From an uncultured Acidobacteriia bacterium (GTDB lineage: Bacteria; Acidobacteriota; Terriglobia; Bryobacterales; Bryobacteraceae), in contig CAINNJ010000023.1 in assembly GCA_903851195.1 (NCBI GenBank), forward strand, positions 1-64,000: 64,000 nt of DNA, in the 5' to 3' direction. Under the pieces are notes generated by a model. It searched no databases and was not told the DNA's origin. It was given only the letters and a program-made list of their open reading frames with translations. The position numbers and the translations under genes were made by a program. Of the stretch, positions 1-64,000 are shown one piece after another (position 1 is the stretch's first letter; the number at the start of each line of letters is the position of its first letter).

Positions 1-1
1 G

Positions 2-100
2 CATCGCGCTGGTGTCAGCAAAGCGGAGATCGCCCGCCGCCTCGGGATCGGCCGTACTTCCGTGCGCCGTATTCTTAAGACCTATTTCCCGGAGAAATAG
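2..100 (+). CDS. Serine recombinase/resolvase C-terminal helix-turn-helix (5'-truncated by window edge)
   Basis: Reading frame 2 is open from the first base of the window to a TAG at 98-100. It encodes a typical resolvase/invertase C-terminal DNA-binding HTH: GVSKAEIARRLGIGRTSV, followed by RRIL and a short basic tail. In serine recombinases this domain recognises the crossover site. The catalytic N-terminal domain lies outside the window, so it cannot be said whether the gene is intact. It runs toward the 3' end of the cytochrome operon that converges on it. It could alternatively be the end of another HTH_7 protein such as a transposase. Confidence 0.7.
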   Translation, partial: HRAGVSKAEIARRLGIGRTSVRRILKTYFPEK

Positions 101-177
101 GCCCCGCCCAAAACGCTTACGCACCCTCACCGAAAGCACACGGTAGCTCAAGGGGTCAACCGTAAGATCATCAAAGG

Positions 178-1677
178 TCAAATCGTCCTGAGGAACGCGA
201 TCAGCGCCGCTTTTTCCCCGGCAGGGAGCGCGAGGCCGAACTCATGTCCTTTGATCGCGCGGGATTTCACTCCGGCACCTTTGAATCCCGTTGGTACATA
301 GTCGTCGCGAAGACGTGCGGCGCTAAGCCACTCTTCCAGACTTGCCACGGCGCCGTCGTGCCCATAGAGTCCCCGATACCAAACGCCTTTCAGGGCCGGC
401 ACTTTATACAACCCTGTTCCTTTCCGAGTCTTTAAAGCGAGCGACGGATCGGTTCCGACGGACAGCGGCATGATGTCCGCGTGAAGGGGATGTTCGGCCG
501 GTGGACTATACCCTGCGGCGAGCGTCAGCTGATTGTTCGTATAAAGCGGCGGAGTATGGCACCCCCCGCATCCGGCTCCGGCAAAAACGGCCCTGCCCCG
601 CTCCGATAGCTCGCCGGAGTGATTGGGATTCGGCGGCGGCTCTAACGAGTAAATGTATTGCGCGAGCGCAAACAGGAGCTCATCCGGCCACCGAACCCTT
701 ACTTTTCGCTGCGCGTCACTAAGCATTCGATAGTGGCCAAAGTCCATCGAGTCGCTGTACTCGACGAGCGCCGCGTAACGCATCAGATCTCCGACACTCC
801 GGTGCCGGTGTGTCGCCGTATGATCGATGAATTTCCGATCGCGAAAACCAATCAGGTCGGGAACCTTCGTAACGTAATAGATACTGCCGTTTGGGCGGTC
901 GGTCACGCCTGCGATCTCGGCGTCGAAAAGCGCTGCGATTTGTTGCTCCGGCATGTTTTTCAGCCCTGCGTGAATGTCGCCCTGGATCCAGGGCGCCCCG
1001 AACTGCCGGTATAGCGACATTGCGAGGGTGTCGCCCGCATACGATATACGTAATAACTCGTCGCCCATGCGGTCCAGCAGCGAGTCTGAGATTCTGTGAC
1101 CCACAAAACCGGCGCCGGCTACGGCTGTTCCGTCATCCAAAAACCGGGTGTGGCACGACGAACATGCAGTGATGCTGAGCCCGATACCGCGCGGTGTCAC
1201 TACCCAGCGATAGTGGGCGAGTGTGCCATCGGGCCGAATCACCAGGCGATTCTCATTCTTTCGAACGTAATCGGCCGATCTTGCGAGGGAAATCGACTGC
1301 TGGTCGAAAAGACGGAAGAACGGCACATCCGCCTCGTCCCATACGCGTTTGCCCGCAGCGACCCAATCGAACGCCGGACCGACTTTTGCAGCGTCGATCA
1401 GGGGCTCGGGCTTCTGAACCTTGAGTTTGGCCCAATATCCCGCAGGCTCACAATCGGGATGGTACACGGGATAAGTCCTGTAATTATCTACCGGCGCGCG
1501 ATAGTATTCTTCCTGCGAGAAATGCCCCGGACTGATGTGGGCCGATGCGAGCGGTGTCGCCCATTGCGCGAGTTCCTGAGCGTCCCACGTGCGCGGCGCC
1601 TGTTGCGCGAGAAGCGGGATTCCCCAGAGCATTGCGATCAGACCCGGGTGCATCGATTGCCTAATGCGCAGCAGCAC
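178..1677 (-). CDS. Secreted di-haem cytochrome c, pair C
   Basis: Protein of 499 aa with an N-terminal signal sequence (basic LLRIRQ, hydrophobic stretch, LAQQ). It has two CXXCH haem-attachment motifs, CSSCH in the first half and CGGCH in the second half followed by TPPLYTNN. The C-terminus is strongly conserved with the 1500-nt genes at 3583 and 7301 (GTDP, TRKGTG, WYRG, PTGFKG, GHEFGL, ALIAFLRT). It is presumably a periplasmic electron carrier or peroxidase-like di-haem enzyme; its substrate is not known. It is the last gene of a six-gene run. The GTG start overlaps the upstream stop by 17 nt. A second candidate ATG at 1653 has AGG overlapping that stop, but its signal peptide would lack basic residues. 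Confidence 0.85.
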   Translation of the reverse strand: MLLRIRQSMHPGLIAMLWGIPLLAQQAPRTWDAQELAQWATPLASAHISPGHFSQEEYYRAPVDNYRTYPVYHPDCEPAGYWAKLKVQKPEPLIDAAKVGPAFDWVAAGKRVWDEADVPFFRLFDQQSISLARSADYVRKNENRLVIRPDGTLAHYRWVVTPRGIGLSITACSSCHTRFLDDGTAVAGAGFVGHRISDSLLDRMGDELLRISYAGDTLAMSLYRQFGAPWIQGDIHAGLKNMPEQQIAALFDAEIAGVTDRPNGSIYYVTKVPDLIGFRDRKFIDHTATHRHRSVGDLMRYAALVEYSDSMDFGHYRMLSDAQRKVRVRWPDELLFALAQYIYSLEPPPNPNHSGELSERGRAVFAGAGCGGCHTPPLYTNNQLTLAAGYSPPAEHPLHADIMPLSVGTDPSLALKTRKGTGLYKVPALKGVWYRGLYGHDGAVASLEEWLSAARLRDDYVPTGFKGAGVKSRAIKGHEFGLALPAGEKAALIAFLRTI

Positions 1678-3538
1678 GCTCAGTCCCCGCCTGGGCCAGA
1701 ATTGCCCGATGGCGTTCGTATTTGTACTTGGTGGCCAGTTCCAGCGCGGTCAGCCCTTCCGGGTTCTTCGAATTTCGATTCGCGCCAGCCCCCAGCAGCA
1801 ATTGCAGCATCGCGCTGTCGCCAAAATCGCTGGCCGCAGCCCAAAGCAGGGGAGTGTAGCCCAGTTTGTCGACGTGGTTCACGTCGGCTCCCTTCGTCAG
1901 GAGCAATGAGGCCATCTTCGTGTCGTTTTTGACCACTGAGACGCCCAGCGAGGTAACTCCATCGTCGGGATCCACGACCTCTTCAAGCGGCGTACCTCCG
2001 CGAAGCAAAGCTTCCACCATGGCCAGATCGCCCTGCATCACTGCCACGTTGAGAGGCGTCACGGGAAAAAGGCCGCCGGCCAGCATCGTGCTCCGGACGG
2101 GTGCACCGCCGCTTTGCAGGACTTTCATGGCTTCAAGGTCCCCACTGTAGACGGACAGAATGAGCGGATTCGAGCCGAACTGGGCGGGCTGGGCCTTAGG
2201 CGGAACCGCTTCGGCTTTGTGATCAAGTAAGAGACGCACCGAATCAGTGGCATGATGGCTGGCGGCAATCATTACGGCTGTATAGCGCGTTTTCGACCGG
2301 GCCTGTACGTTGGCTCCACGTTCGATCAGGAGCGAAGTTTTGTCGAAATCCGCGGCGGCCATCATGAGGGCAGTAGTGCCTGAAGCTGTTGCGCTGTTGA
2401 CGTTCCACCCCGTGTCGACCAATTGTCGCGTCCGGGCAATGCTGCCGAACAACAACGTCTCCGCCCAGGCGGGAACGTTGCCGGGTTTCGCGGCGGAAAG
2501 GTCGAGAGCATCCGGAGGTGTCGATGATTCCGGTATGGCCAGCAGCAGGGCCGCTGCCGCCCAGCTTGTTCCCATCGCGGAGACGGACTGATCGTGGCCG
2601 TATGGCAAGCCTGTCTCAAAGTAGGGTGGACTCCAGGTCCCCGGCGGATGCAGGCGGCTGGCGACGAACCAGGTACCGTCGAGTTTTTGAGTGCTCAGAA
2701 GATAGCGCAGGCCTCTTTGATACGCGGGATCAGATGCGTGTGTGTGGCCTGCCTGCAGCAACGCCGCGAGCGCCTCACCTGTCGCGTAGGCATCGCTCGC
2801 CCGGCTGGAAATCTGGCCCCACCCTCCATCGGGCCGTTGTTCAGCAAGCAACTGATCGCAAAGGTTCCGGATCAAGCGGGGATCGCTGCCTGCCCAGTGA
2901 AGGCCGAACAACTGATAGACCCGGTCCTCGTTATCAAGCGGGAGAGTTCGTTCCAGCCATGCCCGCGCGTCGCGGACACGCCTGTTACGCTCTTCCGCCA
3001 TGGTTTCGGGAAGAAAGAGCTGGAGAACACGCAACGCGTTTGCCGTTGTCGTGAACGGGCTGAAAGATTGCGGTGGACGAATGTCATCGCCGGGAGTCCA
3101 GTGACCATCGGGTCTCTGACGGCGCGCGATAAGACGGGCGATGACTCCGGTGGACACGCTCTGTCCCAAACCCAACGACGCGGCTGTCACGATCCGCTGA
3201 CCCACACCATTCACCGGATTGAGGAAGTCTGAGCCTTGCAGGTTGCGGTCAAAATCCTGTAAACCTCCAAAAGAGGTGAGGCTCCGGACGACGACCTTTT
3301 GTAATTTGGTCCGGTCGACAGGGAACCCTCGGCGGCGGGCAAGGTTGAACACCATCATTGGCAGGTCCTGGTGGTGGCAGGAGGGACAGGTTTGCTTCCC
3401 GAACCACGTTTCGGAAGCTTCGAGGAGCAGGTTTACCGATTTCGCAGCCGCGGGCCGGAGTTCCCGCTCAGTGATTTGGCAATTCCCGTGTGTCGCAAAT
3501 GCAATCCCGATTGCGAAGACTAGTTCCGGTCTCGTCAT
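1661..3538 (-). CDS. Secreted toroid-ankyrin protein with one CXXCH, pair C
   Basis: Protein of 625 aa. After a short signal sequence comes a region with one haem-type motif (CPSCHHQ). It continues into an alpha/alpha-toroid domain resembling the squalene-hopene cyclase/prenyltransferase fold, shown by repeats such as RPDGHW, RPDGGWGQ, LDGTWFV and a conserved GTSWA. The C-terminal third is four to five ankyrin repeats (GTTALMMAA, YTAVMIAAS, YTPLLWAA). No cyclase catalytic DxDD motif was seen, so terpene cyclisation is not implied. The start has a strong AGGAGG five bases before the ATG. It follows a 44-nt gap after the pair B cytochrome and overlaps its own partner cytochrome, suggesting the two act together in the periplasm. 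Confidence 0.8.
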   Translation of the reverse strand: MTRPELVFAIGIAFATHGNCQITERELRPAAAKSVNLLLEASETWFGKQTCPSCHHQDLPMMVFNLARRRGFPVDRTKLQKVVVRSLTSFGGLQDFDRNLQGSDFLNPVNGVGQRIVTAASLGLGQSVSTGVIARLIARRQRPDGHWTPGDDIRPPQSFSPFTTTANALRVLQLFLPETMAEERNRRVRDARAWLERTLPLDNEDRVYQLFGLHWAGSDPRLIRNLCDQLLAEQRPDGGWGQISSRASDAYATGEALAALLQAGHTHASDPAYQRGLRYLLSTQKLDGTWFVASRLHPPGTWSPPYFETGLPYGHDQSVSAMGTSWAAAALLLAIPESSTPPDALDLSAAKPGNVPAWAETLLFGSIARTRQLVDTGWNVNSATASGTTALMMAAADFDKTSLLIERGANVQARSKTRYTAVMIAASHHATDSVRLLLDHKAEAVPPKAQPAQFGSNPLILSVYSGDLEAMKVLQSGGAPVRSTMLAGGLFPVTPLNVAVMQGDLAMVEALLRGGTPLEEVVDPDDGVTSLGVSVVKNDTKMASLLLTKGADVNHVDKLGYTPLLWAAASDFGDSAMLQLLLGAGANRNSKNPEGLTALELATKYKYERHRAILAQAGTERAAAH

Positions 3539-3582
3539 TTCGTCCTCCTGGTTTCCTTTTTTCCCGTTCCTCTCGGGTGCAC

Positions 3583-5082
3583 TCAGAGTGTCCTCAGGAA
3601 TGCGATCAGCGCCGTCTTTTCGCCGGCTTCGAGCCGCAACCCGAACTCATGCCCTTTGATGGCCCGTGTCTTCACGCCCACGCCTTTGAAGCCGGTTGGT
3701 ATGTAGTCGTCGCGAAGGCGCGCCGGGTCGAACCAGTCTTCGAGCGTGGCCACAGAGCCATTGTGTTCGAACGGCCCCCGATACCAGACTCCCCGGAGGG
3801 AGGGCACCTTGTAGTAGCCGGTGCCCTTGCGGGTTTGCAACGCAAGTGTGGGGTCTGTACCGACGCTGATTTTCGTGATCGAGTACCGGGATAAATGTTC
3901 CCCCGGGGGGATGAAGCCCTGCGCGGGCGTCAGAGTATTGTTCGTGTAGAAAGGCGGAGTGTGGCAGCCCTCACAACCTTCCCGTTTGAAGATGCCCGCG
4001 CCGCGCGCCGTGAGCCCTGTGGCATGGTTTGGATTCGGCGGCGGCCGAAGCGAGTAAAGATAACGCGCCAGCGCATACAGTTGGGGGTCGCTCATGCGCT
4101 CTTCGAGAACGAATCCAGGCACGCTCGGAGGCAAAGCATAATCGCCAAAACCGCTCAGCGTATTCGACTGAATGAAGGCCGCGAAGCGCATCAGGTCGCC
4201 GATACCGCGGTGCAGCGCATGACCGGTGTGGTCCAGGTATTTGCGATTCCCGATTCCAATCAGGTCCGGAACCTGGACCGGCGAGAACAGGCTTGAGTTG
4301 TGACAGGCCGTCAATCCGGCAGGCTCCGCCTCGAAAGCCGCAATCAGGTCCGTGGCGGACATGCCGTTGCTCCGGTTATTCAGATCGTCCCTGAGCCAGG
4401 GCGTGCTGTAATCGTGGGTCAGAATCGCGCGCATACCTGCCAGGAACGCAGTCTCGCCCAGCGCGGGCAGCGCCTTGCTCATCAGATACGCATTACTTTG
4501 AGCACGCGGAAAATTGCCCTGTGCTCCCTTAACTACTGAACCGTCGCGCAGCACGCGGGTGTGGCAGTTACCGCAGGAAAGGGTTCCAAGTTCGACCTTG
4601 CCCTTTTCACGAACGAGAAAGCGATAGAAGGGTACGGTCCCGTCTTTGGCCACCGGGACGTGATGATCCCGATTCCATACGGGGTCGCTGATGTATCCGG
4701 CGGCATCCAGCGACGAGATGGTGACAGGCGCGTCGAACACCAGTTCGCCTGCGCGGATCCAATCGGCATCGCTTCGTAGCTTCGACGCGTCGAAGACGAG
4801 TTCGGGTTGAGCGCGCCTGAGCTTCTCACTGTATCCGGCGGGCTCGCGACCGGGAGCGTAAACTAGGTAGCTCTTGTAGATCTTCAGCTCGGGAAGACGG
4901 TAAAACTGATCGGCTGTTAACGGTACCGGATCATGGCCCGGCTCTGCGAGAGGTACATGCCAGCCGGAGAGAGCCGTTTCATCCCATACCTTTGGAACAG
5001 CCGCGGGTTGAGCTTTTATCTCGTACGCCGAAAGCGCAACTCCGGCTGCCAGAACAAGGTTGCGGCAGGGTCCACGCATCAT
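3583..5082 (-). CDS. Secreted di-haem cytochrome c, pair B
   Basis: About 499 aa from the chosen start. The ATG at 5082 overlaps the upstream TGA (ATGA) and is followed by a clean signal peptide (MMRGPCRNLVLAAGVALSAY). The frame is open 15 codons further upstream, but that extension is unlikely. Haem motifs are CGNCH (LSCGNCHTRV) and CEGCH (CEGCHTPPFYTNN). The C-terminal block GTDPTLALQTRKGTGYYKVP and HNGSVATLEDWF is nearly the same as in the genes at 178 and 7301. It is a member of a three-copy paralogous family, each copy sitting directly behind a toroid-ankyrin gene. Periplasmic electron transfer is the likely role, with an unknown donor. Confidence 0.87.
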   Translation of the reverse strand: MMRGPCRNLVLAAGVALSAYEIKAQPAAVPKVWDETALSGWHVPLAEPGHDPVPLTADQFYRLPELKIYKSYLVYAPGREPAGYSEKLRRAQPELVFDASKLRSDADWIRAGELVFDAPVTISSLDAAGYISDPVWNRDHHVPVAKDGTVPFYRFLVREKGKVELGTLSCGNCHTRVLRDGSVVKGAQGNFPRAQSNAYLMSKALPALGETAFLAGMRAILTHDYSTPWLRDDLNNRSNGMSATDLIAAFEAEPAGLTACHNSSLFSPVQVPDLIGIGNRKYLDHTGHALHRGIGDLMRFAAFIQSNTLSGFGDYALPPSVPGFVLEERMSDPQLYALARYLYSLRPPPNPNHATGLTARGAGIFKREGCEGCHTPPFYTNNTLTPAQGFIPPGEHLSRYSITKISVGTDPTLALQTRKGTGYYKVPSLRGVWYRGPFEHNGSVATLEDWFDPARLRDDYIPTGFKGVGVKTRAIKGHEFGLRLEAGEKTALIAFLRTL

Positions 5083-7304
5083 CGCACCCCGGCAGGTGCG
5101 GTCAGCATGAGCGCCATGGCAGCCCAACTCGTGCCCGCGGCGGAAATGAACTGGTCAGGCCCATGCGGAAAGCCGGCATCGAGCGGAGGCTGGATCGCGA
5201 GGGCATGCGATGCAACGAACCATGAGCCATCCTGCCTTTGCGTTTCGCGCAGGAATTGCACGCCTCGCCGGTACGCGGCATCTTCTGTGGAGATGCCGGC
5301 CGCCTGGTTCAGCGCGAAGAGAGCCATCCCGGTCGCGTAGGCGTCACATGGCAAACCGGATAGTTGCGACCACCCGCCATCCGAGCGCTGTTCTTTCAGC
5401 AGGGCCGCGGCAAGGTCGCCCATGACCGGCGATTTCATCCCGGACCAGTGAAGGCCCAGCATTTGGAATATGCGCTCGTCGGTGTAGCGTGGAACGCTGG
5501 CCAGGAGCCAGTCGCGGCCCTGCCGAACGACCGTTTCATATCCGCGCGAGCGCGGCCCTGCGCCGTAAAGCCGGATTGCGTGAATCGCGAATGCCGTTGT
5601 GGAGAAGTCACTGTACTCGATGGGCGGACGTGCGCCGGAGGGATGCCAATTGCCGGAGGGAAGCTGACGGGCCGCGATGTTCCTGACGAAAGCGGCCGTG
5701 GTGCTGTCCGGTGCATAACCCGCCGCGGCCAGACCTGCCAAAGCGTAGCTGCCGGATAGCGGCGGCCCCTCGTCGTCCATCATCTGCAGCATCTTTTCGC
5801 GCTGAGATTTCATGGCCTCGACGACAACCGCGGTTCGCCGGACCGCTTCTTCGCGATCGAAGCGGAATCCACGCTCTTCAGCCAATCCCAGTGCCATCGC
5901 GGGAAGTGACTGGTTGTGGCAGGACTTGCATCCGGTCCTGTTAAAAAATCCCGAATCGCTGCGTTGCAGTACCGTCAGGCTGCGCTCGACGGCGGTTTTT
6001 ATATCAGGCGTGGGATCAGTACGGTGTTGCGGCGGCGCCGCTGCCCTCGCGGAAGCTTGCCCGGCGCCTGCCTCAAGCAGCGCCTTCAGCACCGGCGTAT
6101 TGCCCTTCGCGCTGGCGCGGCTCAACGCGGACTCTCCGCCTTCCGTGGCGAAATGAACGTCCGCACGTTGCCCCAGCAGGAGCCGAATCATATCGACATC
6201 CTGCGCCTCCGCGTAAGCGGCGAGCATGAGCGGTGTTCCGGGACTTTTGCGCATGAACACAGTCTCCGGGATCGGCAGATTCACGGCGGCTCCGCTGTCG
6301 AGTAACATTGCCGCGATCTCTTTTCGATCCCATAGCCCGGCGAGCGCCAGCGGCGTAAAACCGAAACCATCCTTCTGGTCCACCGGAACTCCCTTGTGGA
6401 GCAGAAGCTTCACAGCATCGGCATTGCCGTACCAGACAGCGGCCGTGAGCGGAGTAAGCAAAGCGGGTCGCCCGAGGTCCGCGCCGTGAGCAAGCAACTG
6501 AGTCACATTGCGCGCATCTCCGGATGCAGCGGCACGAACCAGAGGTGTAAAGCCATCTTCGTCGCTGATATTGACCTCTGCGTGTTGCTTCAGCAACTCG
6601 GCTGTGACCGGACCGGATCCGAAGCGAAAACATGCCGCAAGCAAAGCGGTGGCGCCATACTTTGTCTTCGCATTTACGTCGGCGCCCCCGGCGAGCAACA
6701 GTTTCAGTTTGGCCAGGTCGTCAACGGCCCAGAGGAGCGCGGTCGAGCCCTCATCGCTCGCAAGATTGGGATTTGCGCCGCGCCGGAGCAGAAGCTGCAT
6801 CAGCTTCAGGCTGCCATTCAGCGCGGCGTGCATCAGAGGCGTTGCTCCATCCTCATCCCGCGCGTTGATCAGCTGCCGGTCGCGCAGTATCCGCCGAACC
6901 TCTGCCATGTCGTCCCGATCAATGGCTGAGAACAGAGATGCGGCGGGCGGAGGAAGTGGGTCATCGCCGGCCATGGCTTCCGTTGCCCAGGTTTTCAGAA
7001 GCTCTGCCTCGCGCGGAGAAAGACCCAAAGCAGTTGGCCAGGGTGGCATTCGAATCGATGGGTCAGTGCTTGTGATGCGGCGAACGAACTCGCTTTTTTG
7101 CCCGCCCGCTATTGCTGACTGCCGCTGTTCCTTCTTATCCAGCCGAATGCCCGAAAGCTGCTGTGCGGCTCCGTGGCAGACGAAACATTTCGCCGCAAGA
7201 ACGGGACGGATTTCACGAATATAATCCACGTTCGCGCTCGCCCCCGGCAGGACGGATAGGATCGCCAGTGCAGACAGCTTCATCACACGCATACTTCTCC
7301 TCAT
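5079..7304 (-). CDS. Secreted c-type haem protein: cytochrome c - ankyrin - toroid, pair B
   Basis: Protein of 741 aa whose domain order is permuted relative to its two paralogues. After a signal peptide comes a Planctomycete-type cytochrome c segment with CFVCHG and RMPPW. About six ankyrin repeats follow (GATPLMHAAL, GSTALLWAV, GFTPLVRAA, GFTPLALAG). A second haem motif GCKSCHNQ comes next, then the toroid domain with SGNWHP, RSDGGWSQL, QDGSWFVAS and GTSWAAMAL. The first ATG overlaps the upstream stop (ATGA). An AGGAGA lies a few codons inside and could serve the third Met at 7283, which starts a better signal peptide (MKLSALAIL). It is paired with the cytochrome ending at 3583. Confidence 0.82.
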   Translation of the reverse strand: MRRSMRVMKLSALAILSVLPGASANVDYIREIRPVLAAKCFVCHGAAQQLSGIRLDKKEQRQSAIAGGQKSEFVRRITSTDPSIRMPPWPTALGLSPREAELLKTWATEAMAGDDPLPPPAASLFSAIDRDDMAEVRRILRDRQLINARDEDGATPLMHAALNGSLKLMQLLLRRGANPNLASDEGSTALLWAVDDLAKLKLLLAGGADVNAKTKYGATALLAACFRFGSGPVTAELLKQHAEVNISDEDGFTPLVRAAASGDARNVTQLLAHGADLGRPALLTPLTAAVWYGNADAVKLLLHKGVPVDQKDGFGFTPLALAGLWDRKEIAAMLLDSGAAVNLPIPETVFMRKSPGTPLMLAAYAEAQDVDMIRLLLGQRADVHFATEGGESALSRASAKGNTPVLKALLEAGAGQASARAAAPPQHRTDPTPDIKTAVERSLTVLQRSDSGFFNRTGCKSCHNQSLPAMALGLAEERGFRFDREEAVRRTAVVVEAMKSQREKMLQMMDDEGPPLSGSYALAGLAAAGYAPDSTTAAFVRNIAARQLPSGNWHPSGARPPIEYSDFSTTAFAIHAIRLYGAGPRSRGYETVVRQGRDWLLASVPRYTDERIFQMLGLHWSGMKSPVMGDLAAALLKEQRSDGGWSQLSGLPCDAYATGMALFALNQAAGISTEDAAYRRGVQFLRETQRQDGSWFVASHALAIQPPLDAGFPHGPDQFISAAGTSWAAMALMLTAPAGVR

Positions 7305-8809
7305 AAGGTTTTCAGAAAAGCGATTAGAGCCGCTTTTTCCCCGGGCGGGAGCCGCAAACCAAATTCGTGACCTGGCACGGCTCGTGTTGTTACGCCGACA
7401 CCGGCGAACCCGGTCGGCTGATAGTCATCGAGGAGCCTGCGCTCGTCGAACCAGTCTTCCAGCGTGCCTACCGAGCCATTGTGTTCAAAGGGGCCGCGAT
7501 ACCAGAGACCGCGCAGCGAAGGCACTTTGTAATAACCGCTGCCTCTCCTGGTATGAAGCGTGAGCCTTGGATCGGTGCCGATGGGAATGTCGAGTATGTC
7601 GTACTTTGTCCGGTGACCGGGGGGGATCTGGAACTCCCGAACAGGCAGCAGCTTGTTATTCGTATAGACCGGTGCGGGATGACATCCGGCGCAACCTGCC
7701 CGCTCGAATACCCCACGGCCTTGTTCGGCCCTTGTATCGAAGTGATTTGGATTCGGGGGCGGCTTCAGAGAGTAAAGGTAAAGAGCGAGCGCGTACAATT
7801 GGGCGTCGCTGAAGCGCTCCTGCGTCTCTGGCGGCGGCAATTTCGAGAAATGGTCCAGTCCCGACGGGATGAAGCCTCCGAAGCTCGAAAGGAACTCGAT
7901 CCCCTGGGCCATGGACGCGTAGCGCATTAAGTCAACCGGAGCGCGATGGATGGTGCCGCCCGCGCGGTCGAGGTACTTGCGGTCGCGAACGCCAATCAGA
8001 TCGGGAACCGCGGGCGGGTAGAACGGGCTGGAACGGTTTCGGGCGAACACCCCCGGCGGGATAGCATCGTGCGCGGCGTTGAAGTCCTCGATCGAAATAC
8101 CCTCAAGCCGGGCCTTCATCGCGGGCACCCACTGCACCGCAAACAGGCCAAGTTCATCATTGAGGAGATCGGCTTTGGATTTTTTCGATCGGCGGGTTCG
8201 GAATGCGATTGCCTTATCGAATGAAAAATTACTCTGAGCGCCTTTCACGACCAATCCATCCGGCATTACGCGCGTGTGACAAAAGCCGCAGGAGAGGACG
8301 CCGAGTTCGACCTGCCCGGCGCTGCGAATCACGTACCGCATCCATGGAATGGAGCCGTCCTTCGCTAAAGGAATGCCAGTCGCCCTGTACCACTCCGGGT
8401 TGACCACATCTTCAGGCGCGACCGAGGTTCCGTATTCTGTTGGGGCATCGAAGACGATTTCGCCTGCCCGAGTCCAATCTTCCCTGCTCTTCAGCCTGGC
8501 TGGATCGAAGGCAATTTCGGGCGACAGGCGCTTGAGTTTGTCCAGATATCCCGCCGGGCCCCTGCCCGGGGCGTAGACGGGATAGCTCTTGTAAATAGCA
8601 GCAATCGGGATTTTGTAGTAATAATCTTCCGAAACTGCTTTGGGCGAGTACTCAGGCTGAGACACCGGGATTTCCAGAGTCTCGAGGGCGGATTGCTGCC
8701 AGACTCTGGGCACTTCCGGGTGAAATGGCACACCGGGCTGGGCCGCCACCACGGCGCAGGCACTCACCAGCCACGTAATGCTTCTTCGCCATTGCACTGA
8801 GGAATTCAT
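7301..8809 (-). CDS. Secreted di-haem cytochrome c, pair A
   Basis: Protein of 502 aa beginning with a signal peptide (SVQWRRSITWLVSACAVVAA). The two haem motifs are CGFCH (LSCGFCHTRVMPDG) and CAGCH (CAGCHPAPVYTNN). The conserved C-terminal module has GTDPRLTLHTRRGSGYYKVP, HNGSVGTLEDWF, PTGFAG and GHEFGLRL. Start and stop overlap the neighbouring genes by four bases on each side (ATGA at 8806-8809 and 7301-7304), so translation is probably coupled. Paralogue of the genes at 178 and 3583. A periplasmic redox role is inferred from the haem motifs and signal peptide only. Confidence 0.87.
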   Translation of the reverse strand: MNSSVQWRRSITWLVSACAVVAAQPGVPFHPEVPRVWQQSALETLEIPVSQPEYSPKAVSEDYYYKIPIAAIYKSYPVYAPGRGPAGYLDKLKRLSPEIAFDPARLKSREDWTRAGEIVFDAPTEYGTSVAPEDVVNPEWYRATGIPLAKDGSIPWMRYVIRSAGQVELGVLSCGFCHTRVMPDGLVVKGAQSNFSFDKAIAFRTRRSKKSKADLLNDELGLFAVQWVPAMKARLEGISIEDFNAAHDAIPPGVFARNRSSPFYPPAVPDLIGVRDRKYLDRAGGTIHRAPVDLMRYASMAQGIEFLSSFGGFIPSGLDHFSKLPPPETQERFSDAQLYALALYLYSLKPPPNPNHFDTRAEQGRGVFERAGCAGCHPAPVYTNNKLLPVREFQIPPGHRTKYDILDIPIGTDPRLTLHTRRGSGYYKVPSLRGLWYRGPFEHNGSVGTLEDWFDERRLLDDYQPTGFAGVGVTTRAVPGHEFGLRLPPGEKAALIAFLKTL

Positions 8810-10686
8810 TGGGGCTCTTTCGGATGCGCCTGTTGCAGAGCCGCTAAAACGTCCCTCAGTCCATACTTCTCTGCTTGTGTGCGCGGGGTCACTCCGCCTT
8901 TGCCGGGCATGTCCACCCGCGCGCCCGCTGCGAGAAGCTTTCTCACCGTTTCCGCGTTGCCGAACTCAATCGTGGAAGCCCAGATTAAAGGAGTCATCCC
9001 TTTGTTATCGATGTGATTCGGATCTCCACCGAGCTGCGCAAGTAACTCGACCATCGCCGAATAGTCGAACGTGGCAGCTCGTTCTAATGGCGTGATTCCG
9101 CCCTTGTCTGCTTCGTCCACCGAAGCGCCACTTTGCGCCAGGTATCGGACCATCGGCAGGTCATTGTAATAGACAGCCAGCATAAGAGGCTGAATCACGA
9201 AACCTCCGAATGCCTGACTCTTCCGCCGGACATCGGCCTGCCGTTCTACCAGCAACTTGACGGTGGCCAGGTCGCCCGAGATGATTGCCTGGATTAACGG
9301 CGACCTGTCGAAAAGCACTCTCACTCCGGCAGGTGGCTCAATCGCCGCGCCGCGATCCAGAAGTAACTGAACTGTTTTCGCGTTGTCTCCGAAAGAGGCG
9401 GCGATCATCAACGCTGAATAGCCGGACTTTGCTCGTGCGTTCGGGTTTGCTCCCCGGTCCAGCAGTGCCTTGACTTTGCCGGGATTGGAGGCGGTTAACA
9501 TCAATGCCGTCGTGCCGAGCCTCGTATGCGCGTTCGGGTCCAGTTTCCCGATTTCTGACGGCGAGCCGAACAGGGCCGCCCCGACCCAGTTGTCCTGCGG
9601 TGGGACGAAGTCCGTCAGAGCCGGTGGCTGCGCACCCGACGAGGGAAGCGCGAGCGAGAGGGCCATCACTGCCCAACTGGTGCCCGAACAAGACGCAACC
9701 TGATCTTTCCCATGCGGGAAGCCGGTTTCGAAATAGGGCGGGCTGAGCGGTGCGTTGTCATGAATGCGAGAGGGGACCAGCCACGACCCGTCTGCCATTT
9801 GCGTATTCAGCAGGAATGTAAGACCGCGCTGTATCGCCTTGTGTTCTACCGGAATCTCACCGCCTTCAATCAGGGCGAACAATACTTGCCCAGTCGCGTA
9901 GGCATCGCTTTTTCGCGATGCGATTTGTGACCAACCTCCATCGGGACGCTGCTGCTCAATCAGCCCCCGCGCGTATTCTTCGCGGTGTGAAACGGGCGTC
10001 CCGCTCCACTTAGCGCCGAGTAATCGAAAGGCCTCGTCCTCCACCACGGCCGGCTTACTCATTTCGAGCCATTGTCGCGCTCGCGCAACTCGCCTTTTTG
10101 CGGCGTCGAAATTCGGGGGCGACCAGGAATTTAGAGCCCGCACGCTGAGAGCGGTCGCGGTGAACAGGCTGCCGGATTGAGGAGGCCGAACGTCCAGCGT
10201 TCGCCAGTGTCCGTCATTTCGCTGTTGCGACGCGAGCATTTGTACCATGGCTCCGGAGGCGTTGTTTCGCGGGAGTCCGGCCTGTTGTGCCGCCCAAAGC
10301 GCATAGCTGTCTCCGACGAAATTAGTCGCGTCAATGCCTTGTGCAATGTAGTCCGGATCAGTTAAATAGACATAAGCCCGTCGAAAATGATCCCGCGCCG
10401 CGGCTTCGTCAATCGCTACCCCGTGCTGCCTGGCAGTGGTCAATGCCAGGGTAGGCAGCGAGGAGTGATGACAGGATGTACAGGACTTCTGCTCGAACCA
10501 GACTTTTCCTGACAGCTGAAGCAATGCGATCGATTTCTCAACTGCGGGGCGGATTCGCGCCGGTTCGACCGCGGTTCCCGCTAACGTGACTGGAGCAAAG
10601 ACCGCTACCAGGCAGATCACATTCAGATGCAGCACCCGTGCCCGACTCGCGATCTGCGCGCCAAACGAATAATATGGAATCGGCAT
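8806..10686 (-). CDS. Secreted toroid-ankyrin protein with one CXXCH, pair A
   Basis: Protein of 626 aa, the first gene of the three-pair run. The order is signal or anchor segment (residues about 15-35), a haem motif in CTSCHHSS, and a toroid domain with QRNDGHW, QRPDGGWSQI, DAYATG, MADGSWLVPS and GTSWAVMAL. Five or so ankyrin repeats follow (GTTALMLTAS, YSALMIAAS, GITPLERAA, MTPLIWAS). It is collinear with the protein at 1661. A purine-rich AAGGAA sits close to the ATG. The 82 bp upstream separates it from the TPR regulator on the same strand and may hold the operon promoter. The substrate or partner is unknown. Confidence 0.82.
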   Translation of the reverse strand: MPIPYYSFGAQIASRARVLHLNVICLVAVFAPVTLAGTAVEPARIRPAVEKSIALLQLSGKVWFEQKSCTSCHHSSLPTLALTTARQHGVAIDEAAARDHFRRAYVYLTDPDYIAQGIDATNFVGDSYALWAAQQAGLPRNNASGAMVQMLASQQRNDGHWRTLDVRPPQSGSLFTATALSVRALNSWSPPNFDAAKRRVARARQWLEMSKPAVVEDEAFRLLGAKWSGTPVSHREEYARGLIEQQRPDGGWSQIASRKSDAYATGQVLFALIEGGEIPVEHKAIQRGLTFLLNTQMADGSWLVPSRIHDNAPLSPPYFETGFPHGKDQVASCSGTSWAVMALSLALPSSGAQPPALTDFVPPQDNWVGAALFGSPSEIGKLDPNAHTRLGTTALMLTASNPGKVKALLDRGANPNARAKSGYSALMIAASFGDNAKTVQLLLDRGAAIEPPAGVRVLFDRSPLIQAIISGDLATVKLLVERQADVRRKSQAFGGFVIQPLMLAVYYNDLPMVRYLAQSGASVDEADKGGITPLERAATFDYSAMVELLAQLGGDPNHIDNKGMTPLIWASTIEFGNAETVRKLLAAGARVDMPGKGGVTPRTQAEKYGLRDVLAALQQAHPKEPQ

Positions 10687-10768
10687 GTTCCTTTTGATTC
10701 GGCTTTCGTGATTTTAGGCCGCAGGTTTGAATTGCGGGAGTTAATTGGGGTTAGCGGCGGACGGTGCC

Positions 10769-12046
10769 TCAATCAAATATCCGCTGCAGTCTGGCGTCCA
10801 CCTTTCCCATCAGCAGCCCCCATGCGCGCTCCCGCCTTGCGTTAGCCATGTACTTTGCCGCGCTCTGGCGCCTGTTCAGCGCTCCGGCGATTGCGGCCAG
10901 GTGAACAGGAGATACGTAGCCATAAGGAGGATCGGCTCTCAGGCGGTCGAACATGCATTCCGCTTCGTCACGCCGCCCGCCCTCGGCCAACACGTAAGCT
11001 AAAGCGCCCAGAGTTGCACTTGTTTCAGACAAGCGCACGGCGTGGGAAGCCGCTTCAACTGCCTCGTCGTGTTGCCCCATTTCCGTATGCGCGAGGGATG
11101 TCCACGAATGGGCCACTGCCAGGGCGGGTTCCGCCCGAACGACGTCCTTCAATACCTGAATCGCCTCTGCACTTCGGCCCGCGTAGTAAAACAGGCGACC
11201 AAGGTAGGCGCGGAACAGAGTGCGATCCGGAGCGCATCGGATGGCCTCCTGCATATGCGCAAGGCTGGCTTCATGCTGTCCGGCTGCGGACAGGAGAGCA
11301 GTCACCCAAAAGTGGGCAAGAGCATTCCGCGGCTCAAGCTGCAGGGCACACCGGGCTTCTTCCGCCGCTTGCTCCTCTGCGCCGTCCACGAAAGCATGAC
11401 AAATGGACGCGGCGATGTGAGCGTCACCGCTGGTTTGATTCAGTTCCAGGGCTCGCGATGCCGATACGCGTAATTTGCCCATCACTTCGGGGGGTGACTT
11501 CGCCTCGTTGCTGAGTGCAAAGCCATGGCAACTCGCCAGACCGATATGCGGTCTCGGGTCGGAGGGATTCAGGTTGCGCGCCTCGACGAGGCAGGCGGCT
11601 GCTACATCGAGCGATGCCGGCGTACTCCGCATCATCGCGGCGGAGGCGATGCCGCACAGTTCCGCAATCTGGTTTTCGCCTGCCGCTCCGGTTTTTACTC
11701 CGCGTCCACAGTTGTGAAATTCCGGAACGTAACCGCCCTTGGGAACACAGATTGCCACCTCATCCAAACGGCCATCCCTCGCGTAGTAAGCGCTTAGCCG
11801 GTTCCTGAGTTTGATTGCTTCCACCCGGACAATGGAATCGATTTTTGGATCAAACGATGGTGACCGTGCATACACGCTCGTGGCGATCGAGTACTCTTTG
11901 AGCTGATGGCCGTTGCCGATGAGTGTTTCGGTGACAATGAAAACCAGGAAGTCGCGGAGCCGGCCAGCGCCCCGAAACTGCGGACTGCCGCAGATTCTTT
12001 CGACTTGTCTTCTTACCTGTCGTGGATCGATCATGCGGCTCGACAC
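10769..12046 (-). CDS. TPR protein with HTH-like N-terminal domain, putative regulator
   Basis: Protein of 425 aa. Residues 5-110 form a conserved domain (LRDFLVFIVTETL, YSIATSVYARSPSFDP, VRVEAIKLRNRLSAYY, VPKGGYVPEF) that also starts the protein at 12963. I know it from many proteobacterial and acidobacterial TPR or adenylate-cyclase-like proteins, where it is presumed to bind DNA. Residues 140-410 are tetratricopeptide repeats. No transmembrane helix was seen, so it is probably cytoplasmic. The GTG start is preceded by GGAGGA. It lies between a small secreted protein and the cytochrome operon on the same strand, which suggests it could control that operon; this is inference. Confidence 0.75.
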   Translation of the reverse strand: MSSRMIDPRQVRRQVERICGSPQFRGAGRLRDFLVFIVTETLIGNGHQLKEYSIATSVYARSPSFDPKIDSIVRVEAIKLRNRLSAYYARDGRLDEVAICVPKGGYVPEFHNCGRGVKTGAAGENQIAELCGIASAAMMRSTPASLDVAAACLVEARNLNPSDPRPHIGLASCHGFALSNEAKSPPEVMGKLRVSASRALELNQTSGDAHIAASICHAFVDGAEEQAAEEARCALQLEPRNALAHFWVTALLSAAGQHEASLAHMQEAIRCAPDRTLFRAYLGRLFYYAGRSAEAIQVLKDVVRAEPALAVAHSWTSLAHTEMGQHDEAVEAASHAVRLSETSATLGALAYVLAEGGRRDEAECMFDRLRADPPYGYVSPVHLAAIAGALNRRQSAAKYMANARRERAWGLLMGKVDARLQRIFD

Positions 12047-12080
12047 CCCGTCCTCCGGTTATCCTGGTTCCGTCGTTGAA

Positions 12081-12767
12081 TTAAAACAAGCGCGGCAGGG
12101 CGCTCAGTTCTCCCCCGATTGCGACGCCCGATCCCGCAGCCGTAAAGACGAGGGGAAACACGGGAGAGCCGCCCAGTGGAATATTGCTGGAAAGTGTAAA
12201 GAACGTAAAACCGTGCGGCAGAAGACGCGCGAGATTATAAGTCTCGCCTTTGAACACGAACGGCCGGCTCGATACCAGGACATAAGACTGCGTTACCAGC
12301 GCGACAGGGCCCGAGCCAGTCTGCGTTCCTGGCGTTGATTTAAAAGTTGCGATCAGCTGACCGGCTGAAAAGCTGCCGGGATTCGCCCAGCTTTGGTTTG
12401 GCGTCGCATTGTAGTATACGCTAAAACTCTCTCCTGCGGGTAACACAGCGACCCCAGTGCTTCCGGGCAGCGCAGCGTCCCCATTGGCAATCTGCACGGC
12501 TTCCGGTGCGTTCAGATACCAGGTGAAGTAGGCGGTGGATTCTCCCGCCGCGCCAGCAAACAATGGATCGGGCAGACCGGTCACGCCAGTGAAATAACCG
12601 AAAGCCGCTACTTCCGGCGGGTTCACGATGAGGCGGTTCACGTATGTCAGGACAGTTTGACCGCCCGTCGCCGGGCTTAACAACTGAGCCTGGGCCCTGT
12701 GGGAACAAACACAGTTGAGGAAACAAAAACCCGCAAGCAGGTTTGTTACTAAAATCACACGTTTCAT
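12081..12767 (-). CDS. Secreted protein of unknown function
   Basis: Protein of 228 aa with an N-terminal signal peptide (MKRVILVTNLLAGFCFLNCV, cleavage probably after AQAQ). The rest is beta-rich and Gly/Ser/Thr/Pro-rich with no motif I recognise. It resembles the extracytoplasmic hypothetical proteins common in acidobacteria that hold beta-sandwich repeats. A good GGAGG lies seven bases before the ATG. It is followed after 34 nt by the TPR regulator on the same strand, so the two may be one transcript leading into the cytochrome operon. Confidence 0.7.
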   Translation of the reverse strand: MKRVILVTNLLAGFCFLNCVCSHRAQAQLLSPATGGQTVLTYVNRLIVNPPEVAAFGYFTGVTGLPDPLFAGAAGESTAYFTWYLNAPEAVQIANGDAALPGSTGVAVLPAGESFSVYYNATPNQSWANPGSFSAGQLIATFKSTPGTQTGSGPVALVTQSYVLVSSRPFVFKGETYNLARLLPHGFTFFTLSSNIPLGGSPVFPLVFTAAGSGVAIGGELSALPRLF

Positions 12768-12962
12768 GTAATAGCCTCCGCAAGGCAGTATTGCCCCGCA
12801 GACATAACATGACTCAAATCAGCGCTCCTCAGAAGTACGGCGGGGTGTTATACAGGTACGTACGTCTTAGAATCAGTAAGTTGTGACGCGTCCACATAAA
12901 CGGCCGTCACGTGGCAACAGGTCGGGCAAACGAAGGCGCGCCGGTGGTGGGATGATAAATCC
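12768..12962. other. Divergent intergenic region
   Basis: These 195 bp separate two divergent starts, the secreted protein (minus) and the TolB-propeller protein (plus), so both promoters should lie here. The only structure I can point to is a tandem GTAC run at 12856-12865, including the palindrome ACGTACGT at 12858-12865. No convincing -35/-10 pair was identified. Confidence 0.35.
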
Positions 12963-15110
12963 TTGCTTCCTCCGGACCAGATACGCGAGCAGTTAGAGCG
13001 GCTGCTGGCCAGTCAGATTTTTGCCGAATCCGATCGTGCCCAACGCCTCCTTCGTTTTATCGTGGGACGGACGCTGGAAGGTCAATCGCAGATTGTGAAA
13101 GAATCCGTGATTGCCGTCGAGGTATTGGGAAGGCCGTCTTCTTTCGACCCGCGCACGGATCCCATTGTTCGTGTCGAGGCGGGGCGGCTGCGGATACGGT
13201 TGTCCAGGTATTACGATTCGACGGGAAAAGACGATCCCATCATAATTTCGGTGCCTAAGGGCGGATATGTGCCCGATTTCTCCGCACGGCAACCGGAATC
13301 GCTTTCCGAGCCAGAGCGTCCTGGCCAACCTGCCCATTCCGCCGACGACGGCAAGAGGACGCGAGTCCTGATGTTTTGCGCCGTTCTCGCCATCGGGTTG
13401 AGCGCAGGTTGGGGCCTCTATTTGTTTCGGGATTTCGCTCAGCCGGCGGAGCAGTCGCTCCGTCTTTCTCTGCTGCCTCCAGGAGGAGAATCCGTGCAAG
13501 CTTCCGCGATTTCCCCGGACGGGCACTACCTTGCTTTAGCTATGGATGGCGGACTTTGGATTCGTCCGCTGGATCAACAGGATGCCCGTCAGTTGCCGGG
13601 CACTGTCGGGGCCTCGAATCCTTTTTGGTCACCCGACAGCCGCTCGATTGCTTTCTTTACGCCCGGCAAACTGAAGAGGATCGAATTGGCCGGCGGGCCT
13701 CCCCGCGAGATCTGTGATGTCGACGTGGGCCGCGGGGGCAGCTGGAGCGCCCGAGGTGTGATCGTTTTTGCGCCTCGCCCTGGAGGGGAACTTTTTCGCG
13801 TCAGTGCACAGGGGGGTCCATCTCAACCCATTACCCGGCTGGACGCGAGTCGTGGCGAGTCGGGACAAGCTTTCCCGTGGTTTTTGCCGGACGGCCAGAG
13901 GTTTATCTACTCGTCGGTTCAGCGGGACACCGAACCGTCCATCCGTCTGGGTTCGCTTGATCATCCTAAAACCAGGTTCCTTGTGAATGGAGAGCTGGGC
14001 GCAGCATACAGCAAAGACCCGAACGGGTCCGCGAAACTGATTTTCGTGTATAGGGGCGCACTGGTGGCCCAGTCGGTTGACCCTGACACGCTGGAGTTTC
14101 GTGGCGCTTCAGCGGTGATTGCGCCCTCCGTTCGCATCGGATCGGACAGACCAGGTGTTTCCGCGTCCGCAGGTGGAACAGTCGTTTTCGAACCCGTGAA
14201 ATCAAAGAACCGACAGCTGACATGGTTTGACCGTAACGGAAGACGGCTCGAAACCGTAGGTCCGCGTAACGGGTATCTCACATGGGCGCTCTCGCCGGAT
14301 GACAGTCACATTGCTATGGAGGACGAGCCGTCCGGGGGAGCATCCGGGCCTTCGCTATGGATCTTCGATATCAGGCGCGGGTCTCTGTCGAGGATTGCAA
14401 CGCAAGGCGTCCAGGCGTTCTCCCCGGTCTGGTCACCGGATGGATCTGAAGTTCTCTTCAGCGATGGGACCCATTCTGCCATGTCGCTGGTTCGCCAGCG
14501 TTCAGACAAGACTGAGTCGGTGTCCGTGCTCGACTCGCCGGGAATCAAGGTTCCCACCGACTGGTCATCTGATGGCCGGTTCGCCGCGTACTTCACTTCC
14601 TGGCCGGATTTCAAACACCTGACTACCTGGGTCGCGCCTTTGTCGTCACCGCGAAAAGAGTCCGCGTGGTCATTTCCGGCTGCCAACGCGAATGAATTCG
14701 GGGCAACTTTCTCCCCCGCTTCGTCGCCCCAGGGGCCCAGATGGATCGCGTATTGTTCCAACGAAACGGGCCGGAAGGAGATCTACGTGAAGGATTTTCC
14801 ACTCGGCCTGCACAGGTGGATCGTTTCGGCGGACGGGGGGGTCTCACCGCACTGGCGACATGATGGTCGTGAACTCCTTTACGTTGCAATGAACGGGCTG
14901 CTGATGTCGGTCGATGTAAGGAGCGATGCTAAGTCGTTCGTTGCCGGGACCCCGCATACATTGTTTGATACCGGCATCAACTTCCGGGCAGTTATGTTTC
15001 GGGGTCTTCCGGTAAACACTTACGCGGTTAGCCGGGACGGCCAGCGTATTCTTTTGAACCGGTCTGTGGAATCGGAACCGGCTCTGCTCACCGTTCTTGT
15101 GAGGCCCTGA
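12963..15110 (+). CDS. Membrane-anchored TolB/WD40-like propeller protein with HTH-like N-terminus
   Basis: Protein of 715 aa. Residues 1-105 match the N-terminal domain of the regulator at 10769 (LLRFIVGRTLEG, ESVIAVEVLGRPSSFDP, IVRVEAGRLRIRLSRYY, VPKGGYVPDF). One transmembrane helix follows at about 138-158 (VLMFCAVLAIGLSAGWGLYL), then a large beta-propeller with TolB-like repeats (ISPDGHYLALAMDGG, FWSPDSRSIAFF, LSPDDSHIAM, VWSPDGSEVLFSD, WSSDGRFAAYFT). The layout, with a cytoplasmic DNA-binding-like domain, a membrane helix and an external sensor, resembles CadC/ToxR-type one-component regulators; that role is inferred. The first in-frame start is TTG at 12963 and no ATG begins the domain, so the start is uncertain. 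Confidence 0.75.
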   Translation: MLPPDQIREQLERLLASQIFAESDRAQRLLRFIVGRTLEGQSQIVKESVIAVEVLGRPSSFDPRTDPIVRVEAGRLRIRLSRYYDSTGKDDPIIISVPKGGYVPDFSARQPESLSEPERPGQPAHSADDGKRTRVLMFCAVLAIGLSAGWGLYLFRDFAQPAEQSLRLSLLPPGGESVQASAISPDGHYLALAMDGGLWIRPLDQQDARQLPGTVGASNPFWSPDSRSIAFFTPGKLKRIELAGGPPREICDVDVGRGGSWSARGVIVFAPRPGGELFRVSAQGGPSQPITRLDASRGESGQAFPWFLPDGQRFIYSSVQRDTEPSIRLGSLDHPKTRFLVNGELGAAYSKDPNGSAKLIFVYRGALVAQSVDPDTLEFRGASAVIAPSVRIGSDRPGVSASAGGTVVFEPVKSKNRQLTWFDRNGRRLETVGPRNGYLTWALSPDDSHIAMEDEPSGGASGPSLWIFDIRRGSLSRIATQGVQAFSPVWSPDGSEVLFSDGTHSAMSLVRQRSDKTESVSVLDSPGIKVPTDWSSDGRFAAYFTSWPDFKHLTTWVAPLSSPRKESAWSFPAANANEFGATFSPASSPQGPRWIAYCSNETGRKEIYVKDFPLGLHRWIVSADGGVSPHWRHDGRELLYVAMNGLLMSVDVRSDAKSFVAGTPHTLFDTGINFRAVMFRGLPVNTYAVSRDGQRILLNRSVESEPALLTVLVRP

Positions 15111-15910
15111 TCTCTCCATTTCAGGTCGAGCGGAAACGACTGTCATCCCCGTCTCAAGGGGACCGCATTTCCCCGGGCCAAACCGTCGGCAGGACCATTG
15201 CCCGGAACGCGGCAGAAACTCTATAGTGCGAATGAATTCTCGCGGGTACCGAAGGTCCTCTTCTCCGGACGATTAACACGCGGCTCGGAAACTGCTGTGA
15301 TTCAGGGTTGTGGGGGTCGGCTTGAGGGCGACCAGGCGCCTTCAGACTACCGAAATCAGCCGCCGGGTTACTTTTTATGGAGACGCTTGAAGGGAGCCGC
15401 CCGCCCGGGATTTGGCGGGCACTTGCTTATTGGGCATTCAACCGGGATCGTGCCACGCAAGGTGAAATCCGTGCTACGCGAATGTAGGTCATCCATCCCG
15501 CTACGCTGATGGTCGGTGACATCGGCAGTTGCCCTGCCAAATAATACCCCTGCCAGAAACTCGCGAGCGAGCGTCCGCCGCAAAGCGGCTTCGTTCAAAC
15601 GTGGTTGCGACAGTTTTCAGACCGACCACCTGACGAGTCGGCGGTGCTTCCGCGATTGGATTCGGAGTACCGAAAAGCCTTTTTTAGTTGGTCGGCCTGA
15701 TTTGGCAGGCGCACTAGAATTCAGGGCTAGTGGCATTGACTCCACGGCGTAGAAATCGAGCCTGTCGAGTAGGGAACTCGTTTGTTTTCTTTCTCGGCGT
15801 CGGCGAAGCGGTCTGGCGCTTCTGCCGTTTCCGCACTGCGATAAGGTCCAAAATAAGGTCCTGCTAGATAGACAGGGTCCACAAGAATCCGGCTAACTTA
15901 TTGATTTTAA
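15111..15910. other. 800-bp region without a convincing gene, abutting tRNA-Leu
   Basis: No open frame here looks coding; the frames present are short and full of Arg/Ser shadow composition. Near-repeats GATTTGGC followed by G/A GGC occur around 15411 and 15697. A direct repeat AAGGTCC/AAAATAAGGTCC lies near 15843. The last 20 bases before the tRNA 3' end (around 15895-15910) are AT-rich, unlike the flanks. The position next to the 3' end of a tRNA gene is typical of integration sites, so this may be the scar of a decayed element. No integrase gene could be reconstructed. Confidence 0.4.
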
Positions 15911-15997
15911 TGGTGCGGATGAGAGGACTTGAACCTCCACTGAGTTGCCCCAACTAGAACCTGAATCTAGCGCGTCTGCCAATTCCGCCACATCCGC
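15911..15997 (-). tRNA. tRNA-Leu (anticodon CAG)
   Basis: The minus strand reads a complete 87-nt class II tRNA. The acceptor stem pairs GCGGATG with CATCCGC, followed by A and an encoded CCA. The D-arm contains TTGGCAGACGCGC. The anticodon stem is CTAGA/TCTAG with loop TTCAGGT, giving anticodon CAG at 15961-15963. There is a long variable arm and a T-arm with GGTTCAAGTCC. The long variable arm and the CAG anticodon together identify tRNA-Leu reading CUG, the commonest Leu codon in such GC-rich genomes. Confidence 0.97.
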
Positions 15998-16065
15998 AAG
16001 ATGGGAGGTAAACTTCTATTTTGCCTTCCCCAACCCCATCTGTCAATCAACTCCGCCAATAAAAT

Positions 16066-16857
16066 TCATCCCTCCCGCAAAAACCTTTCCGTGTGACTTT
16101 CCAAAAACGCCTCCCGCGCGGCGTCCCAGCTCATCCGAACCACCCCAATCTCCCGCTCGCTCGTCCGCAATACGTTGAACGAATTCACTTCTCCCCGCAG
16201 CCGCGTGGACATCGCGGTCCCCGCCTGCACCACCACCGCATCGTGATTCCCGATCCGCAACTTCTCCGCGGCGCCGGCAAACGCACGGTGTTCGTGACCG
16301 GCCAGAATCACATCCACCCCGCAATCCTCCCAATGCGCCAGCGCGGCCCGAGCCCGCATGGCCGAACTGCCCGGCCAGACCCTCGGCACATCCAGCGGAT
16401 GATGCACCACCAAAACTTTCACAGCGGCCGCGGGAGCCGCGTGAAAGCGCTCCCGCACCGCCTCCATCTGCTCCCGGTTGATTCGCCCGCCCTTCCATGC
16501 CAGCGCCCGCGCCGTATTGATCCCCACCACCGCCACGCCTTCATCCACATAAGACTGTTCCGTCTCCGGATGAATATATTCCCGGAACCGGGCCCAGTCT
16601 GAAAAGAACCGCTGATACGGATTGCCGATAGCCGGCACATCGTGATTTCCCGGCACCACGATCAACTCTCCGGGCAACCGATCCAGAAACTCACGGGCCT
16701 GCTGAAACTCCCGGCGGCGCGCCCTTTGCGTCAGGTCCCCGGACACCGCCACCACATCCGGCTCAACACTTCGGATCGAAGCGACCAGCCGGTCCGGAAT
16801 TCCCGGATCCACCCGGCCGAAATGCAAATCGGAGAGGTGCACAATCGTCCGCGTCAT
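16066..16857 (-). CDS. Calcineurin-like metallophosphoesterase
   Basis: Protein of 263 aa starting MTRTIVHLSDLHFGR. The family metal ligands are all visible: SDLHFG near the start, SGDLTQRA (GDxx), PGNHDVP (GNHD), VVHHPLD, and AGHEHRAF (GHxH). This is a cytoplasmic dimetal phosphoesterase of the YfcE/CpdA-like class; the substrate (cyclic nucleotide, lipid or other phosphodiester) cannot be read from sequence. The chosen ATG overlaps the stop of the lipid kinase gene (ATGA at 16854-16857); the frame is open further upstream but there it is inside the kinase gene. The coupling suggests a shared role in lipid or phosphate metabolism. Confidence 0.9.
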   Translation of the reverse strand: MTRTIVHLSDLHFGRVDPGIPDRLVASIRSVEPDVVAVSGDLTQRARRREFQQAREFLDRLPGELIVVPGNHDVPAIGNPYQRFFSDWARFREYIHPETEQSYVDEGVAVVGINTARALAWKGGRINREQMEAVRERFHAAPAAAVKVLVVHHPLDVPRVWPGSSAMRARAALAHWEDCGVDVILAGHEHRAFAGAAEKLRIGNHDAVVVQAGTAMSTRLRGEVNSFNVLRTSEREIGVVRMSWDAAREAFLESHTERFLREG

Positions 16858-17750
16858 TCCTCCACGCCCCTGTCCACATCCGGCGCCAGCACGCGAATGG
16901 CCCCCGGAACGATCGAGTAGCGCAGGGGCCCGGTCAGCCGGCATACTTCTCCGTCCAGCGACACATGGATCCGGCCTTTCCTTTCCACCGTCAACCGTTT
17001 GGCGGTGAACGCAATGAAGTCACGGTCATGCCGGATGGTGCCCAGCAGCGCGCGAAACGCAATCCGCGCGAGCCCCGTCGGCCCGATGTGCCGGGCCGTA
17101 TACACCCCGAGCAGGCCGCCATCGAGCCTCGGCCGTGTCCCCAGCGACTTTCCCTCCACCGCATACTCGTTGTTCCCCACAAACAGGAACGGCGTCGACC
17201 GGGCCATCGGCACTCCGTCCGCGTCGATTCGCAGTTGCATAAAAGGCATTTTCCCGGCCGTTCGCAGGAACGCCCAGGCGAACGCCGGCCACTTGGGAAT
17301 TCCCGCTTTCCGAACCTTCTCTCGCTCCAGCACCATCACCGGATAGATCCCGATCCCGGAGTTGTTCACAAACAGACGCCCGTTCACGAACCCGGCGTCG
17401 ATCTCCCGCACCGTGCCGGTGAGCAGCACCTGCTCCGCCTGCGCCAAGCCATGAATTCCCAGATCCTTCGCGAAATGGTTCAGCGTTCCGAGGGGCAGTA
17501 CGCCAAGCACCGCGCCCGATCCGCGAACCGCCGAGGCCGTTCCGTTGACCGTGCCGTCTCCCCCACAGGCGACCACCACATCGCACCCGTCCCGAACGGC
17601 CGTGCGCGCTTCCGCCGCCGGATCGCCCGCCGCCAGATACTCGCGCACTTCCACGCCCGTCGCGCGCAGATTCTTCTTCACGCCGCGAAGCAGTTCCAGC
17701 CGTCGCCCATCCCCCGATCTCGGGTTGTAAATGAAGCCGTAGCAACGCAC
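16854..17750 (-). CDS. YegS/DAGK-family lipid kinase
   Basis: Protein of 298 aa of the diacylglycerol/sphingosine kinase catalytic family. The N-terminus has FIYNPRSGDGRR, then the nucleotide-binding motif VVACGGDGTVNGTASAV and GVLPLGTLNHFAKDLG. The C-terminal beta-domain has the conserved IYPVMVLEREK region and ends with DGEVCRL. It probably phosphorylates a membrane lipid at the inner face of the cytoplasmic membrane. The start is GTG at 17750, 14 bp from the divergent ATG of the small protein at 17765, so the two share a very compact promoter region. It is followed by an overlapping metallophosphoesterase. Confidence 0.9.
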   Translation of the reverse strand: MRCYGFIYNPRSGDGRRLELLRGVKKNLRATGVEVREYLAAGDPAAEARTAVRDGCDVVVACGGDGTVNGTASAVRGSGAVLGVLPLGTLNHFAKDLGIHGLAQAEQVLLTGTVREIDAGFVNGRLFVNNSGIGIYPVMVLEREKVRKAGIPKWPAFAWAFLRTAGKMPFMQLRIDADGVPMARSTPFLFVGNNEYAVEGKSLGTRPRLDGGLLGVYTARHIGPTGLARIAFRALLGTIRHDRDFIAFTAKRLTVERKGRIHVSLDGEVCRLTGPLRYSIVPGAIRVLAPDVDRGVEE

Positions 17751-17764
17751 AATATAAAGGATCT

Positions 17765-17968
17765 ATGTCACGCGAAAAAGAGTTGCTCGAACGGATCCGT
17801 TATCTGGAGGAATTGAACAGCGCCCTCCAGGACAAGCTCGATATGATTTACTCGATCCTCGCCCCCGATTACGAGGACGATCACGGCGAACGGGACGACG
17901 ATGAGGAAGCGCCGCAGGGTCCCCGTCTTGTTCAGATCGATACGTCCGCGGGGAAGAAACCCGGTTAA
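17765..17968 (+). CDS. Small acidic coiled-coil protein
   Basis: 67 aa: MSREKELLERIRYLEELNS begins a heptad-like amphipathic helix of about 33 residues, followed by a very acidic stretch (YEDDHGERDDDEEAP) and a short tail. AAAGGA lies just before the ATG. It sits between the divergent lipid kinase and the convergent DedA gene and does not overlap either, which supports it being real rather than a shadow. I do not recognise a family; the function is unknown. It could be a small partner or anti-regulatory protein. Confidence 0.6.
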   Translation: MSREKELLERIRYLEELNSALQDKLDMIYSILAPDYEDDHGERDDDEEAPQGPRLVQIDTSAGKKPG

Positions 17969-18568
17969 TCACGGAAGCCCGGTCCTCTTCTTTTTTTCCC
18001 GGAACCACCAGAAACCGGCGCCTGCAAGCGCAACCAGACCCGCGACGACCAGCGCGCCGCGCTCGAATCTTCGGTGGAACTGTTCCCATTCCGCCCCCAT
18101 GAAGTAGCCGATTCCGATGAAAGAGGCGATCCACACCAGGCCGCCCGGATACGCGTAGAGCGCGAAGATCCGGAACGGCACAGCGCTCATGCCCGCCGCG
18201 AGAGCCGTGAAATGGCGAACTCCCGCGATGAAATAGCCGAAAAACAACGTCCATTTTCCGTATTTTTCAAACCAGCGCTCCACCTGCGGCAGGTGGAGGT
18301 CCGCCCATTTCCCCACCCGCTCCACGCGCTTCAGAACGTAAACCAGCCCGGTACGTCCCATCGAGTAACTCAGCGTGATTCCGCAAAGACTGCCCGCGTA
18401 AGCCACGGCCAGGGTCGCCCACAGATCCAGCCGGCCCCGGTGCACGGCGATTCCGGACAGCACCAGAATCGTGTCGTCCGGAATCAGCGGCCCCACAATC
18501 CCCAGCATTAACAGCGCGAAGATCGCGAAATACCCGTAATTGGCCAGGAAATAGTCGATGTGTTCCAA
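17969..18568 (-). CDS. DedA family membrane protein
   Basis: About 199 aa, an integral membrane protein of the DedA/SNARE-associated family, which is implicated in phospholipid (undecaprenyl phosphate) transport. The family signature is visible: a short N-terminal helix, GPLIPDDTILVLSG, the GxxxGD-like YAGSLCGITLSYSMGR, then KYGKWTLFFGYFIAGVRHF, and a C-terminal transmembrane helix ending in a basic tail (WWFREKKKR). The frame is open upstream into pyrF, but the family N-terminus begins at EHIDYFLANYGYF, so I chose the TTG at 18568, 11 nt after the pyrF stop. The neighbouring lipid kinase fits a membrane-lipid context. Confidence 0.85.
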   Translation of the reverse strand: MEHIDYFLANYGYFAIFALLMLGIVGPLIPDDTILVLSGIAVHRGRLDLWATLAVAYAGSLCGITLSYSMGRTGLVYVLKRVERVGKWADLHLPQVERWFEKYGKWTLFFGYFIAGVRHFTALAAGMSAVPFRIFALYAYPGGLVWIASFIGIGYFMGAEWEQFHRRFERGALVVAGLVALAGAGFWWFREKKKRTGLP

Positions 18569-18579
18569 AAAGCTGCCGC

Positions 18580-19266
18580 TCAGCCGGCTGCCAGTTCTTC
18601 CCGAATTGCCCGCAACGCCGCCGGCGGATCGGCAGCCCGCGTCACCTGCCGCCCGATCACCAGATGGCTGGCCCCGTCCCGAATCGCCTGCACCGGAGTT
18701 GCCACACGCTTCTGGTCCCCTTTCGCGGCCCCGGCGGAGCGAACTCCCGGGGTCACCAGAATCGCGCCCGGTCCGGCGATCTCGCGGATCGCTTTGGCCT
18801 CCAGTGGTGAGCCCACGATGCCATCCATCCCTTCGTCCATGGCCTGCCGGACGCGCCTGGCGACCAGTTCGCTTACCGAACATTCGTGCCCCATCGCGCG
18901 CACGTCGCCGTCGTCGAAACTGGTCAGCACGGTCACGGCCAAAAGCTTCATCGGAGAATCGCCCCGGCCCTCCACCGCAGCCCGCATCACCTGTCCCACG
19001 GCATGAACCGTCAGGAAAGTAGCCCCCGATTTCGCCGCCACGGCAACCGCGCGGCGCACCGTTTCGCCGATATCGTAGTACTTCATGTCGAGGAACACCT
19101 GCTTGCCCTCGTCCACCAGACTCCGCACGTAATCCATGCCGGCCGCGGCGAAAAGTTCCATCCCGACTTTATAGAATCCGGCCGAATCGCCCAGCGCCGA
19201 AACCAGCTTCCCTGCCTCCGCGGCGGACTCGAAATCGAGAGCGATAATCAGGGGGTCGGCTGTCAT
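18580..19266 (-). CDS. pyrF: Orotidine 5'-phosphate decarboxylase
   Basis: 228 aa, the usual length for bacterial OMP decarboxylase, the last step of de novo UMP synthesis. The TIM-barrel signatures are clear: IIALDFESA at strand 1, YKVGMELF, the catalytic Asp/Lys motif FLDMKYYDIGETV, LTVHAVGQ, LAVTVLTS, GIVGSPLEA and the phosphate-binding LVTPGVRSAG and LVIGRQVTRA near the end. The ATG overlaps the selD stop by four bases (ATGA at 19263-19266), so translation is likely coupled. It is followed closely by dedA. Confidence 0.97.
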   Translation of the reverse strand: MTADPLIIALDFESAAEAGKLVSALGDSAGFYKVGMELFAAAGMDYVRSLVDEGKQVFLDMKYYDIGETVRRAVAVAAKSGATFLTVHAVGQVMRAAVEGRGDSPMKLLAVTVLTSFDDGDVRAMGHECSVSELVARRVRQAMDEGMDGIVGSPLEAKAIREIAGPGAILVTPGVRSAGAAKGDQKRVATPVQAIRDGASHLVIGRQVTRAADPPAALRAIREELAAG

Positions 19267-20282
19267 AGAATTCGTATCGCCTTATTGTCGCGCGGAACCA
19301 CTCGTCCCACTCGCCGCGCCTCCGGCAGAATTTGTTCCAGTGCCTCGGCATCGGCATGCGGCAGGGTGATCAGCAGGCCGCCTGAAGTTTGCGGATCGTA
19401 CAGTAACTGCATCAATCCGGCGTCCGGCGAACCTGCCACTTCCACGGCGCACCCGGCAAAGTCCCGATTGTTCTTCAGTCCGCCCGGAATCGCCCCGGCA
19501 GCTACGGCTTCCAACGCACCCGGCAGCAGCGGCACCCGCCCGGCTTCGATCTCGATGGTGACCCCGCTCGCGACCGCCATCTCGCGCGCATGCCCGATCA
19601 TTCCAAAGCCCGTCACATCCGTGCAGCCGTGGACATCGAAACACAGCATCGCCTCGCAGGCACTCTTATTGAGCCGCAGCATGGACGCCGTCGCGGCCTC
19701 CACCGCACCCGCCGTCACGACACCACGTTTCAGCGCCGTCCCGATCACGCCCGTTCCCAGAGCCTTCGTAAACACCACGGCATCGCCCACCCGCGCGCCG
19801 CTGTTCGCCTTCACCCGGGCCGGATGCACCGTGCCGGTTACCGCATAGCCGAACTTGATTTCCGGATCGTTCACGGAATGGCCGCCCAGCACCGCGCACC
19901 CCGCCTCCCGCATCTTCTCCAGGCCGCCCTTGAGAATGTCCCCGAGCACTTCCATATCCCCGTCCCCGGGAAATGCGACCACGGAAAGCGCGGAGATCGG
20001 CACGCCGCCCATGGCATATACATCGCTGAGGGAGTTGGCCGCCGCAATCGCGCCGAAGGTAAACGGGTCGTCCACGATGGGCGTGAAAAAATCCACGGTC
20101 TGGACCAGAGCCAGATCGTCGCTCAATCGATACACTCCCGCGTCGTCGGCCGTGTCGAAGCCCACCAGAACGTTCGGATTTTCGCTGCGCGGCAAACCGC
20201 TCAGCACCTTGTCCAATAACTTTGGACTCAGCTTGGACGCTCAACCCGCCGCTTTGACGTGGGCCGTCAGCTTCCTCGACAT
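19263..20282 (-). CDS. selD: Selenide, water dikinase (selenophosphate synthase), itself a selenoprotein with Sec14
   Basis: 339 aa when the in-frame TGA at 20243-20241 is read as selenocysteine. The reading starts at ATG 20282 (MSRKLTAHVKAAG), continues U14, then ASKLSPKLLDKVL. Sec14 and Lys17 align with Cys17 and Lys20 of E. coli SelD, the catalytic pair. Downstream motifs are family-typical: VGFDTADDAGVY, TVDFFTPIVDDPF, FGAIAAANSLSDVYAMGG, VLGGHSVNDPEIKFG, DVTGFGMIGHA, LYDPQTSGGLL. SelD makes selenophosphate from selenide and ATP for tRNA-Sec. Automatic calls would truncate it to the TTG at 20216, losing the active site. A hairpin follows the TGA. The gene overlaps pyrF and is divergent from the gene at 20332. 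Confidence 0.93.
20211..20243 (-). promoter_or_regulatory. Bacterial SECIS-like hairpin directing Sec insertion in selD
   Basis: On the minus strand the UGA (20243-20241) is followed after 13 nt by GTCCAA, loop AGTTA, TTGGAC, a perfect 6-bp stem with a 5-nt loop (20227-20211). The distance from UGA to loop is 19 nt and G is the second loop base. As I recall, these satisfy the general bacterial SECIS description (short upper stem, G among the first two loop bases, loop about 16-37 nt from the UGA). SelB binding is inferred. Confidence 0.7.
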
Positions 20283-20331
20283 CGCTTCGCTCAAAACGCT
20301 CCCCGGAACATTCGTTTACAATCATAGGACG

Positions 20332-21738
20332 ATGCGGCGAACCTACCCCGTGATCCTGCTCATGGCTCTTGTCGTCGCGGCCCTGGCAGTGAGAATCCCC
20401 AATCCGGATCCCCGGATGAAAAACGCGTCCCGCAAGCCTCCGCAGGATGGCTGGACGTATGTTCACCTCGAAGGCACACCCGCGGAAATCGGTTTCCAGC
20501 ACGGGGCGCTTCTCGCCCGCGAAATCCGCGACGGTTTCGAGGTGCAGACGCTCGAGCTGATGCACGACTCCCATAAGCCCTGGACTTTCTATCGCGAAGC
20601 CGCGCGCGACATCCTCTGGCCGCACATTCCCGCCGAATACCGCGAAGAGCTACAAGGCATCGCCGACGGCCTGAAAACCGAGCCCGGCGCCACGCTCGAC
20701 ATCTGGGATATTGTTGCTCTCAACGCGTCCATGGAGTGGTCGTATTACATCCAGAAATACGATAAAGAACACGGCATCAAATCACCCGCGACGCTGACGG
20801 CGCCCGATCATTGCAGCGCTTTCGTCGCCACCGGCAGCTATACCAAAGACGGGAAATTCGTCATCGCCCACAACAACTGGACCAGCTATATGGACGGCCA
20901 GCGATGGACCATCGTTTTCGATATCACACCGGTCAAAGGCCATCACTTCGTCATGGATGGCTACCCGGGCCTGATCCACAGCGGCGACGATTTCGGCATG
21001 AACGATGCCGGACTCGTGATCACGGAAACCACCATAACCGGTTTTGAAGGCTGGGACTCCAAAGGTATTGCCGAGTTCGTGCGTGCCCGCAAAGCCATGC
21101 AGTACGCCGAAACCATTGACGATTTCTCCCGCATCATGCAGGAGGGCAACAACGGCGGGTATGCCAACGACTGGCTGGTGGCGGATACGAAAACTAACGA
21201 GATCGCCAGTCTGGAACTGGGTCTCCGGAACGTGGAACTGAAGCGCACGAAAGACGGCTATTTCACGGGCGCCAACTTTCCCATTAACCGGAAGCTGCTG
21301 AAAGAGGAGACCACGTTCAATCCGGCAGAGCCCGGTTTGAGTTCGAACGCCCGCCGGGTCCGCTGGGAGCAGCTGATGCAGGAAAACAAGGGGCGGATCG
21401 ATTCCGCTATGGCCAGGCATTTCCTCGCCGATCACTACGACGTCTTGGCGAAGAAGAACCAGCCCAGCGAACGCACGCTCTGCGGCCACGTCGATCTTTC
21501 CGTCCGCGGCATGGGCGACTGGAAAGCACCTTATGAACCCGCCGGGGCCGTGCAGAATAAGGTTACCGATTCCGCCATGGCCTCGAAGATGACCTTCCTC
21601 GCCGCCGCCGGGCACGCCTGCGGACTCAGCTTTAAATCGGCCGCCCATTTGAATCAGTACCCGCAGTTCGGCTGGCAATCGCCGCTGCTGGGGGATATGA
21701 ACGCGCACCGGTGGACGCGGATCCATGCCAGGCCATGA
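20332..21738 (+). CDS. Secreted C45/phospholipase B-like Ntn hydrolase
   Basis: 468 aa from the ATG at 20332; the frame is open further upstream but that part is antisense to selD. The N-terminus is a signal or anchor helix (VILLMALVVAALAVRI). The body shows GFQHGALLAREI, the likely N-terminal-nucleophile site DHCSAFVATGSYTKDGK, followed by VIAHNNW, and FGMNDAGLVITETT. These features fit the acyl-CoA:6-aminopenicillanate acyltransferase (C45)/phospholipase B-like family, which hydrolyses amide or ester bonds after self-cleavage before the Cys. The substrate is unknown. Its stop overlaps the next gene by four bases. Confidence 0.75.
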   Translation: MRRTYPVILLMALVVAALAVRIPNPDPRMKNASRKPPQDGWTYVHLEGTPAEIGFQHGALLAREIRDGFEVQTLELMHDSHKPWTFYREAARDILWPHIPAEYREELQGIADGLKTEPGATLDIWDIVALNASMEWSYYIQKYDKEHGIKSPATLTAPDHCSAFVATGSYTKDGKFVIAHNNWTSYMDGQRWTIVFDITPVKGHHFVMDGYPGLIHSGDDFGMNDAGLVITETTITGFEGWDSKGIAEFVRARKAMQYAETIDDFSRIMQEGNNGGYANDWLVADTKTNEIASLELGLRNVELKRTKDGYFTGANFPINRKLLKEETTFNPAEPGLSSNARRVRWEQLMQENKGRIDSAMARHFLADHYDVLAKKNQPSERTLCGHVDLSVRGMGDWKAPYEPAGAVQNKVTDSAMASKMTFLAAAGHACGLSFKSAAHLNQYPQFGWQSPLLGDMNAHRWTRIHARP

Positions 21739-22445
21739 AAGTTGCCGCATCCAGCGTTCCTGGGGTCAGACTTCACGGTCCCGATTCTCCTGAGTTCGAG
21801 ACCGCGCTGACCGCTATCCTGGGACGCGCGCCGCGTCAGTTGCTTCGGCCGGCACTGCCGTTTTCCGTCATCGTGGAAAATAACTCCTCGCGGACCATCG
21901 CCTTGCTGGGGGTGCGCTTTGACATGCTCGGCGCGCGGGCGAAGGAGTACTCGGTGGTGCATTATGCCGATACGCTCCGGAATCCGGAGAAGGCCGACCT
22001 GCGCCCCGGTGTCACCCGTTTCGTTTGCGCGGAACCCGCGTACACGGCGCTGGTAATTCGCGGTGAAGTGGCCGCCGACACACGCGGACGCATGAATCTG
22101 GACAACCTGCGGCGCATGCTGCAGATTCGCGCGTCTCTCGACTGCGTGGCCTTCGCGGACGGCAGCTTTCACGGTCCCGATTCGCAGGGCGCTTTCGATC
22201 GGCTCAGGGAGGAACGCCGGGCGGAAGCGGCACTGCTTGCCGAAATGCTCGGTCTCGAAGCCGCGCCGCCCGGGCATGTGGAGACCTTGCTGACCGAAGC
22301 CGTGCAGGACGCGAGTTCGCGCGGGCGCCGGAATGTTGCCCGGAAACTGCTGGAAGCCCTGGCCGCCGGAGGCATGCGGGACATGCTCGCGCGCGCCCGG
22401 TCTTATCGCTGCCGCATCGCACTTACCCGGGAAGTCGCCGGATGA
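21735..22445 (+). CDS. Hypothetical protein coupled to the C45-like hydrolase
   Basis: 236 aa from the ATG that overlaps the upstream stop (ATGA at 21735-21738); an alternative start eight codons earlier lies inside the previous gene. The N-terminal half is beta-rich (PFSVIVENNSSRTIALLGVR), suggesting an immunoglobulin-like fold; the C-terminal half is helical with many Glu/Arg/Ala residues (RLREERRAEAALLAEMLG). No signal peptide is obvious. I do not recognise the family. It converges on the DUF1624 gene. Confidence 0.65.
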   Translation: MKVAASSVPGVRLHGPDSPEFETALTAILGRAPRQLLRPALPFSVIVENNSSRTIALLGVRFDMLGARAKEYSVVHYADTLRNPEKADLRPGVTRFVCAEPAYTALVIRGEVAADTRGRMNLDNLRRMLQIRASLDCVAFADGSFHGPDSQGAFDRLREERRAEAALLAEMLGLEAAPPGHVETLLTEAVQDASSRGRRNVARKLLEALAAGGMRDMLARARSYRCRIALTREVAG

Positions 22446-22470
22446 AACAAGCCTGGCGTCCGGGCCGATC

Positions 22471-23691
22471 TTACAGGTAACTCAGCCACCAGTCCTTCCG
22501 CCGCGCCTTGACATTTCCGAACCAGCGGCACAACGGATAAAGCGCCACCACCAGCAGAATCCAGATGCAGTACGTCTGGCCCAGAGAATATCCGAAATCG
22601 GGCGGAAACAGTTTCGCGTCGCCACCCATGGAGGGCAGGGGACTCCACGCAAACCGCCATGCCGCGTTCCCGTACCGCAGCAAAGCCATCACTACCGCCA
22701 GCGCGTGTATGGCGAAGAAGTGCACCACGAAGAAGAAGAACGGCACGCGTCCGAACACCATCAGCGGATTGTTGGCGCCGAAGCGCAGCCGGTCGAACCA
22801 CGCGAGAATCAGCAGCGCGGGTCCCAGCGTCATCAGCAGAAAATCGAGCGACGGCGGGTACTTCGTGCAGTTCAGGAAGGAGAGCAGCGTGAACACACCG
22901 GAGCGCTGCACCGCCCAAGGTAGGGGGTTTCCGTAGAGATTCAACCAGCGCAATGCGACGAAGGCCACGGTGCACGCGAGCCCCGTCCGGATCAGAACGC
23001 TCCGCCGCCGCTCCGCCGCCGGCAGATAAATCCGGCCGAAGCAGAACCCTCCCGCCATCGTGCCGATCCACGGCAGCAGCGGGTATCCCACCACCACGAA
23101 CATGCCGGCCACCGGAAAAGCCCCAGGCTGGTGCAGCCCGTTCCACAGCGGCGCGGCGGCTCCGAACTGCGCCGCCGTGACCGGGTCGAGAAAATTGTGC
23201 AGCGCAATGATCGCGATGCTCAGCGCCGCCAGCACCCGCACAGGCAACTGCACCAGCAGCGCCAGCGCGATCATGCTGCCGCCCAGCGACCAGAAGACGA
23301 GCAGCAGCACCGGGTACTGCAGCGAAAAACTGAAGTTGAAAGCGAGGCGCATCACCGTCACTTCCAGCAGCAGAAGCCAGAGCCCCCGCGTCAGCAGGTA
23401 GCGGGTCAGGTCGGCGCGCGAACGCTGCCGCCGCGACCACCACAGAAACGCTCCCATGCCCGCCATGAAGGCGAACCCGGGCGCGCAGAAATGCGTGATC
23501 CACCGCGTGAAAAAGAGCACCGGCGTGGTGCGGGCAAGATCTTCCGGCGAAAACCCGCTGCGATGAAAGAAATCGCGGACATGATCGAGCGCCATGACGA
23601 TCATGATCAGACCGCGAAAAGCGTCGATCGCCTGCAGGCGTGACGGTGTCACGGGTCTGGCTTCAGTCAGGGTTTCCCGGTCAGACTGCAT
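22471..23691 (-). CDS. DUF1624/heparan-alpha-glucosaminide N-acetyltransferase-like membrane protein
   Basis: 406 aa, about ten predicted transmembrane helices. The N-terminal signature [20 protein letters not shown], with a following RDFFH, is typical of the DUF1624/acyltransferase-3-like group related to heparan-alpha-glucosaminide N-acetyltransferase. These proteins are thought to move acyl groups across the cytoplasmic membrane onto sugars; the acceptor here is unknown. The start is 15 bp from the divergent mutase start, so both promoters are packed together or overlap the coding ends. Confidence 0.85.
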
Positions 23692-23705
23692 CTCAGAGTT
23701 TTATC

Positions 23706-25271
23706 ATGGTGCACAATCAATTCATGCCCACGCGGGGACCCGCCTTTTATCAATCCGGAGATGTCGCGAACCCGCCTGCAGCGCCCGGCCATTTCCCCTA
23801 CACCCGCGGCATTCACGAAGGCATGTACCGCACCAGGCTCTGGACCATGCGCCAGTTCTCCGGTTTTTCCACGCCGGAAGAGACCAACCGCCGCTACCGC
23901 TACTTACTCGAACAGGGCCAGACCGGTCTTTCCGTTGCGTTCGATCTGCCGACTCTGATGGGCTACGATGCCGACGACGAAATGGCCGCGGGCGAGGTGG
24001 GTCACTGCGGCGCGCCGGTATCTTCTCTGGATGACATGGAGACCCTCTTCGCGGGGATTCCGCTCGCCGACGTCACCGTCTCCATGACGATCAACTCGCC
24101 GGCCGCCGTGATCTGGGCTATGTACCTGGTGGCGGCCGAAAAGCAGGGAGCGCAATGGGCGAACCTCTCCGGCACGCTGCAGAACGACATCCTGAAGGAA
24201 TACATCGCACAGAAAGAGTACATCTTTCCGCCGCGCCCTTCGATGCGGCTGGTGACCGATACCATCGAATTCGGCGCGCGCCAGACGCCCCGCTTCAACC
24301 CGGTTTCCATCAGCGGCTATCACATCCGGGAAGCCGGATCCACCGCGTTGCAGGAACTCGCGTTCACGCTGCGGGATGGACTGGAATACGCGGATCACGC
24401 CATCGAACGCGGTCTCGGGATCGACGAATTCGCGCCCCGCTTCAGCTTCTTCTTTAATGCTCACAACGATTTCTTCGAGGAAATCGCGAAATACCGCGCC
24501 GCCCGCCAGCTTTGGGCGACTCTGCTGCGCGACCGCTATGGCGCGCGCGACGAGCGCAGCCTGAAACTGCGCTTCCACGCCCAGACCGCGGGCTGCACGC
24601 TGACGTGGCAGCAGCCGTATAACAATGTGGTCCGCACCACGCTGCAGGCCATGGCCGCGGTGCTCGGCGGGGCGCAGTCGCTGCATACCAACTCGCTGGA
24701 CGAAGCGTTCGCTCTGCCGTCCGAAGCCGCGGCGACGCTGGCGCTGCGAACCCAGCAGGTCATCGCGTATGAAAGCGGTCTGGCCGCCGTGCCGGATCCC
24801 TTCGGCGGCAGCTACTACGTGGAAAACCTGACACATCGCCTCGATCAGTGCGCCCGCGAGTACATCGCGAAAATCGATTCGATGGGTGGTATGGTTCCGG
24901 CGATCGAGGCCGGCTTTCCGCAGGCCGAAATTGCCGCCGCGAGTTACGAATACCAGAAGAACGTGGAAGCCGGCAAAACCGTTGTGGTGGGCGTGAACCG
25001 CTTTCAGGAGCAGGCGGAGAAGCCCCTTGAACTTCTGCGGATCGATCCGGCGGCGGAGACCAGGCAGCGCGCGAAACTGCGGGAGTTGCGTGCCCGCCGC
25101 GGCGGGGATGAAGTCCGGCGGGCGCTCGGGAACCTGGCGCGGACGGCGGAAGGCGGAGGCAATCTGATGCCCCCTCTTATTGAAGCGGTGCGTCATTATG
25201 CGACCCTGGGAGAAATATGCGGAACGCTGAAAAACGTATTTGGCACGTGGGAAGAACGGCCCGTTATCTGA
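23706..25271 (+). CDS. B12-dependent acyl-CoA mutase large subunit (methylmalonyl/isobutyryl-CoA mutase family)
   Basis: 521 aa from ATG 23706, covering the substrate-binding TIM barrel without the B12 domain. Family motifs: [84 protein letters not shown]-like [41 protein letters not shown]. From memory, Tyr/Arg at two active-site positions mark methylmalonyl-CoA mutase and Phe/Gln mark isobutyryl-CoA mutase; here the positions are Tyr87 and Gln169, so the substrate is uncertain. The B12-binding subunit follows after one base. A different start at 23724 is possible; the open frame upstream runs into the divergent gene. Confidence 0.88.
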
Positions 25272-25272
25272 G

Positions 25273-25671
25273 ATGAAACCTCCTTTGCGTGTGCTGGTGG
25301 CTAAGCCGGGGCTGGACGGTCACGACCGCGGCGCGAAGGTGATCGCGCGCGCCCTCCGCGACGCCGGCATGGAAGTCATTTATACTGGTTTACGTCAGAC
25401 TCCGGAAATGATCGTGAACGCCGCCCTGCAGGAAGATGTGCAGGTAATCGGGCTTTCGATCCTCTCCGGCGCGCACAATGCCATTGTCCCGCGCGTGATG
25501 GAATTGTTGCGTGAGAAGGAAATGGCCGACGTAAAAGTGGTAGTCGGCGGAATTATCCCGGACGACGACGCCCGGGAACTGGAACGGCTGGGCGTTACCA
25601 GAGTTTTTCAGCCAGGCGCGTCGCTGGACACAATCGTTGCATGCGTCCGCGAGGCGGCAGGCTTGCAGTAA
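25273..25671 (+). CDS. B12-binding small subunit of acyl-CoA mutase
   Basis: 132 aa, a stand-alone cobalamin-binding domain. The start [20 protein letters not shown] contains the base-off B12 motif DGHDRG whose His coordinates cobalt. Downstream, GLSILSGAH and [12 protein letters not shown] give the SxL and GG signatures of the Rossmann-like B12 domain. It lies one base after the large-subunit stop, so the two form a heteromeric mutase, as in archaeal McmA1/A2 or IcmA/IcmB. The ATG at 25273 begins the domain; the upstream open frame lies in the large-subunit gene. Confidence 0.93.
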
Positions 25672-25760
25672 CGGCATCGAGAATTTGGGATCGGCAGGAA
25701 ATGCGGAAGCAAACGCGCCACCTTTGAACCACCAGAGGCGCGGGCTTCGCGAAGGTGGAA

Positions 25761-27200
25761 ATGGAAAAGCACCTCAAAATCGCGGTATTCATCGATTTTG
25801 ACAATATAGAGATCGGCGTGAAATCCACGCTGCAGCGCGAGTTCGATGTTTCCGTGGTTCTGGAAGCTTTGAAGGAGCGCGGTGAGATTATCACCAAAAT
25901 CGCCTACGCCAACTGGGGCAAGCTGGAGAATTCGACCCGCCAGCTTTCGGAATACGCGGTGCAGATGGTGCAGCGCGACCCTTCCCCCCGGGGCGACAAA
26001 AACGGCGCGGATATCAACCTGGCGCTGGATGCGCTCGAACTGGCCTTCACTCACGACCACATCAATGCGTACTGCATCGTGAGCGGCGACAGCGATTTCA
26101 TCGCCCTGGTGAACAAGCTGAAGCAGTACGACAAGACGATCTTCGTCGTCGGCGGCAAGGCGTTTACCAGCACGATACTGCAGAAGAACTGCCACGAGTT
26201 CATCAGTTATGAGTCCATGCTGGACGACTCGCGACCGTCGCGGCCTCACCAGAGGCACGACCGGCAGCAGCAACAGCCGCAGCAGGATCGCGGAGAGCAG
26301 ACCGCCCAGATTGCCGCCCCGCAGGGAACCGCGGCGCCGGCCGGTTCGGGCACGCAGGTGATTCCTCCTTCCACGCCGCGCCATGAAGCGCGTCCGCCGC
26401 GGGAGCAGAACCAGCCGCAACAGCGCCGCCCGGTGCTCGATCTGCACCAGGCGATGCCCCTGGTGGAGCGCGCCCTGCAGGTTCTGGAACGCCGCGAAGT
26501 CCGCCCGCAACTGGGGCTTCTGAAATCCACCATGCTGCAACTGGACTCCAGTTTCAGCGAGCGCGCCTACGGAGCCGGGTCTTTCACCGACTTCATCGAG
26601 CGGCTGCGGAAATCCGACCTCATTCTGGTCACCGGCGGCGAAGGCCGTTACATGATCCAGCGGAAACGCACGGGCGCTCCGGAAAAGACGATCAAACAGG
26701 AAGAGGCTCTGCCTTACCTGCGCGACGTGCTCGAAAACCATCGCCTGGAAATGGAAGAAGGCGTCACCGCGGACGAACTCGTGGGCTGGGTCAAGGAAGA
26801 ATCGCCGGGCTTCGACTGGAAGAGTTTCGGATTCCAGGAGTTCAGCGAGTTCCTCAACTACGCGCAGGACAAGACCGTGGTTCGCGTGGAGCCGGATGAG
26901 GAAACCCAGAGCCTGATGGTTCATCTGGGCGCCGAATTCCATCCGCCTGCCATTCCCGAGCCCGAGCCGCCGCCGATTCCCGAAATTTCCGACGAAGAGG
27001 AAATCGAGGAGCCGCAGCCCGTGGTTCCGGGCCAGCCGACCGCCGGTTCGCCTCGCGTCAAGAAGGGTGGCCGGAAGGCCGCGGCTTCCGGCGGCGAAGC
27101 GAACGGCAACGTCGCCCCGACGAAGCGCGCGCCCCGCAAGGCCGCCGCGCCCCGCAAGGCCGCCGCGCCCCGCAAACGCAAAACACCCGCCAGTTCGTAA
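25761..27200 (+). CDS. NYN-domain RNase-like protein with two LOTUS/OST-HTH domains
   Basis: 479 aa. Residues 1-155 form a NYN (LabA/DUF88) domain of the PIN-like nuclease fold, with acidic residues in VFIDFDNIEIG, KNGADINLALDAL and SGDSDFIALVNKL. A Gln/Pro-rich linker follows (about 155-220), then two OST-HTH/LOTUS-like domains (about 225-305, LGLLKSTMLQL through RYMIQ; about 315-400, LPYLRDVL through VVRVEP). The tail is acidic and then Lys/Ala/Pro-rich with RKAAAP repeats, as in nucleic-acid-binding tails. It is presumably an RNA-binding or RNA-cutting protein. GAAGG lies five bases before the ATG; a GTG two codons earlier is less likely. Confidence 0.85.
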   Translation: MEKHLKIAVFIDFDNIEIGVKSTLQREFDVSVVLEALKERGEIITKIAYANWGKLENSTRQLSEYAVQMVQRDPSPRGDKNGADINLALDALELAFTHDHINAYCIVSGDSDFIALVNKLKQYDKTIFVVGGKAFTSTILQKNCHEFISYESMLDDSRPSRPHQRHDRQQQQPQQDRGEQTAQIAAPQGTAAPAGSGTQVIPPSTPRHEARPPREQNQPQQRRPVLDLHQAMPLVERALQVLERREVRPQLGLLKSTMLQLDSSFSERAYGAGSFTDFIERLRKSDLILVTGGEGRYMIQRKRTGAPEKTIKQEEALPYLRDVLENHRLEMEEGVTADELVGWVKEESPGFDWKSFGFQEFSEFLNYAQDKTVVRVEPDEETQSLMVHLGAEFHPPAIPEPEPPPIPEISDEEEIEEPQPVVPGQPTAGSPRVKKGGRKAAASGGEANGNVAPTKRAPRKAAAPRKAAAPRKRKTPASS

Positions 27201-27215
27201 GAGCCGGCGGATTTT

Positions 27216-27256
27216 CGGCCCGAAGCGCCGCTCCGTCGCGGAGCCGCTTCGGGCCG
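27216..27256. terminator. Bidirectional hairpin terminator
   Basis: Between convergent genes, CGGCCCGAAGCG then GCTCCG pairs with CGGAGC then CGCTTCGGGCCG around a 3-nt loop, with a 2-nt bulge on one side: 18 base pairs in all. No long T-run follows, as is common in GC-rich genomes. Confidence 0.75.
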
Positions 27257-27263
27257 CGTTTCG

Positions 27264-28298
27264 CTAAAGCTGCCGCTCCGTGATTTTCAAAGTGGAGGCA
27301 AGCCGGAAGCGGATCACCGTCTCGCTCGGAATGCTCACCGCTTTTCCCCGGGTGGCGGCTGCCGCGCCCGTGCCTGCCGCGCCCCCGACTCCCGCCCCGA
27401 TAGCCGCGCCTTTCCCTCCGCCCGCGATTGCGCCGATGATGGCCCCCAGAGCCGCGCCGCCGCCGATTTTCGCAACGTCTTCCCCGTGGCCGGAACTGCC
27501 CTGTTTCGACCAGGGTTCCGTGGAAACGGCGATTTTCTGCCCGTCGGCAGTCTGGAATGAGGCGAGCGCCAACTGCAGTTCGGCGGTTCCATTCAGACGT
27601 CCGGCGTTTTTCGATGCCACTACACGGCCCGAAACCCGCGCTCCCCGTTCGCCCACGATAAAGCCATCCGCCACCAGCGGCTCCGCCAGCGAACCCTGGA
27701 AGGAGTCGCCCGCGAAGAGGTGATCGGACGAGAGCGCCTGATCCAGCCGGACTGCCAGTTGTGTACCCTGGTGCAGAGTGACCTGGAGCGGAGCGGGCGC
27801 GGCGGGAGCCGGTTCATTTACGGGCGGCGGCGCGGCTTCGGGAACCGTGGCCGCCGGGGGAGCGGATACGGCGGGTTCGTTTGTACGCGGCGGCTCATAC
27901 GGCACCGGGGCGGCGACCGGAGGCGGAGCCGGTGACGCTGCCGGAAGCCGCGCCTCAGCAACCGGAGCCGTCGTCTGCACCGCTGGTGTTGACTTCGGAG
28001 CGGCAGGGCGCATTTCGGCCCTCACGACAACCGCTTTCGGTTCCGCCCGTCGGAACCGGCCTTCTCTGACCGGAGCCGCGTCCTCATATACCGCAGGCGG
28101 CGCAACAGTCCCGGCAGCCGGTGCCGCCGGGGACGCCCCCGCCGGCTCAGCCGATATCGGCGCACGCGGTGGCGATTTCACGGGTCCCGCCGCGACCGGA
28201 GCGCCCGGCCGAAATGTCGGAGGCTGGCTCATTTTTACCGCAAGCCCGCCCGCCAGAGCCGCCCCGATCACCAGTAAACCCACGTGCAAAGGTTTCAT
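27264..28298 (-). CDS. Membrane-anchored Pro/Ala-rich protein with glycine-zipper C-terminus
   Basis: 344 aa. An N-terminal transmembrane helix (HVGLLVIGAALAGGLAVKM) is followed by about 165 residues of Pro/Ala-rich, low-complexity linker. A folded domain follows (about 170-255; LHQGTQLAVRLDQALSSDHL, GARVSGRVVASK) resembling those of TrbI/VirB10-like or cell-envelope proteins. The end is a Gly/Ala-rich stretch (IIGAIAGGGKGAAIGAGVGG), probably a membrane-interacting glycine zipper, and a short strand. Probably an envelope protein; no exact function. It converges on the NYN gene and diverges from dusB. Confidence 0.72.
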   Translation of the reverse strand: MKPLHVGLLVIGAALAGGLAVKMSQPPTFRPGAPVAAGPVKSPPRAPISAEPAGASPAAPAAGTVAPPAVYEDAAPVREGRFRRAEPKAVVVRAEMRPAAPKSTPAVQTTAPVAEARLPAASPAPPPVAAPVPYEPPRTNEPAVSAPPAATVPEAAPPPVNEPAPAAPAPLQVTLHQGTQLAVRLDQALSSDHLFAGDSFQGSLAEPLVADGFIVGERGARVSGRVVASKNAGRLNGTAELQLALASFQTADGQKIAVSTEPWSKQGSSGHGEDVAKIGGGAALGAIIGAIAGGGKGAAIGAGVGGAAGTGAAAATRGKAVSIPSETVIRFRLASTLKITERQL

Positions 28299-28326
28299 CG
28301 CAATAACTGGACGCTAAACTGAGGAA

Positions 28327-29364
28327 GTGAGTTTCCCCCGTCAGTTTCAGATCGGAAACGTCACGATCGCGCCCGCGACCGTGCTCGCTCCCATGGCCGG
28401 CGTGACCGACACGGTTTTCCGCCGCTTCATCCGGAACCTGGGCGGTTGCGGCCTGATCATGACCGAGTTCACCAGTTCGCACGGCGTCAGCGCTCACCTG
28501 CGCGCGGAGGGCAAGATGGCGAAAAAGCCCAACCGCACCCTCGCCCGCTACCTCGCGTTCCAGCCGGAGGAACACCCCATCTCCGCGCAGTTGTTCGGCG
28601 CCGATCCCGAGATCATGGCCGACGCGGCCCGCGTCTGCGAAGAACTTGGCTTCGATATTCTCGACATCAACTTCGGCTGCCCGGTCAATAAAGTGGTGAA
28701 GTGCAATGGCGGTTCCGGCCTGCTGCGCGATCTGCCGCTTGTGGAAACGCTCCTCAAAACGGTCCGGAAAGCCATCAGCATCCCGTTTACCTGTAAATTT
28801 CGCGCGGGCTGGAGCGACCAGGAACTCGTGATGGTGGAGATGGCCCGGATGGCCGAAGATTGTGGCCTGCAGGCCATCGCACTGCACCCGCGGACCCGCG
28901 AACAGGGCTACAGCGGCAAGGCCGATTGGACCCGAATTGCCGCCGTGAAGGCCGCCGTGAAGATTCCGGTGATCGGAAACGGGGACATCGTCACCCCGCG
29001 CGATGCCGTCCGGATGATTCAGGAAACCGGCTGCGATGCGGTGATGGTGGGCCGGACCGCTTCTTCGAATCCCTGGATCTTCCGGCAGATCGAACAGTAT
29101 CTGGCGACCGGCCATTACGATGAACCCTCTCACCGGGATCGCTACCAGATGATGCGGACCTATTACGAGATGCTGCTGGCGCGCAGCGAAGACGATTCCA
29201 TCGGCAAGATGAAGCAGTTCGCCACTTACTTCACGCACGGTGTCCGCGGCGGCGGTCCCCTGCGCGTCTCCATATACCAGGCCAAAGAAGCCCCGCAGAT
29301 TCTGGATCTGGTGGATCAGTTTTTCGCCGAACCCGAGCCGGAACCCGAACTTACGCCGGCTTAG
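28327..29364 (+). CDS. dusB: tRNA-dihydrouridine synthase, DusB type
   Basis: 345 aa flavoenzyme that reduces uridines in the tRNA D-loop. Family motifs: LAPMAGVTDTVFRRF, ISAQLFGADP, DINFGCPVNKVVKCNGGSGL (GCP with the conserved Cys), RAGWSD, ALHPRTREQGYSGKADW, IGNGDIVTP, CDAVMVGRTASSNPWIF. FMN-binding phosphate loop residues lie in the last two. The GTG at 28327 immediately follows GAGGAA, which is closer than ideal for a ribosome site. The end of the protein is acidic (EPEPEPEL). Its last 14 bases overlap the convergent methyltransferase gene. Confidence 0.92.
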   Translation: MSFPRQFQIGNVTIAPATVLAPMAGVTDTVFRRFIRNLGGCGLIMTEFTSSHGVSAHLRAEGKMAKKPNRTLARYLAFQPEEHPISAQLFGADPEIMADAARVCEELGFDILDINFGCPVNKVVKCNGGSGLLRDLPLVETLLKTVRKAISIPFTCKFRAGWSDQELVMVEMARMAEDCGLQAIALHPRTREQGYSGKADWTRIAAVKAAVKIPVIGNGDIVTPRDAVRMIQETGCDAVMVGRTASSNPWIFRQIEQYLATGHYDEPSHRDRYQMMRTYYEMLLARSEDDSIGKMKQFATYFTHGVRGGGPLRVSIYQAKEAPQILDLVDQFFAEPEPEPELTPA

Positions 29365-29773
29365 TCGCGATCAGAAAGGCCTTCCCGTCGTCTTCTCCCG
29401 AAGCGATTTCCGCCCAGCCCGGAAACGCCTCGCGGAATCGGCTGAGCGACGTGGCGAAGCGTCCGCTGGTTTTCCCCGCCAGCGCCACCATGCCGCCGCC
29501 CCGGATACCCCGGGCAATTTCCGGCAGCAAATCGGCCTGCCAGTAGAGCCAGCAGACAATCAGGTCCCACTCGTCTGTCTGCACCCGGTACGCATGCGCC
29601 TCCAGATCGGCCTGGATGAGGTGAATGCCGGGCAGGTCCGGCAGTGTCTGGTCGACGCCCGTCACAGCCCAGCCGCGGTCCCGCAGCCAGACGGCATGCC
29701 GCCCGGAGCCACAGGCCAGGTCGAGCGCCTTTCCCGGGGGCGTGTTTGCGAGCGCCTGCATCAGCTCGGTCAC
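29351..29773 (-). CDS. Small class I SAM-dependent methyltransferase
   Basis: 140 aa, shorter than most class I methyltransferases. Motif I is clear, ALDLACGSGRHAVWLRDRGW, with GVD at strand 2 and IQADLEA at motif II; DEWDLIVCWLYWQADLLPEI follows. It resembles the UbiE/TehB-like group; the substrate is unknown. It begins with a GTG overlapping the MscS gene stop (GTGA at 29770-29773), so the two are coupled, and it overlaps the dusB 3' end by 14 bp. Confidence 0.82.
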   Translation of the reverse strand: MTELMQALANTPPGKALDLACGSGRHAVWLRDRGWAVTGVDQTLPDLPGIHLIQADLEAHAYRVQTDEWDLIVCWLYWQADLLPEIARGIRGGGMVALAGKTSGRFATSLSRFREAFPGWAEIASGEDDGKAFLIATKPA

Positions 29774-30825
29774 GCGGATTTCTGCTCCATTTGCACGGAA
29801 TACGTTGGAAACGGCAGGCTGATTTTTTCCCGCTGCAGGCGTTTAAACAGCAGTTTTCGCAATTCGCTCTGGGCGAGAAACTGATCGGAGTACTTCGCGA
29901 CGTTGAAGTTGACCTGAAAGACGAGTGACCAGTCGCCCGGTCCCGGGTTGAAGCGGATATTGGGCTCTGGTTCGGCGAGCAGCCCGGGCACTTTTCCGAC
30001 CGCCGCCTTCGCCTCATCGAGCAGCAGAGCCTCTACCCGGTCGATATCGGAATCGTAGCCGACGCTGAACGACACCGACATGACCATGCGCGGTTCCGGC
30101 AGGAAATAGTTGGTATAAATAGCCTGCCCGAGTTTGTTGTTCGGCACCACTACGAGGTTGTAGGCCACGGTGCGCATGGTGGTGCAGCGCCAGTTGATAT
30201 CGGTGACATAGCCCTCTTCGCCAGTGTTGAGCTTGATGTAGTCGCCGATCCGGACCAGACCGGAAATCGAGACGTAGAAGCCCGCGAAGAGATTCGAAAG
30301 CGTATCCTGAAGGGCCAGCGCGACTGCCAGGCCGCCGACTCCCAGGGTGGTCAGGATGGGGGTGAGATTCAGGTCGAAAACCACCTTGAGCATCCAGATC
30401 AGGCCGATGATCACGATCACGGTCTGCGCCAGTTTCTCGGTCAGCGTGGTCACGGATTGCGCCCCGGCAACGCGCTCGCCGTAAATCCGGATTGCTCTGG
30501 CCGTAAAGCGGCTGGTTCCCGAGATCAGCGACCAGAGCCAGAGGACTTCCAGTGTAGGGCGAATCCAGAGCTGATAGCGTTGCGGCAGTTCGGAACTGGC
30601 GGTCGCGACGTGGAGCGCGAGAATGAGCGCCCAGAGGACGGCCGGGCCCTTCAGTGTTCCGTCGACCAGTTCGCCCAGTTTGCTCCCGGTACGCCCCGAC
30701 CAGTTCCGCAAAGCGCTGAAAACAAACCTGCGCAGAATCATGCCGGCCGAAGCCACGGCGACGAAAACAAGCATCGGGAGCAGGAGTCGGAGCGGATCGG
30801 CGGGCAGGAGCGGCAGGGCACGCAT
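29770..30825 (-). CDS. MscS-family mechanosensitive channel
   Basis: 351 aa. Four N-terminal transmembrane helices precede the MscS pore helix and beta domain: LTTLGVGGLAVALALQDTLS then NLFAGFYVSISGLVRIGDYI, EEGYVTDINWRCTTMRT, and VVVPNNKLGQAIYTNY. It would release solutes under osmotic down-shock from the cytoplasmic membrane. The C-terminal region (about 260-351) matches the MscS alpha/beta domain. The upstream gap to the divergent secretin gene is about 80 bp. Confidence 0.92.
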   Translation of the reverse strand: MRALPLLPADPLRLLLPMLVFVAVASAGMILRRFVFSALRNWSGRTGSKLGELVDGTLKGPAVLWALILALHVATASSELPQRYQLWIRPTLEVLWLWSLISGTSRFTARAIRIYGERVAGAQSVTTLTEKLAQTVIVIIGLIWMLKVVFDLNLTPILTTLGVGGLAVALALQDTLSNLFAGFYVSISGLVRIGDYIKLNTGEEGYVTDINWRCTTMRTVAYNLVVVPNNKLGQAIYTNYFLPEPRMVMSVSFSVGYDSDIDRVEALLLDEAKAAVGKVPGLLAEPEPNIRFNPGPGDWSLVFQVNFNVAKYSDQFLAQSELRKLLFKRLQREKISLPFPTYSVQMEQKSA

Positions 30826-30906
30826 TCTCAGACGATGGTCGCACGCCTGTCCTTAAGAGTCCGGAGTACCTGCACGCCTGGAGGGTTCGCAGCGTCACCT
30901 GTTTTG

Positions 30907-32589
30907 ATGAAGGCTCTGCCGAACAAAATCAGGAGACCGGGACGGGTGGCAATCCTGATGGCGGGCCTTGTTTTCAACGGGCTTTCGGCGGTGAATTCGT
31001 CCATGGATTCGCCGAAGGAAGCGGCGATGGCTCTGGCGAAAAAGGCCGCCCGGTCTGAAAAATCCGACGAGGCCGCCCAGGCCTACATCTACTACTCGGA
31101 AGCCGCCGCCCTGCAGCCGAAGAATCGCCGCTATAAGGAAAAGATGGCGGTCCTCCAGACCAAAGCCGCGCGTCAGTCGAAACCGCAGCCGCGCCCGGAC
31201 GAGCGCGCCGCGACGGATTCGGCCGATCCGGAAAAATTGTTTTCACCGGGGATCGGGCCGGAAGACGTGTTCGACAGCATGACGGAACGCGAGATGTCCC
31301 AGGCGCGCGAACTGAAAGGGCTTCCGACTCTGCAGGCCAGGGCAGGCAAACAGGATTTCGACCTGAATGCCGATCCGCGTGAACTCTTCGATAAAGTGGC
31401 GGAGCGTTTCGGGCTGCAGACCGTCTTCGACGGCGACTACCCCACCGGAGGCGCCCGGGTCGCTTTCAAAGTGGATCAGGTGGATTATCGGGAAGCCCTG
31501 AACGACCTGCAGGCTGCCACCGGCTCCTTTCTGATTCCGATTTCGAGCCGCCTTTTCATGGTGGCGAAAGACACTCAGCAGAAGCGCAACGATCTGGAAC
31601 AGACCATGGCGATCGCCGTTCCCGTGCCGCAGGCTGTCACCACCCAGGAACTGACCGAACTCGCGCAGGTGATCCGTCAGACGGCGAATGTGGAGAAGAT
31701 TGCGTGGGATACCTCCCAGGCGCGAATCGTGATGCGGGATCGGGTTTCGCGTGTTTTGCCCGCGGTCGCTCTGTTGCAGCAGTTGCTGGCGTACCGGCCG
31801 GAGGTGATGATCGACCTCGAATTTGTTCAGGTCGCATCCAGCGATCTGGCGAATTACGGATTCACGGTGACGAACAGCTTTTCGGGCTTCGTCCTCGGCC
31901 GCCTGCTGAACAACACGGTCTCGATTCCCTCGGGAGTCACCAATCTGCTGACTTTCGGAGGCGGCAGGACGCTGATCGGAATCGGCATCGCGCAGGCACA
32001 GGCGATGTTCAACGACACCTACACGACTTCGAAGTCCCTTTACCAGACGCAGATCCGGAGCGTGGCGGGACAGGCGGCGACCCTTCACGTAGGCGAGAAG
32101 TATCCGGTGATTACCGGCGGCTATTTCGGGACCGCCTCACCCAGTCAGCAGGGACAGATCTATTCGCCGCCGCCTTCCTTTACATTCGAAGATTTGGGCC
32201 TGACGCTGAAGGTGACTCCGTTTGTGCATGGAATGGGCGAGGTCACGCTGACTCTCGATACCAGCTTTGAGGTGCTGACCGGCCAGGCCATCAACGGCAT
32301 TCCGGTGATCGGACGCCGGAACCTGCTTTCGCAGGTGAGATTGCGAACGGACGAATGGGCGGTGATCGGCGGGTTGCTGAACACGACGCAGGCGAGGTCC
32401 GTCAGCGGCTTCCTCGGCCTGGCCAATCTGCCTCTGCTGGGGTATCTGTTCCGTCAGGTGTCCACGGATCAGGAGGAGAACAACGTGTTGATCGGGATCC
32501 GTCCCCATCTTCTGGCGCTGCCGCCGGACCAGATCGTTTCTCGGACTTTGCGCGTTGGTTCCGATGCCCGGCCCTACACGCCGATTTAG
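30907..32589 (+). CDS. Secretin-family outer-membrane protein (GspD/PilQ-like)
   Basis: 560 aa from the ATG at 30907; the upstream open frame is antisense to the MscS gene. An N-terminal signal segment (VAILMAGLVFNGLSA) is followed by a TPR-like stretch (AAQAYIYYSEAAALQPKNRRY) and an STN/N0-like domain (about 150-220, DLNADPRELFDKVAERFGLQ). The C-terminal half is the secretin barrel (about 300-540): VMIDLEFVQVASSDLANYG, GEKYPVITGG, FEDLGLTLKVTPF, PVIGRRNLLSQVRLRTDEW, VIGGLL. Secretins form gated channels for type II secretion or type IV pili. No other secretion genes are adjacent, so its system is unclear. Confidence 0.88.
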   Translation: MKALPNKIRRPGRVAILMAGLVFNGLSAVNSSMDSPKEAAMALAKKAARSEKSDEAAQAYIYYSEAAALQPKNRRYKEKMAVLQTKAARQSKPQPRPDERAATDSADPEKLFSPGIGPEDVFDSMTEREMSQARELKGLPTLQARAGKQDFDLNADPRELFDKVAERFGLQTVFDGDYPTGGARVAFKVDQVDYREALNDLQAATGSFLIPISSRLFMVAKDTQQKRNDLEQTMAIAVPVPQAVTTQELTELAQVIRQTANVEKIAWDTSQARIVMRDRVSRVLPAVALLQQLLAYRPEVMIDLEFVQVASSDLANYGFTVTNSFSGFVLGRLLNNTVSIPSGVTNLLTFGGGRTLIGIGIAQAQAMFNDTYTTSKSLYQTQIRSVAGQAATLHVGEKYPVITGGYFGTASPSQQGQIYSPPPSFTFEDLGLTLKVTPFVHGMGEVTLTLDTSFEVLTGQAINGIPVIGRRNLLSQVRLRTDEWAVIGGLLNTTQARSVSGFLGLANLPLLGYLFRQVSTDQEENNVLIGIRPHLLALPPDQIVSRTLRVGSDARPYTPI

Positions 32590-32664
32590 GGCGCCGTCCC
32601 GTTCTGAAACCTGCGGGCGCGCCACGCATCCAAAAAACTGGTATAGTCGAATTGACCCAAGGTT

Positions 32665-33024
32665 GGGGGCGCATTGGTTTCGACGGGATCGAATCGCGAT
32701 GCGGAGGCGTGCCGGGTTCCGAGCTCCCGTAAAACGATCGGAAAACAAAAACTGCCAATAATCAGCAGTTTGCATACGCTGCTTAATTAAAAACTAAGTC
32801 AGTGCGCTCCGGTTAGTCAGCCTGCGGGCTAGCTAGTGAGTGTCATCACAGCGGGATAGGGAGCAGGCTTCTGTTCGTAGCCGAGACCCGAGATCAACCG
32901 GACTAGTCTTCTGCCGTTTCGCCCGGCTCTTTGGCAGAGGATGAAAATCAGAGCCAGGCTACGCACGTAGTCTCTTCATTTCGGGCTTTTTCGGACGGGG
33001 GTTCAACTCCCCCCGCCTCCACCA
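32665..33024 (+). ncRNA. ssrA: tmRNA (ssrA)
   Basis: 360 nt. The 5' GGGGGCG pairs with 3' CGCCTCC (one G-U), followed by an A and encoded CCA. GCATTGGTTTCGACGGG is the standard tmRNA 5' domain and GGGGGTTCAACTCCCCC is the T-arm of the tRNA-like part. The tag frame ends GCC AAT AAT CAG CAG TTT GCA TAC GCT GCT TAA (32754-32786), encoding ANNQQFAYAA if GCC is the resume codon. It rescues stalled ribosomes and marks the product for proteolysis. A TATAGT at 32642-32647 is a plausible -10 element. It stands alone between a secretin and an unrelated operon. Confidence 0.97.
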
Positions 33025-33083
33025 AATTATACTCGCGACGATGTGCCTTCTGCTGTCGGCGTGCGTGAAACCTGCCGCGAGCC

Positions 33084-33659
33084 TTATTTCTGATCGGTGT
33101 CTTCGACCGGTGTGAAGCGGACCTCACCGGCGGCGAGATATTCGCCTTCCCGCGGCCCGGAAAACTGGATCCACGCGATGCGTTTGGCCGTCACCGTCAT
33201 GGTGAAAACAGGCACCGGCTCGCCGGGCGCCTTGCGCCCCGGCACAGAGTCCAGACTCGCGCGGTCCACCACCTTGCCCTCGGCATCGAACGCTTCCAGC
33301 AGCGCCGGCATCCCGGTGGATCCCCACATGGTTACCGTCACCGAAGACACGGGCTTCGGGAACGTGGCCCGGACCGGAATCGGCTCTGTCGCCATGGCGC
33401 AAACGATTCCTTTGTGACCGGAGTCGAGGTGCGGAAAGAATGCCAGCATCCCTTTCGCCTTCGATTGGCGTGGCTCCCAGGCGAGCGAAAACGTGACTCC
33501 TTTCTCCACCCACTGCGGGACGCGGTTTGGCTTGTCGTCGGGAAACCGAACCGTGGCGTTCTCAAAATCGACAACCACTTGCTCCGCTGCTGCCATAGCC
33601 GGCAAGAGAGCAAAAAGCGCAGCGGCCAATCGGATTGCCCGAAAAGACGGGAATCTCAT
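33084..33659 (-). CDS. Secreted protein of unknown function, end of DUF1592/DUF1552 operon
   Basis: 191 aa with a signal peptide ([20 protein letters not shown], cleavage near MAAAE). The mature part is beta-rich ([37 protein letters not shown]), like small carbohydrate-binding or PEP-CTERM-associated beta-sandwich domains, but I recognise no specific family. Its ATG overlaps the DUF1552 stop (ATGA at 33656-33659), so it is translated with that gene. It is the third gene of the minus-strand unit starting at 37772. Confidence 0.7.
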
Positions 33660-34999
33660 GCTTTCGTCATCTCGAGGCCGGACATCGTTCCCGTGGAAGA
33701 CGCGAACCTGCCCGTTTCAACTCCCATCCGCTGCAGCATGGATACAAACAGGTTGGGCAAGGGGTAATTCTGATTGCGGTCGAACGCCAGGTGCCCGGCA
33801 TGCCGGAAGCCTCCGCCCGCGAGCAGAACCGGCATATTGATGGTGGAATGCGCATTCGCGTCACCGAGGTTCGACCCATAAAGCACCATCGTGCGGTCGA
33901 GCAGCGTATCGCCTCCCTCATGGACGCCTTTCAGACCTTTGAAGAGATCCGCCAGCAGACGCATGTGCCAGGAGTCAATGATGCGGAGTTGGGCCAGCTT
34001 CGCCTCCGATTTTCCATGATGCGAGAGGTTGTGGTAACCATCGCTGATAGTGGCTCCTTTGCCGTCCACAACCGGGATTTCCACAACCGGGGTGCTGACG
34101 CTGTCGAGCATGAGAGTAACGCAGCGGGTGGAGTCGGTTTCGAACGCCAGACGCACCAGCCCGTACATCGCGGCAACCTTTGCCATGTATTGCGCGGGGT
34201 TCGAAGGGTCCTGTGGTTCGCGTTCCCGGACCACGGGTTTGGGCTTGCGCTCCCATCCCTTGGATGCCTGGAGGCGGTTTTCAAGGTCGCGCACGCTGGT
34301 GAAGTACTGGTCGAGGCGCGCGCGATCATTGGCGCCGACGTTCCGCTCCAGGTCGCTGACCTGGTCGGCGACGGCGTCGAGAATGGATCGGCCGGTTTCG
34401 AGTTCCGCCATCTTCGCTTCGGTTTCCTGGGGCGTACCCTGGATGAACATCTGGCGGAAGACGCTTGAGGCGCTTTGCTCCGGCGGGATGGCCACGCCGT
34501 TGCCCGTCCAGGAGAGCGAACGCGCGCCGGTATTGACAGCCAGCGTAAGCGAGGGGAAGCGGGTTTGGCTGCCGATGCGTTCGGCGATGTACTGGTCGAG
34601 GGAGATGGTGTTGCGGAACGAACTGCTCGCGGGATGCGGAGCGGCCGTGAGGAAGCTGATATCGGAAGGGTGTCCGCCGTCGACGTTAGGGTGCGATACG
34701 CCGGAGAAAACCGTGAAGTCCCGCCGGTGTTCCTGGAGGATCTTCAGGTAGGGCGAAGGCGTGTACTCCTGGCCGGCCCCGGCGGGAAAAAACTCGCCGG
34801 GCAACACGCCGAGATTGTTGCAAATCCCGATCATCCGGCGTGGAACACCTGTGCCTGGCCCGCCGGTGCTCTGCGCGCGGGCGCCAGATGCAAACATCAC
34901 GTTCAGCAGCGGCAGCGAGAGGCTGACGCCGGCGGCCCGAAGCAGTGTGCGCCGCGGGATCGCGCGATAACCGCGCCGGGTTTGTCCTTTAATGTCCAT
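33656..34999 (-). CDS. DUF1552 protein with Tat signal
   Basis: 447 aa from ATG 34999. The N-terminus [20 protein letters not shown] is a twin-arginine signal. The family body is recognisable: [90 protein letters not shown], and the HAGHLAFD motif near the end. DUF1552 proteins are distant sulfatase/DUF1501-like proteins that almost always sit next to DUF1592/1588/1585 cytochromes in planctomycetes and acidobacteria; the activity is not known. It is 10 nt downstream of that partner here. The open frame upstream is inside the partner gene. Confidence 0.85.
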
Positions 35000-35009
35000 G
35001 GGTTTCGCC

Positions 35010-37772
35010 TTACTTATACTGGAAAAGATCGCTCTGCACGATGCCTTGTACGAGGCTGCGGAATCCGTAGCCCGATCCGCGGGTTTTCTCCAGAATCCCG
35101 TCGACCTGCCGGCGATCCAGGAAGCCGATGGGAGCGCCCGTCGCGTAGGTGGTAAGCTGACCCACCACGTTCGCGGCGACTCTCTGCTGTTCGCGCTCGA
35201 GCAGCAGTCGCTTGAATTCGCGGATGTCATGGAACGTCTGTCCGTCGGGAAGCGCGCCCGCCGAATCCACCGGCAGCCCGTAACGGAACGCGAATCGCTG
35301 TCCCGAGAGGCCGATGCCTGGCTCGGGCTTCACGCCGTCGGCGAAGGCGCGGTAGTGGTCGCGCCAGCCGCCCATGACATCGAAGCTTTCGAGCGCGAAG
35401 CCGGGAGGATCGATTTTGCGGTGGCACGAGGCGCACGTGGGGTCGGCGCGGTGCTTGTCCAGTTGCTGCCGAATCGTGACCGCGCCCCGGATATCGGGCT
35501 CGATGGCGGGAACCGAGGGCGGCGGTGCGGTGCGGAAGCCGAGGATGCGCTCCATAATCCAAACCCCGCGGAGAACCGGCGATGTCGTTGTGCCGTTGGC
35601 GGTCACCTTCAGCACGCTGGCCTGAGTGAGCAGCCCGCCCCGTACAGAGTCTTTCGGCAGGGTGACCTTACGCATTCTCGCGCCAGTCACCCCAGGCACC
35701 CCGTAGTGCTGGGCCAGACGTTCGTTGAGGAACGTAAAATCCGAATCGATAATCGTACGCGCCGGAAGATTGCGGGCGAACAGTTCCTGGACGAAGAGCC
35801 GCGTCTCTTCCACGGCGGCGAGCTTGAGCGGGTCGTCCAGTTCGTAATCGTTGTACAGAGTCGTCGACGGCGAACTGTCGTCGATCTTGCGAAGGTCGAG
35901 CCAGTAGTCGGTAAAGGCATCGACGAAGCGGCGGCTTCTCGGGTCGTTGAGCAGCCGGTCGGTTTGCGCGGTGAGAACTTCGGGTTGGCCGAGCCGGCCC
36001 GCCGCGGCGAGGGATCGGAGTTCGCTGTCCGGTTCGGAGTTCCACAGGAAGAGGGCAAGCCGCGTGGCGAGCGAATAATCGTCGAGTTTGCCTGGCGCCT
36101 CCTGCACGTACAGGAAGGCCGGAGAAGAGAGCACCGCGGTATAGGTGGAAAGCAGCGATTTCGCGAAACCGTGGCCCAGTTCGAACTGCTGGTTGAAGAG
36201 GGCCAGAAAGCGCTTCGCCTGCGCCTCTTCGACCGGCCGGCGGTAAGCCCGGGCCAGAAAAGCGCGAATGAGACGCTCGGCATCCTCACGAGGGTGTTCG
36301 GTGTCGACTTCCACCCGGACATCCTGCAGGCGCGGGCCACGGCCCCGGAACCCGCCGGGGCCCGGGGCGTTGGCTTCGCCCGGCGGCGGCGGGGCCACGA
36401 TCTGAAGCGTCACGCCGCCCGGCTCATTTTCTTTCAGGCGGCGCATCGGCAGGTCGCCGAACATCCGGCGATAGCCCGCGCCGGCGGTCTCGTCACGGAG
36501 CGGGCCTTCGACTTCGATCCACTGGAAGGCGACGCCGGGCATTCCGTCCTTTTGCGCAAGCGGGTTGACATAAGCTTCCTCGCTGCCATTCACGCGGGTA
36601 CGGAAGAGGCGCATGCAGTCGGTCTGAATCGTCTCATTCGCGCCGAGCAGGACTTCCACCTCGTTCACCGCGGGTTCCGGTGAGAAGTCGAACTCCGCCA
36701 GAGGACGAGACTGGCCGGAGCTTTGCGCATAAACGCCGATCGGTTCGTTACGGCGGCCCGGCCACACTTCATCGCTGTTGGGCCGATGGTAAGTGGGCTC
36801 GTTCAGATAGGCAGTCTTCTGCTGGCCGAAGCCCTCGTAATTCCAGTGGTCGACGCCGCCGCCACTGACCCAAATGCTGTAGCCCTTTACTTTGATTCGA
36901 TACCGGCCCGGTGTGGGGACGCGAAAACTGCTCCAGCTGAAACCGCCCGCATCGGAGAAGATGCTGGAGACGCGGCCGATGGCCTCGCGCTCTTTGGTTT
37001 CCGGGCTGGAAATGGGGCTGCGCCCCGCGCGGACATCGGGCTGCGCATGGGAATCGAGCACGGGGAAGTTGAGCCGGTCGGTGCGGGTGTTGCCCTCGCG
37101 CGGACGAAAGTTGCGGGCCAGAGAGGGCTCCTGCCGCGCATAAACCCGAGTGATTGCCGGCGGCGGCTGGACGAGTCTGGAGGACATCGCTTCGCGCATC
37201 GCATAATCGGCCGAACTCATGTAACGGGCGAGCTGGATGTGCGATACGTCGAGCGCCGAGCCGATCTTATTAAAACGGAAAGCTTCGCCATCCTGCGGGA
37301 GTTTCGCCTTGATCTGGACCCAGGGAACGGCCAGCAGGTCGCGCAGAGTGTTCTCGTACTCGTAGGCGTTCAGGCGCCGGAGACCGGCACGGCCGCGTTC
37401 GGAAATGACCGTCCGTTCATAGCCCGTAAGCGCGGCCGCTAAATCGCTGACAAACTGTTTAAGGGGTGCAGCCGCCGGGCGAGGCATGCCGACCGGTGGC
37501 ATTTCACCCGCGGAGACACGGTCGTGAATCTTGACCCACGCGCCAAAGTTGTCCGGGTTGGCTGGTTCAAAGGCGAGCTTCGAAAGATCGAGGCCCCCGC
37601 TGCGGACGGAAGCGTTGTGACATCCGGCGCAATTCTTCTGGATGAAGGCGTCGGCGCCGACAAACGGGGGCGCGGCGTCCGTGTGAAACGGGATCGATAA
37701 GGTTATCGCCAGCAGAAAGAGGGGCGCCGGAAAGACACCGCCCGGGAGCCGTTTCTCAGCGTGAACGGGCAT
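35010..37772 (-). CDS. Secreted cytochrome-type DUF1587/1592/1588/1585 protein
   Basis: 920 aa from ATG 37772; a GTG 15 codons earlier is an alternative. Signal peptide ([17 protein letters not shown]), then a haem motif in [17 protein letters not shown]1587 ([18 protein letters not shown]), a long middle region with DUF1592 ([30 protein letters not shown]), DUF1588 ([19 protein letters not shown]), a second haem motif [19 protein letters not shown], and DUF1585 at the end ([23 protein letters not shown]). Proteins of this type occur with DUF1552 in polysaccharide-degrading planctomycetes and acidobacteria and probably do periplasmic redox chemistry. A LacI-type operator lies about 110 bp upstream. 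Confidence 0.88.
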
Positions 37773-37881
37773 CGGGAAGGGACTTCGGGACGAGTATCGG
37801 TTTCTGCGCGCGGCCACCCCATCATTATATATAAAAGGATGCGCTTACATTCCGCCACGGGCCTCGCAAAAGCGGAATTCA

Positions 37882-37895
37882 GGCAAGCGCTTTCA
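37882..37895 (-). promoter_or_regulatory. LacI-type operator candidate upstream of the DUF1592/DUF1552 operon
   Basis: The minus strand reads TGAAAGCGCTTGCC, which fits the TGNAANCGNTTNCA-like consensus of LacI/GalR regulators with the central AAGCGCTT palindrome. It lies between the 3' end of the LacI gene and the start of the DUF1592 gene. Confidence 0.55.
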
Positions 37896-37945
37896 TTCGC
37901 CAGGCAGCGGCAACCGAGCCGCGAGTGCGGGCACCGCGCGGCAAA

Positions 37946-38956
37946 CTAGATTGCTGAAGCGCGGGCCGGGCCTGTGGACTCGCGCACGACCAGTTCGGGA
38001 TTCACGGAGAATTCCCGTCCGAGGGCATCTCCGGCGCCGGCGCCGACGGCGAGACTCCGAAAAACGGTATGACCGACCTGGTCTCGCGGGATGTTCACTG
38101 TCGTCAAAGCCGGATAGCAGAATTTCGCCAGCTCGATGTCGTCAAAACCGGTCACGGAAATATCGCGGGGAACCCGAAGCCCGCGATCCCGCAGTTCCAG
38201 CAGAGCCCCCACGGCCATGATGTCATTGACGCAGATAATCGCCGTGGGCAGCGTGCCGGCGGACAAAAGGTCCGCGGCGGCGCGCCTTCCACCTTCCAGA
38301 CCGTCGGCATCTAAAGCTTGCCTTACCGTCGCGCGCGGGTCGGAGGCACGGGCGCTTTCAAGGACGGCATTGCAGCGCTCGCTGATCGGCGCCAGCCCGG
38401 AGTGATGCCCGATGACGCCGAAATCCGTGTGGCCCAGCGTGGTCAGATAGTCGACCACGCGCTCCACTCCCCGCCGGTAGTTGACCCGTATTTTCGTCAC
38501 GTGTCCGCCGGCGGCTCCAACATCGTAGAGCACGACGGGCATCTGCCCTTCGGTCAGTTCCTGCACGATGCCTTCGTCCATCTCCGAGACGATGAGGGCG
38601 AGGCCCGCCACACGTCGGCCGATCATCATCCGGACGCTTGCCGCCAGCTGTTCGGGCCGATACAGGGTGTTCGCGACAATCACCTCGTATCCTTCGGCGT
38701 GGCAATCGCTCTCAACGGCCCGGTAAACGTCCAGAAAGAACGGATTGTCCAGATTGGAGACGATGACGCCGATCGTCTTGTTCACGGCGCCGGCGAGACT
38801 GCGGGCGTGGAGATTCGGGTGATATTTCAGGTCCGCGATGGCCTTCATGACACGGGCCCGAGTCGAAGTTTTCACGACGTCGACGCCATTCAGCACGCGT
38901 GAAACCGTCGCGGTTGAAACCCGCGCTCTTTTTGCAACGGTTTCCAGACTCATCAT
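37946..38956 (-). CDS. LacI-family transcriptional regulator
   Basis: 336 aa. The N-terminal LacI helix-turn-helix is canonical: LETVAKRARVSTATVSRVLN, then the hinge region YHPNLHARSLAG. The C-terminal part is a periplasmic-binding-protein-like sugar sensor (IGVIVSNLDNPFFLDVYRAV, ALIVSEMDEG, FGVIGHHSGL, AIICVNDIMAVGAL, ISVTGFDDIELAKFCYPALT). It should bind a sugar and repress or activate nearby carbohydrate genes. The start MMSLETV is at 38956; the frame is open further upstream but the family N-terminus begins here. Its own start faces a promoter region with two operator-like repeats shared with the esterase at 39218. Confidence 0.95.
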   Translation of the reverse strand: MMSLETVAKRARVSTATVSRVLNGVDVVKTSTRARVMKAIADLKYHPNLHARSLAGAVNKTIGVIVSNLDNPFFLDVYRAVESDCHAEGYEVIVANTLYRPEQLAASVRMMIGRRVAGLALIVSEMDEGIVQELTEGQMPVVLYDVGAAGGHVTKIRVNYRRGVERVVDYLTTLGHTDFGVIGHHSGLAPISERCNAVLESARASDPRATVRQALDADGLEGGRRAAADLLSAGTLPTAIICVNDIMAVGALLELRDRGLRVPRDISVTGFDDIELAKFCYPALTTVNIPRDQVGHTVFRSLAVGAGAGDALGREFSVNPELVVRESTGPARASAI

Positions 38957-39113
38957 CAGCCATCGATTGTACCGCAATGATCTGGAACGGTTTGAGGGTG
39001 TGTAAGGCTTGCAGTTCGTTGCAGGGAGCAGACCAGGAAACGTCCCGCGGCAAAGATCGGGAGCCGCTCCTGACGACACCCCGTGGTCTCAAAGAGGAAG
39101 CTGCCCCGATCGC

Positions 39114-39174
39114 TGAAAGCGATGCTTCAGGCGATGCTGAAAGCGATTGCATTGGGCCTCCGGAATCATATAGA
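39114..39174 (+). promoter_or_regulatory. LacI-type operator pair and promoter for the esterase at 39218
   Basis: GCTGAAAGCGAT occurs twice, 24 bp apart (39112 and 39136). The second copy is TGAAAGCGATTGCA at 39138-39151, a full match to the LacI-type consensus. It overlaps a TTGCAT -35 (39147-39152), followed at 16 nt by TATAGA (39169-39174). Binding there would block the promoter. It lies between the divergent LacI gene and the esterase. Confidence 0.6.
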
Positions 39175-39217
39175 ATCTCATCGGCTCCTGCGCTTTGGGG
39201 GAACATTTGAACCGAAT

Positions 39218-40282
39218 ATGAAAACAACAATCCGTTCGATCGGGCTGATTCTGAGTCTCTCGATTATCGCGCCGGCTCAGGTGAAGACGGAAGTGCCCCC
39301 CGTGATACCGGGCGCGAAGCCGGTCACAGTGGAGCGCATAAAGATCCACGGCAACGCGCTGGAAGGCAATCTGGAGGGCGATGATGTCGATCGGGCCGTG
39401 ATCGTCTTCCTCCCGCCGGGATACTCGGCCGAAAAGAATCGGCGCTATCCCGTGGTCTATGCTTTGCACGGCTACTCGATCGGAGCAGAGCAGTGGACGA
39501 AAGAGATCGTGGTTCCACAAACCATCGAGGGCGCTTTCGCGCAGGGGGCGCAGAACATGATTGTCGTTCTGCCCGACTCGAAGACCATTCACAACGGCTC
39601 CATGTATTCAGGTTCGCCGACCACGGGCGACTTTGAGCAGTTCATCGCCCACGACGTCGTTGCCTACATCGACACTCACTACCGGACAATCCCCAAACGG
39701 ACCAGCCGTGGGCTGGTTGGCCACTCCATGGGCGGTTACGGCGCGAGCCGCATCGGCATGAAGCATTCGGATGTGTTCGGAAGCCTGTACATCATGAGCC
39801 CGTGCTGTATGACGGCGCGCGGCGCCGGTCCGGTCAACCCGGAGACGGAGAAAGCGCTCGAATCGGTGAAGTCGGCGGCGGACTCGGCGAAACTACCCTT
39901 CGGCCTGCGGGCTCAGCTTGCCTCGGCCGCGGCATGGTCGCCCGATCCGAAGAATCCGCCGTTCTACCTCGATCTTCCGACGAAGAATGGCGTGGTGAAT
40001 CCGGATGTTCTCGCGAAATGGGCGGCAAATGCTCCGCTGGCGTTCATCGATCAATATATCGGCAACCTGCGTCAATACCGTGCGATTTCGATCGACGTAG
40101 GTGACCAGGACGGCCTCAAAGCCGGCGCGGCCCAATTGCACGAGGTTCTGGACAAGTACGGAATCGCCAACAGTTTCGAGATTTACAGCGGCACGCACAC
40201 CAGCGCTGTGGCGGATCGCTTTCAGAATCACGTGATGCCGTTCTTCAGCAAGAATCTCTGCGCGGGCAAGACCTGCAACTGA
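39218..40282 (+). CDS. Secreted esterase D/feruloyl esterase-like protein
   Basis: 354 aa from the ATG at 39218. Signal peptide (MKTTIRSIGLILSLSIIAPA, cleavage near AQ), then an alpha/beta hydrolase of the putative-esterase (CE1) type: VIVFLPPGYSAEKNRRYPVV, YALHGYSIGAEQW, VVLPDSKT, and the nucleophile elbow GLVGHSMGGYGASRIG (Ser in GHSMGG). The charge-relay Asp/His are likely in DVGDQDGL and SGTHTSAV. It would remove acyl groups (ferulate, acetate) from plant polysaccharides. It is divergent from the LacI gene and under a likely LacI operator. The frame is open upstream but that part lacks a signal. Confidence 0.88.
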   Translation: MKTTIRSIGLILSLSIIAPAQVKTEVPPVIPGAKPVTVERIKIHGNALEGNLEGDDVDRAVIVFLPPGYSAEKNRRYPVVYALHGYSIGAEQWTKEIVVPQTIEGAFAQGAQNMIVVLPDSKTIHNGSMYSGSPTTGDFEQFIAHDVVAYIDTHYRTIPKRTSRGLVGHSMGGYGASRIGMKHSDVFGSLYIMSPCCMTARGAGPVNPETEKALESVKSAADSAKLPFGLRAQLASAAAWSPDPKNPPFYLDLPTKNGVVNPDVLAKWAANAPLAFIDQYIGNLRQYRAISIDVGDQDGLKAGAAQLHEVLDKYGIANSFEIYSGTHTSAVADRFQNHVMPFFSKNLCAGKTCN

Positions 40283-40342
40283 GCCGTTCGGCAGCGTCAT
40301 AACGTCGGCCTTGAATCGCCCAGGCGTCGGTTCGGATCGGCG

Positions 40343-40371
40343 GCAGGCGCGGCGCGAAACGACGCGCCTGC
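40343..40371. terminator. Hairpin between convergent genes
   Basis: GCAGGCGCG pairs with CGCGCCTGC around an 11-nt loop, between the 3' ends of the esterase (plus) and the GH51 gene (minus). No T-run follows, so its terminator role is a guess from position. Confidence 0.5.
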
Positions 40372-40413
40372 TCATCATCAGCTTCCGAACGGGGGGGCCG
40401 GCGGGCGATCACT

Positions 40414-42321
40414 TCATTTCAGGTCGATTTCGAAAACCTGTATTGAATAAGGCGGCAAAGTATACTCCACTTTCTCACCTCTGACCGTTAGTTTCGATGG
40501 CACCGGAACGATCCTCTCCGGTTCCGTGATGGTGTTCGTCGCCCAGGTTGTATTTGCCCGGAGGGTCTCAATCCGAGCCGTATGGGTTCCGCTTCCGAGG
40601 CCATTCATCGTGATACTCACCGGCTGCGGCGTGGATGCCGCATTCACAAGCTTCAGACAAGCCTTCGATTTCACGGTCGATGTCGCGGAGTAAAAGAATT
40701 TGTCGCCGCCGCCCGTCAAACCGGAAGTGGCGATTTTATCCCCCAGACAGGAGGCAAACATCACCTGTGTGTAATAAGACGGCGATCCGTAGCTGTTCAG
40801 CGCGTCGTAGCCGATCAGATCGCTGCTCCATTGCATGCCGCCAGGATTCACGTTCACGAAAAGCGGCGCGTAGGCTGCCATCACCACAAGATCGCTGTTT
40901 CGTTCAAGACTGGTCAAAAATGCGGCGTCGCCCAGGGCTGAGCCAAAGTTGGGCGTGGGAGATCCCTCTCGCGTGGCCCATTCGCCAACGAAGATCTTCG
41001 GACCTTTTCGGTCGGCCTGGTCGTAGTGCCTGACCAGTTCGAACATGCCCTGCTCGCGTTTGTAATAGTGGTCGTCAACGATGTCGGGCGTGATGCCGCT
41101 GACGGGCATGGTGGCGATGATCTCAAGCTTCGGATACTTTGCCTTGATCGCCTTGTAGAATTGCGCATAACGCCCGTCGTAGGTCTTTGCTTTGTCAAAA
41201 TTATCCTCGTTGCCGATTTCCACCCACGACAGGGAGAACGGCGCGGGGTGCCCGTTCTTCGCGCGCACCGCGCCCCACTTCGTGTCCGGTCCGCCCGTCA
41301 CATACTCGATCTCATCCAAAGCGTCCTGTACGTAGGGTTCCAGGTCGGGGCCCGGCTTGACTACCTGACCACCGAGGGAATAGCCGCCATAGACGGCAAG
41401 AAGCGGCTGCATCCGGAGGTCTTCGCACCACTCGAGGAACTCCAGCAAGCCCATTCCGTCCGTCGAGTGATAACTCCAGGTCGAAGGATGCGTGGGACGG
41501 TCGACGAGCGGGCCAATCATCTTCTTCCAGTCAAAGCGGGTTTCAATGCGGTTGCCTTCCAGGTAGTTGCCGCCGGGAAAGCGCAGGAACGAAGGACGCA
41601 TGGCCGCCAGTTTTTCCATGATGTCGGCGCGGTTGCCGTTGGCGCGATTGCGATACGTGGGCGGGAACAGCGAAACCAGCTGGAGCCAAAGCGTCGCCGG
41701 CCTGTCCAGAGTCAGTTCGAGATGATTTTCCGAAGACGCCGCAACCGTTCCGGACCGCATACTGAACCTGTATTCCTTCCACGCTGTTCCAGAAACAGAG
41801 ACAGAAGTTTTGGCAAGCACCTTTCCGGATTGATCCGACACCAGCGCGATCTGCACTGGCACGGGAGACTCTTTTTCGCCTTTGGAAAAGAACGATCCCG
41901 TGTACTCCGTGTTCGGGCGAATCGCCATGCCCCAATAGCCTTCGTTGAGAATGCCCGCAGGATTGCCGGTATCCGCTTTTGTAACCTCGAGCTTCGCGCT
42001 GCCGGCCAGCGCGGCAGAGGGCCCGGTCCCCGAATCGACACTGATTTTCGCGGATGACGATCCTTTTTCGACGACAAACCAGTTCAATACTCCAGTCCAG
42101 TCGGAGCGGAAAGTGCGATTCCGGATGAGTTCGGCATAAAGGCCGCCGTCGTAGGAGTAATTGATCTCTTCCGTCATCAGTCCGTAGAGAGTGGGGCTTA
42201 CGGTGGCCTTTGGCCGGTCCAGGTCGACGGTCAGGGATGCCGGCGACTGCGCGCGGAGGGTTCCCGCCAAAGTTGCTGCCAGGAGGAAGAAAGCTGCGGT
42301 GTGAACGGAACGAGTGTTCAT
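40414..42321 (-). CDS. Secreted alpha-L-arabinofuranosidase, GH51
   Basis: 635 aa with signal peptide (AAFFLLAATLAGTLRAQ). N-terminal beta domain (VSPTLYGLMTEEINYSYDGG, YAELIRNRTFRS) and a carbohydrate-binding-like insert precede the GH51 TIM barrel (LRFPGGNYLEGNRI). The catalytic acid/base is in SWVEIGNEDNFD and the nucleophile probably in FVGEWATREG. A C-terminal beta-sandwich ends the protein. The family removes arabinofuranose side chains from arabinoxylan or arabinan. It follows the GH43 gene after 13 nt, so the pair is one transcript. Confidence 0.93.
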   Translation of the reverse strand: MNTRSVHTAAFFLLAATLAGTLRAQSPASLTVDLDRPKATVSPTLYGLMTEEINYSYDGGLYAELIRNRTFRSDWTGVLNWFVVEKGSSSAKISVDSGTGPSAALAGSAKLEVTKADTGNPAGILNEGYWGMAIRPNTEYTGSFFSKGEKESPVPVQIALVSDQSGKVLAKTSVSVSGTAWKEYRFSMRSGTVAASSENHLELTLDRPATLWLQLVSLFPPTYRNRANGNRADIMEKLAAMRPSFLRFPGGNYLEGNRIETRFDWKKMIGPLVDRPTHPSTWSYHSTDGMGLLEFLEWCEDLRMQPLLAVYGGYSLGGQVVKPGPDLEPYVQDALDEIEYVTGGPDTKWGAVRAKNGHPAPFSLSWVEIGNEDNFDKAKTYDGRYAQFYKAIKAKYPKLEIIATMPVSGITPDIVDDHYYKREQGMFELVRHYDQADRKGPKIFVGEWATREGSPTPNFGSALGDAAFLTSLERNSDLVVMAAYAPLFVNVNPGGMQWSSDLIGYDALNSYGSPSYYTQVMFASCLGDKIATSGLTGGGDKFFYSATSTVKSKACLKLVNAASTPQPVSITMNGLGSGTHTARIETLRANTTWATNTITEPERIVPVPSKLTVRGEKVEYTLPPYSIQVFEIDLK

Positions 42322-42334
42322 GGATTCCTTTTTC

Positions 42335-44341
42335 TTATCGCGATTCGCGCCAGTTGAACCGGACGCCGTCCTTGCCGTCAGGCAGAGGTCCGGGACTGTC
42401 GGCGACGAGTTTACCGCTGGCGAAGTCCAGGCGGAGATACCGGTGGCTGCGGAGCGACAGCAGCGTCAGTTCGCCCGTGAAGGTTTCAATCCACTGGAAG
42501 GTCTCGCCGTCGCCGGGGCTCTGTTTACGAACCGATACCAAGCCGTCCGAAGCTACGGAGAGGTAACCGTCCCCGCCCCGAAGCGCCACTCGTCCGAGTT
42601 TTCGGTCCACCACGGTAAAATCCGACTGGCCGGCGATCCGGGTCGACGGTTCCTGTGCGTGGGCCGTCAGCGCGATCCGATGTCCGCAGGGAATCGGCTT
42701 CGTCAGACCGCGGGGCGCGGATTCGTTCATCGTGAACGAGTCGAAGTCGGCGAAACCGCCCTCGGAGCCTTCCCGGTTATAGCTGAAGAGAGAGTCGCGG
42801 ACACCCTGGAAGGTGGCCAGGCTGTAAGTCATCTTCACCTCGGGGCCAATCTCGTGAAAAACCTTCCCGTCCGTGCTGTAGCTGAACTGCGAACGATTGT
42901 CGAGGAAATCGCTGGAAGCCCGAAGCCACACCCGTCCGCTTGTCAGCGGCACGCGGGCGGTTTCACCGGTCTGCTCGTTAAACTGAGCGATCGACATCCC
43001 ATCGGCGTTTCGTTCGACTCCCAGCCACGCATAGGGCCGGTTGAACAGCGCGAGGCCGGCAACGTCGCCGGATTTCAGTCCGGCGGTTTCCAGCACCACG
43101 GTGGGCCGGGAGCGGGGTCCCACCGCGCGTTGTGTCAAAGTGTTCCGCGCGGCCCAGAGATTATCGGCGGGCAGGCTGTGCAGCCGCAGAAATCCCTTGT
43201 GCTCGGTGAGCGACCATTTTCCCTCCGCCGGCACGTGGTTCCACTGCCACACGGGTTCCGGCTCGGGGCCGGAAAAATCGTCGTCGCGGCGATAAGGCGC
43301 GTGCGGCGTATCGGTGGCACCGGTATTCGGCTTGACCCAGGTTCTGGGCGTGCGGCCGGGATTTCCCGGAAGACCGAAATAGGGCCAGCCCTCGGTCCAC
43401 GTAACGGGAGAAAGAGCAAGGAGGCGCCCGATCGAGTTGGAATCGAGCATGGAGAAGCCCCACCACTCACCCGCGGGCGTGTCCACAATGCCGCCCTGAT
43501 GCATGGCGAGGCGTCCATGCACCGCCGGGTTGGGCTCCCTCACCTGAAATCCCGGACCCCGGCCCGCCAGCCGGTAACCCTGAACCACGCCGAAGTCTTC
43601 ACCCCGGCTGATGTTCTGATTGACTTCCCAGGGGCCATCGAGACTGTCTGCCCTTGCCACGGGCATGCGCATTTCGTCCATGTACCAGGCGCTTGTCAGG
43701 ACGTACTTGCCCTTGATTTTGTACAAGTGAAGTCCCTCGCCCATTCCGGCCGATGGCGCAATCAGTTCCCGCTCGGTTCCGGGCACCGTGTCGAGAAGGT
43801 CGTTCGTCAGTTGCGCAATCCGAATCCCGCGATAGCCCCACACAACCCAAGCCTTGCCATCGTCGTCGAACAAAACGGAGAGGTCGTGAAGGGACTTCTT
43901 CATCGGCGTGCGGGTCCACGGCCCCGCCGGGTTGGTCGCGCGAAACAGTTGTGTCGTCTGTTTGTTGACGTTGCTGAAAATATAGAACGTGCCGTCGCGA
44001 TAACGCAGGCAGGGCGCCCAGATGCCCTGGCCGTAAACGTTCAGTCCGCCCTCCAGACGGAAAGCGGGGCCGAGATCGAGCTGATCCAGAGCGTAGGCGA
44101 CGAAGGTCCAGTTCACCAGATCACGGGAACGCAAAACCGGCAAACCGGGCATGCTGTGCATGGTGGTGCCGGTGAGATAGAAATCCGCTCCCACCCGGAT
44201 CAGATCGGGGTCGGAGAACTCGTCGTAAAAAATCGGATTCGTGTACGTTCCGTTCCCGTTGTCGGCGGTCCAGGTCTGTGAGAACGCCGCGCCGCGGAAA
44301 ACGAGTGCCGCGAGCACGAGTGCGTTCGTGAATGTGCGCAT
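42335..44341 (-). CDS. Secreted glycoside hydrolase family 43 (arabinosidase/xylosidase-like)
   Basis: 668 aa with a signal peptide (ALVLAALVFRGAAF). Five-bladed GH43 propeller: NPIFYDEFSDPDLIRVGADF (general-base Asp), WAPCLRYRDGTFYIF, DLSVLFDDDGKAWVVWG (pKa-modulating Asp), and GMGEGLHLYKIKGKYVL (acid Glu). A beta-sandwich of the GH43 C2 type follows (WQWNHVPAEGKWSLTE, LRLHS). The end is a further small domain. Activity would be beta-xylosidase or alpha-L-arabinofuranosidase/arabinanase. First gene of the GH43-GH51 transcript; its start region shares 203 bp with the divergent CE1 esterase, holding a LacI-type operator. Confidence 0.93.
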   Translation of the reverse strand: MRTFTNALVLAALVFRGAAFSQTWTADNGNGTYTNPIFYDEFSDPDLIRVGADFYLTGTTMHSMPGLPVLRSRDLVNWTFVAYALDQLDLGPAFRLEGGLNVYGQGIWAPCLRYRDGTFYIFSNVNKQTTQLFRATNPAGPWTRTPMKKSLHDLSVLFDDDGKAWVVWGYRGIRIAQLTNDLLDTVPGTERELIAPSAGMGEGLHLYKIKGKYVLTSAWYMDEMRMPVARADSLDGPWEVNQNISRGEDFGVVQGYRLAGRGPGFQVREPNPAVHGRLAMHQGGIVDTPAGEWWGFSMLDSNSIGRLLALSPVTWTEGWPYFGLPGNPGRTPRTWVKPNTGATDTPHAPYRRDDDFSGPEPEPVWQWNHVPAEGKWSLTEHKGFLRLHSLPADNLWAARNTLTQRAVGPRSRPTVVLETAGLKSGDVAGLALFNRPYAWLGVERNADGMSIAQFNEQTGETARVPLTSGRVWLRASSDFLDNRSQFSYSTDGKVFHEIGPEVKMTYSLATFQGVRDSLFSYNREGSEGGFADFDSFTMNESAPRGLTKPIPCGHRIALTAHAQEPSTRIAGQSDFTVVDRKLGRVALRGGDGYLSVASDGLVSVRKQSPGDGETFQWIETFTGELTLLSLRSHRYLRLDFASGKLVADSPGPLPDGKDGVRFNWRESR

Positions 44342-44442
44342 TTGCTAAGTCCTGATGGTAATAACAGCAGCGCTGTAAGCGCAACACAGAAATGGTTGCA
44401 TGGAATGCGGGTAAGGCGGTTCAAAACAAAAAGCCCGTGAAC

Positions 44443-44456
44443 TGCAAACGTTCTCA
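44443..44456. promoter_or_regulatory. LacI-type operator candidate between GH43 and CE1 esterase
   Basis: TGCAAACGTTCTCA matches the LacI/GalR-type consensus TGNAANCGNTTNCA except one base. It sits in the 203-bp divergent region between the GH43-GH51 unit and the esterase at 44545, about 90-100 bp from each start, so it may control both. Confidence 0.5.
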
Positions 44457-44544
44457 CGCCTGCTTCGGATTTGTGATAATCTTTCGGGGTCGAACCTGCA
44501 GGGCGAAACAGTTCCTGCGTTCCGAGCAACGGAAAAGAACCAAA

Positions 44545-45669
44545 ATGCGCGCAACCATAACAATACTCGGTCTGCTCTGTCTCCCGTCGCTGGTCTTTGG
44601 CCAGCGCGGGCCCACGCCCTACTATGAGGACACGAAGAACGTGCCCGTGTCGCCGGAGATCCATCCCGATCGAACCGTGACGTTTCGCCTCTTCGCGCCC
44701 AAGGCGTCGGACGTGGTCTTAATGGGATCTCCCGGAATTCTGGAGGTCATTAAAGAACCGAAACCGCTTCGGAAAGACGACAAGGGCGTCTGGAGCCTGA
44801 CCGTCGGGCCGTTGCCCGAGGGCTTCTACACCTACGGGTACGCGATCGATGGAGGGCTTCGCATGCCCGACCCGTCCAATCCGAACCCGGAACTGCGCCG
44901 TTGGGGCAATACGAGTCTGTTTATCGTGCCCGCCGCGGAAAAGGCCGTTTTTGAAGAGCGCCCCGTGCCGCACGGAACGGTTCACATCGACACTTACGAT
45001 TCGAAAAATCTGGGAATGTCCCGAATGTTCTATGTCTACACCCCGCCGGGCTATGAAACCAGCCAGCAGAAGTTGCCTGTGCTTTATCTTCTGCACGGGA
45101 ACGGGCAGATTGAATCTTCATGGACCTGGACCGGCCGCGCCAACGTCATCATGGATAACCTGCTGGCCGATGGCAAGGTGAAACCGATGATCGTGGTCAT
45201 GCCTTATGGCCACATCCCGCGCGAGATTAAGCCTGACCCCGCCGGCCCCGCCGATCCGATGGCTATCGAGAAGGAATTGTTGACGGCGGTGAAACCCGAG
45301 GTGGAGAAGAAATATCGAGTCCTCACCGATCGCGAGCACCGCGCTATCGGCGGTCTGTCGATGGGCGCCGCGCAATCTCTTTCGATCGGGCTGCATAATC
45401 CCGACCAGTTCGCGTACGTCGCCGCATTCAGCGGGGGCGGAAACCGGGCCGAATGGGAGAAAGCGGATCCGGCCATGCTGAACAAAAAGTTCAAGGTGCT
45501 CTGGATCGGATGCGGCAGGGAGGATCCGGGCTATAAAGGCGTCAAGGGCATGGCCGACCTTCTGACCGAGAAGAAGATCACCCATATCTACAATGAATCC
45601 GGGGGCGGCCATAGCTGGCCGAACTGGCAGACTTATCTCTCGAAGTATGCTCCTCTGCTGTTCCGGTAG
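44545..45669 (+). CDS. Secreted esterase with N-terminal E-set domain (CE1 type)
   Basis: 374 aa from the ATG at 44545. Signal peptide (ITILGLLCLPSLVFGQ), then an immunoglobulin-like E-set/CBM48-type domain (about 25-135; TVTFRLFAPKASDVVLMGSP, YTYGYAIDG), then an alpha/beta hydrolase of the Est1/feruloyl esterase group: FYVYTPPGYE, YLLHGNGQIESSWTW, VVMPYGH, and the nucleophile AIGGLSMGAAQSL (Ser in GLSMG). The catalytic His is likely in GGGHSWPNW. It probably deacylates xylan or pectin side groups. Divergent from GH43 with a LacI-type operator between. Confidence 0.92.
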   Translation: MRATITILGLLCLPSLVFGQRGPTPYYEDTKNVPVSPEIHPDRTVTFRLFAPKASDVVLMGSPGILEVIKEPKPLRKDDKGVWSLTVGPLPEGFYTYGYAIDGGLRMPDPSNPNPELRRWGNTSLFIVPAAEKAVFEERPVPHGTVHIDTYDSKNLGMSRMFYVYTPPGYETSQQKLPVLYLLHGNGQIESSWTWTGRANVIMDNLLADGKVKPMIVVMPYGHIPREIKPDPAGPADPMAIEKELLTAVKPEVEKKYRVLTDREHRAIGGLSMGAAQSLSIGLHNPDQFAYVAAFSGGGNRAEWEKADPAMLNKKFKVLWIGCGREDPGYKGVKGMADLLTEKKITHIYNESGGGHSWPNWQTYLSKYAPLLFR

Positions 45670-45678
45670 TCCGAGAAA

Positions 45679-46755
45679 TCAATTCTGGCTCGAATATCCC
45701 TGCCAGACATATTCAAGCGCCTGGGGCAGGGTGTGGTTAATTACCTTGCGCTGTGTATGGCCGGCGCCCTTCGTATAGACGAACTGATAATGATAGCCCT
45801 TGTCCCGGAGAATCTTCGCCAGCCGCGAGTTGGCTGTAACCCAGTTTCTCCGGTTCTCTGAAGGGCTTCTGGCTCCGTTGTCATTCTCGGATACCTGAAT
45901 CCAGAGGCGGAGCGGCTTTTTCGCCGCGTCGGGAAACAGGTGCTCAATGTATTCGTAGGCGCCCAGCGGAGCTTCCGGGCCGTTGCGCAGGTTCACAAAG
46001 GTTCCCGAGTATGAAAGCACGCGGTGATAAAGATCCGGCCGGAACCAGGCCATGGTCAGCGCCGCCGCGCCGCCCGAGCTGCCGCCAAGGGTCATTCGGG
46101 CTTCGGGATCCTTCGACAGCTTTACGTTCGCCTCTTTCTCCGCACGGGGCAGGACCTCGTCTTCCACGAACCGGACGTACTTATCGGAGACGGTGTCGTA
46201 TTCCATGCTGCGCTCAGCTCCACCGTTATCGATCATCACGGCGATCATCACTGGCAGCCGCTGGTCGTAAATCATGTTATCGAGGATAGTTGGAAGGTTA
46301 TAGCGCATTCCATAAGCGTCGGCGGAAACGATAACCGGGGCGGCGGTGCCCGGAACATACTCTGCCGGAACGTAGACGCAGACGTGCCGTTGAAACGCGC
46401 CGTTTACGCCCGGGTAATATTTGCTGTCTGCGGAATTCATGACGAACTCGGTGACCTTACCTTCGGGGACACCCACCCTCCTTGCAAGCTCCGGCGCGGT
46501 CGGATAACCGGGGCCCGCGGCATAGTCCCCATCGACGGCGCCGGATGTCCATACCGGAAGTTCGCTGAGTTTCGCGATTTCCGCGATGTCGGCGGCGGAC
46601 TGGGGCGCTTGGGCGCGAGGGCCCCGGCCCTGCGCGTTTGCAGGCGCCTGTCCGACGCGGGCCGATGGCGGCGGTGTGGGCTGTATGCAGGGAACAGACG
46701 GCGTCTGAGCCACCGCCAACCGCGCGATAAACAGGATCCCGAACCAGAGTTTCAA
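45679..46755 (-). CDS. Secreted putative esterase (Enterochelin-esterase/CE1-like)
   Basis: 358 aa from a TTG at 46755, chosen because AGGAGG lies eight bases before it and it begins a signal peptide (KLWFGILFIARLAVAQT). An alpha/beta hydrolase follows: RHVCVYVPAEYVPGTAAPVI, VSADAYGMRYNLPT, VMIDNGGAERSMEYDTVSD, and the elbow MTLGGSSGGAAALTMAW (Ser in GSSGG). The His is probably in TKGAGHTQRKV. The frame is open much further upstream, but that part is antisense to the next gene. Convergent with the CE1 esterase, 9 bp apart; divergent from the sialate O-acetylesterase-like gene. Confidence 0.88.
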   Translation of the reverse strand: MKLWFGILFIARLAVAQTPSVPCIQPTPPPSARVGQAPANAQGRGPRAQAPQSAADIAEIAKLSELPVWTSGAVDGDYAAGPGYPTAPELARRVGVPEGKVTEFVMNSADSKYYPGVNGAFQRHVCVYVPAEYVPGTAAPVIVSADAYGMRYNLPTILDNMIYDQRLPVMIAVMIDNGGAERSMEYDTVSDKYVRFVEDEVLPRAEKEANVKLSKDPEARMTLGGSSGGAAALTMAWFRPDLYHRVLSYSGTFVNLRNGPEAPLGAYEYIEHLFPDAAKKPLRLWIQVSENDNGARSPSENRRNWVTANSRLAKILRDKGYHYQFVYTKGAGHTQRKVINHTLPQALEYVWQGYSSQN

Positions 46756-46805
46756 ATGAATTTCCTCCTGAGCCGGCAATTCTATCGCAGCGCATTCCTT
46801 CCGAT

Positions 46806-46855
46806 TTGACGCCACCGAAAAGAGCGCGATAGACTCGGGCATGCAAACGCGTACA
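46806..46855 (+). promoter_or_regulatory. Promoter with LacI-type operator for the sialate O-acetylesterase-like gene
   Basis: TTGACG at 46806-46811 and GATAGA at 46828-46833, 16 nt apart, form a reasonable sigma70-type promoter. A start of transcription would fall near 46840. TGCAAACGCGTACA at 46842-46855, one mismatch from the LacI-type consensus, would then overlie the first transcribed bases, a classic repressor position. Confidence 0.5.
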
Positions 46856-46897
46856 AAGGCCACCGGTCCCGGCTTATCTCCGATGAGCGCAACGTCC

Positions 46898-48886
46898 ATG
46901 AGAAGCGGCCGAGCCCTCGTCCGCGTTCCCGGCCTGCTGATCATTCTGTTGGCGGGCGCAACCGGCGCCGCGGCCCAGGACCCGGCTGCGCACCCTTTCG
47001 TGAGCCCGATCTTCGGCGACAACATGGTGCTGCAGCGTGAAAAGACCAACACCCTCTGGGGCTGGTCGGAGCCCGGTGACATCGTTCGCGTGGAGATCGG
47101 CGGGAATTCCTCATCCGGTACGGCTGCCGCCGATGGCAAGTGGCTGGTGAAGATTCAGCCGCCCGCCGCCGCCGGACCCTACACCGTGAAGATCGCCGGC
47201 AAGCAGAACGTGGAACTTCACGACGTTCTGGTGGGCGACGTGTGGATCTGCGCCGGACAGTCCAACATGCAGTTCGGTCTGGCGCAGGCAAGAAACGCGG
47301 AAGAAGAAGTCCGGAATGCGAATCATCCGCAGATCCGCTTCTTTGTAGTCGGTCAGCGGGCCGCCTATGCCCGCGCCGATGTTCCGCGAGGCTCCTGGAA
47401 GGTCGTTTCCCCCGCCACGGCGGGCGGACGCGGGGGCATCTCGGCGGTCGCTTATTTCTTCGCGCGGAAACTCGAGGAGAATATTCATGTTCCCATCGGT
47501 CTGGTGCAGGAAGCTGTGGGCGGTATTCCGGCGGAAGCCTTCACCAGCCCGGAAGGTTTGCGCCCGCTGAAGGACTTCGACGCCGGTGTGGCCGAGGTCG
47601 AAAATCGCCATCGCGCGGGTCAGCCGGAGTACGGCAATTACATCTCGCACTGGTACGACGATTACGATGCAGGCACGCGAGGCGGCGCGAACTGGGCCGA
47701 TCCCGCGCTGGACGATTCGTCCTGGAAAATCGTCACGGTGCCCGGAACTTTCTACGGCGATCTTGGTATCGGGGACGTTCCCGGCCTTTGCTGGCTGCGC
47801 AGGGAGATCACGCTTCCCGCGACCCTGCCACCCGGCATGGCGCGGCTCTACCTCGGATCGGTGGACAAAATGGACACCACGTATATCAACGGGCATCAGG
47901 TAGGCGGCAGTTCATGGGTGGAAAACCCGCGTCTGTATTTCGCCCGCGATGGCTTCCTCAAGCCGGGCCGCAACGTGATCGCGATCCGCCTGTTCAAGCT
48001 GAGCGCCTCTCGCGGATTTCTCGGCAAGCCGGAAGAACTCCACCTCACGCTGGGCGATGGCACCGTGATTCCCCTGAGCGGGGAATGGAAAGGCAAACTA
48101 AGCGTTGACGGGCGGCCGCCCCAGCCGTTGCCGATCGGATTCGAGAACAACCCGGTGATGGCGAGCGTTCTCTACAATGGCATGCTGGCCCCGATCGTTC
48201 CCCTGTCGATAACGGGCGCAATCTGGTATCAGGGCGAATCGCACGAGAAACTCGCCGCGCCCTATTACAAACTCTTGCCTGCCATGATCTCCGACTGGCG
48301 AAGACTTTTCGGCCAGGGCGACTTCCCGTTCTACATCGTCAGTCTTCCCGTCTACCGGCATCGCAGCGAGGCGCCGGTCGACGATGGCTGGACCGGCGTG
48401 CGCGAGGCGCAGAGTCTTGCCGCGAAAAACGTGCCGCATTCCTGCCTGGCGGTCACCGTGGATACCGGCAACCCTGATAATGTCCATCCAATCGATAAGC
48501 GGGAGCCCGGCGAACGCCTTGCTCTCTGCGCGCTCGGTGAGCACTATGGAAAGGACGTTGTGTATTCAGGGCCGACCCTGAAGTCCGTCGAAAGAGTGTC
48601 GGGAACCATCAGACTGCATTTCGATCACGTCGAGGGAGGCCTGCTGGCGAAAGGCGGAGAACCGGGCGAGTTTTCCGTCGCGGGCGACGATCGCAAATGG
48701 CATTGGGCCAGCGCCCGCATCGAAGGCGACAGTATTGTTGTCTCTTCGGCTTCGGTACCCAATCCGAAAGAGGTCCGCTACGCCTGGCAGGCGAATCCCA
48801 ACGCGACGCTCTTCAACGGCGCGGGTCTGCCCGCGGCGCCGTTCCGTACCGACAACTGGCCCGGCATTGTGCAGAAGATATGGTGA
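46898..48886 (+). CDS. Sialate O-acetylesterase-like SGNH esterase
   Basis: 662 aa from the ATG at 46898, chosen because it begins a standard signal peptide (RSGRALVRVPGLLIILLAGA); in-frame ATGs at 46841 and 46883 are alternatives. N-terminal beta domain (SPIFGDNMVLQRE), then the SGNH hydrolase split by a jelly-roll insert (about 230-380, galactose-binding-like: WKIVTVPGTFYGDLGI). Catalytic Ser is in WICAGQSNMQFG, the oxyanion Gly/Asn in QEAVGGIPAEAF and AIWYQGES, and the Asp/His pair in DNVHPIDKREPG. Related enzymes remove acetyl groups from sialic acids or from pectin and xylan; plant polymer is more likely in this neighbourhood. Confidence 0.9.
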   Translation: MRSGRALVRVPGLLIILLAGATGAAAQDPAAHPFVSPIFGDNMVLQREKTNTLWGWSEPGDIVRVEIGGNSSSGTAAADGKWLVKIQPPAAAGPYTVKIAGKQNVELHDVLVGDVWICAGQSNMQFGLAQARNAEEEVRNANHPQIRFFVVGQRAAYARADVPRGSWKVVSPATAGGRGGISAVAYFFARKLEENIHVPIGLVQEAVGGIPAEAFTSPEGLRPLKDFDAGVAEVENRHRAGQPEYGNYISHWYDDYDAGTRGGANWADPALDDSSWKIVTVPGTFYGDLGIGDVPGLCWLRREITLPATLPPGMARLYLGSVDKMDTTYINGHQVGGSSWVENPRLYFARDGFLKPGRNVIAIRLFKLSASRGFLGKPEELHLTLGDGTVIPLSGEWKGKLSVDGRPPQPLPIGFENNPVMASVLYNGMLAPIVPLSITGAIWYQGESHEKLAAPYYKLLPAMISDWRRLFGQGDFPFYIVSLPVYRHRSEAPVDDGWTGVREAQSLAAKNVPHSCLAVTVDTGNPDNVHPIDKREPGERLALCALGEHYGKDVVYSGPTLKSVERVSGTIRLHFDHVEGGLLAKGGEPGEFSVAGDDRKWHWASARIEGDSIVVSSASVPNPKEVRYAWQANPNATLFNGAGLPAAPFRTDNWPGIVQKIW

Positions 48887-49000
48887 TCGCGCCTCGCCCC
48901 GTACGCTGCGGCCAGCCGCTGTGATAGTCTTTCAGGCGACATTGGCGCCACGGTAACCGAGGAATTTCCATATTCCGGGTAAGCCGCCCGCCAGGACCAA

Positions 49001-49930
49001 ATGATGCATCGACGCAGCTTTCATAAAACACTCTTATCCGGTGCGCTCGGTTCACTCCTGCCGGCCGCGGGCAAACTCAGTCTGCACATAGGCCACACCG
49101 GACTCACATGGATCCCGTTAGGAGCTCCGCAGTCGCCGCGTCCGCCCATCGAGCCGATGGTCGACCCGCAATACGTGGAAGCCGCCATCCGCGACATCGC
49201 CCAGCTCGGCTTTTATGGAATCGAACTTTTCGGCAATCAGCTGGAAGCCATGGAGGCTCACGGCGGCGTGGGCGTGGTGCTGGAAAAACACAAACTGCCC
49301 CTCATCTCCGCGTACTGCGGGACCAATCTCTCTGACCCGGCACAGCGCAAGGACTCCATCGCGAAAACATTGACATGGGCACGCCTGGTGAAGAAGTACA
49401 ACGGCAAGGTAATCGTCGTCGGGCCCAACAGCGTGAGGCGAGACACCTACGACTTTAAGTCCCATAAAGACGATATCGTTGCGACCCTCAACGAACTTGG
49501 CAAAGCGGTAACGGACATGGGACTCACGCCCGTGCTTCATCAGCACACCGGAACCTGTGTGGAAACGCGCGACGAGACCTACGCCGTGCTGGAAGCGGCG
49601 GACACGCGCGTGATGAAATTCGGTCCCGATATCGGACAGTTGCAAAAAGGCGGATCGGACCCGGTGCAAGTGGTCAAAGACTTCCTTCCTCTTGTGCAGC
49701 ATATGCACCTCAAGGATTATGTCGGTGGCACGCAGTATCTCGGATATTGTCCGCTTGGCCAGGGCAAGGTGGATATTCCGGCGATACTCGCGATGATGGA
49801 TGGTCACAAGACCGCCGGTCTGGTGATGGTGGAACTCGATTCGCCACCGCCTCAGCCCGTGCCGGCCATCGAGACCGCGAAGATCGCGAAGGCGCACATG
49901 CAAAAGCTCGGCATCGCCTTCCGCTCCTGA
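49001..49930 (+). CDS. Exported sugar isomerase/epimerase-like TIM barrel
   Basis: 309 aa. The N-terminus MMHRRSFHKTLLSGALGSLL looks like a Tat or Sec export signal, unusual for this enzyme class. The body is an AP-endonuclease-2/xylose-isomerase-like TIM barrel: DIAQLGFYGIELFGN, PLISAYCGTNL, VIVVGPNSVRRD, LTPVLHQHTGTCVET (metal His), FGPDIGQLQKGG (Asp), VQHMHLKDYVGGT (HxK), VMVELDSPPP (Glu). These match the metal ligands of the IolE/YcjR group of ketose or inosose isomerases. The ATG is preceded by CAGGA. Substrate unknown; it sits between an acetylesterase and a metallo-beta-lactamase. Confidence 0.85.
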   Translation: MMHRRSFHKTLLSGALGSLLPAAGKLSLHIGHTGLTWIPLGAPQSPRPPIEPMVDPQYVEAAIRDIAQLGFYGIELFGNQLEAMEAHGGVGVVLEKHKLPLISAYCGTNLSDPAQRKDSIAKTLTWARLVKKYNGKVIVVGPNSVRRDTYDFKSHKDDIVATLNELGKAVTDMGLTPVLHQHTGTCVETRDETYAVLEAADTRVMKFGPDIGQLQKGGSDPVQVVKDFLPLVQHMHLKDYVGGTQYLGYCPLGQGKVDIPAILAMMDGHKTAGLVMVELDSPPPQPVPAIETAKIAKAHMQKLGIAFRS

Positions 49931-49939
49931 CCGGTCTGG

Positions 49940-50932
49940 TTATTGTTGGCCCGCGACGCGAAGCTTAGCGGCCAGCGCGCAACTCTGCACCACTTCGAAA
50001 TAACGAGCGACACCATCCGCGCCAACGTCGAAAGGATTCGCCACTCCCGGTTGCCGGTCGGCAGCCGCGTGAGCCTTGAAATACGCGTCGTCGAATTCGG
50101 AGTGATTCGAAATCAGGGCCGTCGCGCCATAGTCCGCGGCGGCCTTCGCCATCTTCTTCGATGACGCGATGTAGGTGTCATACCAGCCGGGAGCGCCGTT
50201 AAAAGGAATGGCCGTTCCGCCCACATAGGCGACTTTCATCGGCTTACCGTGATCCTGCACTTCAAAGAGATAGGAAAGAGTCCCGGCCGTATGACCAGGC
50301 ATCGTGACCACGCGCACCGAGGCGTCTCCAACCGAAAGAACCATGCCGTCATCGCCCGCCTTGTCGCGCTTCGGCTTGCCGCCCGCGTGGGTCGCCGCTT
50401 TGTCGATGGCGTCCCAGTCTTCCTGGCCGTAGATCAGATGGGCGCCGGGAATCTCATCCTGCAGCAGTTTGGCGCCCCCGTCGTGATCGGCGTGAGCGTG
50501 CGAAAGAATCACGTATTTGACCTTGCTCCGGTCGAGACCCAGTTTTTTCATGCCATCCAGAATCTCGTCTTTCGCCGCATAGTCAAACAGCGCCTCGATA
50601 ATGATGATGCCTTCGCTGCCCGCGACCGCCCATGCGCTATGAGCCTTCGTGCCAATGAAATAGAGGTTGTCGGCGACTTTGGCCGGTTCCGCATACCATG
50701 TCTCTCTGGCGGGAACGCGGGGCGCTCCGCCGCGCCCGCGCCCTCCGGCGCCCGGATTCGCCGCCGGAGGCGGAATGCACAACCGCATGAAAGTCCCGGC
50801 CCAATCGGTGCCGGCGGCGACCTTGGCCGCTCCCACGTAGCGGTCAACCGTGGCGGGAGGCGTCTGTGCCACGGCAGTACCTGTCATGCAAACGATCGAG
50901 GTCGCTGCGAGCATCGCGACTGTTGGCTTCAT
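49940..50932 (-). CDS. Secreted metallo-beta-lactamase-fold hydrolase
   Basis: 330 aa from ATG 50932. Signal peptide (MLAATSIVCMTGTAVAQ). The MBL-fold zinc motif is ILSHAHADHDGG, with more ligands at GHTAGTLS and in the C-terminal half near ISNHSEFDDAY. The N-terminal part (KVADNLYFIGTKAHSAWAV) is typical of subclass B3-like/glyoxalase-II-like enzymes. It could hydrolyse a lactone or a beta-lactam; subclass B3-like sequences are common in environmental bacteria. A Gly-rich insert (GAGGRGRGGAP) precedes the fold. Convergent with the isomerase, divergent from the enolase-family operon. Confidence 0.9.
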   Translation of the reverse strand: MKPTVAMLAATSIVCMTGTAVAQTPPATVDRYVGAAKVAAGTDWAGTFMRLCIPPPAANPGAGGRGRGGAPRVPARETWYAEPAKVADNLYFIGTKAHSAWAVAGSEGIIIIEALFDYAAKDEILDGMKKLGLDRSKVKYVILSHAHADHDGGAKLLQDEIPGAHLIYGQEDWDAIDKAATHAGGKPKRDKAGDDGMVLSVGDASVRVVTMPGHTAGTLSYLFEVQDHGKPMKVAYVGGTAIPFNGAPGWYDTYIASSKKMAKAAADYGATALISNHSEFDDAYFKAHAAADRQPGVANPFDVGADGVARYFEVVQSCALAAKLRVAGQQ

Positions 50933-51130
50933 GAAAATCGTCCTTTCGAATGACAAAGCGCAGGAGCGACCGGGCACGGCGTAACACTCTGACGACACAC
51001 CCGCGCCGCACACCGGACCAGCCACCTGTTGAAACCTGAATTCATAACAAATCTCCGCCAACCGGCCGACTGAGACCCGAAAAGTGACCGTTGATTGGAG
51101 CAGACGACTCTATCAATTTCTGGCGCTGAA

Positions 51131-51187
51131 TGCAATCGCTTTCATTGCCAGCACGGCCTTGACTCCCGCGGCCTTCGCTGATAACAT
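51131..51187 (+). promoter_or_regulatory. LacI-type operator and sigma70 promoter for the enolase-family operon
   Basis: TGCAATCGCTTTCA at 51131-51144 fully fits TGNAANCGNTTNCA. It is followed by TTGACT (51159-51164), a 17-nt spacer and TAACAT (51182-51187), a good promoter pair. The gap 50933-51305 holds nothing else that I recognise. The operator is upstream of the -35, so it could activate, or repress the divergent MBL gene. Confidence 0.6.
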
Positions 51188-51305
51188 CCGTCCTGATCGG
51201 TCAATTGCCGGGTGCATTCACCGGCACGCGACCGGGTGCGGTTACATTGCGGGTTCCGCTCCTTCCAACGCGGTCCGTATTCACCATTAGACAGTCGGGG
51301 AGCGC

Positions 51306-52379
51306 ATGAGCCAACTAACCATACACAGGAGAGAGCGTCTGAGGCTGCCTATTGCGCCGCAGACCGCGGCGGCGGCGAGACCAGGGGCACTGGACATCAC
51401 GGACATCCGCCATTTCCCCGTGCGCGAGCCGGTCTCGGGCAACCGGTATTCCCTGCTGCGGATCGCGACCCGACCGGGACTCGTGGGCTGGGGCGAATGC
51501 GGGTACAATCCGAACGCCGATCTCAAGGCTCTTCAGTCCGCCTGGGTGGGTAAGCCCGCCAACGCATACGCCACCATTGCCCCTTCCACACCGTTTCGCG
51601 CAGCGCTCGATATCGCCCTTCTGGACGTCCTCGGAAAAGCGGCCAACACGCCGCTGTACCGGGTTCTTGGCGGACCCACCCGCAACAAAGTTCGCGCGTA
51701 CAGTTCGCCCCGTTCGCAGGAGTTTCCCGTTGCCGTGATTGACGTGCCCGCGCCAGCCTCCCGGAATCAGGGCAAGGCCTACCAGAACCGAATTCTGGAA
51801 CTGGTCGGCGCCGTGCCGGACGACGGTGACTTCATCCTGGCGGGCAACGGACTGCTCACGCCGGGAGACGCGGCTTCCGTCGCAAAAACACTGGAAACAA
51901 AGCATCCGCTTTGGTTTGACGAGCCGTGTTCTCATTCGAACCTCGACGCCCTGCGGAAAGTCGCGAACGAAACCGTTGTTCCTCTCGGATTCGGAGCAGG
52001 CATCGACGATCCCGGTGTCTTTCAGGCTTTGCTGCGGGAAGGCTTCATCGACATCGTTCGCCCGGAACTCGCCATCTTCGGAATCAACGGCGCGAGGCGC
52101 GTCGCGGCACTGGCCGAGCCGTATTATGTCGCGGTTGCGCCGAGGCACGCCGGGGGACCGGTGGGGACCGCAGCCGCCATTCACCTCGCCGCGAGCATAC
52201 CGAACTTCTTCATTCAGCACGTGCCGGTTCCGGTGGCGGAACAGGATCGCGCCATGCGCCGTGAGATTGTTTCTCCTGCGGTGGAAACAGGCAGCGGAGG
52301 GTTTCTGGAACTGACAAAAACGCCGGGCCTGGGAATTACAGTGAATGAGTCCGCGCTGGAGAAATATCATGCGTCGTAG
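51306..52379 (+). CDS. Enolase-superfamily protein with degenerate metal site
   Basis: 357 aa. The N-terminal capping domain and barrel of the mandelate racemase/muconate lactonizing family are clear: ITDIRHFPVREP, GLVGWGECGYNPNA, ALDIALLDVLGKAANTPLYR, and FDEPCSHSNLDALRK. The usual metal ligands look altered: the strand normally reading D-A-N is FILAGNGLLTPGDA, and the third-ligand strand normally ending G-E is VVPLGFGAGID. Only the Glu in FDEP is canonical. It may be a non-catalytic partner or have shifted activity. First gene of a four-gene plus-strand operon; its stop overlaps the next gene by 11 nt. No signal peptide was seen. Confidence 0.82.
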   Translation: MSQLTIHRRERLRLPIAPQTAAAARPGALDITDIRHFPVREPVSGNRYSLLRIATRPGLVGWGECGYNPNADLKALQSAWVGKPANAYATIAPSTPFRAALDIALLDVLGKAANTPLYRVLGGPTRNKVRAYSSPRSQEFPVAVIDVPAPASRNQGKAYQNRILELVGAVPDDGDFILAGNGLLTPGDAASVAKTLETKHPLWFDEPCSHSNLDALRKVANETVVPLGFGAGIDDPGVFQALLREGFIDIVRPELAIFGINGARRVAALAEPYYVAVAPRHAGGPVGTAAAIHLAASIPNFFIQHVPVPVAEQDRAMRREIVSPAVETGSGGFLELTKTPGLGITVNESALEKYHAS

Positions 52380-53709
52380 AAACTTCCTCGCTTTGGGCTC
52401 GGCCGGCGCGGCGCTGGCCGGTGTCAGGAAGCGCCCGTCGCTCGAAGCGGATGCTTCCTGCGGCTGCGAATTCCAGCCACAGGCAGTCGGGCGGGGCCGT
52501 GGCGGCCCGGCGGTGGACGCGTTCGCGAGCCTGCAGTCCGGCATCAAAATCACCGGCCTGAAAGTCTTCGGTGTCTCTCTGACTCCGAACTCCGACCGTC
52601 CCTACGTATTTGTCAAAATCGAGACGAATCAGGGCCTGGTCGGCTGGGGTGAAGGCACTCTTGAAGGGAAAGCCGGCGCGGTCATTGCCTGCGTCAACGA
52701 TTTCCGGGATTTCCTGATCGGCTCGGATCCCATGCAGGTGGAACACATCTGGCAGTCGATGTACGTCCACTCGTTTTATCGAGCCGGCCCTGTCATGGGT
52801 TCCGCCATCTCCGGTATCGACCAGGCACTGTGGGATATTCGCGGCAAAGCCCTCGGAATGCCCGTTTATAAGTTGCTCGGCGGCCCGTTCGACCCGCGCG
52901 GAGTGCGCGGCTATTACCACGTGGACGGAGCGAACCGCGATCAACTGGTGCAGATTCGGCAGACTGCCGGCGAGCAGGGCATCACCTGTGTGAAATCCGG
53001 AATTCCCGGCTATTATGAGTGGATTGAGCGCAGGCCGAAGATTGATCGGGCCATTAAATCCATTCAGTTGTATCGGGAAGCCCTCGGCCCCGACATCGAT
53101 ATCGCCGTCGATTTCCACGCGAAAACCAGCCCCGCCGTGGCTTCCATCATCATTAAGGAAGTCGAGCCGCTCAACCTGCTGTTCATCGAAGAGCCTTGTC
53201 CGCCCGAAAATGTTCAGGCGATGGCGAAGATCGCGCGCCGTTCGACTACGCCGATCGCGACCGGCGAACGCCTGATCACTTCCTACGGGTGCCGTGAACT
53301 GATCGAGATGGGTGTCATCGATATTCTCCAGACCGACATCAATCACACCGGCGGCATCACCGGGTTATGGAAGGTCGCCGCTACCGCGGATGTCTCGGGA
53401 GTCTCGATGGCCCCGCATTCCTGCGAAGGTCCCATCGGCGGCCTGGCCGCAATTCACGTCGACGCGGCGATGCCGAACTTCGTCGTCCAGGAAATCTGCG
53501 GACAGGTGAAGCCGGGCCCCACCGATAAGCTCTGGGAAGAGTGGCTCGGCTTCCCCGCCATGCGAATGATGGACGGGCGATTCCCGCTTTCTGAGAAGCC
53601 CGGTCTCGGTTTCGAGTTATCGGAAGCAAGCCTGGCCAAATATCCGTTCGGCGGCACCCGCCCCATGGCCCGCGTGTTTCACGACGATGGTTCCGTCGCC
53701 GAATGGTGA
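52369..53709 (+). CDS. Exported galactonate/sugar-acid dehydratase-like enolase-family enzyme
   Basis: 446 aa from ATG 52369, with GGAG eight bases upstream. The N-terminus MRRRNFLALGSAGAALAG is a twin-arginine signal, so this enzyme is probably exported, unlike typical dehydratases. The superfamily is intact: VGWGEGTLEGKAGAV, HSFYRAGPVMGSAISGIDQA, and metal ligands in IDIAVDFHAK (Asp), LLFIEEPCPPEN (Glu) and TTPIATGERL (Glu). The His acid/base is probably in VSMAPHSCEGPIGG. This fits DgoD-type sugar-acid dehydratases. It overlaps the degenerate paralogue upstream and the next gene by 7 nt. Confidence 0.9.
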   Translation: MRRRNFLALGSAGAALAGVRKRPSLEADASCGCEFQPQAVGRGRGGPAVDAFASLQSGIKITGLKVFGVSLTPNSDRPYVFVKIETNQGLVGWGEGTLEGKAGAVIACVNDFRDFLIGSDPMQVEHIWQSMYVHSFYRAGPVMGSAISGIDQALWDIRGKALGMPVYKLLGGPFDPRGVRGYYHVDGANRDQLVQIRQTAGEQGITCVKSGIPGYYEWIERRPKIDRAIKSIQLYREALGPDIDIAVDFHAKTSPAVASIIIKEVEPLNLLFIEEPCPPENVQAMAKIARRSTTPIATGERLITSYGCRELIEMGVIDILQTDINHTGGITGLWKVAATADVSGVSMAPHSCEGPIGGLAAIHVDAAMPNFVVQEICGQVKPGPTDKLWEEWLGFPAMRMMDGRFPLSEKPGLGFELSEASLAKYPFGGTRPMARVFHDDGSVAEW

Positions 53710-54764
53710 GCTTCGCCGTCACTCTTGCAGCCACTCTTCTGCTCGCCGCCGAACCTCCCGCCGCGGAGATCAGCAACGGTCAGATTGAGGCGAAGATCTA
53801 TCTGCCCGATCCTGTTAACGGGTTCTATCGCTCCACGCGGTTCGATTGGTCCGGCGCTATCGCGAGCCTGAAGTACAAAGGACATAATTTCTACGGTCCC
53901 TGGTTTTATCGGATCGATCCCGCCGTTTACGACCTTGGATACGACCCGAAAGGTGTGGTTTCGGCTCCGTTCACCGCCATGGTGGGACCGGCGGAAGAAT
54001 TCGGAACGGACGGCGCGGCGCTGGGGTTCGGCGAGGCAAAGCCCGGCGGCACCTTTGTAAAAATCGGGGTCGGGGTTTTGCGGAAGCCGCAGGCCGGGGA
54101 GCCGCCGCTGCCTCCTCCGCCGCCGGCGCGCGGCAACTCCGAACGTTACGATCACTCCCGCACTTACACTCTGGTCGATTCCGGAAAATGGACAGTCAAA
54201 AAGACGCGCGATTCCGTGGAATTCACGCAGGTGCTCGACGATCCCGCCGATGGCTATGCTTATATCTATCGCAAGGTAGTTCGCCTGATACCGGGAAAGC
54301 CGCAACTGGTCATTGAACACAGCCTGAAAAACACCGGGCGCCATCCGATTCAGTCGACGGTTTACAACCACAACTTCTTTGTGCCCGACGGTGAAGGCCC
54401 CAGCGAGGGTTTTACGATTACCGTGCCGTTCCCCATCGAATCGCCGCGTCCGCCTACGGCGGGTTTGCTGGAAGTGCGCGGGAATCAACTCCTCTATGTG
54501 AAGACACTGGAGAGCGAAGACCGGGCCACCGCGACCCTTCACGGATTCGGCAACAGCGCGAAAGACTATGACATTCGCGTGGAGAACAAAAAGACGGGTG
54601 TGGGGTATCGCGTGACTGGCGACCGGCCGTTATCGAATATCGCGGTCTGGTCAATCCGCACGGTGAATGCCGTGGAGCCCTATATCTCGATGTCGATCGA
54701 GCCGGGGAACGAGTTTACCTGGAATCTGAATTATGAGTACTACACGCTTCCCCGCATTCCGTAG
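53703..54764 (+). CDS. Secreted aldose-1-epimerase-like beta-sandwich protein
   Basis: 353 aa with a signal peptide (VSFAVTLAATLLLAAEPPA). Galactose-mutarotase-like supersandwich features: QIEAKIYLPDPVNGFYRSTR, DWSGAIASLKYKGHNFYGPW, LVIEHSLKNTGRHPIQSTVY (NTG), NHNFFVPDG, YISMSIEPGNEFTW. It would bind or epimerise a sugar in the periplasm. I cannot place it in a named family. It overlaps its neighbours by 7 nt upstream and 32 nt downstream, so it belongs to the operon starting at 51306. Confidence 0.75.
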   Translation: MVSFAVTLAATLLLAAEPPAAEISNGQIEAKIYLPDPVNGFYRSTRFDWSGAIASLKYKGHNFYGPWFYRIDPAVYDLGYDPKGVVSAPFTAMVGPAEEFGTDGAALGFGEAKPGGTFVKIGVGVLRKPQAGEPPLPPPPPARGNSERYDHSRTYTLVDSGKWTVKKTRDSVEFTQVLDDPADGYAYIYRKVVRLIPGKPQLVIEHSLKNTGRHPIQSTVYNHNFFVPDGEGPSEGFTITVPFPIESPRPPTAGLLEVRGNQLLYVKTLESEDRATATLHGFGNSAKDYDIRVENKKTGVGYRVTGDRPLSNIAVWSIRTVNAVEPYISMSIEPGNEFTWNLNYEYYTLPRIP

Positions 54765-56634
54765 CGCGGCATTGCTGGCGGCGCTTGTCTCGGTTGCGCC
54801 CTTTGCCTCCGCTCAGGTGCGCCTCTCCGAGAGCACCGGCGTCAATCTGTTTAACAATAACTGCACGTCATGCCATGGAAAGCCTCCCGCGGATCGCGCT
54901 CCGGCGGAGGAAGTAATCCGGCAGATGCCTCCGGAACGGATCTACGAGGCGATCACCACCGGCGCGATGAAAAACATGGCGCTGAAGCTCAACGATGACG
55001 ACAAGCGCCTGCTGGCCGAATACATGGGCGGGCGCAAACTCGACAAGGGCGACACCGGCGACGCAAAGAACATGCCAAACGTCTGCGCGAGCCATCCGGC
55101 AGTCAGGGACCTCACCGCTCCGGCGTGGAACGGATGGGGCGACCTGTCGAATACCAGGTTCCAGCCGGGGAAGGCTGCCGGGCTTTCGGCGGGACAGGTC
55201 TCACGATTAAAGCTGAAATGGGCCTTCGGGTTTCCGGGTGCGACCGCGCTTTACGGCGAGACCGTGGTGGACGGCCGCGTCTATGTCAGTTCGAATGCCG
55301 GCTATGTCTATTCGCTGGATGCGGAGACGGGCTGCGTCCACTGGTCATTCCATTCGGCCGCGGTCGTGAGAAGCGGGGTTACAGTCGGAGTCCCCAGGGC
55401 CGGCAGTGCGCGCGTTGTCGCGTATTTCGGGGACATTCGCGGTAATGAGTACGCGCTCGATGCGACGAACGGAGAACTCATCTGGAAGACATCGGCCGAT
55501 TCGCAGCCGCTGGCCCGGATCACCGGAAATACCAGGCTTTATCAGGGGCGTCTGTACGTTCCGATCGCCTCGCTGGAAGAGGACGAGTCGCGCAGTGCGG
55601 TTCATGTCTGCTGCACGTTCCGGGGTGCCGTCGTCGCTCTGGATGCGGAGACCGGCAAACAAATCTGGAAGACCTACACGATTCCCGAAGAGCCGAAGTT
55701 CATTAAGAAGAATTCGATGGGTGTGGATTATATGGGCCCCTCGGGCGCCGGTGTGTGGACCACGCCGATTGTCGATACCAAACGGCGGGCGCTGTATTTC
55801 GGAACCGGAAACAGCTTCTCGGAACCGGCGCCGACGTCGGATTCCATCATGGCTCTGAACATGGACACCGGAAAGATTCTCTGGTGGAAGCAGGCGTGGG
55901 CCAACGATGTCTGGCACGGCGGTTGTATGCAGACCATTCCGGGCCGGCCGGTTACCGCAGGTCCGGGGCGAGGTCCCGGGCGCGGCAATCAGCCTCCGTA
56001 TCCCGCGGACAACTGTGTCAGCAAGACGGGGCCGGATTGGGATTATGCGGCTTCACCGAATCTGGCCACGATGAAGGACGGCAGGACGGTGATCATCGCA
56101 TCGCCGAAACAGGCCGTGGTTCGCGCGCTCGATCCCGATAAAAAGGGCGAAACAATCTGGGAGCAGGATATCGCCCGGGGTATCGGCGGTGGCGCGGGTG
56201 AAACGGTGTTCGGTGGCGCGGTGGACGATCAAAGTGTCTATTTCGGGCTTCAGTTGGGCAATGGGCTGGTGGCGCTGAATCTGGCCGACGGCGTGGAGAA
56301 GTGGTTTCTTCCCCTGAAGACTCCCGAGGCGATGGCGCAACATCGCGGCGTGGTGGCGGCTGTGAGTGTGATTCCCGGCGCTTTCTTTGCCGGCGGCATG
56401 GACGGCATCCTGCGGGCGGTTTCACCGGGCAATGGTCAGCCGATTTGGGAGTTCGACACCGCGCAGGAGTTTCAGACCGTGAACGGGGTGAAGGCGAAAG
56501 GTGGTTCCATCGGCGCGGCAGGGCCCGTAATTGCGAACGGAATGGTGTTTGTGGGCTCGGGTTATGTGGGATTCCAGAACGGGGTGCCCGGTAACGTTCT
56601 GCTGGCCTTCGCGCCTTCGTTCCTGTTGAAGTAG
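54733..56634 (+). CDS. Periplasmic PQQ-like beta-propeller dehydrogenase with cytochrome c domain
   Basis: 633 aa. Signal peptide (FRSAALLAALVSVAPFASAQ), a cytochrome c domain with CTSCHGKPP near residues 44-50 (Met ligand probably in GAMKNMALK), then an eight-bladed quinoprotein-type propeller (DTSKGKxxW-like repeats: YVYSLDAETGCVHW, NEYALDATNGELIWK, GAVVALDAETGKQIWK, SIMALNMDTGKILWW, LVALNLADGVEKWF). A vicinal Cys pair (HVCCTFRG) is the PQQ-alcohol-dehydrogenase hallmark. It resembles polyvinyl-alcohol or sugar dehydrogenases that pass electrons to haem. Last gene of the four-gene operon. Confidence 0.9.
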   Translation: MSTTRFPAFRSAALLAALVSVAPFASAQVRLSESTGVNLFNNNCTSCHGKPPADRAPAEEVIRQMPPERIYEAITTGAMKNMALKLNDDDKRLLAEYMGGRKLDKGDTGDAKNMPNVCASHPAVRDLTAPAWNGWGDLSNTRFQPGKAAGLSAGQVSRLKLKWAFGFPGATALYGETVVDGRVYVSSNAGYVYSLDAETGCVHWSFHSAAVVRSGVTVGVPRAGSARVVAYFGDIRGNEYALDATNGELIWKTSADSQPLARITGNTRLYQGRLYVPIASLEEDESRSAVHVCCTFRGAVVALDAETGKQIWKTYTIPEEPKFIKKNSMGVDYMGPSGAGVWTTPIVDTKRRALYFGTGNSFSEPAPTSDSIMALNMDTGKILWWKQAWANDVWHGGCMQTIPGRPVTAGPGRGPGRGNQPPYPADNCVSKTGPDWDYAASPNLATMKDGRTVIIASPKQAVVRALDPDKKGETIWEQDIARGIGGGAGETVFGGAVDDQSVYFGLQLGNGLVALNLADGVEKWFLPLKTPEAMAQHRGVVAAVSVIPGAFFAGGMDGILRAVSPGNGQPIWEFDTAQEFQTVNGVKAKGGSIGAAGPVIANGMVFVGSGYVGFQNGVPGNVLLAFAPSFLLK

Positions 56635-56659
56635 CGACTCCGCATCTTTCGTCAGGACG

Positions 56660-58342
56660 TCAGGAAAGCAGGATCCTGCGCAGATCCCCGTCCGGATCGT
56701 CCACCATGCGGCAACGGTTGTCGAAAACCATGGTCTGACACCGCTCGGCGTCGCTCGGCGTCCAGACCAGCCCGGGTTGGCTGGGGTTGCCCGTGCGCGC
56801 GAAGTTCACCCACGCCGCGGCCATCTTTTTCCCCAGCGCCTGCGCTTCCGGCGTGTCACCCGTGCCCTGCTGGCAGCGCTTTGTGTTGTCGAAACAGAAA
56901 GCGAGTTCCGCTGTATGCCATGCGCCCGCGTCTTCGAGCATCGGTGATTGCCAGGTGAAGTAATACTGGTAAACCGGCGCGCCATGCTGCTCGTGCTTCA
57001 GCTTCACCATGCGCTGCACGTTGTTCCGCGAGTTGACGCCGTTCACGCCGTAGGAGAGAAGGCGAATGCTCTTCTCCGGATACTTCTTCTTCATCGCGGC
57101 AATGAGCGCCGACGCTTTCGTGTCGCCCCAGGATCGCGCCAGCGCGGCATGCCACTCCGCTTCGGACGGACGCGAAGACATCCGATTCCCCTCTTCGCTG
57201 ACATTGCCGATCAGCATCGGCACGTTCTTCGAAACCTCCGGAGCCACATCGTGGAAGGAACGCAGCGTGACGGTGTGGCCGTCGACGGTGGGTGAGAAGC
57301 CGGCTCGCGGCGCGGCGGCCGGCGGTCCGCCCGGACCTGCCGCGCCCGCCGCCACCGGATTCATCTTTGCGACGGCGGCATTGCCCGCGGCATTCAGGCG
57401 GGCCCAGTCCATCTTCTGCAGCGACGCCAAATCGTTCGGCTGGAGCCCAAGCTCTTTCATGATCTGTTTCGACAACTCGCGGGACAGATCGGCCCCCGGA
57501 ATATTGCCGCCGCCGCCCGACTGCACCGAAGCGCGATGGAACAGTCCCGCGGCCGAAGGCATGCCCATCAGGCAGGTGACCTTGGAACCGCCTCCGGACT
57601 GGCCGTAGATCATGACCGAGTCCGGATCGCCTCCGAAGTTCGCAATATTCTCACGGATCCATTTCAGCGATGCGACCAGATCGGTCATTCCGACATTTGC
57701 CGATTCGGCATAGGCCGATCCGCCGATCTCCGACACATCGAAAAAGCCAAGCACGTTCAGCCGGTGATTGACCGTCACCGACACCGCGTCGTGATGGCGG
57801 GCCAGCTGAGCGCCGTCCTGCGACGGCAGTTCGTAGGCCGAGCCGAACGTAAAGCCGCCGCCGTGATAATAGACCAGAACCGGACGCTTGCCGGTCAGGG
57901 AGGGAGTCCAGACATTCAGCTTGAGCATGTCTTCGCTCATGTAGCCATCGGTCCAGTCGTAGAGGAACGATTGTTCGATCGCGGTGAAATCGTGCAGTCG
58001 CTGCGGACAGTTGGCGCCATACACCAGGGCCGGATACTCGCCGTTCCATGGTTTCGGAGCCCTGGCGGGAAGCCACCGGTTCGCGCCGCCGGTATCCTGC
58101 CCATACGGGATTCCTTTGAACGTCAGCACTCCCGAATCGACGTATCCCCGCACTTTTCCGTACTGCGTCTTCGCAACGGCCGAGCGGGGAGTCGAGCAAC
58201 TGCCGCCAGTCTGATGAGGGGTATTGTGGGTTTCCGCCGCGGCGGCCTCGAGAGCGAGCGCGCCTCCCAGCCCCGCCGCGCCGGGCAGCAGCATTGCCTG
58301 CCGGCGATTCAGCTTCGGATTCCTCAAATTCGATTCAGGCAT
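56660..58342 (-). CDS. Secreted type-B carboxylesterase
   Basis: 560 aa. The N-terminus RRQAMLLPGAAGLGGALALE is a twin-arginine-like signal. Carboxylesterase/lipase type B features: VRGYVDSGVLTFKGIPYGQD, CPQRL, EDMLKLNVWTPSL, VLVYYHGGGFTFGS (oxyanion hole HGGGF), and the nucleophile elbow VMIYGQSGGGSKVT (Gln-Ser-Gly instead of the usual Glu-Ser-Ala). Catalytic Glu/His lie further on (AWHTAELAFCF). A Gly/Pro/Ala linker sits near residue 330. It hydrolyses carboxylic esters of unknown type. Convergent with the PQQ dehydrogenase, 82 bp downstream of the TonB receptor. Confidence 0.9.
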   Translation of the reverse strand: MPESNLRNPKLNRRQAMLLPGAAGLGGALALEAAAAETHNTPHQTGGSCSTPRSAVAKTQYGKVRGYVDSGVLTFKGIPYGQDTGGANRWLPARAPKPWNGEYPALVYGANCPQRLHDFTAIEQSFLYDWTDGYMSEDMLKLNVWTPSLTGKRPVLVYYHGGGFTFGSAYELPSQDGAQLARHHDAVSVTVNHRLNVLGFFDVSEIGGSAYAESANVGMTDLVASLKWIRENIANFGGDPDSVMIYGQSGGGSKVTCLMGMPSAAGLFHRASVQSGGGGNIPGADLSRELSKQIMKELGLQPNDLASLQKMDWARLNAAGNAAVAKMNPVAAGAAGPGGPPAAAPRAGFSPTVDGHTVTLRSFHDVAPEVSKNVPMLIGNVSEEGNRMSSRPSEAEWHAALARSWGDTKASALIAAMKKKYPEKSIRLLSYGVNGVNSRNNVQRMVKLKHEQHGAPVYQYYFTWQSPMLEDAGAWHTAELAFCFDNTKRCQQGTGDTPEAQALGKKMAAAWVNFARTGNPSQPGLVWTPSDAERCQTMVFDNRCRMVDDPDGDLRRILLS

Positions 58343-58371
58343 CGCGTCTCCTTCATGTCCGTCTTTAATAA

Positions 58372-58405
58372 GAAACGCTCCGGGAAGCAGGCCCCGGAGC
58401 GTTTC
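58372..58405 (-). terminator. Terminator of the TonB-dependent receptor gene
   Basis: GAAACGCTCCGGG pairs perfectly over 13 bp with CCCGGAGCGTTTC around an 8-nt loop, just past the receptor stop at 58425. On the minus strand it is followed by CTTATTAAAG, partly U-rich. Confidence 0.75.
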
Positions 58406-58424
58406 GCTGCCTCCAAACCCGGTT

Positions 58425-61400
58425 TCAGAACCGGACTTTGGCGATCAGTTCCATCTGGCGTGAGCCCACGCTGGTGCCCGTGATCTGTCCGAAGTGGCCC
58501 GGCCCGATGAGCTTATCGGGAAGGGCGAACGACGGATGGTTCACGAGATTCGTGGCGTTGGCGCTGAAATCCAGCTTAATGCGCTCTGTAATGGTGAAGA
58601 TTTTGTGGAGCGACATGTTGATGGCGTTCAGCTTCGGTCCATAGACGATGTTTCGTCCCATATTGCCGAATGTTCCGGGAGCGGGAGCCGCAAACGCGGC
58701 GGTATTGAACCAGGAGTTAATGCTCTGTCCGCCGGATACCGCCGTGGGATTTCCCACAACGTTCGGGTACCACGAGGCATTCGAAGAGAGAGAGTAGCTG
58801 TTGTTGGTCGCCATCGTCGGCGTGAAGGGGCTGCCCGTTTGCGCCACGAAATCGCCGAACAGCTGCCAGCCGCCAATGGCCCCGTCGAGAACCCTGCTGG
58901 TATTCACGAATCTCCGGCCGCGGCCAAAAGGCAGATCGTAAGAAACATGCCCTTTGAGCATATGGCGGACGTCAAAGTTCGACGCGCCATAGTTCGCCAT
59001 CGGGTCATAAGCCTTCTGGTAGGGAGTCGCGCCCTGCAGACTGCCCCATCCGGAGGAGTCCTGGTTGTCCAGCATGTGGGACCAGGTGTAGTTGAAGTTG
59101 AACAGGAGCCCGTTGGTCAGCCGGCGGGTGATCTGCGACTGGAAAGCATGGTAGCTGGAGATGCCCTGCGTCGTGTACCCCGTGACGCTCTGGAATTGGG
59201 GATACGGACGGGAGGCCGCGTCGTTAGGTGCAAGCAGTTTTTCCGGCACCTGATTCAGGTCGGTAATGAATGCCAGATGCGATCCGTGGCTTCCGATATA
59301 CGCAACTTCGGCGACCATGTTGCTGCTCACCTGCCGCTGGACCGTCAGATTCCAGGATTTCAGGACCGGCACCGGAGACGTGTACTGGACAAAGCCGACG
59401 TTCTGCCCGTTGTAAGCCTGCGGTGTTGTAGGCGCGTTCCTGTAGAGCGTGTTAATGGCGGAGCCCTTCGATCCCTGGTAGTTCGTGTTGCCGTCGGAGG
59501 AAAGCAGGACCACCGGCTGCACGTTGTTCGTGGAATCCGTCTGGTTGCCGCTGGTGCTGAAAGCGCTGCCCAGGCCGCCGCCGTAAGTATCTACGTTCCA
59601 CGGGTAGGTGTAAAGCCCGAAGCCACCGCGCACGGTCGTCTTATTTCCCGCCTGGTAAGCGAAGCCAAATCTCGGCATCCAGATATTCCACACGCCCTTT
59701 TGCAGGCTGGTCCTGCCATTGGTTTGCGAACCCGCGTACCACATGGCGCCGGGAGTATTCGTGGCGGGATTGATGACGGTCGAGTCGAATCCTCTCTCGT
59801 TCCCGTGGATTTCGGACCATCCGGTGTTGCCCTCCCAGCGCAAACCCAGATTGAGCGTGAGCTTTGGACTAAGTTTGTAGTCGTCCTGAATGAAGACGCC
59901 GGGATTTTTCAGCCGGCCGCCGTATTCCGGCGAGACGGAAGCGGACCAGGACTTTGCATAACCAAGCAGGAAATCCGCATACGCTACGCCCGAGGTCGAT
60001 GCCAGAGGCCCCAGGTTGCTGCCGGCCGTGTAGACGCCGGTAAAACCGAGATTCGCGCTGTTGATGCTGCCCCATGCCGTGGAATCGGCGCGGAAGATAA
60101 TTACTTCGCCGCCGAAATGGAGGATGTGGCGGCCCTTGATGAGCGTCACCTGATCCGAGATGTCGATATTGTTTTCTTTATAGTTGGCAAAGCTCGGAGA
60201 TCCAGGTCCAAGGCCATAGATATTCGTGATCGAGATGGCCGGAAAGACATCTGCTTTTCCGATGCCGAGACCCAGTTTGCCCGGATACCCCTGCCCCAGC
60301 GTGTCAGGCGTGATCAGATCGTATTCACCCATGAACCCGATACGGGCTTCGTTGATCATGTGCGGGGTGATGGTCCAGTAGTCGGAGAGCTGGTTGGTCG
60401 TGTTGAAGATGTCCGAGTTGGTGCAGTTTAACGGGCACACGGGACCGACTCCGATACTGGGACCGTCATTCCAGGATGCGGAACCGGTGATCCGGTTGTT
60501 GCTCGTGACATCGGCATCGAACCGTCCGAAGTACTTCCGCTTCGGAGAACTGGACGGCAGCTGGTACGAATAGTTGTTTGTGGTAACACCGTTTGCGACG
60601 GTGCCCGGCCGGTTCGGCGCCGGAAAGTACGACTGGATGTTTTTGGCTACCGTGTCGAACATCGACGCGGGAATCTGATTGTTGACGAACGGCTGCCGCG
60701 TTACGGCGCCGGTGGTGGAATCGACAGTTTGCGTGGTCGGATTGTAGATTGGAGCCAGACCGCTGAAGTCGCCCGCGCGCATCGCCGGTGTGGGGACCGA
60801 GATAAAACTCACGGCGCCCGTGCCATGGCTGACGATGTTTTCCAGAGCGAAGAAAGCGAAGATTTTATTTTTGATCACCGGGCCGCCGAAGTTGCCGCCG
60901 AAGTCGTTGTAGTGAATAGGCGCATTTCGCCCGGCGACACCATTGAACCCAAACGGAGTGGCATTGAGCGCGGTGTTCTTGAAATAGTCGTAGCCCATGC
61001 CGTGGAACTGGTTCGTTCCGCCCTTGCTGATCTGGTTGTAAAGAATGCCGCCGGTGCCGTATTGCGCCGAGAAGAGCGAATCGCTCATCTTGACTTCGGC
61101 AATCGTGTCGAAGATGGGCGTGTTGATGACGTTGTTGCTCATCGGCGAACTGGTCGAGGCGCCGTCCATCAGCGCGTTGGAGAACGGCATGGAGCCATTG
61201 ACCGAGACGCCGCCCATACCCGCGCTGTTGTTGTTGGTGCCGTTTCCGCGCGTGCCCGGCAGGAAAGTAAGAAAGGATTGCCAGTCCGGAGTCCCTCCGG
61301 TCTGCGGGATGGACTGCAGCGTTTCCTGCGGCACCGTTTGGGAGATTTCAGCCGTGCTCGTTTCGAGCAGAGGCGCACCCTGTTCCTGGACGACAACCGT

Positions 61401-61766
61401 CTGGGACGACTGGCCGACCGTCAGCTGCACATTCAGGCCGATGACGCCGGATGTCAGCGTCATGGGACCTCTCTGCACCGAGGTGAATCCGTCCTTCTTA
61501 AAAATAATCAGATAGTGGTCCGCCGGGACGAGCGGACCGGTATCGTAGATGCCGGAATTGTTCGTGGTGAACGTACGCTCCACGTTTTTGTCGAGATCGT
61601 TCACGACCACCGTGACGCCGGGAACGACGGCTCCCGAAGAATCGGTCACGGAACCGGTAACGTCCGCCGAATTGGTCGCCTGGCCCCAGGCGGCGGCCGT
61701 GGAAAGAAGCGCGGCGCAGCCGAACAGGGCGACCGGCCGTTTGAGAAACTTCGTCAGTAACTTCAT
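58425..61766 (-). CDS. Oar-like TonB-dependent receptor
   Basis: 1113 aa outer-membrane receptor. Signal peptide (RPVALFGCAALLSTAAAWGQ), then a carboxypeptidase-like regulatory domain (about 35-110; DVTGSVTDSSGAVVPGVTVV), a plug domain (about 130-270; GVSVNGSMPFSNALMDGAST, FSAQYGTGGILYNQISKGGT), and a large barrel ending in Phe as expected for BAM substrates. Acidobacteria carry dozens of such receptors, likely importing plant oligosaccharides through TonB. An LacI-type operator overlaps its 5' leader: TGTAAGCGCTTTCG, then GGAG, 7 nt before the ATG. A second operator lies about 190 bp upstream. Confidence 0.95.
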   Translation of the reverse strand: MKLLTKFLKRPVALFGCAALLSTAAAWGQATNSADVTGSVTDSSGAVVPGVTVVVNDLDKNVERTFTTNNSGIYDTGPLVPADHYLIIFKKDGFTSVQRGPMTLTSGVIGLNVQLTVGQSSQTVVVQEQGAPLLETSTAEISQTVPQETLQSIPQTGGTPDWQSFLTFLPGTRGNGTNNNSAGMGGVSVNGSMPFSNALMDGASTSSPMSNNVINTPIFDTIAEVKMSDSLFSAQYGTGGILYNQISKGGTNQFHGMGYDYFKNTALNATPFGFNGVAGRNAPIHYNDFGGNFGGPVIKNKIFAFFALENIVSHGTGAVSFISVPTPAMRAGDFSGLAPIYNPTTQTVDSTTGAVTRQPFVNNQIPASMFDTVAKNIQSYFPAPNRPGTVANGVTTNNYSYQLPSSSPKRKYFGRFDADVTSNNRITGSASWNDGPSIGVGPVCPLNCTNSDIFNTTNQLSDYWTITPHMINEARIGFMGEYDLITPDTLGQGYPGKLGLGIGKADVFPAISITNIYGLGPGSPSFANYKENNIDISDQVTLIKGRHILHFGGEVIIFRADSTAWGSINSANLGFTGVYTAGSNLGPLASTSGVAYADFLLGYAKSWSASVSPEYGGRLKNPGVFIQDDYKLSPKLTLNLGLRWEGNTGWSEIHGNERGFDSTVINPATNTPGAMWYAGSQTNGRTSLQKGVWNIWMPRFGFAYQAGNKTTVRGGFGLYTYPWNVDTYGGGLGSAFSTSGNQTDSTNNVQPVVLLSSDGNTNYQGSKGSAINTLYRNAPTTPQAYNGQNVGFVQYTSPVPVLKSWNLTVQRQVSSNMVAEVAYIGSHGSHLAFITDLNQVPEKLLAPNDAASRPYPQFQSVTGYTTQGISSYHAFQSQITRRLTNGLLFNFNYTWSHMLDNQDSSGWGSLQGATPYQKAYDPMANYGASNFDVRHMLKGHVSYDLPFGRGRRFVNTSRVLDGAIGGWQLFGDFVAQTGSPFTPTMATNNSYSLSSNASWYPNVVGNPTAVSGGQSINSWFNTAAFAAPAPGTFGNMGRNIVYGPKLNAINMSLHKIFTITERIKLDFSANATNLVNHPSFALPDKLIGPGHFGQITGTSVGSRQMELIAKVRF

Positions 61767-61776
61767 GGTTAACTCC

Positions 61777-61790
61777 CGAAAGCGCTTACA
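61777..61790. promoter_or_regulatory. LacI-type operator in the leader of the TonB receptor gene
   Basis: Plus strand CGAAAGCGCTTACA; minus strand TGTAAGCGCTTTCG, near-perfect to TGNAANCGNTTNCA with the AGCGCT palindrome. It is immediately upstream of the GGAG ribosome site, 11-24 bp from the ATG, so bound regulator could block transcription or translation. Confidence 0.6.
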
Positions 61791-61957
61791 GAATCGAAGC
61801 TATGTTATGCAAGAGTGGCCGCGAAGTCAAGGCACCTCTTTTCGCCGCAACCATCTTTGCCGGCCGATCCCGCTGCCCTGCGCGGCTGTGGACTCCTTCC
61901 CGCCACCGCCTGTTAACTTTGGGTTGTAACGCTTCGCCCCTCTGTGTACCACAGGCG

Positions 61958-61971
61958 TGAAAGCGTTTACC
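61958..61971. promoter_or_regulatory. Second LacI-type operator upstream of the TonB receptor
   Basis: TGAAAGCGTTTACC fits the same consensus. It overlaps the last codons and stop of the FG-GAP gene and is about 192-205 bp upstream of the receptor start. Two sites 181 bp apart could allow repression by looping. The rest of the 200-bp gap 61767-61966 shows nothing else that I recognise. Confidence 0.55.
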
Positions 61972-63724
61972 TGTGCGAAGCCGCCGCGGGCCGAACGGCG
62001 GAGCAGGGAACTGCCCCGTCCCCTTCCTTCACGCAGTAAAAACGGTCCGCCGGAAGGCTGGTCAGGACCTCGGATTGCCCGGAAGGCCACCGGATTTCCA
62101 CCCGGTCCGCCTGGCGACGGCTACCGAGGCCGAAGTGGAGCCGGAGGTCGTTCTGCGAAAGATAACTCCCCCCGCTTCTCACTTCGTCGGTCTGTGTGAC
62201 ATCGCCGGCCGTGATCTTTATCCGGGCATTCAGCGCCAGTTTGTTGCCCGAGGCGCCGGCGAGTTCGAAGCTGATCCAGTGGTTACGCGCGGCAACCTGA
62301 GGACGAAGGATTACCGGCTCGCCTTCCAGGTTTTCAATCACTACCTCCAGCGTGCCGTCATTGAACAGGTCGCCGACAGCCAGGCCGCGTCCCACGCGCG
62401 GAACACGCAGCGCCGCGCCCGCCAGGCCGCTTACATCGCGGAACCCGCCGTCGCGCCGGTTCAGGAACAACTGGCTCGGCTCGCGGTAAGAAATCCCGAT
62501 CTTCGCCTGATCGACCTGCGGGTACACATGACCGTTGACCAGGATCAGGTCGAGCCAGCCATCGTTGTCAACATCGAAAAAGGCATCTCCCCAGCCCACA
62601 TGGTGAATCGTCGGCTGCGCGACGCCGGAAATATTCGAGACATCGGTAAAGCTCAGCCCCCCGTCGTTACGAAAGAGTTGCAGATACTGCTCGCTGAAAT
62701 GCGAGATCGCAATCGAGAATCGCCCGGTGTGCAGATAGTCTCCGAGAGCCACTCCCATATTCGCCAGGGCCTTGCCGTTTTCCTCCAGAGCTACGCCCGC
62801 CTGGAAACCCATCTCGGTAAAGCGGCCATTTCCGTCGTTTCGGTACAAATAATTGTTCGCGCCGTCATTGGCGACGAAAAGATCGGGTCTGCCGTCGTTG
62901 TTGAAGTCCGACCAAACGGCCGTCAGGCCCAACAGATTCGCCGGGCCCGCGACGCCCGCTTTTTGGGAAACGTCGCTGAATGTGCCGTCGCCGTTATTCC
63001 GATACAGGTTGTCGGGCGATCCTTTCAGTCCGGCGGGCCCGCATTGAACTTTAATGGTGTGGTACTCGCAGGTCACCATCGAGCCGAAGGCAGGCAGATC
63101 GTGCAGATCGAATGCGGCATAGTGGGACACGAACAGGTCCTGCCAGCCGTCGCCGTCATAGTCTCCGAAGGTGGCGCCCGTGGCCCAGAGGGTGTCGGCC
63201 CCCAGTCCCGCCTCCTTCGTGACGTCGGTGAAAGTGCCGTCGCCGTTGTTGCGATAGAGCACCACGCCCCCGAAACAGGTCACCAGAAGGTCCGGCCGTC
63301 CGTCGTTGTTGTAATCCCCCGCTGCCGCGCCGTTCGCCCAACAGGGGTACCCGATACCCGCTTTTTCCGTTACGTCGCTGAACGTGCCGTCGTGATTGTT
63401 ATGAAATAGCGCGCTGCGTGCCTTCCTGCCCGCCAGTTGCATATCGACATCCGGCGCGTTCGTGAAGTAGATGTCGGGCCACCCGTCGCGGTCGTAGTCG
63501 ATCAAAGCCACGCCGCCGCTCATCGATTCCACGATGTACTTCTTGTCCGGCGAAGCCAGATGGTTGAAATGGATTTTCGTGGACGCGGTAATATCCGTCA
63601 GTTGGGGAATCGCTGTTGTATCGGGAGCAACCGGCCCCTTCCCCTGTTGGCCCCAAAGACAGAGTCCGAGTATCGTCAGGCCGGCGAGTCCCGCGAAGGC
63701 CGCCCGCGTCGTGTGGACCGGCAT
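61967..63724 (-). CDS. Secreted FG-GAP/VCBS repeat protein with ASPIC/UnbV domain
   Basis: 585 aa. Signal peptide (AAFAGLAGLTILGLCLWGQQ), then a seven-bladed propeller of FG-GAP/VCBS repeats with Ca-binding-like DxDxDG loops: IDYDRDGWPDIYFTN, GDYNNDGRPDLLVT, GDYDGDGWQDLFVSH, SDFNNDGRPDLFVAND, FDVDNDGWLDLILVNG. The C-terminal ASPIC/UnbV domain (about 500-570; GNKLALNARIKI, FGLGSRRQADRVEIRWPSG) marks the CRTAC1-like group. These extracellular proteins are common in acidobacteria and planctomycetes; the function is unknown. It is one base downstream of the TPR gene and upstream of the TonB receptor. Confidence 0.9.
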   Translation of the reverse strand: MPVHTTRAAFAGLAGLTILGLCLWGQQGKGPVAPDTTAIPQLTDITASTKIHFNHLASPDKKYIVESMSGGVALIDYDRDGWPDIYFTNAPDVDMQLAGRKARSALFHNNHDGTFSDVTEKAGIGYPCWANGAAAGDYNNDGRPDLLVTCFGGVVLYRNNGDGTFTDVTKEAGLGADTLWATGATFGDYDGDGWQDLFVSHYAAFDLHDLPAFGSMVTCEYHTIKVQCGPAGLKGSPDNLYRNNGDGTFSDVSQKAGVAGPANLLGLTAVWSDFNNDGRPDLFVANDGANNYLYRNDGNGRFTEMGFQAGVALEENGKALANMGVALGDYLHTGRFSIAISHFSEQYLQLFRNDGGLSFTDVSNISGVAQPTIHHVGWGDAFFDVDNDGWLDLILVNGHVYPQVDQAKIGISYREPSQLFLNRRDGGFRDVSGLAGAALRVPRVGRGLAVGDLFNDGTLEVVIENLEGEPVILRPQVAARNHWISFELAGASGNKLALNARIKITAGDVTQTDEVRSGGSYLSQNDLRLHFGLGSRRQADRVEIRWPSGQSEVLTSLPADRFYCVKEGDGAVPCSAVRPAAASHR

Positions 63725-63725
63725 G

Positions 63726-64000
63726 TCACTTCGGGCCGGACTGGCCCGAAAACCCTTTGAAGACTTTGAACAGCTTGTCTTTCACTTCCTGGTAATGATG
63801 GAATGCTTCGAGCTCGTGTTCGGCATCCACGGTCCGGCCCGCGCGGCGATACAGCGTGCTCAGGCGGAAGTGCGCCGCGATGTTGGTCGGATCGTCCTTC
63901 AGGGCGCTTTCGAGAAGCGAAATGGCGTCGTTCGGACGGTTCAAAGAAATCATGACGATCGCCAGACCGGTTCTTGCATCGGAGTCTTTCGGCTGCAGGG
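63726..64000 (-). CDS. TPR-repeat protein (runs off the window)
   Basis: The frame is open from the window end to the stop at 63726, 1 nt before the FG-GAP start. It reads LQPKDSDARTGLAIVMISLN at the edge, followed by two tetratricopeptide repeats (AISLLESALKDDPTNIAAHF, LSTLYRRAGRTVDAEHELEA) and a basic tail. An in-frame ATG at 63953 is internal, because the repeat register continues upstream of it. It is the C-terminal part of a longer TPR protein, typical beside ASPIC/UnbV proteins. It is probably co-transcribed with the FG-GAP gene. Confidence 0.85.
   Translation of the reverse strand, partial: LQPKDSDARTGLAIVMISLNRPNDAISLLESALKDDPTNIAAHFRLSTLYRRAGRTVDAEHELEAFHHYQEVKDKLFKVFKGFSGQSGPK

Follow-up and report, generated by a model that had tools for sequence, protein, structure and literature searches.

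Squalene and oxidosqualene cyclases carry a D-X-D-D acid motif. Among the di-haem enzymes, MauG modifies methylamine dehydrogenase and MbnH modifies MbnP. The distal glutamine, proline and glutamate at the five-coordinate haem are conserved across bCCP, MauG and BthA (PMC6405878). The rubber oxygenases RoxA and RoxB are described, in an extract of the published account (PMC6311187), as having approximately 199 residues between the haem histidines and an H-N-G-S-V motif. In the Rox enzymes, the C-terminal haem is bis-histidine and the N-terminal haem open. The window, a 64,000-nucleotide stretch of a contig from an uncultured Acidobacteriia bacterium, contains an operon in which three divergent toroid proteins of one family (T) are paired with three divergent Rox/MauG-like di-haem proteins (D). 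The pairing is local, but it leads to a conserved family of squalene-cyclase-like toroids with a c-type haem motif. Of 150 genomes from the host's order, 92 encode the family. It also occurs in Planctomycetota, for example in the cultured Zavarzinella formosa (L178), and, according to the titles of the best 80 of 202 relatives, in several other phyla.

Organization of the operon

Positions 178–10686 contain six minus-strand genes in strict alternation, which form three toroid-cytochrome pairs. The genes and their surroundings, in gene order, are:

10769–12046, minus strand: TPR protein, 425 residues, 82 nt upstream of T1
8806–10686, minus strand: T1, toroid-ankyrin protein, 626 residues
7301–8809, minus strand: D2, di-haem c protein, 502 residues
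5079–7304, minus strand: T3, PSCyt1-ankyrin-toroid protein, 741 residues
3583–5082, minus strand: D4, di-haem c protein, 499 residues from ATG
3539–3582, minus strand: 44-nt gap before T5, containing AGGAGG; the sole non-overlapping junction
1661–3538, minus strand: T5, toroid-ankyrin protein, 625 residues
178–1677, minus strand: D6, di-haem c protein, 499 residues, GTG start

The junctions overlap by 4, 4, 4 and 17 bases, and all three 4-base overlaps are ATGA. The gap before T5 contains CAGGAGGACGAAATG. This layout confirms the first-pass annotation, which had reported six alternating minus-strand genes, overlaps of 4–17 bases and one 44-nt gap with AGGAGG. The genes encode 1, 2, 2, 2, 1 and 2 CXXCH motifs, respectively. 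A longer alternative of D4 from a TTG start would have 514 residues. The 17-base overlap of T5 and D6 depends on the GTG start of D6, and initiation at the ATG of the ninth codon would leave a 7-nt gap instead.

The window begins at base 1 of the contig, and the downstream side of the operon can be followed only to the contig end. Bases 1–100, beside the operon, contain the apparent end of a further gene, which we take to be serine-recombinase-like. On the upstream side, the TPR gene is possibly a regulator or the first gene of the operon. The host genome contains five clear toroid genes and three full di-haem genes, plus a sixth toroid match that is weak and partial. In another locus (L152), a relative of the N-terminal domain of the TPR protein is encoded only 6 nt before a toroid gene.

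The repeated pairs had been suggested to be the product of a triplication, which is rejected by the trees and approximately unbiased (AU) tests. Grouping of D2, D4 and D6 into one clade is rejected with an AU p of 1.15e-6, and that of T1, T3 and T5 with a p of 2.4e-4 in a test based on 44 of 87 alignment rows and a quick tree. A clade of T1 and T5 alone is not rejected (p 0.086). In-situ triplication of the pair is rejected on these results.

Toroid proteins with a haem motif

T1, T3 and T5 represent an undescribed family of apparently secreted proteins, in which a predicted CXXCH-bearing α/α toroid is joined to ankyrins; we call them haem-toroids. A limited literature search found nothing on this family. 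T1 has a signal-like N-terminus, CXXCH at residue 69, the toroid at residues ~42–345 and ankyrins up to residue ~620. T5 has CXXCH at residue 51, followed by the toroid and C-terminal ankyrins. The order is permuted in T3, where a PSCyt1 haem domain (CXXCH at residue 40) precedes the ankyrins, a second haem site (CXXCH at residue 459) and the toroid. The combination of toroid, ankyrins and CXXCH noted for all three proteins on first inspection was correct, but the reversed order of T3 and its additional N-terminal PSCyt1 haem had been missed. T3 carries its own PSCyt1 domain yet still adjoins D4.

The squalene-cyclase-like fold, also proposed earlier, is borne out by the AlphaFold model of T1 (pLDDT 91, pTM 0.89), which contains the α/α toroid and the ankyrins, and by comparison of the family profile with the PDB, where it matches squalene-hopene cyclase (E 7.5e-32), MmpH (1.7e-4) and pectate lyase (2.4e-3). 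Judging by their titles, the 50 Foldseek matches listed for the T1 model belong to ankyrin-repeat or DARPin chains. Pfam detects ankyrins in T1, T3 and T5. T3 (35.3) and T5 (26.3) reach the gathering score of SQHop_cyclase_C (26.1), and T1 (24.2) is below it. PSCyt1 (PF07635) matches T3 with 38.3 bits against a cut-off of 22, and the Pfam scan lists no match to it for T1 or T5. The cyclase models of NCBIfam are far from being reached, with T1 scoring 39.9 for TIGR01787 (322.7 required) and 24.8 for TIGR01507 (431.1 required), and T3 and T5 similarly. The haem part of the toroid proteins is covered by no Pfam or NCBIfam match.

CXXCH is present in 86 of 87 aligned toroids, and the motifs indicate that the haem is probably of c-type and covalently bound. 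The next-best histidine and methionine columns of the alignment are H303 (47/87) and M341 (48/87). W252 and W302 are invariant (87/87), and W206, Y263 and Y318 are present in 82–86 of the 87 sequences. R167, P169, G250–W252, D261, Y263, G322 and P324 are also strongly conserved. The D-X-D-D motif was found in none of the 87 toroids, and therefore no cyclase chemistry is expected.

Di-haem proteins

The CXXCH motifs are at residues 174 and 373 in D2, 170 and 370 in D4, and 172 and 370 in D6. All three proteins also contain a C-terminal H-D/N-G motif, which reads HNGSV in D2 and D4 and HDGAV in D6. The haem histidines are separated by 198–200 residues in the window proteins and by 185–212 residues across 56 family members. 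In the alignment of these 56 sequences, which were selected for having two CXXCH motifs, the conserved histidines besides those of the haem motifs are H443 of the MauG/Rox motif (56/56, D2 numbering) and H481 (55/56), and G445 is present in 54 of 56. Near haem 1, the 56 sequences share no conserved histidine or methionine beyond the haem motif. No glutamine column reaches 75% conservation, nor does any glutamate between the haems; P226 is conserved.

D4 scores 27.3 for RoxA-like_Cyt-c (PF21419, gathering score 26.7), D2 23.1 and D6 16.1. The window proteins obtain at most 20.6 bits for the NCBIfam RoxA, RoxB and RoxC models, which require 900–1000, and 21.8 (D2), 34.0 (D4) and 22.4 (D6) bits for the MbnH family TIGR04039 (curated score 362.85). 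No match to CCP_MauG (PF03150) is listed for any of them at E up to 0.1. Models of di-haem CcP, the MbnH family and MauG give scores in 30, 24 and 13 of 30 family members, respectively, with D2, D4 and D6 below the cut-offs. The best di-haem-enzyme match of the family profile in the PDB is 6e1c, titled 'Di-heme enzyme' (E 3.8e-10), presumably MbnH; the profile meets RoxA itself at E 0.27. An AlphaFold model calculated from the three window sequences was unusable (pLDDT 32). By its sequence features, the D family resembles the Rox and MauG proteins, but the distal glutamine and glutamate that peroxidases conserve are missing from it. An ordinary CcP or MauG was ruled out, since PF03150 is not matched and the distal residues are not conserved.

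Genomic distribution and partners

The toroid and di-haem proteins had been proposed to form one system. Elsewhere, however, they are mostly apart, and usual separation of the two families is what the first-pass annotation had named as refuting the system. None of the other genomes searched showed the pairing, which therefore seems not to be a conserved system. Of 113 D loci outside the window, none shows a toroid gene within 5 kb, or within the available flank where that is shorter, and a single one has a toroid gene about 11 kb away. The flanks on both sides are at least 0.5 kb in 102 of these loci, at least 2 kb in 80 and at least 4.5 kb in 52; the 113 leave out one short fragment, and some are broken or partial genes. 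Conversely, no D gene was found up to 6 kb per side of the 80 named toroid loci (the best 80 of 202 relatives); in 56 of these, each flank extends for 1.5 kb or more. Among the genomes of the order, 63 of the 92 that bear T lack D at E 1e-20. The toroid family is present in 29 of 41 genomes with D and in 63 of 109 without it, which reveals no association (p=0.19). Absences in this search are soft, because only part of the first-look candidates was scored, and many genomes are fragmented. Among the genomes searched, the T-D operon occurs solely in this one, and so the coupling rests on one locus.

Where the toroid has a recurrent partner, it is a PSCyt1 haem domain on ankyrins, either fused or encoded just upstream. 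The fusion is found in T3 and its relatives. A PSCyt1-ankyrin gene is located just upstream of eight of 20 toroid-only reading frames, which are eight of the ten acidobacterial ones, and six of these eight gene pairs overlap by 4 bases. No such upstream gene was detected at the ten non-acidobacterial toroid-only reading frames with an ankyrin model built from one consensus, whose counts are too low: the ankyrins of T5 and the upstream gene of locus L192, both Pfam-positive, escaped it. A shared neighbour of another kind was rejected, since no Pfam family occurs in more than three of the 59 co-directional neighbours that remain when PSCyt1-ankyrin genes are set aside. The toroid-ankyrin loci examined elsewhere contain no D and, among the same-strand neighbours listed, no CXXCH protein, and therefore the idea that D replaces PSCyt1 does not account for them.

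Possible function

We tentatively propose, as a possible reading, that the haem-toroid is a periplasmic redox protein, often served by PSCyt1 and here provided with a di-haem partner. A substrate would be bound in the toroid cavity, next to a haem for which no distal histidine or methionine is conserved. A second haem protein, in many cases PSCyt1 and in this operon D, would take electrons from the toroid protein one by one, and the ankyrin solenoid would keep the donor and acceptor together. The C-terminal haem of D, probably ligated by two histidines, could serve as the entry relay, and the electrons might be used or discarded at the open N-terminal haem, on O2 or peroxide. The three pairs may represent three specificities gathered by recruitment rather than by local duplication. 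This proposal is supported by the toroid fold and ankyrins, the near-universal CXXCH of the toroids, the PSCyt1-ankyrin-toroid unit, the conserved H443 and H481 of D, the strict alternation with three ATGA overlaps and the rejection of a triplication. It is weakened by the restriction of the pairing to one locus, the absence of an association in presence, the position of D4 beside the PSCyt1-bearing T3, the toroid-ankyrin loci elsewhere with neither D nor a listed CXXCH neighbour, and the lack of upstream PSCyt1-ankyrin genes outside the acidobacteria, as judged with the weak model. Of the original interpretation, the toroid fold, the c-type haem motif, the ankyrins and the tight operon are supported, and the two-protein system and the triplication are not.

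Recombination or shared regulation might instead have joined two unrelated periplasmic haem families without any physical or redox coupling. This explanation is doubtful: the single occurrence of the pairing, the operon not being a duplicated block, and the apparent gene end at bases 1–100, if the recombinase-like label is right, fit it, but chance would hardly produce three strictly alternating pairs with ATGA coupling. It is unlikely that the toroid protein is a haem-based sensor or scaffold, rather than an enzyme, with the ankyrins as its docking arm. The lack of the cyclase acid motif and, with PSCyt1-ankyrin genes set aside, of common co-directional neighbours would suit such a role, but the strong conservation of residues such as R167, D261 and P324 would rather suggest a ligand-binding or active site. 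Membership in a known anti-phage defence system was dropped, because at E 0.01 no PADLOC model matched any of the five sequences searched, namely the three D proteins and parts of two toroids.

Two further explanations assign the chemistry to D. By analogy with MauG and MbnH, D might oxidize a tryptophan or tyrosine of its operon partner. The conserved aromatic residues of the toroid, the scores of D with di-haem CcP, MbnH-family and MauG models, its match to 6e1c and the location of a di-haem enzyme next to a single partner gene are consistent with this, but toroids retain the aromatic residues in the 63 genomes without D, and D lacks the conserved glutamine or glutamate between the haems that bCCP, MauG and BthA have (PMC6405878). 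We consider such a modification quite unlikely. It is very unlikely that, in a sharpened form of the original interpretation, the toroid binds an isoprenoid, or another hydrophobic or polymeric substrate, which a Rox-like D would cleave or oxidize. Isoprenoid cyclases provide the closest profile to the toroid, D4 exceeds the RoxA-like_Cyt-c cut-off, and, as far as the extract of PMC6311187 describes RoxA, D is similar to it in the stretch before haem 1, the haem-histidine spacing and the H-N/D-G-S/A-V motif. Against it speak the missing D-X-D-D, the poor match to RoxA itself, the unreached Rox cut-offs, the activity of the similar toroids MmpH and pectate lyase on polysaccharides, and the usual separation of the two families.

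Extending our preferred redox reading, we speculate about a new class of periplasmic haem enzymes, in which a terpene-cyclase-type toroid would have become an oxidoreductase by means of a covalent haem at the N-terminal side. Ankyrins would wire it to PSCyt1 or, here, to a Rox-like di-haem oxygenase. Such enzymes could oxidize an isoprenoid, lipid or glycan in Acidobacteriota and Planctomycetota. We regard this extension as improbable.

Comparison with known systems

The PSCyt1 domain of T3 relates it to the PSCyt1-type planctomycete cytochromes. In T3, it is joined to ankyrins and a haem-toroid, neither of which is among the domain combinations named in the extract of PMC5615132. The α/α toroid with QW-like repeats is common to the T family, squalene-hopene and oxidosqualene cyclases, and single-domain toroids (8paj, 8pak; MmpH 7qsj; pectate lyase 1r76); a literature search on 8PAJ and 8PAK returned nothing useful. 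The haem-toroids differ from all of these in the conserved c-type haem site, the single toroid without D-X-D-D, the fused ankyrins and the signal-like N-terminus. D shares two CXXCH motifs and the C-terminal K-x-P-S-L...H-D/N-G motif with MauG, MbnH, BthA and bacterial di-haem CcP, but differs from them in the absence of a PF03150 match and of the conserved distal glutamine and glutamate, with P226 conserved. D resembles RoxA and RoxB, as described in the extract of PMC6311187, as a di-haem c protein with a long stretch before haem 1, a haem-histidine spacing of ~199 residues, H-N-G-S-V and, near the N-terminal haem, conservation of just the proximal histidine. D differs from RoxA and RoxB in its length of ~500 residues, the short segment after haem 2 and the different context of H481, the candidate ligand of the C-terminal haem.

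Layout and surroundings of the operon

Six minus-strand open reading frames of the window alternate between a haem-toroid family (T) and a di-haem cytochrome c family (D), as the first-pass annotation described:

1-100, plus strand: C-terminal helix-turn-helix end of a gene that we take to be serine-recombinase-like
178..1677, minus strand: D6, di-haem c protein
1661..3538, minus strand: T5, haem-toroid and ankyrin protein
3583..5082, minus strand: D4, di-haem c protein
5079..7304, minus strand: T3, haem-toroid and ankyrin protein
7301..8809, minus strand: D2, di-haem c protein
8806..10686, minus strand: T1, haem-toroid and ankyrin protein
10769-12046: TPR protein
12963-15110, plus strand: 715-residue protein sharing the N-terminal domain of the TPR protein (49% identity)
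32665-33024, plus strand: tmRNA, tag ANNQQFAYAA
33656-37817 and 54733-56634: two regions with a 935-residue protein carrying two CXXCH motifs, its neighbour, presumably DUF1552-like, and a CXXCH-bearing protein that we assume to be of the PQQ type

Three of the gene overlaps read ATGA, and the AGGAGG that had been pointed out does precede the fifth gene, T5. All six proteins have N-termini that, judged by eye, resemble signal peptides. The window makes up the first 64 kb of contig C23 in a genome of 7.7 Mb, and the operon stops 178 bases short of the contig end, beside the helix-turn-helix fragment. The two distant regions presumably encode further haem proteins besides those of the operon. 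At locus L152 a gene with the N-terminal domain of the TPR protein lies 6 nt from a toroid gene on the same strand, and at L193 another adjoins a toroid gene on the opposite strand.

Fold and haem motif of the toroid proteins

The proposed toroid is borne out by an AlphaFold prediction of T1 from 39 sequences (pLDDT 91, pTM 0.89), which has helices at residues 42-345 followed by ankyrin helices. Pfam recognises the ankyrins, and its squalene-hopene cyclase fragments score above the gathering threshold in T3 and T5 and just below it in T1. T3 differs from T1 and T5 in domain order, with a PSCyt1 haem domain, ankyrins and then the haem-toroid. A profile of 33 toroids matched squalene-hopene cyclase in the PDB (E 7.5e-32), followed by single-domain relatives, MmpH and a pectate lyase. 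These toroid relatives have activities on isoprenoids and also on glycans.

Residues R167, P169, G250-W252, D261, Y263, G300, W302, G322 and P324 are invariant or nearly so (85-87 of 87 aligned toroids), and D-X-D-D is absent from all 87. Judging from the alignment, the haem motif is an integral part of the toroid domain, since CXXCH is present in 86 of the 87 sequences. A conventional distal haem ligand is not conserved, because the next-best His and Met columns reach only 47 and 48 of 87. Beyond the fold, the haem motif, the operon and the partner statistics, we infer every step of a mechanism.

Occurrence and recurrent partner of the toroid family

Of the 150 genomes searched within the order, 92 contain T (E 1e-10). 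The window's own genome holds five clear copies, of which three lie inside the window; a sixth match is weak and partial. The scan of named genomes used the best 80 of 202 T relatives, which belong chiefly to Acidobacteriota and next to Planctomycetota (e.g. Zavarzinella formosa); by title, they include single metagenome-assembled genomes of Roseibacillus (Verrucomicrobiota), Chthonomonas (Armatimonadota), Actinomycetota and Bordetella. The toroid gene of the last (L153, titled Bordetella parapertussis) nests among Bryobacterales sequences, and the title is probably wrong.

A rough tally of 88 open reading frames (85 from the best 80 of 202 T loci and three of the window), in which ankyrins are undercounted, gave 32 toroids alone, 21 toroid-ankyrin, 18 PSCyt1-type-ankyrin-toroid, 11 ankyrin-toroid and 6 other architectures. 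A PSCyt1-ankyrin gene identified by Pfam lies just before 8 of 20 toroid-only frames, with a 4-base overlap in six cases and spacings of 3 and 42 nt in the remaining two. Among the ten acidobacterial frames, L141 and L177 were the two misses, and a contig end cuts into L177; no such gene was found before the ten non-acidobacterial frames with the weak ankyrin model. No Pfam family occurred in more than 3 of 59 other co-directional neighbours. The PSCyt1-ankyrin module is thus the recurrent partner of T, because it is fused to the toroid in some cases and translationally coupled in others.

Searches of the open literature combining cyclase/squalene, ankyrin, cytochrome and Acidobacteria/Planctomycetes topics found nothing on such proteins among the titles examined. 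PSCyt domains occur with carbohydrate-binding and other domains and are of unknown function; the passages of PMC5615132 that describe them do not mention toroids or ankyrins.

Pairing of the two families

The three T-D pairs had been read as one triplicated system. With the window's genome included in every count, D is present in 8 of 19 genomes of the genus, 73 of 237 of the family (1e-40), 41 of 150 of the order (E 1e-20) and 9 of 396 of the phylum (D4 as query). Among the order genomes, T occurs in 29 of 41 with D and 63 of 109 without it (Fisher p 0.19). In none of 113 D loci taken from other genomes, which cover every match listed except one fragment, is there a toroid gene within 5 kb, or within the available flank where that is shorter, which speaks against a co-occurring system. 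D is absent from the available stretches around the 80 named T loci (best 80 of 202), around 14 further T loci (L117-L130) and around the two other T loci of the window's genome. Within the genomes searched, the T-D arrangement is thus confined to this one. L099 is the sole one of the 113 D loci with a toroid, about 11 kb away; a 3567-residue repetitive, surface-like open frame (2981-13684) ends 8 nt before its D gene, and the toroid gene lies on the far side.

Trees and AU tests reject a local triplication. The tree built from 42 D sequences puts D2 and D6 into separate, well-supported groups, neither of which D4 joins by a starred branch; a single D2/D4/D6 clade was rejected (p 1.15e-6), as was D2 with D4 (p 0.0077). 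A quick tree of the 87 toroid sequences joins T1 to L131 (99) and puts T5 in a group with L133 (93) and T3 inside a clade of 47 containing the PSCyt1-ankyrin-toroid proteins (98). With 44 of the 87 rows, a T1/T3/T5 clade was rejected (p 2.4e-4) and a T1/T5 clade was not (p 0.086). Copying of the pairs as blocks is excluded because T1 is nearer to T5, but D2 is nearer to D4. Separate formation of the three pairs and replacement of members are the two possible histories. Pairing more than once would speak for T and D being functionally linked, though this is a single locus.

The di-haem family and its relation to known enzymes

D may have other partners in other genomes. An O-methyltransferase gene directly follows D, abutting or with a 4-base overlap, in L081, L088 and L089, three of one five-member D clade, and a protein of about 570 residues without a Pfam match precedes D in L088 and L089. 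Elsewhere in the window's genome, L115 (G000:C4:465000-478000) holds three consecutive two-CXXCH genes (522, 634 and 799 residues), the first two containing YLHNGSVPT, which resembles a motif of Rox proteins.

Among 30 aligned D proteins, NCBIfam scores were obtained with the di-haem CcP model NF040606 for 30, MbnH for 24, MauG for 13 and RoxC for 7; for D2, D4 and D6, all were far below the cut-offs. The Pfam RoxA-like_Cyt-c score was reached by D4 and not by D2 or D6. The top PDB match of the D profile, a cytochrome c555 trimer, is confined to the surroundings of the second CXXCH; further matches are the di-haem enzyme 6e1c (3.8e-10), presumably MbnH, CcPs from 1.2e-5, MauG (0.013) and RoxA (4b2n, 0.27).

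In an alignment of 56 D sequences selected for two CXXCH motifs, the only other His conserved above 93% are H443 (56, in an H-N/D-G motif) and H481 (55). Pro226 is conserved, no Gln reaches at least 75% conservation anywhere, and no Glu does so between the haems. The passages of PMC6405878 on distal pockets give Gln, Pro and Glu as common to bCCP, MauG and BthA; D, unlike these, lacks the full set. RoxA, in the passages of PMC6311187 on its haems, has H195 and H394 at a distance of 199 residues; its N-haem has a single axial His and its C-haem two, and its motif reads PYFH517NGSVP. D resembles it in haem-His spacing and in an H-N-G-S-V-type motif. Because spacing and motif match RoxA and the distal set is not kept, D is a separate branch of the wider di-haem group, with a layout nearer to that of Rox.
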